Shown one piece after another: positions 1 through 22,029 of a stretch of 22,029 nucleotides of DNA. The stretch lies in the IMG/VR virus record IMGVR_UViG_3300021959_000453, positions 1-22,029 of that record; one strand, 5' to 3'. The notes below the pieces were generated by a model, which was given only the letters and a program-made list of their open reading frames with translations, did not search any database and had not been told where the DNA came from. Every line of letters starts with the position of its first letter. Within the stretch, counting starts at the first letter, position 1. The DNA comes from a virus. Position numbers and translations under genes: made by a program.

Positions 1-15
1 TAACGGATCGGACAT
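1..15 (-). CDS. Beginning of next tail gene, or -1 frame extension of the tail chaperone (partial)
   Basis: On the minus strand an ATG overlaps the stop codon of the tail chaperone gene (TAATG, ATG at 15-13) and opens a frame reading M-S-D-P-L before the window ends. The same frame is reached from the chaperone gene by a -1 slip at the A-rich heptamer just before its stop. It is therefore either the separate start of the next gene or, as in lambda G/GT, the second half of a frameshifted tail chaperone. Too little is present to identify the product. Confidence 0.4.
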
Positions 16-365
16 TAGTTTTTTTCGGCATCCTCCGCAGACTGAATCTCGGCAAACATTTGCTCAGCAATGCTAGAGATAACTGACGTTTCCTCGCCCA
101 TGAGGTCAATTCGATCCTCGGCAGCTTTGAACAGTTTTTCACCATCTTCGCTCGCTGCTTTCATCATGATTAAGTCAACCATTGAAGCTATGGTTGTATT
201 CTCCAGAAATTTAGGGTGCTTTTTCTGTAGCTCATTGATGTCGTAGCACGTAATCGGAAAGCAATACATGACGAAAGGCTGATCGTTCTCGTCAGCCCAT
301 GCGTCAACGCTTATCATCCTAGGGGAAATCGTCCGTCTGTTGCGTAGCTCCTTCGCTAATCCCAT
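15..365 (-). CDS. Tail assembly chaperone (gpG-like)
   Basis: This 116-residue protein directly follows the tail tube gene, the position where siphophages encode the chaperone that coats the tape measure during tail assembly. I identify it by position, length, helical charged composition and the predicted frameshift heptamer at its 3' end, not by a diagnostic motif. The start at 365 has an AGGGG ribosome-binding site overlapping the end of the tail tube gene. The C-terminus is acidic and lysine-rich (EDAEKN). A longer frameshifted product probably exists beyond the window edge. Confidence 0.65.
   Translation of the reverse strand: MGLAKELRNRRTISPRMISVDAWADENDQPFVMYCFPITCYDINELQKKHPKFLENTTIASMVDLIMMKAASEDGEKLFKAAEDRIDLMGEETSVISSIAEQMFAEIQSAEDAEKN
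18..24 (-). other. Predicted programmed -1 ribosomal frameshift site (A AAA AAC)
   Basis: Read on the minus strand, the last codons of the tail chaperone gene are GAA AAA AAC TAA. This gives the slippery heptamer A-AAA-AAC in the correct register for -1 slippage, directly before the stop codon. Slippage moves ribosomes into the frame that continues past the left edge. Many long-tailed phages make gpG/gpGT-type tail chaperones this way. Any stimulatory structure would lie outside the window, so use of the site is inferred. Confidence 0.6.
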
Positions 366-374
366 TTTCTACCC

Positions 375-776
375 CTAGACTGACGCTTCGGTTACTGCAC
401 CGGAAACTTGTACTTCGAACGAGCCTTCAACCATGCCATCGAAAGATGCTGTGATTTCGTTACTAGTTACAATCCCACCGCCAGTGTAATACTTTTCGCC
501 GCTTCCTGTCCCCGTAGGATAAACCTCAAAATCGACAGCAGCCGCCGCGTCCATTACTAACTGAACAGCGTCAGCGTCATCCCAGTAAACCTCAGCAGAT
601 AAGGTGCCTGTTTTTAAAGATGAAACGTAGCTGCGATTTGTGTCGCCCATCGTCGTATCTTCGATTGTGTCCGCAGACTGCGTTAGGGTGTAGGATCGAA
701 CCTCACCCATAGCAGCAACAGTCCCACCATCGACAGCGAGTTTGATAACGCCTGTTGAACCTTTTGTTGTAGCCAT
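375..776 (-). CDS. Major tail (tube) protein
   Basis: The 133-residue protein has the features of a phage tail tube subunit: a short N-terminal segment followed by beta-rich sequence with SYTLTQSADTIEDTTMGD near residues 28-45, a tryptophan-bearing strand around residue 65 and a C-terminal section ending in SFEVQVSGAVTEASV. It lies between the tail terminator and the chaperone, the usual place for the tube gene. It starts at 776 behind AGAGGA at good spacing. It should polymerise as stacked rings forming the tube around the tape measure. Family assignment is by pattern and synteny. Confidence 0.8.
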   Translation of the reverse strand: MATTKGSTGVIKLAVDGGTVAAMGEVRSYTLTQSADTIEDTTMGDTNRSYVSSLKTGTLSAEVYWDDADAVQLVMDAAAAVDFEVYPTGTGSGEKYYTGGGIVTSNEITASFDGMVEGSFEVQVSGAVTEASV

Positions 777-787
777 TTGTAAATCCT

Positions 788-1222
788 CTAAGTTGTGCCT
801 CTGGTAAATTGGTACTCAATCCGCACCGTTATAATAACACCGCCGACTGGATCAATAGAACCGTCATCTGTTTCTATACTAACGAGCTGAGTATCTATCG
901 CATACCCGCCACGAGTTCTATCTACGTCTAACTTTTCCTCAATTGCCTCAATGATGTTATTTCTTGCTGCATCTATAGCCGATGCTTTGACATAGCAAAC
1001 AAGCTGATAGTCGACTGTCGCAAATCTTTGGGTAAGAGTGCCTTTGATTGTTGAATCTTGACGGTCTTCGTTCTGCGTCCTAACTAAAATAGCAGGAAAC
1101 TGTGCATTGCTTAACTTGTCAAAGTCGAAAGGCTCTCGCGTAACGTATTTAACCGTTACCGGCGTAGTAACTGCTTGCAACGTGGTCACAAGATTTGCCG
1201 CTATATCTTCTCTTATGCTCAC
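788..1222 (-). CDS. Tail terminator / minor tail protein (gpU-like)
   Basis: This 144-residue protein lies between a neck-type gene and the tail tube gene. Proteins at this position cap the tail and join it to the head. The sequence starts MSIREDIAANLVTTLQAV and ends with a beta-strand VIITVRIEYQFTRGTT, a shape common in tail terminator proteins (a helix, then a sheet carrying PAILVRTQNED). Translation starts at a GTG (1222) that overlaps the upstream stop as GTGA, with AGGAAG as ribosome-binding site. Function is inferred mainly from gene order and fold pattern. Confidence 0.65.
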   Translation of the reverse strand: MSIREDIAANLVTTLQAVTTPVTVKYVTREPFDFDKLSNAQFPAILVRTQNEDRQDSTIKGTLTQRFATVDYQLVCYVKASAIDAARNNIIEAIEEKLDVDRTRGGYAIDTQLVSIETDDGSIDPVGGVIITVRIEYQFTRGTT

Positions 1223-1653
1223 AATTGCTTCCTAAAATAGTCGCCTAGCCTGAATTCTTCCTTGCGATTAAATCCGAAAAAAGGCCGCGTTTTGTTGTTC
1301 ATCGCCGCCTTCTCTGCTGCCTCTTTGTTATCAAAATATATCTCAGCGGCGGTATTATCCCTGCGCCTTACCTGCATAGATCTCAGCATTTGACCAGTAT
1401 TAAATAAATCTACTGGCGAAGATGGTTTGCCTTCTTCTGACAATGCAGCCATATACTGCGGAGAATAACCTTTGAAACCGCCTCCAAAACCTATCCCTTT
1501 TGCTGTGCGCTCTTTGATGATTTGCTGTCCTAGCAATCCAGTCCGCAAGATAGCGCGTGGTATATTTTTTGTTACATCTTTCTTGGCTTTATTGGTAGCA
1601 ACCTGTACATTTTTTGGCTTAGTAGATAGCTTAACCCCAAGACCGAAAGCCAT
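1219..1653 (-). CDS. Neck / tail completion protein (HK97 gp10-like or virion morphogenesis type)
   Basis: A basic protein of 144 residues, rich in Lys and Arg in its N-terminal third. It contains GFGGGFKGYSPQYMAALSEEGKPSSPVDLFNTGQM, which resembles the conserved middle of HK97 gp10-like and gpS-like tail completion proteins (a Y-S/L-P motif, then a D-L-x-x-T-G-x-M/L motif). It starts at a TAATG overlap with the connector gene, so translation is probably coupled. It likely joins the head connector to the tail. Whether it is closer to the gp10 or gpS family cannot be decided by eye. Confidence 0.65.
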   Translation of the reverse strand: MAFGLGVKLSTKPKNVQVATNKAKKDVTKNIPRAILRTGLLGQQIIKERTAKGIGFGGGFKGYSPQYMAALSEEGKPSSPVDLFNTGQMLRSMQVRRRDNTAAEIYFDNKEAAEKAAMNNKTRPFFGFNRKEEFRLGDYFRKQL

Positions 1654-2066
1654 TAGCGTACCAACCGACCAAATGCGACGATTTCTTTTTCGTCATCGTC
1701 GATGGTGCCGCTGTTATCATCGTCATACTCAACGCCATCTTTAAAAATGTCGCTAACTTCTTCCTCGTAGCGCACCTTGTAGAAGTCCAGCATTTCTTTA
1801 AACCTGTCGCCATCTACCCAGTTGGTCAGTTGTGGAAGCGCATACTTCCATAGGACCAAGTAAGCATTGCAGCGAGTCCACTGTGAATCTGTGAGGTAAG
1901 ACGACACCATTTCGCCTCTTATGCCTTTCTTGTGCCACCACTCATTTCTGATAGTTCTAATGAGGTCGGCTTGCGCTTTAGCGTGCTCGGTTGCGAAAGA
2001 CGTTATGCCGAACGTCAGGATGTCAGGGATCAAAGCTACTAGATCTGAATCTTGAGAAAATGCCAT
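1653..2066 (-). CDS. Head-tail connector (adaptor) protein
   Basis: A 137-residue mostly helical protein lying between the capsid-side genes and the tail completion gene. This is the normal position of the adaptor that docks under the portal. It carries the segment WTRCNAYLVLWKYALPQLTN and a very acidic C-terminal part (YDDDNSGTIDDDEKE). I chose the start at 2066 because it forms a TAATG overlap with the upstream stop and is 8 bases from AAGGTG, while the ATG at 2072 is too close to it. Function is inferred from position. Confidence 0.6.
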   Translation of the reverse strand: MAFSQDSDLVALIPDILTFGITSFATEHAKAQADLIRTIRNEWWHKKGIRGEMVSSYLTDSQWTRCNAYLVLWKYALPQLTNWVDGDRFKEMLDFYKVRYEEEVSDIFKDGVEYDDDNSGTIDDDEKEIVAFGRLVR

Positions 2067-2353
2067 TACCATTTCACCTTGTCGGCCCAGTAAGCCGCTG
2101 ATGCTGTCTTGTCTTTGCGGCCTGCTGCTATTTGCTTGGCGAACCTAGCTTTAAACGATCTGCGCTTTGCCTTGTCTGCTTCACTTTCGCCATCGCGCGG
2201 CGGTTTGGTATCAGCGCCCTGTAAGCCAAAACGAATCAAACGAACCTTTTCGCCTTGCTTTGCCAAAACTGCGTGGCTTTTGTCGGAATGTTTAGGTGTG
2301 CGTTTCGGCTTGTTGTAGCCTTCGAACCGCTCGCCTCGATAAGTGATCGCCAT
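2066..2353 (-). CDS. Conserved small basic phage protein of GYNKPKRT type
   Basis: This 95-residue Lys/Arg-rich protein starts MAITYRGERFEGYNKPKRT and ends AAYWADKVKW. It matches in pattern a family I recognise from many aquatic phages, in which GYNKPKRTP, KSHAVLAKEG and SFKARxAKxIxxGK are conserved; I believe this is DUF6321 but cannot confirm the number. The frame is open further upstream, but the start at 2353 is preceded by a strong AGGAGA and matches where the family begins. It sits directly after the capsid gene and its hairpin. Function unknown; the charge suggests nucleic-acid or capsid-surface binding. Confidence 0.75.
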   Translation of the reverse strand: MAITYRGERFEGYNKPKRTPKHSDKSHAVLAKQGEKVRLIRFGLQGADTKPPRDGESEADKAKRRSFKARFAKQIAAGRKDKTASAAYWADKVKW

Positions 2354-2373
2354 AGAATCTCCTGAAAGAAACA

Positions 2374-2393
2374 AGCCCCGCCGTAGCAGGGCT
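2374..2393 (-). terminator. Hairpin after the major capsid gene (partial terminator or mRNA 3' stabiliser)
   Basis: On the minus strand AGCCCTGC-TACG-GCGGGGCT forms an 8-bp stem (one G-U pair) with a four-base loop, followed by the T-rich TGTTTCTTTC. On the plus strand the corresponding pair is a C-A mismatch, so the element is oriented with the late genes. It lies between the capsid stop and the next gene. Here a leaky terminator or 3' stabiliser would raise capsid output relative to downstream genes. Confidence 0.6.
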
Positions 2394-2408
2394 GCTTCAG
2401 GATGCAGA

Positions 2409-3242
2409 TTAAAGTGCTGAGTCGAACAACATCTCAACGCCAAAGCTGTCATCAAGCTCACCTACGCCATAAACGGCAGTGGCGTTAAGCTCAAAGGCTC
2501 GCAAAGATGCGTCCCGCTGTGGCTCGATCTTGAAGTCACGCTTCATAGCAATAGCGAGTGCTTCAGGTGCAAATACTGCGCCTTTTGCGTCGTCGCTGCC
2601 GTCGATAGTGAGATTTGCAGACTCGTAGATGTCGATACCAGCAATCGTACCAACAAACGCATTCACCATAGCGGTGTTTTGCGCGATGCCAGCGTTTGGA
2701 TTTGCAAAGGTATTCGTCAAGTTAGCCTTGAGTTGATAAGCCTGGAAAGGATGCACAACCGCCGACATTCGACCAGTGACCTTATTGCTACGCAACGTTG
2801 CAGCAGCCTTAAACAAATCAGCAACTGTAATTTCAGTCCCAGCACCGCCTAAAGCAGAACTGAAGCCATCAAACAAAGCAATTAAGTCTTTGTCCATCTT
2901 AGTAGCAATTGAATTACCAAGGACAGTTCCAAGCTCTTCTGCTGGGTTGCCAGAACCCATTGCAGCAACGTCGGTCAATACGACCTGTGCGCCTACTTCT
3001 TGAACGGTGATCGTAATTGAGCTGGTGCTGACAGTCGTTGATGACATATCAGTGCCTTCGGTTAAGTCAGCAGCCGCGATTGCAGGGTACTTAGGAACCT
3101 GAATGGTTTTACCGGCATCAGCGCCGATATCATAACGAGTCACAAGACCCATCATTAAGGATTGCTCTTCAGCAGTAAAACGTGCCTGAGCGATAATGTT
3201 GACAAATAAGTCGTCAAGAGTTGTTGAGGTAGTAGCAGCCAT
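2409..3242 (-). CDS. Major capsid protein (HK97 fold)
   Basis: The 277-residue protein follows the scaffold gene and has the typical features of a compact HK97-type coat protein: an N-terminal arm (STTLDDLFVNIIAQARFTAEEQ), a central part with KTIQVPKYPAI and TVQEVGAQVVLTDVAA, helices with KMDKDLIALFDGFS, and a C-terminal region ending YGVGELDDSFGVEMLFDSAL. The start at 3242 follows GGAGA. At 277 residues it is on the short side for this fold. No separate protease gene is visible near it, consistent with a capsid that is assembled on a scaffold without extensive cleavage. Confidence 0.88.
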   Translation of the reverse strand: MAATTSTTLDDLFVNIIAQARFTAEEQSLMMGLVTRYDIGADAGKTIQVPKYPAIAAADLTEGTDMSSTTVSTSSITITVQEVGAQVVLTDVAAMGSGNPAEELGTVLGNSIATKMDKDLIALFDGFSSALGGAGTEITVADLFKAAATLRSNKVTGRMSAVVHPFQAYQLKANLTNTFANPNAGIAQNTAMVNAFVGTIAGIDIYESANLTIDGSDDAKGAVFAPEALAIAMKRDFKIEPQRDASLRAFELNATAVYGVGELDDSFGVEMLFDSAL

Positions 3243-3278
3243 CTTTTATATCTCCAAAAATTGTTTAGGGTAATTCGG

Positions 3279-3935
3279 TCATTTGGATTTCTTCATTGCA
3301 GAATATGCTTCTCTACCACCAGAATTCCAATTGTCGACCATATCAGCCACCGATACAGGCTTCGGAGTCAAGCCGCCAGCATTCCCAACACTTCCTGTGC
3401 CGCCGCCAGAGGCGCGGACAAAATGCGGGTTAGCTGTTAAGAAGTCAGCGACCAGCTCATTTACTGATAGCAAATCACCACTTCCGTTGTATCGCGGCGT
3501 ACCTTGCTCATCTAGCACTTCAACCCCGCCGTCTTCAGCGAGTCGCACTTGGCCTTTCAGTAGCTGCGATACTTGATTTGGCGACACTGCGTCGTTATTG
3601 CTTGCTGCATTCAACAGTGATCCATCGACCAATGTTTCTTGCAGCTTTTGCTTATACGCTGTGATTTCCAAATCTTTCTTTTCGACGGTCTGCTTTAAGA
3701 TACTTTCAAAGTCGCCGCGCTCTTTTTGCCGCTCTATGTCGGCCTGCTCACGCTCTTGCATGATCTTGCGCGCTTCATCTATGTCTATACCTTCGAGCTT
3801 TTTGTCCGCTTTCTTGCGTTCTCGCGCTATGCGATCTGCGACAATGCGATCTAACTCGTCTTGCGTAAACGTCTTTTGCTCCTGAGTAGTTTCCGTCGTC
3901 TCAGTTTCGACACCTTCCATGATTTGTTCGCTCAT
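3279..3935 (-). CDS. Capsid scaffolding protein
   Basis: A 218-residue protein immediately upstream of the capsid gene. It starts with an acidic Thr/Glu/Gln-rich stretch, followed by a charged coiled-coil-like region (DELDRIVADRIARERKKADKK to about residue 90), a middle region, a Gly-rich linker (ASGGGTGSVGNAGG) and a short basic C-terminal tail (YSAMKKSK). This is the general plan of DUF4355-like and related scaffolds, in which the basic tail contacts the capsid protein. It would direct procapsid assembly and then leave or be degraded. Confidence 0.8.
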   Translation of the reverse strand: MSEQIMEGVETETTETTQEQKTFTQDELDRIVADRIARERKKADKKLEGIDIDEARKIMQEREQADIERQKERGDFESILKQTVEKKDLEITAYKQKLQETLVDGSLLNAASNNDAVSPNQVSQLLKGQVRLAEDGGVEVLDEQGTPRYNGSGDLLSVNELVADFLTANPHFVRASGGGTGSVGNAGGLTPKPVSVADMVDNWNSGGREAYSAMKKSK

Positions 3936-3970
3936 GTAACGATCATCCTCTAATGAGTATTGCGTGAAGT

Positions 3971-3993
3971 TTAACCTATAAAATCAAGGTTAA
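3971..3993 (-). other. AT-rich inverted repeat before the scaffold gene
   Basis: TTAACCT and AGGTTAA are perfect 7-base inverted repeats with a 9-base spacer, just after the stop of the small charged gene and ahead of the scaffold start. There is no T-run, so it is a poor terminator. It could be an mRNA processing hairpin or an operator-like site separating the scaffold and capsid genes from upstream genes. It is weak and may be chance. Confidence 0.3.
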
Positions 3994-3994
3994 G

Positions 3995-4255
3995 CTAGTT
4001 TATTTCTTGATCGGCTTCTTCTTCTTTTTCTTGCCGTTCTGTTTCGCTCCGTAATAATTCGGCATTTTTCTTTTTCCTTTTCGCTTTTGGTTTTTCAATC
4101 GGCAGTAATTCATCAATCACTGCGTGTAATTCTGCGAAGTCTGCATCCTCGCTGTCTGGTGCATTTTCGGCTAACGGTTCAATGAGTTGCCTGATAGCAG
4201 GCGGGATTGGCCTCCTAGCACATAAGTTTCTAGCTCGATCTAATTCTTTGCTCAT
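3995..4255 (-). CDS. Small charged protein of unknown function in the head module
   Basis: An 86-residue protein starting MSKELDRARNLC. It has a hydrophobic helical middle (PAIRQLIEPL, FAELHAVIDELLPIE) and a highly charged C-terminal third with a KPKAKRKKKN cluster and then Glu/Gln-rich sequence. I chose the start at 4255 because it overlaps the upstream stop as ATGA and is preceded by GGAGGA; a longer reading frame from 4291 would overlap the previous gene by 40 bases. I do not recognise the family. Its position between the head morphogenesis and scaffold genes suggests a virion or assembly role. Confidence 0.7.
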   Translation of the reverse strand: MSKELDRARNLCARRPIPPAIRQLIEPLAENAPDSEDADFAELHAVIDELLPIEKPKAKRKKKNAELLRSETERQEKEEEADQEIN

Positions 4256-5133
4256 TCTTCCTCCACAATTGGAAGCCAATGGTGACGGCAATTATAACCG
4301 CCTCTCACGATAAACGGGTCGCCTGGCGCTTTACCAGCCCATGATCCCTGCCATTTACTGTTTATTTCTTCTTCGGTAAAAGTCTTGCCTACATTATTGC
4401 GGCAAAATTCACGGCTGTCACGTATCACGTCGCCATAGTATTTGAAATTTGTTATACCAGCCTCATTCGCTGTGGCCTTTGTAATTGACGCACTGTATTG
4501 AGCAAGGCTGTCGTTAGCCATCTGCGTTGCATAACGGCGCATGTTGTTGCCCAGCCTGTCGCGTGCATAAATGCTATGCAATTTGTCTATCGCATCCTGC
4601 TGCCGCTGCCCTGTTGCGGTCTGCGCTATTTCTACAAGTTGACGAGCTTCTTCTTCATCCGATTGCTGGTATACGCCATTAATCTGGCCGCGTAATTGAG
4701 CGATGAGATCAGCTTTACCGCGTCCGGTCAAAGTTGACTGATAAATGCCAGTTGCGAGCGTGTCTAGCTGTTGATCGGCTATGGCTTGAAAGCCTTGAAA
4801 GCTGAGTTGTTGCAGGGCTTGGATCGTCTCAGGTGCTACTCTTGTAAAGGTGCCATACTCTGACAGCATTGCAAATTGACTGTTCGCGACTTCAATATAT
4901 TCGTCAATAAGCTCTTGCGCTTCTTGCAAAAAGTCAACTTCTATCAGCCTGCGGACCTCTTGCCTCGCTTGCAACGACCACTCTAAGTCGAATAACTGCC
5001 CATCAGCTTCTGGTGCGCTATTAACGTATGAAGCAATATTGCCTTCTAGCGTTTGCAGCACTCCTGCTAATCGGCGCTGATGACCATCTGTTAAGCGTTC
5101 GAGAAAGTCTGCGTAATCATCATTTGCGGCCAT
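4252..5133 (-). CDS. Phage Mu F-like head morphogenesis protein
   Basis: A 293-residue helical protein whose C-terminal 60 residues match the Mu F / SPP1 gp7 family: SREFCRNNVGKTFTEEEI, then a loop with PGDPFIVRGGYNCRHHWLPI, containing the conserved cysteines and the N-C-R-x-x-W signature. Members are minor head proteins packaged in a few copies and bound to the portal. It starts by a TAATG overlap with the portal gene, the usual neighbour. The N-terminal part is long and coiled, with many Gln residues. Confidence 0.85.
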   Translation of the reverse strand: MAANDDYADFLERLTDGHQRRLAGVLQTLEGNIASYVNSAPEADGQLFDLEWSLQARQEVRRLIEVDFLQEAQELIDEYIEVANSQFAMLSEYGTFTRVAPETIQALQQLSFQGFQAIADQQLDTLATGIYQSTLTGRGKADLIAQLRGQINGVYQQSDEEEARQLVEIAQTATGQRQQDAIDKLHSIYARDRLGNNMRRYATQMANDSLAQYSASITKATANEAGITNFKYYGDVIRDSREFCRNNVGKTFTEEEINSKWQGSWAGKAPGDPFIVRGGYNCRHHWLPIVEEE

Positions 5134-6506
5134 TATTCAGCCTGTATCGGGAATTGTCCTGTGACGCGAGTTTGCAATTCAATCTCTTTGTGTGCTTCTG
5201 ATAGCTTTTCGTCATCTAACACTAGGTCGGCAATCTGCTTATCAACTTCGCGCTGCATAGTAGTCGAGGGAACTCCGCTGGCTCTGACTTGCTGCAAGAA
5301 TACTAATTCTTTTTCGTAGTCACGTAGATCAAAAGAGTCAGGATAGAAAACCTCCACATCAGGCGTTATACCTAGCCAGTTGCAGAAAAATCCCCAGATA
5401 TGCTCTTCAGTAAGCTCTAAAAGGTCAGCTTTCTCTGAAAGTTTAGCATTTAGCATCTGAAACTCAGTCTGCATAGCGACGCCCGATTGCGTGATCGCTT
5501 CAGTCCCACGCACTGCCCCCATGTAAGACATTCGATTTATCGCTTCTACTTTATCCTTAATTGACTCACGGATTGAGTCTATATTCTGACCGCTGGGTTG
5601 CAGCAAGTAAGGTTTCAAACCCGGTTCAGTATCTTCAGATAAGTTAATTACCGAACCAGCGCCTGCACTTGCATCTGCATCATAGGTCTTAACTAATGAT
5701 GGATGATTGCTTATGCGAATTAGCTGCTCAATTTCGCTGAGTTCTTGGTAGATTGACTTTTGCATTAGGGCAACGTCACTGATATCACTAATGCCGATAC
5801 CCCTTACAACGCTTCTTGCTGCCGGTAGAAACGCAGCAGGTATTTTGCCGAGCAAATTAGGAGTTTCTTCAATTTTGGTTTCAATCTTGCCGTCATCTTT
5901 CCAGTATTCAATGACTTCCTTTCGCCAGATTCTAAAGTAGCTAACCGTTGTCGTTGCGTCTTCTCTATCGATAGACTCTCGCAGCTTTAAATAACAAAGC
6001 TCAAATCGACCACTAGCTGTTCGCTCATACTTCCAATCAAAGACGTTTTCAGGCGTGAACAGCGTCACATAAGGCCGAATATCTTGATCTAGCTCTTCTG
6101 CCCGTGTTTTAGCGTTGCTTTGCGGCTTATCTACCAAGATCCAGACATGACCGTAAACTGAGGACCAGATCTGCGCTTGCTTCATAAAGCTATTGAAGCT
6201 CATGCCGTCTAGGTCAGCATCATCGCTGAATGAGGCCAATGCAGGGTTGTTGGTCAATCCGTTGAAGTTGCGAACTGGCGGCACTCTCCAAAGGAACGAC
6301 GAATATATATGCACAATATTGCGGCAGTGGTTGTCGACAGGTGTTAGAGCAACCCTTCTGCTATATTCATCTTTTGATTCGTTCAGATATGCGGTCAAGT
6401 ATGAGCCGTTCTGGTAATCCTCCCCGCCTAAGTATGAGCGAAGGTATAGCTCCCATCTCCTCTCATTTATGTCATAGTCTGGGTGCTGATAGTCTAAAAG
6501 TCGCAT
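5133..6506 (-). CDS. Portal protein (DUF4055-like)
   Basis: The 457-residue protein lies between terL and the F-like gene, the normal portal location. Its N-terminus (YQHPDYDINERRWELYLRSY, then GGEDYQNGSYL) and helical C-terminal half (ITQSGVAMQTEFQMLNAKLSEKADLLELTEEHIW) fit the DUF4055 group of portals, which would form the 12-subunit ring for DNA entry. The start at 6506 is chosen over an upstream GTG at 6515 because it makes a TAATG overlap with terL and is 5 bases from AGGTGG. Confidence 0.85.
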   Translation of the reverse strand: MRLLDYQHPDYDINERRWELYLRSYLGGEDYQNGSYLTAYLNESKDEYSRRVALTPVDNHCRNIVHIYSSFLWRVPPVRNFNGLTNNPALASFSDDADLDGMSFNSFMKQAQIWSSVYGHVWILVDKPQSNAKTRAEELDQDIRPYVTLFTPENVFDWKYERTASGRFELCYLKLRESIDREDATTTVSYFRIWRKEVIEYWKDDGKIETKIEETPNLLGKIPAAFLPAARSVVRGIGISDISDVALMQKSIYQELSEIEQLIRISNHPSLVKTYDADASAGAGSVINLSEDTEPGLKPYLLQPSGQNIDSIRESIKDKVEAINRMSYMGAVRGTEAITQSGVAMQTEFQMLNAKLSEKADLLELTEEHIWGFFCNWLGITPDVEVFYPDSFDLRDYEKELVFLQQVRASGVPSTTMQREVDKQIADLVLDDEKLSEAHKEIELQTRVTGQFPIQAE

Positions 6507-7720
6507 TAAGTCCACCTCGTAGGCTGTGGTGTGTCATGATCCTTGCGAATTGGAAACATGAATTCAATTAGATAGCCGAGCGCGTCATTCATGTGATCAA
6601 ACCCGTCATCCTTATTTGGCTGGCTGGTGCCTTCTTTGTACGTTTGTCGCTCCAAACTGCTGATAACATTTTTGCAGTTTGACGCTACAAACAACCGCCT
6701 TTCTTGTTGGCTAGAAAGTAGTCGGCTGTTGACACTGTTAATCCTATCACGTATGGCAGGATGTCTAGAGCGTACTTTAACGCGAAAACCTGCGTTTTGC
6801 AGTATGTTTAGATCAGTGCGGCTACCCGCTGAAGTTTTACGCTGCGCCGCTGCTGGATCAGGATAGATAGTGATCACCTTGTTAGGATACCTTTGTCTGA
6901 TCTCGTCTACCATTTCGTCAGTGTTTGACCCATACATTACTATTTCGTCTATCGCGTGCAGTGTGCCGCCATCCCTGACACAAACAACCGCCGACATCGG
7001 GTCAACGTTAAAATCCATCCCAATATGCAGCTCATCAGTTGAGCCGTTACATGCCTTCACTGACTGATCGCGGCTAAAGGCATAATAAATAATCCCGCTG
7101 TAATTAACGAATCGAGCCTCGTATTCTTGCTGAAAAGTTCTTTCATCAAGGTCGTTTTTAGCTGCTTCAATTTCTTGTAGGTCTACGTTGCCGCCCTGGA
7201 TTGTTGTGTACTGGAAAGCCTCCCAAGACTCTTGACCATCTACGCCTCTAGTCCATAGATCGTAGAAATGATTTCTGCCTTTTGGCGTGCCAATAAACAA
7301 AGCATTCCCTCGTCTATCTGACAGCGATGGCCGAAGAACTTCATGCCATGCTTCTGGGCGCATATCTGCAAACTCATCCAGCACGCAGAAGTCTAATGCC
7401 CTTCCTCGGAGATTGTCCGGTTTTTCTGCGCCCTTTAACGATATGCTAGACCCATTGCGTAAGCTAATACTTAACGAACTTTCGTTTTTTTTCGTTATAT
7501 AGCCGTCAGGAATGGCTTCTACCAGCATATTCCAGGCGATTTCTTTTGCTGCCTTATAAGTCGGCGCGACATACCAGCAATTGCGAGATTTGCCCTCTAA
7601 AGCGTGTTTAAGCAGCTCATAGGTTGATAGAAACGTTTTGCCAAAGCGACGACCTGCGACAACGACCCTAAAACGCGAATCACTAAAAAATATGTCATCC
7701 TGTGGTTTGGTTAGCTTCAT
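6506..7720 (-). CDS. terL: Terminase large subunit
   Basis: A 404-residue packaging motor. The ATPase domain has the Walker A variant AGRRFGKT at residues 22-29, the Walker B and catalytic carboxylates VLDEFAD at 113-119, and the coupling motif GTPKG at 144-148. The C-terminal nuclease domain shows the expected acidic residues at GMDFNVDP (D236), YPDPAAAQRKT (D288) and GFDHMNDALGYL (D375, D379). It overlaps the end of terS by 26 bases. All motifs appear intact, so it should both translocate and cut DNA. The type of packaging (cos or headful) cannot be read from this. Confidence 0.95.
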   Translation of the reverse strand: MKLTKPQDDIFFSDSRFRVVVAGRRFGKTFLSTYELLKHALEGKSRNCWYVAPTYKAAKEIAWNMLVEAIPDGYITKKNESSLSISLRNGSSISLKGAEKPDNLRGRALDFCVLDEFADMRPEAWHEVLRPSLSDRRGNALFIGTPKGRNHFYDLWTRGVDGQESWEAFQYTTIQGGNVDLQEIEAAKNDLDERTFQQEYEARFVNYSGIIYYAFSRDQSVKACNGSTDELHIGMDFNVDPMSAVVCVRDGGTLHAIDEIVMYGSNTDEMVDEIRQRYPNKVITIYPDPAAAQRKTSAGSRTDLNILQNAGFRVKVRSRHPAIRDRINSVNSRLLSSQQERRLFVASNCKNVISSLERQTYKEGTSQPNKDDGFDHMNDALGYLIEFMFPIRKDHDTPQPTRWT

Positions 7721-8048
7721 CGGCTCTTTGTATCACAATTGGCTGTAGATCTGCGGGCGCTGATTCAGGCTGATCCATTTGACCAAGCCAATTTTTACCA
7801 AGCCAGACTAACATCGTGTTGTTGCCGTCCATTGCAGTCGTGTATTGCTTACGTCTTAGGCTCATTTTGCCGTGACTGGCCTTTTGTTTGAAATAGTCCG
7901 AAAAACCCATGTTATGCTCGCGCTTACAGGCTGCGTTTAGAGTGTCATAGTCGACGCCCAAAACAGCCGCTTGCTCTTCGCCTGTACAGTGAATTGCACA
8001 CATTTGGTTTACTTGCTGCCAGTCTATATCTTTCAATGGTCTTGCCAT
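7695..8048 (-). CDS. terS: Terminase small subunit
   Basis: A 117-residue protein directly upstream of terL. The N-terminal half contains a helix-turn-helix-like segment (CTGEEQAAVLGVDYDTLNAACKRE in two parts, about residues 21-44). It is followed by FSDYFKQKASHGKMSLRRKQY and MLVWLGKNWLGQMD, a pattern common to small terminases of this type. It recognises the packaging site and recruits the large subunit. The start codon at 8048 has no visible Shine-Dalgarno sequence; instead it lies ten bases after the CCA end of a tRNA-like fold, which may matter for its expression. Confidence 0.88.
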   Translation of the reverse strand: MARPLKDIDWQQVNQMCAIHCTGEEQAAVLGVDYDTLNAACKREHNMGFSDYFKQKASHGKMSLRRKQYTTAMDGNNTMLVWLGKNWLGQMDQPESAPADLQPIVIQRADEANQTTG

Positions 8049-8057
8049 ATTAGTAAG

Positions 8058-8127
8058 TGGAGCGGACAGGTCGGAGTCGCACCGCCCAGTCTACAGGGGT
8101 TCTGTAGAGCCTGCTAATTTTGCCCGC
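8058..8127 (-). ncRNA. tRNA-like structured element upstream of terS (predicted)
   Basis: On the minus strand GCGGGCA (8127-8121) can pair with TGTCCGC (8068-8062) over 7 bp with one G-U. This is followed by T and CCA (8060-8058), as at a tRNA 3' end. Inside are a 7-bp hairpin TCTACAG-AACCC-CTGTAGA (8108-8090) and a T-arm-like hairpin, GGGCGG-TGCGACT-CCGACC (8087-8069, one G-A mismatch), whose 7-base loop resembles a T-loop (TTCRANY) except for G at the second position. The D-arm region is only 12 bases and unpaired, and the anticodon-like loop lacks T33, so it is not a working tRNA. It overlaps the mom 3' end. Confidence 0.45.
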
Positions 8128-8768
8128 CTTTGTTTGATGGATTTCTTTTCACCTAAATACATCCCCGCATTTCGTTTGTCAATCTCTGCGAAAGGTATAA
8201 TTGGCACTGCTAGGTTTTGCTTCTCTAATTCGTCCAGAAATTTTATGTATCGCAACTGATGACCTGACAATCTTTCTGCGCCAGTCATGTCTCTTTTAGA
8301 CGTTCCATGAAGCGCTACAATTTCGCCAGATGGAAGCCGAGCAATTGTTGAGTTCTTGTTGATCGAGGTTAACACAAATCCACTCGCTCTATAAATCGTG
8401 CCGTCTCCACATTGAGTGCCATCAGCAAAGCTCACTACCCATTTGATTTGACTGTATTGCTTCTTGATTATTCTCATACAAACAGCAATTGCGCGACTTT
8501 CGCTAAACTTTGGCAGCAAAGGCCCAAATGCCATTCGGTTCAATTCTATCATGTCGCCCCATTTGGAGCCTTTTACGAGAGGCAATAGCTTTCGGCGATC
8601 TATTGGAGGGCCAAACTGTAAAGCCCCTTCGAGCTTGTCATTGATGAATACGCCAAAGTTCAACTGACTATTTTGAGTCGCCTTCCCTGAGTAATGATAC
8701 TTTTGGATTATTGCTGCGGCTGCGTGCTTTTTTATCAGCTTTACGTGGATTTCTTTAGCGCTGGGCAT
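8091..8768 (-). CDS. mom: Mom-family adenine modification protein
   Basis: A 225-residue protein matching the Mom family. Mom has a GNAT-like fold and, in phage Mu, converts adenines in phage DNA to a carbamoylmethyl (acetamido) derivative that resists many restriction enzymes. Visible family features are KYHYSG (residues 23-28), LNFGVF with EGALQFG (37-53), IELNRMAFGPLLP (74-86) and VVSFADGTQCGDGTIYRASGF (111-131, written in parts: VVSFADG, CGDGTIYRASGF). Mu Mom is of similar length. It overlaps the end of the ParB-domain gene, so the two are probably co-translated. No Com-like translational activator was recognised nearby. Confidence 0.85.
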   Translation of the reverse strand: MPSAKEIHVKLIKKHAAAAIIQKYHYSGKATQNSQLNFGVFINDKLEGALQFGPPIDRRKLLPLVKGSKWGDMIELNRMAFGPLLPKFSESRAIAVCMRIIKKQYSQIKWVVSFADGTQCGDGTIYRASGFVLTSINKNSTIARLPSGEIVALHGTSKRDMTGAERLSGHQLRYIKFLDELEKQNLAVPIIPFAEIDKRNAGMYLGEKKSIKQRRAKLAGSTEPL

Positions 8769-9369
8769 TTTCTAGCCATTGCTTACAGATGAATGTGAGA
8801 GCGTTGCCGTTTGAATTATCGTTAAGCCCTTCGTCTATCAAGGGGTTCGTCCTAGCCTTTAGAACTGCGTCATCGATCAGGGAGGCTTGCTCATCATGCA
8901 AGGTGAACGTCTTTTTCTGGTATGGCTCTTTGTCTCCGTCAACAAGCTCTGGGAACTCTCCGTCTATGTCCGTCAAGGCAGAAAGCTCCTCAACATCAAA
9001 GCCGAGAAGATCTAAGTCAAAGTCCATTGAGCCGAGCAAATCAATTTCCAATCTCAAAACATCCAAGTCCCAGCCAGCATTCAAAGCTAGTTTATTGTCT
9101 GCAATGACGTAAGCCTTGCGCTGGGCTTCTGTTAAGCCTTCCAGCAGGATAGTAGGCACTAACTTAATGCCAATCTCTTGTGCCGCTTGAAGCCGCCCGT
9201 GTCCTGCAATAATGCCGTTATTCTCATCTATCAAAATCGGGTTAGTAAAACCAAACTCGGTCATGCTGCGCTTGATTTGTTCCACTTGTTCTTTGCTGTG
9301 GGTGCGAGAATTGTTCTCGTATGGAACAAGGTCGGTTGCTGATATGTAATCGATCTTTAAGTCTGCCAT
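8755..9369 (-). CDS. ParB/Srx-domain (ParB-like nuclease) protein
   Basis: A 204-residue protein with an N-terminal ParB-type domain: DLVPYENNSRTHS (13-25), a helix with QVEQIKRSMTEFGF, and the signature IAGHGRLQAAQEIG (54-67), then AYVIADNKLALNAGWD (86-101). Phage versions of this domain usually lie beside, or are fused to, DNA methyltransferases; here the partner is Mom. There is no recognisable helix-turn-helix after the domain, so it is not a chromosome-type ParB that reads parS by itself. It starts at 9369 behind AGAGGGG. The role may be DNA nicking, nucleotide binding or assisting DNA modification. Confidence 0.82.
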   Translation of the reverse strand: MADLKIDYISATDLVPYENNSRTHSKEQVEQIKRSMTEFGFTNPILIDENNGIIAGHGRLQAAQEIGIKLVPTILLEGLTEAQRKAYVIADNKLALNAGWDLDVLRLEIDLLGSMDFDLDLLGFDVEELSALTDIDGEFPELVDGDKEPYQKKTFTLHDEQASLIDDAVLKARTNPLIDEGLNDNSNGNALTFICKQWLENAQR

Positions 9370-9391
9370 TATCCCCTCTCACGGAATGGTT

Positions 9392-9787
9392 TTACATTAT
9401 TGGGCCTGCCTTTATGACTAAATCCGTTTCATCCAACCCTGCCAGATAGCTGTCAAACTTTGCCATTGCTTTGCGACTGTTACCCACCCCATTAAGATCA
9501 GGGTAAAGACTAATCCCACACCCAATGCAGCCCACGACATCAGCAGCAGTATTAGCAACGTGGAACAAGATATGAGTCCGATCAGGAACGTCTTGAACCT
9601 GCCATGTGTCTGGCCCAAACCTTGGGGAATTTGTGCGTCTGACTTTGTATTGCCCTGTTGGGATACAAGACTTAAATGGCACGTTGTTGATCCAGGGGCG
9701 TTCGATTGTCCAGAGTGCAAGGTCGTCAATTTTTAGCCTTCCTAATGTCCTGTCACCGAATAATGCGAACCGCGCGATCTCAATCAT
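9392..9787 (-). CDS. DUF5675-like phage protein
   Basis: A 131-residue protein with the layout of the DUF5675 family: a first strand naming the protein's own side chain pattern (RFALFGDRTLGRLKID), LWTIERPWINNVPFKSCIPTGQYKV, then HILFHVANTAADVVGCIGCG and a Gly-rich VGNSRKAMAKFDSYL near the C-terminus. Members occur in many phages and prophages, often near lysis or packaging genes; their activity is not firmly known. No clear ribosome-binding site precedes the ATG at 9787, but the family's usual N-terminus fits this start. It may be the first gene of the Mom operon. Confidence 0.75.
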   Translation of the reverse strand: MIEIARFALFGDRTLGRLKIDDLALWTIERPWINNVPFKSCIPTGQYKVRRTNSPRFGPDTWQVQDVPDRTHILFHVANTAADVVGCIGCGISLYPDLNGVGNSRKAMAKFDSYLAGLDETDLVIKAGPIM

Positions 9788-9866
9788 GTCGTAGAGTCAA
9801 TAAAGTACCAAAGAATTTTAACACAAACTATGCAAAATAAATCACCTATATATAGCAAAAAAATGT

Positions 9867-9894
9867 TTGCAACTGTTGCCGAATTTGCTACAGT
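9867..9894 (+). promoter_or_regulatory. Sigma-70-type promoter for the plus-strand small-gene operon
   Basis: TTGCAA at 9867-9872 and TACAGT at 9889-9894, 16 bases apart, resemble -35 and -10 boxes. They lie about 30 bases ahead of the AAGGAGA ribosome-binding site (9912-9918) of the first plus-strand gene. The surrounding intergenic DNA (9788-9866) is AT-rich and contains the palindrome CTATATATAG near 9846-9855; a minus-strand promoter for the DUF5675/ParB/Mom genes should also lie here but I cannot place one with confidence. Confidence 0.5.
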
Positions 9895-9895
9895 T
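9871..9895. promoter_or_regulatory. Inverted repeat overlapping the promoter, candidate operator
   Basis: AACTGTTGC and GCTACAGTT are inverted repeats with one mismatch in nine positions, separated by 7 bases. The repeat spans almost exactly the spacer and -10 box of the predicted promoter, which is where a dimeric repressor would block RNA polymerase. The Cro-like protein encoded at 16271-16465 is a candidate binder, but no matching full site is evident in its own control region. Confidence 0.45.
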
Positions 9896-9923
9896 ACTTC
9901 AACAAAACAGCAAGGAGATACAC

Positions 9924-10265
9924 ATGGCAACAAGAGCAACTTATCAATTCATCAACGCATGGGCTGGCACTCATACCGCTTACATTCACCACGATGGCTA
10001 CCCAGAAGGCGCAGCGCAATACTTTTTAAATGGCGACGCGCCAATTTTTAACATCAACGCTTTTATTAGGTCGAATCATAAAGCCGAGATGACCGCATCG
10101 CATGAGATTCACGGCGATACTGAATATCGCTACACAATTCAGGGATCTCATTTACTTGCCCAAAAGCGCATCAATTTCACGAATGAATTTGAGACAATTT
10201 GGGACAGCAGCCTTCAAACCTTTATTGGCAAATACCACGACATGAAGCAAGGGGCCAGCGCATGA
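9924..10265 (+). CDS. Conserved hypothetical phage protein (HHDGYPEGAA type)
   Basis: A 113-residue protein starting MATRATYQFIN, with TAYIHHDGYPEGAAQYF and HEIHGDTEYRY, which I recognise as recurring in small phage and plasmid proteins without known function. The start at 9924 has the strongest ribosome-binding site of the region (AAGGAGA, six bases away); longer reading frames that start upstream would run through the promoter and are rejected. It is the first gene of a plus-strand operon of six tightly overlapping small genes. The His-rich H-H-D motif could bind metal, but this is a guess. Confidence 0.8.
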   Translation: MATRATYQFINAWAGTHTAYIHHDGYPEGAAQYFLNGDAPIFNINAFIRSNHKAEMTASHEIHGDTEYRYTIQGSHLLAQKRINFTNEFETIWDSSLQTFIGKYHDMKQGASA

Positions 10266-10453
10266 GCCGCGACCTTTCCGATAACTTCGAGGCTCTAGTG
10301 CTTGCACTGGAGCTTGCCATCACCGCCCCTGACGAGTCAATGTCAAAACAATGCTCCGAAATGGCCGACCAACTGGCTGGATACATGCAAGTCTCAGAAG
10401 TTGAGCTTGCCAAGCAAATCGCCCTTTCCAATGTATTCGAGGAATGCCAATGA
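10262..10453 (+). CDS. Small helical hypothetical protein
   Basis: A 63-residue acidic, helical protein (MSRDLSDNFEALVLALELAITAPDE and on). The start at 10262 overlaps the previous stop as ATGA, which decides it over a more upstream in-frame ATG. It contains two Met/Gln/Ser-rich helices and one cysteine near each end. I do not recognise a family with a function. Its tight coupling to both neighbours indicates it is a real gene, probably host-modulating like other small early phage proteins. Confidence 0.7.
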   Translation: MSRDLSDNFEALVLALELAITAPDESMSKQCSEMADQLAGYMQVSEVELAKQIALSNVFEECQ

Positions 10454-10626
10454 ACCGCCTGACCAAAATTTGCGTCGCCGTAGCAGTAGTCGCCGCTGTG
10501 CTTTGGATCTCGTCAATGGACTATGCCCACGAGGTCAGTATGTCCAAGGAATATCAATACAACGTCTGTCATGGATACTGGCCCGACTACGAAAACTTGA
10601 AACCAAGCTGCGACGGCATTTTATGA
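10450..10626 (+). CDS. Small membrane-anchored or exported protein
   Basis: A 58-residue protein with a basic N-terminus (MNRLTK) and one hydrophobic segment at about residues 7-21 (ICVAVAVVAAVLWIS), followed by a polar tail with the pattern YQYNVCHGYWPDYENLKPSC. The two cysteines could pair outside the membrane. The start at 10450 overlaps the previous stop as ATGA; an ATG six bases upstream is possible. I have seen the C-x-G-x-W-P-D-Y pattern in other phage proteins without a function. It may be an inner-membrane protein acting early in infection. Confidence 0.7.
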   Translation: MNRLTKICVAVAVVAAVLWISSMDYAHEVSMSKEYQYNVCHGYWPDYENLKPSCDGIL

Positions 10627-10952
10627 GAATCATTAGGTATCGATTTACCGACCCAAAAGACAGCGCAGAGCATGGTGGACTTTGTACGACAGTCAAAGAA
10701 GCTGAGAAAGTCACCAAGGAAATAAGCGGTATTCGTGGGCCGTGGTGGAATAAAAGCACGAAATTTGAATGGGAGGTTTTAACTTTCGACCGCAAAACCA
10801 ACGGCCTAATGGACGCTCTGTATATGGCAATGGAATTCGCTCATGATTTGCACGAGATCGCCCCAATGGCGACAACGATTACTGAAGTAAAAGTTAGCAA
10901 GAACGTGCCAAAAGAGTTTCGCAGGAGTAAATCTTACTTAAACGATGGATGA
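10623..10952 (+). CDS. Hypothetical protein
   Basis: A 109-residue protein starting MRIIRYRFTDPKDSAEHGG by ATGA overlap with the membrane protein gene. A longer open frame in the same phase starts at 10302, but it lacks a good ribosome-binding site and would cover two other genes. The sequence is mixed alpha/beta, with a Trp-rich middle (GPWWNKSTKFEWEVLTF) and a helix DALYMAMEFAHDLHEIAP. I do not recognise a family. It is the last gene before the parS-like palindrome. Confidence 0.65.
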   Translation: MRIIRYRFTDPKDSAEHGGLCTTVKEAEKVTKEISGIRGPWWNKSTKFEWEVLTFDRKTNGLMDALYMAMEFAHDLHEIAPMATTITEVKVSKNVPKEFRRSKSYLNDG

Positions 10953-10953
10953 T

Positions 10954-10969
10954 TGTTTCACATGAAACA
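10954..10969. promoter_or_regulatory. parS-like palindrome
   Basis: TGTTTCACATGAAACA differs by one central base from the near-universal bacterial parS sequence TGTTTCACGTGAAACA, the site bound by chromosomal ParB/Spo0J. It begins two bases after the stop of the preceding gene and 29 bases before the next ribosome-binding region ends. It is also a 7-base inverted repeat with a 2-base centre, so it could be an operator. The ParB-domain protein of this phage lacks a visible HTH, so a host ParB would be the more likely reader. Confidence 0.5.
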
Positions 10970-10997
10970 CAATGATAAATAGGAGCAATAAATAGGT

Positions 10998-11156
10998 ATG
11001 AAACCAACCAGAAATGATATTTTGCAAGCATGGCTGACATTGCAGAAAGTGCGAGAAACTTACAGCCAAACCCGACTGGACGAAGCCGACAAAGTGATGC
11101 TAGTCGATATCATGAAATTACTTGATGACCTTCAGCAGGAAGAGGCGAAACGATGA
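10998..11156 (+). CDS. Small helical hypothetical protein
   Basis: A 52-residue protein (MKPTRNDILQAWLTLQKVRE and on, ending QQEEAKR), strongly charged and predicted to be two helices. The ATG at 10998 is preceded by AGGAG twelve bases upstream, a rather long gap, plus a closer weak AGGT. It ends in an ATGA overlap with the next gene, which supports its being translated. No family recognised. Confidence 0.6.
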   Translation: MKPTRNDILQAWLTLQKVRETYSQTRLDEADKVMLVDIMKLLDDLQQEEAKR

Positions 11157-11245
11157 AAGATAAATTGCTAGTTCCGAAATACACGGGTGGCGCAATGATT
11201 ATTGCCTTTTTATGCGGCTACGTAATCGGGGCTATTCTGCTTTAA
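11153..11245 (+). CDS. Tiny single-span membrane protein
   Basis: Only 30 residues: a basic start (MKDKLLVPK), then one hydrophobic span (GGAMIIAFLCGYVIGAILL) to the C-terminus. It starts by ATGA overlap with the previous gene and its TAA directly abuts the stop codon of the convergent DUF3310 gene, with no terminator between them. Its size and topology suit a small membrane modulator, but no function is indicated. Confidence 0.55.
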   Translation: MKDKLLVPKYTGGAMIIAFLCGYVIGAILL

Positions 11246-11482
11246 TCACCAAGACGGCTTCTTAGGTTGATCCTTTGGGGCCGTTTCTTTCTCTATCAAG
11301 ATTTCGCAATAATGTATTGCTTTGCGTAGATCTTCGACGCCGCCTTTATCCCGCCACCTAGAAATGTATTTGACTACCGCGTGCTCGCAAATGCCTAAAT
11401 TATTCGCTAAGGCGTACTCAAGTGGTTGAATCATCATAGTCTTGTAGTGATTTCCAGCTATTTGCCTGTCAAGTGCTGTCAT
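11246..11482 (-). CDS. DUF3310 protein
   Basis: A 78-residue protein with the DUF3310 signature: DRQIAGNHYKTMMIQPLEYALANNLG, then HAVVKYISRWRDKGGVEDLRKAIHYCEILIE. In many phages this small domain stands alone or is attached to nucleotide-metabolism enzymes; its activity is not known. The start at 11482 overlaps the phosphoesterase stop as ATGA; an upstream extension of the frame lies wholly inside that gene and is rejected. It ends the minus-strand replication operon. Confidence 0.85.
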   Translation of the reverse strand: MTALDRQIAGNHYKTMMIQPLEYALANNLGICEHAVVKYISRWRDKGGVEDLRKAIHYCEILIEKETAPKDQPKKPSW

Positions 11483-12654
11483 ATCAACTCCTGAATGTTT
11501 GCTTTTAATCTTCCCTGCTCTCCGAACGACTTGTGGAGGATTACGCAAGTCATACTTCGAGAACTGGCATAGCCAGCACCAGCGTGATAAGAATCCGCAG
11601 GAGCTAATATATTCCAACTTTCGAACAAGGCTCCAGAGTATTCTTCTTGATTCTTGTGGTGTATGTGACCCGTCCAAACAAAGGTGTGATCTGACTCGCC
11701 CCATTGTTTCCTCAAATTACTAACAATTGACCCGTGAAGATTGGACATTTTAATCCGATCACCGTGATGGGTCACTACCAAATTCTTGCCCCATTGCCAC
11801 CAGATGAACTTGCTCGCGTTATCGAAGACCTTAACCCTTGGGTCTTCCTCAAAGTACAGCCGCATCACCTCATTAAGCCATAAGGCTGCGTCTGGATCGT
11901 GATTACCTCTGACGTTGACTAGCCAGACTTGATTGTGCTTTTCAAGCATACGCAAAACGGTACGCTTTATGACGTTGCTGGCAGCTCTAATAGTCTTCGA
12001 GTAACGACCGTCAGAGTCTAGTAAATTCTTAGAGTTTGGCGTTGAGCTTGTGCTGTCGTTAATGTGCATGAAGTCGCCCAGGTTGACTAGAACCCCAACT
12101 TCACCCGCTGGCGCTGAACCGACCAACCTTTCTATGGCGCTTTCCAGAAGGGTTTGACTAATCTTAACGTCGTAGTCATCGCCCATCGTTTCGCTGTGAT
12201 GAGCAAGCATACCAAGGTGATGGTCGCCAATAATGTAGCTAACCATAAGATCGTCATCAGTGCCTGTAGGCGCGTCAAAGGGAGTGTGTATTCCTGTGAG
12301 TTCATCTTTAAAACCCTCCACAAACTGAGCAATTAGCTCCTCGATCTTTTGCCGCTCTGGCTCTTGTATATGCCATTGCAGGACGATATCGCCGTCCATA
12401 TTGTAGGCTGTGCTGACTCTCTTGGTGGTAAAACCTGGAGCGACTTGCCGGTTAAGGTTTTGATCTGGCGCTACGCCGCCCAACGCAGCTCTGGCGTGAA
12501 CCTTATTGACAGTGTCGGAAATGGTTTTTGGGTCTCGGCTTAATTCTCTGCCCATCGCTGCAAAGGTTAAGCCCTGCATGTGCAGATTTATAATTTTTCT
12601 TTGGTATTCGGTATTACAGAATTCGAGGTGCTGCTCTACACTTCTATTCGTCAT
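11479..12654 (-). CDS. Calcineurin-like metallophosphoesterase with N-terminal helix-turn-helix
   Basis: About 391 residues (393 from the alternative ATG at 12660). Residues 15-60 form a helix-turn-helix-like region (YQRKIINLHMQGLTFAAMGR, then RDPKTISDTVNKV). From about residue 138 there is a metallophosphoesterase with all five metal-binding motifs: GDHH (145-148), GD (195-196), GNHD (252-255), THHGD (297-301) and GHIHH (331-335), numbered from the longer start. Such enzymes include Mre11/SbcD nucleases and phage phosphoesterases. The start at 12654 is six bases from GGGAAG. It lies with NinB, NinG and the helicase, so a DNA end-processing role is plausible. Confidence 0.85.
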   Translation of the reverse strand: MTNRSVEQHLEFCNTEYQRKIINLHMQGLTFAAMGRELSRDPKTISDTVNKVHARAALGGVAPDQNLNRQVAPGFTTKRVSTAYNMDGDIVLQWHIQEPERQKIEELIAQFVEGFKDELTGIHTPFDAPTGTDDDLMVSYIIGDHHLGMLAHHSETMGDDYDVKISQTLLESAIERLVGSAPAGEVGVLVNLGDFMHINDSTSSTPNSKNLLDSDGRYSKTIRAASNVIKRTVLRMLEKHNQVWLVNVRGNHDPDAALWLNEVMRLYFEEDPRVKVFDNASKFIWWQWGKNLVVTHHGDRIKMSNLHGSIVSNLRKQWGESDHTFVWTGHIHHKNQEEYSGALFESWNILAPADSYHAGAGYASSRSMTCVILHKSFGEQGRLKANIQELI

Positions 12655-12895
12655 GCTCATCTTCCCAACTCATTTGAGAAAAAACATTAGAAGCCATTTG
12701 CAAGCGGCCTATTATGCTTGCAATGGCATCTGGGTCTGTGGAGAACGTGCCAGGCATATCAAGATCAAATCCGGTTTGATACTCGGTAATTATGATTGCC
12801 CCAGTAATCTCCCCAGCTTCGCAAGCGTCTAAAAGTTTTCGCAAGACTGCGCGGACTTCTTCGGCATTACGATCTAGGATAGAGACTTCACCCAT
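12644..12895 (-). CDS. Hypothetical protein between ninG and the phosphoesterase gene
   Basis: An 83-residue acidic protein (MGEVSILDRNAEEVRAVLRK and on). It has an N-terminal helix, a hydrophobic strand GAIIITEYQTGFDLDMPGTF, and a helical end DAIASIIGRLQMASNV. It overlaps the end of ninG by 22 bases and the phosphoesterase start by a few bases. There is no clear ribosome-binding site, so translation may be coupled to ninG. The family is not recognised. Confidence 0.65.
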   Translation of the reverse strand: MGEVSILDRNAEEVRAVLRKLLDACEAGEITGAIIITEYQTGFDLDMPGTFSTDPDAIASIIGRLQMASNVFSQMSWEDEHDE

Positions 12896-13419
12896 TCTTT
12901 GTTTTTCGCCTGATATATCGACAGCAAATTTTGCAGCTCGTCAATAGAGTATTTTTTTGGATCATGCGGCCCCTCTAGCCTTTCCACTGAATCCAAGCCT
13001 ATTTTTTTGATTAAGTTTGGACGATATTCAGCCAAATTACCACTTTTGTAATTGTTGCAAACGCTGCATTGCTTGTGGGTATTTTGCTCGTCGAACCGTA
13101 AGGCAGCAGAGTGCCCACCTATGCTCATATAATGACCGGCATGGTATTGTCCTGAGTGATGCCGCTGGCAGCTTATACAAGGGTTAGCGAAGTCTCGGTT
13201 GCGGATAAACTTGTTAAACTCAACTTGAACTCGTTTCAACCAATGCTGCTTGTCGTTGTCTCTTGCCTGTTTCTTTTCTAGCCGCGCAGCTTTCTTGTGA
13301 AGTTTAGATGATTCTTGCCGACCAAAGTCAATCAAGCACTCAGTTTCGTTGCAAGTCTTTTGGAAGCTGCTGAACTGAGGCGTGAACGGTTGCAGACATA
13401 TCTTGCATTTCTTAGCCAT
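12874..13419 (-). CDS. ninG: NinG (Rap) recombination endonuclease
   Basis: A 181-residue NinG/Rap family protein (lambda NinG is about 200). It begins with a treble of cysteines, CKICLQPF and CNETEC, followed by a long Lys/Arg-rich coiled segment. The nuclease-like zinc region has CISCQRHHSGQYHAGHY, a conserved HSAALRFDEQNTHKQC and CSVCN (about residues 81-122). Rap cuts branched DNA such as D-loops and Holliday junctions in phage recombination. It lies directly after ninB, as in lambda. The start at 13419 follows GGAG. Confidence 0.88.
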   Translation of the reverse strand: MAKKCKICLQPFTPQFSSFQKTCNETECLIDFGRQESSKLHKKAARLEKKQARDNDKQHWLKRVQVEFNKFIRNRDFANPCISCQRHHSGQYHAGHYMSIGGHSAALRFDEQNTHKQCSVCNNYKSGNLAEYRPNLIKKIGLDSVERLEGPHDPKKYSIDELQNLLSIYQAKNKEWVKSLS

Positions 13420-13420
13420 G

Positions 13421-13891
13421 CTACTCCATTGCGGTTAAGTGAATACCTAATTCTCGCAAGTGCTGGGCAGTTTTGTCCAAGAATTCAGAGTGCTGTTTTA
13501 CGGTCATCGCGCTGGTCACTAGCAGCTCAAACGGCTCTACCATCATTTCTAGCTTTTGTTCGTATGACATTGGCCTAATGATGCGTTGATATTTTTCTCG
13601 GTATTCAAGCGAATCTCGTTGCAAGATCCGGACCCCGAAGTGGAGCTTACAATATGCTCGGTATTCCCACGCTTTCATGTCACCCTGCGCTTCTGCGTCC
13701 CGCCACCATTGCCACATCATGCGATTCTGCTGTAGCGTTCTATCCTTTTTCGCTTTTCTAATCTGAACGTCAACTGGGTATTCCAAATCAATCTCTGACA
13801 GCATTTTGAACAGTCGATCTCGGTCTTCATTGCTAGACATTGTGATATGGAGACAATCGGTGCTAAGTCGTTCCTTATTGAGCACCTGCAT
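13421..13891 (-). CDS. ninB: NinB-like (Orf) recombination mediator
   Basis: A 156-residue protein resembling NinB/Orf: a first strand-rich part, IRKAKKDRTLQQNRMMWQWW (43-62), with the RSLxQNxxxW-type motif typical of Orf, then KLHFGVRILQRDS and a C-terminal MTVKQHSEFLDKTAQHLRE helix. Orf binds ssDNA and SSB and helps load the annealing protein. It starts by TAATG overlap with the upstream gene and ends two bases before ninG. The similarity is clear in motif but distant in overall sequence, so I am moderately sure. Confidence 0.7.
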   Translation of the reverse strand: MQVLNKERLSTDCLHITMSSNEDRDRLFKMLSEIDLEYPVDVQIRKAKKDRTLQQNRMMWQWWRDAEAQGDMKAWEYRAYCKLHFGVRILQRDSLEYREKYQRIIRPMSYEQKLEMMVEPFELLVTSAMTVKQHSEFLDKTAQHLRELGIHLTAME

Positions 13892-14274
13892 TAGTTCAAC
13901 ACCTTGACGCGGTTAAGACTTAGTTTGTGTCTTCGGTATTCTTCACGGGTTGGCTGGTAGCCTTTGCTCAATTCGTTTTGATAGATCTCAATAAAATAGG
14001 CATCTTCCATAGCCGCATCTCGCGCTGCTCGACTGACGTGTTTCCCTCCGCTTGATTTTAACGGTTCAGAAAATAATGTGCTTATTGGCAAGCCTAACGC
14101 CTCGACAACTTCTAATCCTGTCGCATCGCAGTTGAAGCAGTGCATCAGCACCTTCCCGTCTTTTTCTGTTATTCCTAAGTTTTGGCTTCCGCCTTTATGA
14201 ACTGGGCACCTTGAATAATACTGAGTCCCTTGCTGCTTGACCTTATCCAGCCTGTTTAAGATTTCTTCGATCAC
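13891..14274 (-). CDS. Stand-alone primase-type zinc-binding protein
   Basis: A 127-residue protein with the CHC2-like zinc site of DNA primases: CPVHKG, then KVLMHCFNCDATG (C-x2-H and C-x2-C), followed by LEVVEALGLP as in T7-type primases. No TOPRIM or polymerase domain follows, so it cannot synthesise primers alone. The start is a GTG at 14274, chosen because AAGGGAG precedes it by six bases; the longer open frame overlaps the helicase gene too far. It overlaps the helicase end by 32 bases. It may recognise priming sites for a host or separate phage primase. Confidence 0.72.
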   Translation of the reverse strand: MIEEILNRLDKVKQQGTQYYSRCPVHKGGSQNLGITEKDGKVLMHCFNCDATGLEVVEALGLPISTLFSEPLKSSGGKHVSRAARDAAMEDAYFIEIYQNELSKGYQPTREEYRRHKLSLNRVKVLN

Positions 14275-15727
14275 TGTTTGCTCCCTTGATTTGTAAGTAT
14301 TTAATAAAACCGCCAACCTCTGGCAGTTGCTCTTGCTGGTATTCTGGTTTAATTTTATTGGGCCAGACCCCAAACTTAGCGCGGTAAGCCCAACTTGACC
14401 AACCTTGCTTGTAGCCTTTCTTCCTCGCGTGCTGCTGTAAATCGCCAAGCCAGCGTGATTTCTGATCCACCGTATAACTGCGGTTTGTCTTCTTGATCTC
14501 TTTCAGGATTTGGTTGTCAGACTTTATCAACTGAGCTCTTGGCACCTCATAACCGCATTCACACTTAGGGATCATCATTACCTGATAACATTCGGGGCAG
14601 TCTTGGGTTTTGGGTTCCTGTTTTTCTTTTGTTTGGTTTCTCTCGCGGTATTCTTTCTGACCCTTGTGCAATTCTTCAGGACAAATGTCTTCAGCAAATC
14701 CGTGTCTCGATACGTTTCCAGCATGGTCTAAAATAATCGCATGGGGCTTATCTTCGTGCAACCTTAGAACCCGACCTACCCGTTGGCAGTAGACCGATAT
14801 TGATTTGGTTGGGAATGCGTCAATCATGCACCGAACGGATGGCGCATCGTATCCAGTATTGAGCAAGCGGCTGCAAGATAAAATTTTAAACTTGCCCTCG
14901 TCATGTTCGCGGTAAAGTATCTGCCGCTCCTCGTCTTCCATATACCCGTCAATATGCTCGGCTGGTATACCCGCAGCGTTAAACATTTTCACCAATGTCT
15001 TGCTGTGGTTGATTGATGGGCTAAAGGCTATCGTTTGTGAGTTTTCGCCATACTTGCGCCAGTTCTCAATAATGTCCCCAACCAAATGCATATCTTCCTC
15101 AATCCGTTTGGACAATTCTGTGGGGTCAAAATCAGTGCCGCCTGTCTGTATGCGCTTGGTCTTTATGCCATTAACGTTAGGCTGACGACCGCCGTAATAC
15201 TTGGCTGGGGCCAGATAACCTTGATCCATTAACTCGTTGGAGGTGATCGGCACAATCAGGTCGCTGTAATGCTCTCCCAACCCCTTAGCGTATGGCGTGG
15301 CGCTCAATCCAATAAAAGGGACCGCGCTGTAAGATGCCATCATGCTTGTTAGCGTCTTGTAATGGACGTGGGCCTCGTCAACGATTATTAAGTTAGCCAT
15401 CGGCCATTGTCTGCGTCTGGCTAAGGTTTGAATTGATGCGATCTGAATCTTGGCGTGCCACTTCGCCCTTGGATGATTCCACCCTTGAATCACTCCCGCC
15501 TCAACGCCATGCTTGTCGAACTCATCAATCGCTTGCTGCACCAGTTTTATGCGGTCGCAAATAAATAAGCCCGTCAGTCCTTTCTTTGCTGCGCTGGCTA
15601 ACATTTCAACCGCGACCCTCGTCTTGCCGAACGAGCATGGTGCCGCCAACATGATTCGTTTATGTCCTTGCTTAATTGATTCCCTGCATAGCTGTATGGC
15701 CTTGCTTTGATGTTCCCTTAGTTCCAT
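14243..15727 (-). CDS. SF2 DEAH-box DNA helicase
   Basis: A 494-residue superfamily 2 helicase. From the chosen start: the Q-like REHQSKAI, Walker A APCSFGKT (29-36), DEAH (117-120), SAT (142-144), a C-terminal helicase domain with SRLLNTGYDAPSVRC, and motif VI QRVGRVLR (315-322). A four-cysteine zinc-like cluster, CPEC (377-380) and CECG (389-392), follows. The ATG at 15727 is preceded by AAGGGA; ATG 15751 and TTG 15781 are in frame but less well supported. It probably unwinds DNA during replication or recombination and resembles phage helicases related to UvsW or to type III restriction subunits. Confidence 0.88.
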   Translation of the reverse strand: MELREHQSKAIQLCRESIKQGHKRIMLAAPCSFGKTRVAVEMLASAAKKGLTGLFICDRIKLVQQAIDEFDKHGVEAGVIQGWNHPRAKWHAKIQIASIQTLARRRQWPMANLIIVDEAHVHYKTLTSMMASYSAVPFIGLSATPYAKGLGEHYSDLIVPITSNELMDQGYLAPAKYYGGRQPNVNGIKTKRIQTGGTDFDPTELSKRIEEDMHLVGDIIENWRKYGENSQTIAFSPSINHSKTLVKMFNAAGIPAEHIDGYMEDEERQILYREHDEGKFKILSCSRLLNTGYDAPSVRCMIDAFPTKSISVYCQRVGRVLRLHEDKPHAIILDHAGNVSRHGFAEDICPEELHKGQKEYRERNQTKEKQEPKTQDCPECYQVMMIPKCECGYEVPRAQLIKSDNQILKEIKKTNRSYTVDQKSRWLGDLQQHARKKGYKQGWSSWAYRAKFGVWPNKIKPEYQQEQLPEVGGFIKYLQIKGANSDRRNLKQAG

Positions 15728-15842
15728 GTGCTTCCCTTTTATTTTTGGCATAGGCCAGCTTTTTCCCTTTGCATATCTCAACCATTGGATTCGTTAATTC
15801 CTTTAGGCTTTGCGAGATAACATCCTTAGATGCGGTACTCAT
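15672..15842 (-). CDS. Small basic hypothetical protein overlapping the helicase start
   Basis: A 56-residue protein (MSTASKDVISQSLKELTNP, then KGKKLAYAKNKREAHGTKG) ending inside the first 56 bases of the helicase gene in another frame. Its ATG overlaps the upstream gene's stop as ATGA, the coupling used throughout this phage. The C-terminal half is strongly basic, suggesting nucleic-acid binding. It is short enough to be missed by automatic gene calling, and no family is recognised. Confidence 0.5.
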   Translation of the reverse strand: MSTASKDVISQSLKELTNPMVEICKGKKLAYAKNKREAHGTKGTSKQGHTAMQGIN

Positions 15843-16057
15843 TTGCTTTCGCTTTCCTGGCTAGGCGCTACCCTGACCAACTCACTTGAGTCTTTGCGTA
15901 TTGGACGTGAGTCGGGACAAGCTGTCAGTCCTATAACATGCTCACGAATTACTGCTTTATCAGTTGGACGCACAGTTAAGCGCCACTTCTGATCGGCAGG
16001 AATGGTTGAAGTATGATTTAAAAGGTGAGAAAATCGAAACCGTGTCGGTTTGCGCAC
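15839..16057 (-). CDS. Hypothetical protein
   Basis: A 72-residue open frame from a GTG at 16057, basic in its N-terminal part (MRKPTRFRFSHLL). It has a more protein-like centre, WRLTVRPTDKAVIREHVIGL, and a polar tail. It ends in an ATGA overlap with the next gene, which argues that its C-terminal end is really translated. The start is doubtful: no good ribosome-binding site is visible and the GTG lies in one arm of a hairpin; a GTG at residue 29 is an alternative. Family not recognised. Confidence 0.45.
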   Translation of the reverse strand: MRKPTRFRFSHLLNHTSTIPADQKWRLTVRPTDKAVIREHVIGLTACPDSRPIRKDSSELVRVAPSQESESK

Positions 16058-16061
16058 GGTT
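16038..16061 (-). terminator. Hairpin at the start of the 72-residue gene (attenuator-like)
   Basis: On the minus strand AACCGTG and CACGGTT form a perfect 7-bp stem with a 10-base loop, followed by TCGATTTT. It could act as a weak terminator or as a structure hiding the GTG start at 16057. The stretch 16062-16143 contains a possible -10 box (TATAAT, 16131-16126) on the minus strand without a clear -35 box, and only a 34-codon open frame; I call no gene there. Confidence 0.4.
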
Positions 16062-16143
16062 GGATCTTACTCAATCTGTCAAATCGGCCTTCAGGGACTG
16101 GTAATCCCGCCGACACATTCACTTTATTATAACCCCCACAAAA

Positions 16144-16254
16144 TTAAAAGCCTTTTCTTGGTAATGTCGCTGTGATACGCTTTGCGGAGCTTCCTTGCTG
16201 GTTGCTCCACGGCGTTCCCTTGCGCCATTGGCCTCGGCTGTAGTGATTACTCAT
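16144..16254 (-). CDS. Very small basic Trp-containing peptide gene (uncertain)
   Basis: A 36-residue open frame (MSNHYSRGQWRKGTPWSNQQ and on) ending in LPRKGF, rich in Arg, Lys and Ser. It starts 16 bases after the stop of the Cro-like gene and has only a weak ribosome-binding site. A longer in-frame version from 16341 would overlap the Cro-like gene and is rejected. The amino-acid makeup is unlike random shadow frames nearby, but the evidence is slim. Confidence 0.35.
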   Translation of the reverse strand: MSNHYSRGQWRKGTPWSNQQGSSAKRITATLPRKGF

Positions 16255-16270
16255 TACGGTCGGGGCTTTC

Positions 16271-16465
16271 TTATTTGCACCACATGATTTTTTCACGCAG
16301 CAGCTTAATCTGATGAACTTGGTTGTTCTTGTCAAACTCAAGCAAGCACCCGTCGCTTTTGGCCCAGTATTCTAGGCGCTGCCGACTGATCCCGAGCACC
16401 TTAGCTAGTGCGTTCAGGTTGGTGTTGGCATGTTCCACAAAATCGTAAATTGACAGTTCGCGCAT
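16271..16465 (-). CDS. Cro-like transcriptional regulator
   Basis: A 64-residue small HTH protein: IYDFVEHANTNLNALAKVLG and ISRQRLEYWAKSDG contain the helix-turn-helix (about residues 17-40), followed by a beta-hairpin-like end FDKNNQVHQIKLL. This size and plan fit lambda Cro and its relatives. It is the first gene of the leftward replication operon, with a very strong AGGAGG site nine bases before the ATG, and it faces the annealing-protein operon across a 112-base divergent control region. It probably represses one or both promoters there. Confidence 0.8.
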   Translation of the reverse strand: MRELSIYDFVEHANTNLNALAKVLGISRQRLEYWAKSDGCLLEFDKNNQVHQIKLLREKIMWCK

Positions 16466-16519
16466 AATTTTATCCTCCTAATAGGCCTATCTTACATCAT
16501 AATTCTTGCAAAAAATAGT

Positions 16520-16549
16520 TTGCACAATACTTATTTTATGCCTTACAAT
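16520..16549 (+). promoter_or_regulatory. Sigma-70-type promoter for the annealing protein / SSB operon
   Basis: TTGCAC (16520-16525) and TACAAT (16544-16549) with an 18-base spacer form a convincing promoter, about 16 bases before the AAAGGAG ribosome-binding site of the first gene. The preceding TTGCAA at 16506 and the TTTGCAC here are repeated half-site-like sequences that may be Cro-like operators. A leftward promoter for the Cro-like gene must lie in the same 16466-16577 region, but its boxes are less clear. Confidence 0.6.
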
Positions 16550-16577
16550 AAAGGTCTAACCAGCAAAGGAGTAATAC

Positions 16578-16835
16578 ATGGGAAACCAAACCACAGAAAA
16601 TTTAGTCGGTGATCTTGAAGATTGGATCTTTGAGATTTCTAGGCTTGTAAAAAGCGGTCATCAATTATCGCCTGAAGCATTGGTGTTCTTGCAAAACATC
16701 CACCCAGCGCTAGACAAGCTAAGTGAGGAAATGCTTGAAAATGAACAGGCATGGAGCGAAATGAAGCAAGCAGAAGCCGAAGAAAATAATGCTTATCTTC
16801 AAGGAGCGGCAGCATCAGTTCGGGAGGTCTTATGA
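16578..16835 (+). CDS. Hypothetical acidic helical protein
   Basis: An 85-residue acidic protein (MGNQTTENLVGDLEDWIFEI and on), almost entirely helical, with a Glu/Ala-rich C-terminal half (QAWSEMKQAEAEENN). It starts at 16578 behind AAAGGAG, directly after the predicted promoter, and overlaps the next gene by ATGA. It is the first gene of the recombination operon. No family is recognised; the charge would suit a DNA mimic or protein inhibitor, but nothing proves that. Confidence 0.7.
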   Translation: MGNQTTENLVGDLEDWIFEISRLVKSGHQLSPEALVFLQNIHPALDKLSEEMLENEQAWSEMKQAEAEENNAYLQGAAASVREVL

Positions 16836-17014
16836 TTCCTGACTGGATTTTGTCATTACAGTCTAGCGCCACTTGGGCACGTCGGTATGAGAATCGAGCT
16901 AACTTTGAGTGGGACGAAGACGTTGCAGAAGAATTGCAAATTATTGCAGAAAGATTAGAAACTTTATTATCTGAACAAGAGGAGAGATATGATGAGTGTA
17001 TGGCAAACGCTTAG
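16832..17014 (+). CDS. Small hypothetical protein
   Basis: A 60-residue protein starting MIPDWILSLQSSATWARRYE, with an acidic helical second half (EDVAEELQIIAERLETLLSE). It starts by ATGA overlap and has GGGAGG four bases before the ATG. Its end overlaps the annealing-protein gene by 23 bases in another frame. Family not recognised. Confidence 0.65.
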   Translation: MIPDWILSLQSSATWARRYENRANFEWDEDVAEELQIIAERLETLLSEQEERYDECMANA

Positions 17015-17600
17015 CTCAATTAATGTAAACGATCACACCGAAAGCAAAGGCAACTTGACCTACCTGTCATGGGCTTGGGCTTGGGCTGTAACTAAGCAGC
17101 ATTACCCAGAGGCAACGTATGCTTTCTTGGCAAACGAGATCCACAAAGACGAGACAATGACAGTTCATTGCATTGTAACAATTGAGGGCATAAGCCACGA
17201 AATGTGGTTGCCTGTAATGGATCACCGCAACAACGCCGTAGCAAATCCTAACGCCTTCCAAATCAACACCGCCAAGATGCGATGCTTGACCAAAGGCTTG
17301 TCGATGCACGGCTTAGGCTCTTACATTTACGCTGGCGAGGATTTGCCAAAAGGCGAACCCGAAAAAACTTATGAGCAATGGTGCCAAGAAAACAGCGACA
17401 GCATTATTGCCATCAAAGCAGGGATTGCTAACGACGATTTCTCAACCGCCTCTGAAGCATGGTTTGAGTTAGATGAGGAAACCAAAATAGCATTGTGGAA
17501 AGCGCCAACTAAAGGAGGCTGTTTCACCACGATTGAGCGTGAAATCATGAAGTCAGCAGATTTTAGAAAATTGTACGTCAACGAAGGGGAAAGTAAGTGA
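16992..17600 (+). CDS. Sak3-type single-strand annealing protein (DUF1071)
   Basis: About 202 residues with the DUF1071 signature: KGNLTYLSWAWAWAVTKQHY near the N-terminus, then VTIEGISHEMWLPVMDHRNN and FQINTAKMRCLTKGLSMHGL, ending in SYIYAGEDLP (about residue 120). This family includes the Sak3 recombinases, Rad52-like proteins that anneal complementary ssDNA during phage recombination. The C-terminal 80 residues are an acidic helical extension. ATGATG offers two starts; the second (16992) is better spaced from AGGAG. SSB follows immediately, a common pairing. Confidence 0.85.
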   Translation: MSVWQTLSSINVNDHTESKGNLTYLSWAWAWAVTKQHYPEATYAFLANEIHKDETMTVHCIVTIEGISHEMWLPVMDHRNNAVANPNAFQINTAKMRCLTKGLSMHGLGSYIYAGEDLPKGEPEKTYEQWCQENSDSIIAIKAGIANDDFSTASEAWFELDEETKIALWKAPTKGGCFTTIEREIMKSADFRKLYVNEGESK

Positions 17601-17971
17601 GCATTAGTGTAACAAGTAAATTAAACGACAACGCAAGAGAATTTAAAGCTGGCGAGTCAACTGGGTTTGGCCTCCGCTTGGGAGTCAAGTTCTACAACAA
17701 TCAAACTCGCGCAGATGAATGGACAAACTACGAATGCGCGATATTCACTCGCACTGATAATCAGGCAAATTATTACCGCCAAGCGCTTGTCAAGGGGGCG
17801 GTGGTTGAGGTGAGCGGGTCAGGGTGCTGGATTAAGACCTTTGAGGGCAAGAACGGAACAGTGAACACGATCTCAATCTTAGACCCGAAACTAGGATACG
17901 TTTATCGCGCTCAATCAGAACAAAACCAGCCGCCAGTGGATAACGCACTAGAAGATGACATACCGTTTTAG
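17597..17971 (+). CDS. ssb: Single-stranded DNA-binding protein
   Basis: A 124-residue OB-fold protein starting from a GTG that overlaps the upstream stop as GTGA. Strand-rich sequence with FGLRLGVKFYNNQTRADEWTNYECAIF in two parts, aromatic residues for base stacking (Y/W/F in WTNYECAIF), GAVVEVSGSGCWIKTF, and a flexible Gln/Pro-rich linker. It ends in the acidic tip EDDIPF, the hallmark by which bacterial and phage SSBs bind partner proteins. It would coat ssDNA and recruit the NinB/Orf and Sak3 proteins. Confidence 0.9.
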   Translation: MSISVTSKLNDNAREFKAGESTGFGLRLGVKFYNNQTRADEWTNYECAIFTRTDNQANYYRQALVKGAVVEVSGSGCWIKTFEGKNGTVNTISILDPKLGYVYRAQSEQNQPPVDNALEDDIPF

Positions 17972-17990
17972 GCTGTTTTAATAAAAAAGG

Positions 17991-18062
17991 TGACTGCTGG
18001 GGAATTGCACCCCATTGACGAGAAGGAGAGGAGGGGAAACGTCAAGGCACTAGCCGCAGTCA
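17991..18062 (-). ncRNA. Four-way-junction, tRNA-like structured element at the end of the holin operon (predicted; probable terminator)
   Basis: The 72 bases fold completely with no unpaired bases at the junction. On the minus strand: TGACTGC pairs with GCAGTCA (7 bp, 18062-18056 with 17997-17991); GGC-TAGT-GCC; TTGACG and CGTCAA around a 19-base loop; and TGGGG-TGCAATT-CCCCA, a T-arm-like hairpin. It is followed by CCTTTTTT, so minus-strand transcripts could end here; on the plus strand there is only a short T-tail. Its first three bases are the holin stop codon. It has a tRNA's size and acceptor and T-arm sizes, but no anticodon arm. It lies between convergent operons. Confidence 0.6.
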
Positions 18063-18458
18063 TTTATCTCTGTGTACATTGTTTTTCTTCTCGTATGTTC
18101 TCATCGCGCCCAGCCCAAGCATTCCCATTAAAACGGGCATCATGGTTTCTAGGGGGACGAGAGGTATAACTATGTCTAACTCAAGCAAAGCCAGCACAAA
18201 GTTGCTGAATGGGATAGTAATAAAGTTGCCAAACATACCTAGACCACATGTCCAACCGATGAACGGCCTCCAACCACTTACCATCAGGTTAGAGTTGGCC
18301 GCTTCGACCTTATTGATAGCCATCTGACCTTTAGCAAGCTCCTGAGCGTGTTGATCGGCCATTGTAGCCAGGTCATGCGCCAGTCTAGCCTTCTGGTCTT
18401 TGTCCTCTATAAACTTGTCTAACAGACCCGTAACAGGGCCAATGAGTGACTGAAGCAT
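18060..18458 (-). CDS. Holin (3-TM, gene-transfer-release type)
   Basis: A 132-residue protein of the 'holin of 3TMs' group. The N-terminus is soluble and helical (residues 1-55, ending AINKVEAANSNLMV). It is followed by the conserved SGWRPFIGWTCGLGMFGNFI (61-80) and hydrophobic spans at about 65-92 and 96-118, ending in a basic tail. Such proteins make the inner-membrane hole for lysis or particle release. The start at 18458, behind GAGGT, matches the family's usual N-terminus. It is the last gene of the fibre-to-holin operon. Confidence 0.85.
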   Translation of the reverse strand: MLQSLIGPVTGLLDKFIEDKDQKARLAHDLATMADQHAQELAKGQMAINKVEAANSNLMVSGWRPFIGWTCGLGMFGNFITIPFSNFVLALLELDIVIPLVPLETMMPVLMGMLGLGAMRTYEKKNNVHRDK

Positions 18459-18460
18459 AG

Positions 18461-18895
18461 CTACCTCACAATCGCAAATATTATAGTGAAACAAGCGTAC
18501 AGGCCGACACAAACCAGACTACACGCAACCACAAGCCCTACTATGTGCATTCGCTGATTAACTTTCTGGATGTGAGCATTCTTGGCCTCCAGCCTTGCCT
18601 TGCGAGCCTTAGCTTGAAAGATAATAAAATCGTCCCAGAGACCAGCCCGTCCGTAATAAACCATGAAGTCTTTTAATTCTTCCTCTGCCTTCTTGATCTG
18701 CTCCAGAGCCATAAACTCCTCGGCATCACTGGCAAACAGAGACTTCTTATTCTTTTCTTGGCGTAGTTTTAAGTCTTCCTTAGCGCCCACCATCTTACCG
18801 ATAGGTCCAAAACAATCCGCCAAGTCCCTGCCGTTCCCAATAAACTCTTTGACCACCCCGTAGGCGGCATTAAAAGCAGCGAGTTCAGCAATCAT
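18461..18895 (-). CDS. Charged protein with C-terminal membrane anchor
   Basis: A 144-residue protein. An N-terminal part (AAFNAAYGVVKEFIGNGRDL) is followed by a long charged helical region, and a hydrophobic span closes it at about residues 117-142 (IVGLVVACSLVCVGLYACF). The start at 18895 follows GGAAG. The type recurs near fibre and holin genes of aquatic phages; I know no proven function. Position next to the holin makes a role in lysis, such as a spanin-like or lysis-timing protein, plausible. Confidence 0.65.
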   Translation of the reverse strand: MIAELAAFNAAYGVVKEFIGNGRDLADCFGPIGKMVGAKEDLKLRQEKNKKSLFASDAEEFMALEQIKKAEEELKDFMVYYGRAGLWDDFIIFQAKARKARLEAKNAHIQKVNQRMHIVGLVVACSLVCVGLYACFTIIFAIVR

Positions 18896-18898
18896 TTG

Positions 18899-19054
18899 CT
18901 ACTTCCTTATCAGTTCGTTGATCGCCTTCCACACTTCAATCATCTTGGCCTCTAAAACCTCAAGCCTGTTCAGAATCTTCCCAATGGTTAAAATCAAGAG
19001 AAATACCCCTGCTGCAACGGGCCAGCTTTGGACTATGGTTTCCCAGACTTCCAT
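18899..19054 (-). CDS. Small membrane protein
   Basis: A 51-residue protein, MEVWETIVQSWPVAAGVFLL and on, with one hydrophobic span at about residues 9-25 and an amphipathic helical tail (GKILNRLEVLEAKMIEVWKA). This topology is seen in small phage lysis-module proteins. AGGA precedes the ATG closely, and its stop lies just before the start of the next gene, whose ribosome-binding site is inside this gene's end. It is too short for automatic calling but fits the operon without gaps. Confidence 0.65.
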   Translation of the reverse strand: MEVWETIVQSWPVAAGVFLLILTIGKILNRLEVLEAKMIEVWKAINELIRK

Positions 19055-19060
19055 TGCATC

Positions 19061-19264
19061 CTATTCTACCAGCTCATCCGCTGGATCTAAGTCTTCTTTG
19101 ATAGAGTTGACGTAGGCTTGAAAGACCGTCTGCAGCTCTTGTGATTGCATGTTAAGGCCGTTTATCTGGCCTTGAATCTCTTTCATCCGAGAAACTTTTA
19201 CTTGCACATTTTCAGGCAAGTCATCAGTTTCGTACTCTTTATCGTCAATCTTGAGCGTCGCCAT
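19061..19264 (-). CDS. DUF6447-like small protein
   Basis: A 67-residue protein beginning MATLKIDDKEYETDDLPENV and continuing as a Gln-rich helix (KEIQGQINGLNMQSQELQTVF). This matches the DUF6447 plan, a short beta-hairpin 'I/VDG/DKEY' head followed by a coiled helix, found beside fibre and lysis genes of aquatic phages. It probably oligomerises through the helix. The start follows a long purine-rich site, GGAGAGGGAA. Function unknown. Confidence 0.75.
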   Translation of the reverse strand: MATLKIDDKEYETDDLPENVQVKVSRMKEIQGQINGLNMQSQELQTVFQAYVNSIKEDLDPADELVE

Positions 19265-19439
19265 TTCCCTCTCCTTTATTTAACATCCTTTGGACTGTTC
19301 TTGATTCAAATATCCGTAACGCCAACCAAAGTATCGTCATACCAGCAGCCGCATCGGGCAGCCAGCCAGCCAAAGACGCAATACCGCCTGACACTGCGAC
19401 ACCATCCATGACTGTCTTTGCTGCCTCGTGATCTACCAT
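19245..19439 (-). CDS. Small membrane protein (DHEAAKTVMDG type)
   Basis: A 64-residue protein with VDHEAAKTVMDGVAVSGGIA, then a hydrophobic part SLAGWLPDAAAGMTILWLAL and a basic end RIFESRTVQRMLNK. I recognise this as a recurring small phage protein with one or two membrane spans, sometimes annotated as a putative holin. Here a better holin candidate lies downstream, so it may be a second lysis component. It overlaps both neighbours by 7 and 20 bases. Confidence 0.7.
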   Translation of the reverse strand: MVDHEAAKTVMDGVAVSGGIASLAGWLPDAAAGMTILWLALRIFESRTVQRMLNKGEGNGDAQD

Positions 19440-19768
19440 GGAACACCTGATGCTTGAGTTGGGTTCTTTTGCAAAGCAATATTAGCAGAAAGTGATGTTT
19501 CAATCTCGCTTTTATCAACCCCCGAAATCCAACACCACCCAAGACATTGATCTTCAGTTACATCGGAAAACGGCGTGTAATCTGCCGATTCTGGGTCAGG
19601 CGTAAAAGAAACAGTGCCATAACTTCCAGCAAAGTAAGTCACAGCCTCATCGCCAGTGCCAACAGTTTCTTCTGCGTTTACTCTCCAGTGCGCCGTTACA
19701 ATCGCGCCTGTATTTGGTGCTTGAAGGTCGTAGTCAGTGTTCTGAATTGACCATTTAAATGTTGCCAT
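19433..19768 (-). CDS. Conserved fibre-associated protein (DUF7936-like)
   Basis: A 111-residue protein starting MATFKWSIQNTDYDLQAPNT, with AIVTAHWRVNAEE, a tract YFAGSYGTVSFTPDP and the ending IALQKNPTQASGVPW. These features recur in small proteins encoded directly after tail fibres in aquatic phages (I believe DUF7936). AAGGAG gives it a strong ribosome-binding site. Suggested roles are fibre chaperone or accessory fibre protein, but that is inference from position only. Confidence 0.75.
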   Translation of the reverse strand: MATFKWSIQNTDYDLQAPNTGAIVTAHWRVNAEETVGTGDEAVTYFAGSYGTVSFTPDPESADYTPFSDVTEDQCLGWCWISGVDKSEIETSLSANIALQKNPTQASGVPW

Positions 19769-19781
19769 GTTGTTACTCCTT

Positions 19782-22029
19782 TTAAGATTCTAGTGCTGTA
19801 ATGCGGGCTTCAAGTTCTTGGATGGTCGCTACAAGCAAAGGCACAAGTTTACTTTGGTCGATCCCTTGATATTGCGGATTGCCGTCAGCGTCTACTGCGT
19901 CTTTAGCTCCAGTAATTGCCTCTGGTACGATGTTTTGCACTTCATGCGCCAAGAATCCATCCACAGTTGCGTCAGCGTCTGCGATAAAATTAAAGCGTGA
20001 AGGCTTGAGTTGCTTGAGTCGCTCTGTGGAGCCTGACATGGCTACCACATTTTGCTTCAAACGGTAGTCTGATGAGGTGTTGTAGGCGGTTGATGATGAA
20101 CCTGTAGCTATTGAACCAATCAGCGTTGCGCTGCTGTTCAGAAACTGAATCGCTTGACCACTTGCGTTAAGCTCTTTAAGAATTATGCCGTGGTTAGTGT
20201 TTGAGTTGTGTGAAACAAAGACTTGAGCATAACTATTCGTGCTCCCAACAGCATTGTCACCGGCAATATAAACGCCCCCGTAGGTTGGAACATCTGATTT
20301 TGAGGTGATTCCATAGAAAGTATCACCAGCCGAATCGATGGTCATTGCGTTTGAATTATTCACATAGAACAACATTTTATTGACGCTATGCGAATACTCA
20401 ATTCTTCCTATGTAGGCGGCTGAACCTGCCGTACCGTCAGCAAAGAATATATTACTTTCTCCACCGCCATAAATTGTTATCCCTTCTGAACCAGAACCAG
20501 AACCGACAACTAAATTATTTGCACCTGCGTTAAACGAACTAGGGATACTGTTGGAGATTCCCACGTTCCCACCGGCATCGACGCGAAAACGCTCCGTGTT
20601 GTTGGTTAAGAATTTCATGTTGGCATTTTCACGCTGACGAATAGCAACATCTGGCGTTGGGTTTTCTACCGTAATGCTAAATCCGTCAGAAGCAGATGTA
20701 CCTGAAGCTGAGTTAGTAATCCCAAATGCAACGTCTGACGCACCGCCACTAATATGTAAGTCTCTATTAGGCGTACATCCAATACCAACATTCCCTGATG
20801 ATCCCTGGACGAACAACGCATGTGTGTTAGTGTCAGACTCAACGCGGAAGTCTGCATCCTGTGATGAGTCATTAATTACAACACTTCCGTTTGACTTAAC
20901 TGAAAGTAATTCATTTGCATCTTTGTCTTGAACCCTTAAAGAGTAATCAGCACTATCAGCACCACCTTTTACAAATAATCCCCAACCTTGTGTTGAAGTA
21001 TTAATAAATGAACCAGCATATTGACTACCCTCTGAGCCTGTTACACTTAAAAAAGCTGAAGGACTGCCAGTTCCAATACCAACCTTATTATTACCAGCAT
21101 CAACAAATAACATATTAGCGTTGCTGTTTGACTCAACGCGGAAGTCTGCGTCTGCACTATCTTCGTTAATTACAACTCCACTTGAAGAAATATCCATCAT
21201 ACGAGCAGTTGAAACATCAAAGGTATAAGCAGAAGCCTCAAAATCTAATGCCGCCCAAGAAGCACTACGGTCAAAGCCTCTTATAACACCAGAGGTTCCA
21301 TCAAATTCAATACGTCTACCTGCCCCACCCACTGCGAACTGTGATACTGGATTTGAGGTTCCTACCCCTACGTTCATGTTGTGGTCAATGACCATTGCTT
21401 CACCATGACCACTAACAAAACTGATATTAGACCTTGAACCTGTGCCAGTGTTTCTAATAATCGACCAGTTGTTGTTACTACCAGACTTGTCATTCTTAAT
21501 GGCTATGCCTTCGCCTTTAAGATTTAATGCTTGAGTGCTGCTAAACACTCCGACGTTGCCAACACTAGCAGTTCCTGAAAGGTAAAGGTCTTTGAAGCGC
21601 CTGTTTGAAAGTCCTAAATCCGTAACTCCGTCAGAAGACCCTCCTGCTGTGTTTCCAGAAGGGCTTATAGCCCCGCTAGTAAAGCGTAGGTTTGCAGTAC
21701 CATTACCTATATTTAAGTTACCGCCGCCAGTACCAATACTACCTACGGTTGTGTTGTCTTTGCGGAATACTGCTATGTCACCGTCTGAGGTTTTTCGGTT
21801 TAAAAAAGCACACGCATCACCGTTAACAGTTGCTAATAATTCTCCAGTTGCCTTTAATTCTGCTCCAACAGTTGCAATCCCAGTTGCAGACTTACCCACC
21901 AGTAGGTTCCCACCAGAGATCCGCATGGTTTCGCTGCCGCCTGAGCTGAACCCTAAAATATCGCCGCCACCCCAAAAAATGCCTGTATCTGGATCAATAA
22001 GGCTTTGAATAGTTGGGCTTGAGGCGCTT
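19782..22029 (-). CDS. Tail fibre with S74 intramolecular chaperone domain (5' partial)
   Basis: The frame is open without a stop to the right window edge, so the ATG at 21926 is internal and at least 748 residues are visible, with the N-terminus missing. It has repeated beta-type units of the form xVGIGTxxPxxxLxVxG (for example KVGIGTGSPSAFLSVTG and NVGIGCTPNRDLHISGG) and two copies of a DADFRVES unit. The C-terminal 95 residues are a peptidase S74 / endosialidase chaperone domain: SDYRLKQNV, then FLAHEVQNIVPEAI and LVPLLVATIQELEARI. That domain folds the trimer and then cleaves itself off. It binds the host surface. Confidence 0.88.
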   Translation of the reverse strand, partial: SASSPTIQSLIDPDTGIFWGGGDILGFSSGGSETMRISGGNLLVGKSATGIATVGAELKATGELLATVNGDACAFLNRKTSDGDIAVFRKDNTTVGSIGTGGGNLNIGNGTANLRFTSGAISPSGNTAGGSSDGVTDLGLSNRRFKDLYLSGTASVGNVGVFSSTQALNLKGEGIAIKNDKSGSNNNWSIIRNTGTGSRSNISFVSGHGEAMVIDHNMNVGVGTSNPVSQFAVGGAGRRIEFDGTSGVIRGFDRSASWAALDFEASAYTFDVSTARMMDISSSGVVINEDSADADFRVESNSNANMLFVDAGNNKVGIGTGSPSAFLSVTGSEGSQYAGSFINTSTQGWGLFVKGGADSADYSLRVQDKDANELLSVKSNGSVVINDSSQDADFRVESDTNTHALFVQGSSGNVGIGCTPNRDLHISGGASDVAFGITNSASGTSASDGFSITVENPTPDVAIRQRENANMKFLTNNTERFRVDAGGNVGISNSIPSSFNAGANNLVVGSGSGSEGITIYGGGESNIFFADGTAGSAAYIGRIEYSHSVNKMLFYVNNSNAMTIDSAGDTFYGITSKSDVPTYGGVYIAGDNAVGSTNSYAQVFVSHNSNTNHGIILKELNASGQAIQFLNSSATLIGSIATGSSSTAYNTSSDYRLKQNVVAMSGSTERLKQLKPSRFNFIADADATVDGFLAHEVQNIVPEAITGAKDAVDADGNPQYQGIDQSKLVPLLVATIQELEARITALES

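Follow-up and report, generated by a model that had tools for sequence, protein, structure and literature searches.

A tRNA-Gly-like phage RNA that follows the mom gene: a candidate glycine donor for DNA modification

Genes and tRNA-like elements in the window

The window, i.e. the whole stretch of viral DNA analysed here (22,029 nucleotides; IMG/VR record IMGVR_UViG_3300021959_000453), carries two tRNA-like folds on its minus strand, at 8127–8058 (E1) and 17991–18062 (E2), both of which an initial annotation of the sequence had located correctly. E1 lies at the end of the mom gene (8091–8768, minus strand), which encodes a Mom protein (PF25680) of 225 amino acids with a predicted GNAT fold, closest to Mom of phage Mu (8bv8). 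A ParB-like gene (8755–9369, minus strand) is located directly upstream of mom. On the other side, a small open reading frame (7695–8048, minus strand) starts at 8048, 9 nt past E1, followed by the gene for the terminase large subunit (terL; 6506–7720, minus strand). The small frame itself matched nothing in PHROG or Pfam and is taken as the terminase small subunit gene (terS) from its position before terL.

E1 (8058–8127, minus strand) is 70 nt long, ends in U73-CCA and matches R1 with 46.9 bits (E 1.2e-9). Its 7-bp acceptor stem pairs GCGGGCA (8121–8127), including the glycine identity positions G1, C2 and G3, with TGTCCGC (8062–8068), directly followed by the T-CCA that the initial annotation had reported, i.e. 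discriminator U73 at 8061 and an encoded CCA at 8060–8058. The T-arm (8069–8086, GGCGG-TGCGACT-CCGACC) contains a conserved G50·A64 mismatch, and G55 replaces U55. Contrary to the earlier statement that neither element has a proper anticodon arm, E1 possesses an anticodon-like hairpin (8090–8108) with CC in its loop; read as 7 nt, this loop contains ACC (C35 C36), and the lowest-energy fold narrows it to 5 nt. This hairpin also contains the stop codon of mom.

E2 (17991–18062, minus strand) consists of an acceptor stem TGACTGC/GCAGTCA, a GGC/GCC mini-hairpin, a 6-bp stem with an all-pyrimidine loop of 19 nt (18039–18021), and a T-stem of 5 bp with a loop of 7 nt; the acceptor is followed by CCTTTTTT. 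Its first bases overlap the stop codon of a holin gene (GTA_holin_3TM; 18060–18512, minus strand), so that both elements overlap the ends of their upstream genes, as had been described. A convergent open reading frame (17597–17971, plus strand), ending in ..DDIPF, faces E2.

From the window sequence by itself, a chance origin of the two folds is difficult to exclude. Fold z-scores are −1.66 for E1 and −3.66 for E2. The core shared by the two T-arms occurs twice with at most one mismatch, against 0.91 occurrences expected (20 of 100 shuffles reach two), and a general T-arm pattern likewise twice, against 0.30 expected (5 of 100 shuffles); neither pattern yields a third copy in the window, in agreement with the initial annotation. 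A search of the window against Rfam 15 gave no match at the gathering threshold. What these statistics leave in doubt is settled by comparison with relatives, where covariation shows both folds to be real.

A widespread family of E1-type RNAs

Two collections of E1-type RNAs were assembled. The T-arm DNA pattern alone yielded 93 distinct copies (pattern-found); in the reverse direction, 35 loci in bacterial genomes were picked by their Mom protein alone and then checked for the RNA (Mom-found). Covariation reached 0.591 in 47 pattern-found sequences, compared to 0.162 in shuffled and at most 0.149 in slid alignments, and 0.640 versus 0.153 in 27 distinct RNAs from Mom-found loci, T-stem included, in an alignment fitted to the model. 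Acceptor positions 4–7 vary freely as pairs, and the adjoining glycine identity positions are nearly fixed. Compensatory changes in relatives, which had been proposed as a check, were thus found in E1-type stems and, as described below, in E2-type stems. Judged from these alignments, E1 is a member of a widespread family of tRNA-like phage RNAs.

No match to this family was found in the libraries searched, and it is mostly missed by Rfam 15 and ARAGORN in the loci tested. Among eight sampled TLS loci, only L393 reached the threshold of the Rfam tRNA model (RF00005) at its TLS. ARAGORN called a tRNA-Gly (tcc/acc) exactly at the element in 6 of 49 loci scanned, and in one (L354) of 14 further TLS loci. 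The existing annotation of Salinibacter phage B2_17 lists a tRNA-Gly at its E1-type site. The paper on Psychrobacter phage Y8A reports no tRNA genes, and two E1-type copies are located behind its mom gene.

Linkage to mom

A mom gene on the same strand adjoins 87 of the 93 pattern-found copies, with the RNA at its 3′ end in 83 cases and in front of it in four (contigs L267, L307, L322 and L329). A mom frame overlaps 77 copies and ends at most 10 nt ahead of four more; at L245 and L310 the RNA lies behind a mom apparently split into two frames. PF25680 accounts for 81 of the 88 open reading frames that end near pattern-found copies. In 65 of 80 adjoining mom frames the frame runs across the entire RNA, and excision of the RNA would therefore cost mom its stop codon.

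The reverse search displays the same association. The RNA was detected behind mom in 28 of the 35 Mom-found loci, within 70 nt of the match end in 26 of these and at 199 nt (L372) and 332 nt (L367) in the others, and it was recognized by eye in three more (L382, L386, L395); within the 35 loci searched, none was found at L376, L377 and L379, nor by the model at L371. From a set of 35 phage records, 12 were examined: 11 with a distant Mom, Mu included, contained no RNA (the search in Mu covering 3.7 kb around mom), and the twelfth is Psychrobacter phage Y8A, in which it is present. RNA without Mom occurs on contigs L279 and L306 and in the complete phage P8625.

Of 80 relatives sharing terS, mom and the RNA are both present in 13 and both missing from 64; two carry only mom (L135, L158), and one, whose contig breaks off within mom, carries only the RNA. 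The RNA is thus absent from 64 of the 65 terS relatives without a detected mom. Among these relatives, E1-type RNA follows mom and not terS, and the packaging role suggested initially is not supported. Ten Mom-found loci were tested for a large terminase gene downstream, and eight have one. On the four contigs where the RNA precedes mom, Pfam gave no terminase match among ten neighbouring open reading frames; on L322, a portal-type gene lies 5 kb further on, preceded by an unrecognised frame of 471 amino acids.

Glycine identity and translational features

The bacterial glycine identity set comprises G1-C72, C2-G71, G3-C70, U73, C35 and C36, as given in Table 1 of PMC9976931. Pattern-found copies carry G1-C72 in 93, C2-G71 in 92, G3-C70 in 88 and U73 in 91 of 93 cases, Mom-found copies in 27, 27, 24 and 26 of 27, and all four are present in E1 of the window. 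C35 and C36 occur in all 47 class A copies, which have a cloverleaf layout, and positions 33 and 34 are variable. In class B, where the D region is reduced, CC is found in the middle region of 35 of 37 copies, the middle loops of L275 and L295 lacking it; the listed loops of the 27 Mom-found copies contain CC. The CCA end is encoded in 71 of the 93 copies. By its sequences, the E1-type family keeps the published identity set of bacterial glycyl-tRNA synthetase (GlyRS).

The core of a translational tRNA (U8, U33, T54-U55-C56) is not found in the family as a whole, and single copies such as L393 come near it. Class A has U33 in 19, U8 in 3 and GG in the D region in 7 of 47 copies. T54-T55-C56 is kept in 7 of 27 Mom-found copies and replaced by a non-TTC loop in 20, and 26 contain a purine mismatch at 50/64 (G·A in 23, A·A in 3). 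Degeneration has gone less far in Mom-found copies than in class A, with U8 kept in 8 and a D-region GG in 17 of 27, and some may hence still enter translation. Compared to bacterial tRNA-Gly, the substrate of GlyRS, the family shares the class A cloverleaf, the identity set and mostly the encoded CCA, but it largely lacks U8, U33 and the D-loop GG (class A) as well as TTC and a sound T-stem (Mom-found copies), its class B D region is reduced, and it is tied to mom.

The Mom protein

Mom alters adenines in phage DNA to N6-carbamoylmethyl-adenine, a product with a glycine-like unit, which disguises the DNA and confers resistance to host restriction. The window protein matches PF25680 with 154.2 bits (curated cut-off 27.1; E 4.5e-45). 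Its AlphaFold2 model (pLDDT 90.6) aligns with Mu Mom (8bv8) at Z 22.2 over 188 residues with 33% identity; the next matches are GNAT acetyltransferases with Z of at most 13.6, and the model thus indicates a GNAT fold. The GNAT CoA-loop consensus is kept in 12 of 64 Mom proteins, so that a CoA donor is conceivable; Mom sequences favour neither an aminoacyl-tRNA nor an acyl-CoA. In the literature, an acyl-CoA, e.g. glycyl-CoA, was suggested as donor (PMC7824862). Mu Mom, for which this donor was proposed, belongs to the same family as the window enzyme but has no such RNA in the 3.7 kb searched around its gene.

Proposed role and alternatives

Based on this dataset, we hypothesize that E1 is probably a dedicated, non-translational glycyl-tRNA that would feed glycine to Mom for the synthesis of N6-carbamoylmethyl-adenine. 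The RNA would be co-transcribed with mom and excised like a tRNA at G1 and at the CCA end; processing by RNase P/Z is likely as a maturation step. Charging by the host GlyRS is predicted because G1-C72, C2-G71, G3-C70, U73, C35 and C36 are kept, and the loss, in most copies, of U33, of T54-U55-C56 and of an unbroken T-stem would keep the RNA out of translation. Mom would then move the glycine from the RNA to the N6 amine of an adenine in phage DNA, where the glycine nitrogen may attack C6 and the old N6 become the amide, giving N6-carbamoylmethyl-adenine. DNA modified in this way would resist host restriction. Since distant Mom phages such as Mu lack the RNA, Mom chemistry cannot require a dedicated copy, and phages without one would use host tRNA-Gly. 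We are fairly inclined to see here an aminoacyl-tRNA-dependent DNA modification, in which a glycyl-tRNA of the phage's own, one that ribosomes would mostly not accept, serves Mom as donor instead of CoA, and host tRNA-Gly does so in copy-less phages.

It is unlikely that E1 is instead a cis-acting part of the mom message, at which cuts by RNase P/Z would separate or destroy the message relative to downstream, often terminase, genes, or which would regulate mom, glycine charging being irrelevant. The position of the RNA at or across the mom 3′ end in 83 of 93 copies, the 65 of 80 frames in which processing and a complete mom message are mutually exclusive, and the terminase gene downstream in 8 of 10 loci would suit such a role, but four copies precede mom, the identity positions are nearly fixed next to acceptor positions 4–7 that change in pairs, and C35 C36 are fixed beside variable 33 and 34. 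Retention of the identity set would equally fit a glycine-charged RNA with another job, a decoy or substitute for host defences that attack tRNAs, or a cofactor guiding Mom, and phage tRNAs can have non-codon roles; we consider this quite unlikely in view of the strong link to one DNA-modifying enzyme across different phages and the glycine-like unit in its product.

An ordinary tRNA-Gly for codon supply is very improbable. The ARAGORN calls in 6 of 49 loci, L393 above the Rfam threshold and the Mom-found copies with TTC (7 of 27) or U8 (8 of 27) speak for it, but it leaves the linkage to mom without a reason and is at odds with the class A counts of U33 (19 of 47) and U8 (3 of 47), the non-TTC loops (20 of 27) and T-stem mismatches (26 of 27) of Mom-found copies, and the reduced class B D region. 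Least probable of all is an action as DNA, e.g. as a hairpin or packaging site before terS: the window element does lie 9 nt ahead of the terS start, with packaging genes downstream in 8 of 10 loci tested, yet the element is missing in 64 of 65 same-terS relatives without detected mom (the exception being cut inside mom), no terminase match occurs in ten frames near the four swapped copies (L322 having its portal-type gene 5 kb on), and tRNA-specific positions are fixed.

The proposed glycyl-RNA donor has counterparts elsewhere. Staphylococcus aureus has a non-proteinogenic tRNA-Gly that serves peptidoglycan, with T-arm changes said to allow escape from EF-Tu (PMC9976931). E1 would likewise be a glycine tRNA with T-arm changes, which may weaken EF-Tu binding; it is, however, phage-encoded, with a DNA adenine as proposed acceptor and Mom as proposed enzyme. 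FemABX, which uses aminoacyl-tRNA in wall synthesis, and leucyl/phenylalanyl transferase (LFT), another user of aminoacyl-tRNA, share the GNAT fold with Mom, but target peptidoglycan precursors or proteins, and the relevant passages of PMC4964394 do not describe transfer to DNA. A covarying RNA with glycine identity beside mom in different phages is a concrete donor candidate that can be tested in vitro. Charged tRNA is used in cell-wall, lipid, protein and natural-product chemistry, but we know of no case in which it feeds DNA chemistry, as it would here if our proposal is true.

E2 and further observations

The initial annotation had treated E1 and E2 as a matched pair on a shared core that flanks one late operon and punctuates its transcript. 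They are not copies of one thing, a TTC loop being found in 4 of 9 E2 forms, nor do they enclose a single operon, since plus-strand open reading frames lie between the two elements. In nine hand-segmented E2-type sequences, 188 of 189 cells are paired and 12 of 21 pairs display changes on both sides, and on this comparison E2 belongs to a family of its own, smaller than that of E1 and located behind the holin gene. Punctuation of one transcript is not supported, and RNase P cutting or termination does not explain the kept glycine identity set. What stands of that reading is two true tRNA-like folds, their overlap with gene ends and the T-CCA of E1; matched pair, punctuation and packaging device are not supported. 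A scan of 17500–18600 for intrinsic terminators listed no site at E2, whose T run comes after a closed multi-branch acceptor stem and not a simple G+C hairpin; a role of E2 in 3′-end formation or termination is possible.

E1-type RNA may help to pick out phages whose DNA is possibly momylated. The copy on L306, a single one, lies near a PF22559 "phage GNAT-like" gene, and, by extension of the proposal above, another GNAT family would draw on such an RNA in a similar way.

Two tRNA-like folds and the E1-type family

The initial annotation placed two tRNA-like folds on the minus strand, E1 at 8127-8058 and E2 at 18062-17991 behind the holin gene, and both were verified at these positions; E1 lies at the 3′ end of the mom gene. 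ARAGORN calls no tRNA anywhere in the window, a stretch of 22 kb from an IMG/VR virus record with phage genes, and Rfam has no match at either site. The T-arm core shared by both elements matches twice in the window with at most one mismatch (0.91 matches expected), a general T-arm pattern also twice (0.30 expected), and the fold z-scores are -1.66 for E1 and -3.66 for E2. The case from the window alone is weak, and relatives were therefore examined.

E1-type elements form an RNA family with covarying stems, a glycine identity set and a link to mom. An E1-type fold precedes terS in 14 of 80 relatives found with the terS protein, with altered stems in some of them. A scan of viral contigs with the T-arm core GGCGGTGCRACTCCGACC returned at least 120 stretches, or at least 135 places once earlier loci were added. 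A 7-bp acceptor with matching strands is present in 131 of these, 93 being distinct among the matches listed; four places were dropped (L263 and L357, which are one sequence, L293, and L325, cut by the edge of its stretch). The 93 listed copies display 51 different acceptor-stem pairs. Class A (47 copies) has a common cloverleaf of 76 nt without gaps, class B (38 copies, 37 of them aligned with L332 omitted) has a shorter D region and includes E1 of the window, and 8 copies have other lengths. In class A, 96.9% of cells are paired, with changes on both sides at 13 pairs, and the covariation score is 0.591 versus 0.162 (sd 0.012) for shuffled and at most 0.149 for slid alignments. A less clear measure is the number of further pair types, which was reached by 10 of 500 shuffles. 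The search patterns dictated which T-arm letters the 93 copies carry, so a conserved T-arm is claimed solely on the basis of loci retrieved by the Mom protein (Mom-found loci, see below).

Association with mom

ORF segments of at least 60 residues end near 88 of the 93 listed copies, and they match the Pfam Mom family PF25680 in 81 cases and the PHROG Mom family in 80. With a Mom profile made from the Mom-found bacterial loci and the window, 83 copies map to the 3′ end of mom: 77 overlapped by the mom frame, 4 within 10 nt and 2 behind a frame-split mom (L313, counted here, has a weak Mom match only, at a contig edge). In four further copies mom lies directly behind the RNA, and in six there is no mom within the fetched stretch. 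For two of these (L251, L297) a contig end is no more than about 100 nt away; L128, without mom by profile, has a cut mom with a weak PF25680 match alongside; and a strong PF25680 match on the L289 contig would fall immediately upstream, provided that the stretch comprises the last 11,388 bases of the contig. No Mom was found on the L279 (83 kb) and L306 (49 kb) contigs carrying the RNA, or in the complete genome of Verrucomicrobia phage P8625 (L361), which was found separately. Genes for other DNA modifications accompany the RNA in all three. On L279 a C5 methylase gene is near it. In P8625 the RNA (1984-2059) lies inside a 64-aa ORF, with a ParB-methylase gene before and terminase genes after it. 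On L306 (13726-14274, RNA at 12970-13045) the RNA follows a ParB-like gene and a gene of the phage GNAT-like family PF22559, and perhaps a second GNAT enzyme uses the same RNA there.

The 80 terS loci comprise 13 with mom and RNA, 2 with mom only, 1 with RNA only and 64 with neither; the association rests on these counts, as relatedness inflates the Fisher value. A ParB-like gene (8755-9369) is directly upstream of mom in the window, and likewise in Psychrobacter phage Y8A (L362), giving a ParB-mom-RNA-terS-terL cassette.

Retrieval of the RNA from the Mom protein

A search with the window Mom protein yielded 35 bacterial-genome loci from several phyla, none of them in the training set of R1, the covariance model built from class A. 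R1 matches behind mom in 28 of the 35 (29 matches, 27 distinct, two of the matches in L396), starting at most 70 nt from the end of the Mom match in 26 of these 28, at 199 nt in L372 and at 332 nt in L367. In an alignment of the 27 distinct copies fitted to R1, with T-stem changes now included, the covariation score is 0.640 versus 0.153. By eye, L382, L386 and L395 carry a matching GCG..CGC-TCCA stem, and no RNA was seen behind mom in L376, L377 and L379. Behind mom in L371 (Tenericutes, 3745-3830) is a doubtful tRNA-like stretch with A73-CCA, a D- and a T-arm and no anticodon arm, the folding energy of which is shuffle-like (z 0.07). Tandem pairs behind a single mom were observed in L362 (2390-2457 and 2462-2530) and L396 (1499-1567 and 1574-1642). 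In the Micavibrio genome L370, a fluoride riboswitch match (4235-4295, 61.5 bits) is found roughly 0.5 kb behind mom and its RNA, on the other strand.

The Mom protein has matches in 35 records of a phage collection. Twelve were examined: Psychrobacter phage Y8A carries two R1 copies, and 11 records, Mu included, have no R1 match. In a tree of 82 Mom proteins, the 14 rows scored as lacking the RNA fall in few groups, with 4 label changes (at least 3 are forced) versus a shuffled mean of 13.1, in a topology with unsettled bootstrap where long branches meet. On 16 whole genomes R1 also scores ordinary tRNAs, and ARAGORN assigns ten fetched extra matches to Gly (4), Ala (2), Glu (2), Cys (1) and none (1). 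The use of R1 as a pure family marker was thus rejected, and weak R1 matches distant from mom are therefore meaningless.

Glycine identity and translational features

The bacterial glycine set listed in Table 1 of PMC9976931 consists of U73, G1-C72, C2-G71, G3-C70, C35 and C36. The 93 listed copies have U73 in 91, G1-C72 in 93, C2-G71 in 92 and G3-C70 in 88 cases; C35 and C36 are kept in all 47 class A copies, and CC is present in the listed loops of the 27 Mom-found copies. Variation is seen at acceptor pairs 4-7 and, within the loop, at positions 33, 34 and 38. Exceptions are L275 and L295, where the anticodon-like loop is now CUUCG without CC, and L372, L329 and L348 with A73. CCA is encoded in 71 of the 93 listed and 19 of the 27 Mom-found copies; the 22 listed copies without it (L248, L266, L271 and others) would require the CCA-adding enzyme of the host. 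ARAGORN calls tRNA-Gly (tcc or acc) at the site in six of 49 loci scanned (L367, L374, L387, L391, L392, L393) and in one (L354) of 14 further loci with the RNA. The record of Salinibacter phage B2_17 has an annotated tRNA-Gly at the site, immediately preceded by a match to the Mom profile.

The RNA is probably not for translation. Class A has U8 in 3, U33 in 19 and the D-loop GG in 7 of 47 copies. Among the 27 Mom-found copies, which are free of search bias, T54-T55-C56 occurs in 7, and positions 50/64 are G.A in 23 and A.A in 3; with U8 in 8 and GG in the D region in 17, these copies are nearer to ordinary tRNA. According to a part of PMC9976931, staphylococcal cell-wall tRNA-Gly species evade EF-Tu via T-arm changes, and the purine mismatch at 50/64 and mostly non-TTC loops of the Mom-found copies may point to escape from EF-Tu.

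A possible glycine donor for Mom

The Mom product is N6-carbamoylmethyl-adenine, which could arise if a glycyl group were placed on adenine N6 and then rearranged internally. The window Mom matches PF25680 with 154 bits and the solved Mu Mom structure with Z 22.2 over 188 residues (33% identity). Its fold is GNAT, as in FemABX and leucyl/phenylalanyl transferase, which a passage of PMC4964394 describes as users of aminoacyl-tRNA. In a passage of PMC7824862, Mom is described as taking the acyl group of a CoA thioester, "such as glycyl coA", and placing it on adenine N6. The consensus for the GNAT CoA loop is kept by 12 of 64 Mom proteins, so that the Mom sequence leaves the donor undecided, and a missing CoA loop was dropped as proof of a non-CoA donor. 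No aminoacyl-tRNA transferase is among the best 50 structure matches listed for the Mom model (two listings), an absence that carries no weight. Based on the identity set and the mom association, we hypothesize that E1 would be charged with glycine, which Mom would then transfer; that E1 is a private glycyl-tRNA for Mom appears likely to us. The open-access PMC papers searched show no Mom-tRNA link and no description of an E1-type RNA. To our knowledge, no aminoacyl-tRNA-dependent DNA modification is known.

Placement in the mom frame and at the packaging genes

Among 80 mom ORFs adjoining the RNA, the frame continues through it in 65, ends inside it in 9 (the window type included) and ends before it in 6. 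The read-through ORFs use the GGATPT frame in 59 cases, another frame in 5 and neither in 1. A conserved C-terminal peptide (GG-A-T-P-T) as the cause of the core was rejected, because ORF ends and frames differ while nucleotides and pairs are kept. Where the mom frame runs through the RNA, maturation of the RNA would cost that message the stop codon, a possible means of control.

Mom and RNA often stand at the head of packaging genes: a large terminase gene was recognised behind the RNA in 8 of 10 tested Mom-found loci (of 28). A role of E1 as terminase leader or packaging site is nevertheless disfavoured, since the RNA tracks mom, the terminases belong to several Pfam types, and tblastn finds the window-type terS/terL within 3 kb downstream in none of the 28 loci. 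In the four contigs with the RNA before mom, no Pfam terminase is among the ten neighbouring ORFs tested; on one of these contigs, L322, a portal-type gene lies 5 kb away, preceded by an unrecognised 471-aa ORF.

The E2 family

Scans for E2 gave 33 and 34 stretches, mostly chance matches by eye. Nine distinct elements passed the T-arm filter, from 17 listed places including the window (L001/L163 and L008/L180 each stand for a single contig). Common parts are the acceptor, a GGC/GCC mini-hairpin, a 6-bp stem and the T-arm, and the loop of the 6-bp stem has 18-22 nt with 89-100% pyrimidine. Segmented by hand, the nine elements are paired in 188 of 189 cells, with changes on both sides in 12 of 21 pairs. 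E2-type elements sit where the lysis genes end. Eight of nine lie behind a holin end, L439 (with the element of the window) behind another gene, and an opposite-strand ORF faces E2 in all nine contexts shown. Of 80 holin relatives, L001 and L008 alone have a T-arm pattern within 250 nt (2 of 80 offer less than 200 nt). ARAGORN gives no call at E2 in six loci and Rfam none in four.

The initial annotation had treated E1 and E2 as a matched pair punctuating the late transcript or serving packaging. The folds were borne out; the pairing was not, and the reading as two copies of one element was rejected: E2 lacks the glycine set, four of its nine forms have TTC loops, and R1 matches in none of 14 stretches with an E2-type element, a set that excludes the window. 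As a guess held with low confidence, E2 might be a 3′-end or termination element with a pyrimidine loop binding protein or RNA. E1 and E2 co-occur in the window and in the L082/L442 contig.

Follow-up and report, generated by a model that had tools for sequence, protein, structure and literature searches.

A conserved tRNA-like RNA with a pyrimidine-rich loop downstream of phage holin genes

We found a conserved RNA with a tRNA-like fold directly downstream of, and on the same strand as, the holin gene of a virus known from metagenomic sequence (IMG/VR record IMGVR_UViG_3300021959_000453, positions 1 to 22,029; this whole 22,029-nucleotide stretch is referred to here as the window). We are highly confident that this is a conserved tRNA-like RNA and that it is encoded on the holin strand. 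The RNA is in no searchable RNA family: Rfam at its cut-offs gave no match for the element, and no description of such a phage RNA was found in the open-access literature. It shows that RNAs of this kind escape standard annotation with ARAGORN and Rfam.

Fold and strand of the junction

A sequence-only reading of the window had described positions 17991-18062 as a gap-free four-way junction lying exactly between two convergent operons. Minimum free energy and centroid structures agree with this description on both strands, with stems of 7, 3, 6 and 5 bp (21 bp in all) occupying the 72 nt and leaving 0 unpaired junction bases. The proposed placement also proved correct, as the convergent single-strand-binding-like gene ends at 17971, short of the start of the junction at 17991, and the holin stop codon (TGA, 18062-18060 on the minus strand) lies within it. 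The fold is better than that of dinucleotide-shuffled controls, more clearly so on the minus strand (-26.7 kcal/mol, z -3.89; 0 of 200 shuffles equally good) than on the plus strand (-25.1 kcal/mol, z -2.60; 3 of 200).

Missing from that reading were the strand polarity, the tRNA architecture (T-loop, acceptor-like stem and trailing CC) and the polypyrimidine anti-Shine-Dalgarno (anti-SD) loop. The minus strand gives four stems arranged and sized as in a tRNA: an acceptor-like stem of 7 bp, a mini D-arm, an anticodon-like stem of 6 bp and a T-arm (Table 1). The ACC end is present in all members of the family, in either of two registers.

Table 1. Features of the tRNA-like RNA and its surroundings in the window
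Feature	Position	Strand	Evidence
Holin (GTA_holin_3TM), directly upstream of the RNA, same strand	18060..18464	-	Pfam PF11351, E 6.4e-20
tRNA-like RNA, 72 nt, read 18062 to 17991	17991..18062	-	fold, homologues, covariation
Acceptor-like stem, 5' strand UGACUGC, which includes the holin stop codon UGA	18056..18062	-	fold
Mini D-arm GGC-UAGU-GCC	18046..18055	-	fold; stem invariant across all members
Anticodon-like stem, 5' strand UUGACG	18040..18045	-	fold; two-sided changes at 5/6 pairs
19-nt all-pyrimidine loop UUUCCCCUCCUCUCCUUCU with CUCCU (anti-SD core), in the place of the anticodon loop	18021..18039	-	
Anticodon-like stem, 3' strand CGUCAA	18015..18020	-	fold
T-arm UGGGG-UGCAAUU-CCCCA (5-bp stem, 7-nt loop)	17998..18014	-	fold; aligns to Tymovirus tRNA-like T-arm
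Acceptor-like stem, 3' strand GCAGUCA	17991..17997	-	fold
CC 3' of the acceptor-like stem, giving ACC like the 3' end of a tRNA	17989..17990	-	
U-run, missing from most relatives	17983..17988	-	
Convergent single-strand-binding-like gene, tail DDIPF, without Pfam match	17597..17971	+	
SSAP_Sak gene, neighbour of the single-strand-binding-like gene	16989-17600		Pfam

The functional RNA could instead be the plus strand, with its purine-rich loop (AGAAGGAGAGGAGGGGAAA) offering GGA motifs as a CsrA sponge or as a Shine-Dalgarno (SD) decoy, and in the window type both strands do fold. However, the target pairs form completely or to 96% on the holin strand of three diverged members (L261, L001 and L008) and to 54-57% on the complement, a loss of about 45% of the pairs on the plus-equivalent strand, and the T-loop motif and trailing ACC are found on the holin strand. 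We rejected a plus-strand CsrA sponge because the complement fails to keep the fold in these members, and we consider a functional plus-strand RNA highly improbable.

The junction had also been read as more than a simple terminator, asymmetric in having its T-run on the minus-strand side only. The asymmetry is real (the sole run is the A-run at 17983-17988 of the plus strand), as is a gap-free junction between convergent operons that amounts to more than a hairpin terminator; the implied terminator role lacks support. An intrinsic terminator between convergent operons, asymmetric or bidirectional, would suit the position and the minus-strand U-run of the window, but a U-run just 3' of the structure occurs in the window, in L081 (a near-identical relative) and in L275 and is missing from most members, which leaves this reading unsupported. 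The junction was not listed by a terminator scan, and termination has no need of a tRNA topology, a T-loop or a constant pyrimidine loop. We therefore regard a terminator as very unlikely.

Relatives, covariation and gene neighbourhood

Among the DNA 3' of the holin in 60 related contigs, the same object with a different sequence was found in L001 and L008 (GGCUGGGCC), with anticodon-like stems such as UACGAUU...GGUCGUA and a tRNA-like T-arm loop, UUCGAUU. In 541 kb, a covariance model built from close members only (R1) recovered these two (L001, E 6e-6; L008, E 3e-5) as its sole new sequences. Pattern scans and covariance models gave 17 further loci, so that with the window we aligned 18 loci with 13 distinct sequences, all from uncultured phage contigs. 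They form four types: the window type, the L261 type (UAG D-loop, UGCGAUU T-loop), the L001 type (L001, L270 and L316) and L008. The family is probably larger, since the scans of sequence collections used exact patterns and the 18 loci are among the matches listed.

Relatives of the single-strand-binding-like genes that we examined yielded no new members, and a second scan with an L008-type holin returned mostly contigs already in the set. No cultured phage carrying the RNA was found by blastn, nor did the covariance model find a member in parts or genomes of C72C1, HTVC202P, DSL-LC06, Vibrio phage 1.266.O and Venkman. A pattern scan of bacterial genomes gave no member among the matches listed, as judged by eye with a simple pairing check. 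There was none in 294 genomes of one order, which is weak evidence as that order offers no positive control.

The stems are kept in the relatives. Across the 13 distinct sequences, 100% of aligned paired cells hold standard pairs and 10 of the 21 pairs show two-sided changes; the acceptor-like stem of L008 forms either if one mismatch is allowed or if the alignment is gapped. The third T-stem pair, for example, is A-U in L001, U-A in L270 and G-C in L316. MAFFT misplaces the loop when both subfamilies are aligned together, and we therefore used a model-based alignment. As counts on such an alignment lean towards its structure, we added slid controls and RNAalifold: there are 35 double-change cells, compared with 8.8 +/- 2.4 in shuffles and 0-9 in alignments slid by 1-3 columns, and RNAalifold recovers the same structure. 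Covariation rather than energy is the decisive support for the fold, because some relatives taken singly fold no better than their own shuffles (L001, z -0.58; L008, z -0.54).

These compensatory changes, together with the constant C/U loop, show continuing selection and speak against an origin as a tRNA gene in decay or as a host tRNA fragment from an attachment site. Such an origin would explain the tRNA-like T-arm and the acceptor-like stem, but the element has neither a 7-nt anticodon loop nor linkers, ARAGORN called no tRNA for it (the ground on which a tRNA gene was rejected), and by eye the ORF list of the window contains no integrase-like ORF. We consider either origin highly improbable. 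Identity to the RNA of the window is 92-100% among members of the window and L261 types, compared with 59-80% for the 400 bases upstream and 59-62% for the 300 bases downstream. This conservation beyond that of the flanks, and the identical RNA that follows an unrelated gene in L111, suggest that selection acts on the RNA itself.

Two loci have the appearance of cassette exchange at the RNA boundary: L111 (1-872), where the RNA identical to that of the window lies downstream of an unrelated small gene, and around L275 2700, where the RNA lies downstream of a diverged holin. In L111, L275 and the L001 type a stop codon occurs upstream of the RNA, and the leading UGA is nevertheless kept. The convergent neighbour varies, being the single-strand-binding-like gene in the window, a different gene in L082, and in most others a small zinc-ribbon-like protein followed by a single-strand-binding-like gene. 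The zinc-ribbon-like protein has 53-54 aa (FC..C..RRDFKIC..CR, tail WLQKRW or WLQKAW) and is encoded on the minus strand at L261 1580-1741, L117 3821-3982 and L115 7140-7301, in each case with its stop 3-5 bases from the RNA 3' end; in L290 the corresponding ORF runs antisense into the tRNA-like RNA.

The pyrimidine loop

The loop that takes the place of the 7-nt anticodon loop is 16-19 nt long and consists almost wholly of pyrimidines, with purines at 4 of 178 loop positions in ten distinct sequences. CUCCU occurs in all ten distinct loops, where shuffled loops would lead one to expect 3.8 (P 5e-5, without correction for kinship). An exposed loop with an anti-SD core, a feature of anti-SD regulatory RNAs, is thus present in 10 of 10. 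The alphaproteobacterial CcsR/cuckoo RNAs and the staphylococcal C-rich-loop RNAs are simple hairpins with a C/U-rich anti-SD loop. They share this loop with our element and differ from it in being processed by RNase E and in having no tRNA fold. CcsR is derived from a 3' UTR, being cut from a protein-coding transcript (PMC8625941, PMC10253847).

The predicted pairing of the loop with the window's own ribosome-binding regions is -2.45 kcal/mol, against -2.43 for the 16S tail; shuffled loops reach -2.01, so that most of the preference for ribosome-binding sites follows from composition. In L117, L001 and L008 the pairing is not clearly better than that of shuffled loops. No single mRNA target common to all members was found among predicted pairings with ribosome-binding sites. 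One candidate for a conserved target, the ribosome-binding site of a putative replication gene (MRSND(N/T)PPWFR...), was set aside, as it matches strongly in L115, L261, L286 and L308 and not in the others. We see the case for an anti-SD function of the loop as evenly balanced.

The leading rival is that the tRNA-like fold is purely a 3'-end device for the late mRNA, which sets and shields the end of the message by recruiting RNase P or tRNA 3' enzymes or by blocking exonucleases. On this view the C/U loop would be bound by a protein, for instance Rho, S1 or a cold-shock protein, and would have no antisense role. The RNA is always at the end of the late operon, mascRNA provides a precedent, and loop composition is kept better than loop sequence, all of which would be expected of such a device. 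However, CUCCU is commoner than composition predicts, and a pure end device would not need a constant loop of 16-19 nt. We consider this reading possible but doubtful.

Known tRNA mimics and the proposed processing

RNAs that mimic tRNA and recruit RNase P are found in plant viruses and in two mammalian long RNAs. The best sub-threshold Rfam matches of our element are such tRNA mimics: Tymo_tRNA-like for the window (E 0.044) and mascRNA-menRNA for L001 (0.061) and L316 (0.029). Scores for mascRNA-menRNA (RF01684) are 15.6-20.7 bits, so far below the cut-off of 42.5 bits that the element is not a member of that family, and Tymo_tRNA-like (RF00233) scores 18.7 bits against a cut-off of 40. With our own covariance model R2, members score 60-99 bits and genuine phage tRNAs 15-31 bits.

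Like tRNA (RF00005), the element has the cloverleaf order, a D-loop G, a T-loop C, an ACC end and, in relatives, a T-loop UUCGAUU, but it lacks linkers, a canonical full D-loop and an anticodon. The T-loop matches TTCRANY in the L001 type and L008 (T-stem 5-6 bp) and is UGCRAUU in the window and L261 types. One D-loop G and the T-loop C are invariant in members; the elbow contact that RNase P uses is G19-C56 (PMC4810234). By our assignment, the window type resembles the Tymovirus consensus in having A/G at the positions equivalent to 18/55, where the L001 type has G/U. The RNA may be L-shaped.

The fold and RNAalifold both give a gapless cloverleaf with a mini D-arm, as in mascRNA-menRNA. These RNAs, from the 3' ends of MALAT1 and MEN-beta, share with our element a four-way junction without linkers, a mini D-arm, a T-arm and a position at the 3' end of a longer transcript; the crystal structure of mascRNA has no linker residues and a small D-arm with two conserved G, and its maturation involves RNase P, RNase Z and CCA addition (PMC11693755). 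Our element is from phage, not mammals, and has a C/U loop of 16-19 nt where mascRNA has a compact one, and the likeness is probably convergent. In the tRNA-like structure of Tymovirus, Pomovirus and Furovirus (RF00233), the T-arm GGGGUGCAAYUCCCC and the AGU D-loop are nearly identical to those of the window type, but the element comes from a DNA phage and has neither the acceptor pseudoknot nor the valine anticodon. Phage transcripts cut by host RNase P include the C4 antisense RNA of P1/P7, M3 RNA and T4 gene 32 mRNA (PMC11143913); our element would be a further such substrate.

We propose that the late minus-strand transcript runs through the holin into this compact, linker-less tRNA mimic at its 3' end. 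The ends of the RNA are most likely defined, or the RNA released, by host tRNA enzymes: RNase P would cut on its 5' side, and the ACC end would be trimmed or receive CCA. The precedents of mascRNA, the Tymovirus ends and the known phage substrates (PMC11143913) suggest recognition by RNase P and a 3' tRNA enzyme, and the T-arm, stacked helices and ACC would favour RNase P cleavage. By this analogy, we judge processing by tRNA enzymes moderately probable. A separate small RNA released in this way would present its unstructured 16-19-nt C/U loop, CUCCU would pair with SD sequences in vivo, and the RNA would act as an anti-SD riboregulator late in infection, with possible effects on host or phage translation or on the timing of lysis. 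The whole chain, from a tRNA mimic at the end of the holin transcript through processing to riboregulation, seems to us a little less probable than its failure at some step.

The holin stop codon of the window type is part of the acceptor strand. A ribosome that completes the holin would therefore open the fold of the RNA, and cleavage would deprive the holin mRNA of its stop codon. RNA maturation and holin translation may thus exclude each other, which could serve as a lysis timer. The L001 type and L008 have a hairpin and a stop codon of their own ahead of the RNA, and cleavage at the RNA 5' end would leave the holin mRNA capped by this hairpin. This hairpin, between the holin stop and the tRNA-like RNA, is GGGTTTCGCAAGCCC at L001 about 3403-3428, with a counterpart in the same place in L270, L290, L316 and L317, and GGGGGCCGAAGCCCCC at L008 about 3398-3427. 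We consider it unlikely that the tRNA-shaped RNA, made by host tRNA enzymes from the end of a lysis-gene mRNA, mimics the 16S rRNA 3' tail such that its CUCCU titrates SD sequences and resets translation at the end of infection. If the proposed riboregulation is correct, this family of DNA phages would have a new kind of phage riboregulator, in which a tRNA scaffold without linkers bears an anti-SD loop at the end of the lysis operon, and late gene control or lysis timing would be tied to host tRNA processing.

Four other contigs contain what may be a second, unrelated tRNA-like family with an anti-SD loop (..CUCUCCUCCUUUG..), at about 2400-2500 (+) in L501, about 640-735 (+) in L447 and, on the minus strand in reverse-complement coordinates, about 4620-4715 in L480 and about 3920-4010 in L489. 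These elements lie between a single-strand-binding-like gene and a large replication gene, on the same strand, and adjoin genuine tRNA genes in L447 (tRNA-Thr/tRNA-Asn) and L480 (tRNA-Asn). Just upstream, all four share a block, AATGGGCAATCCTGAGCATGATTTAAAACTGCT, with a hairpin stem that varies from contig to contig. The block is reminiscent of a core element of group I introns, although Rfam found no group I intron there in any of the four. In L501 a 10-nt pairing is predicted between the loop and the ribosome-binding site of the gene that follows. This second group suggests that the combination of a tRNA-like fold and an anti-SD loop may have arisen more than once.
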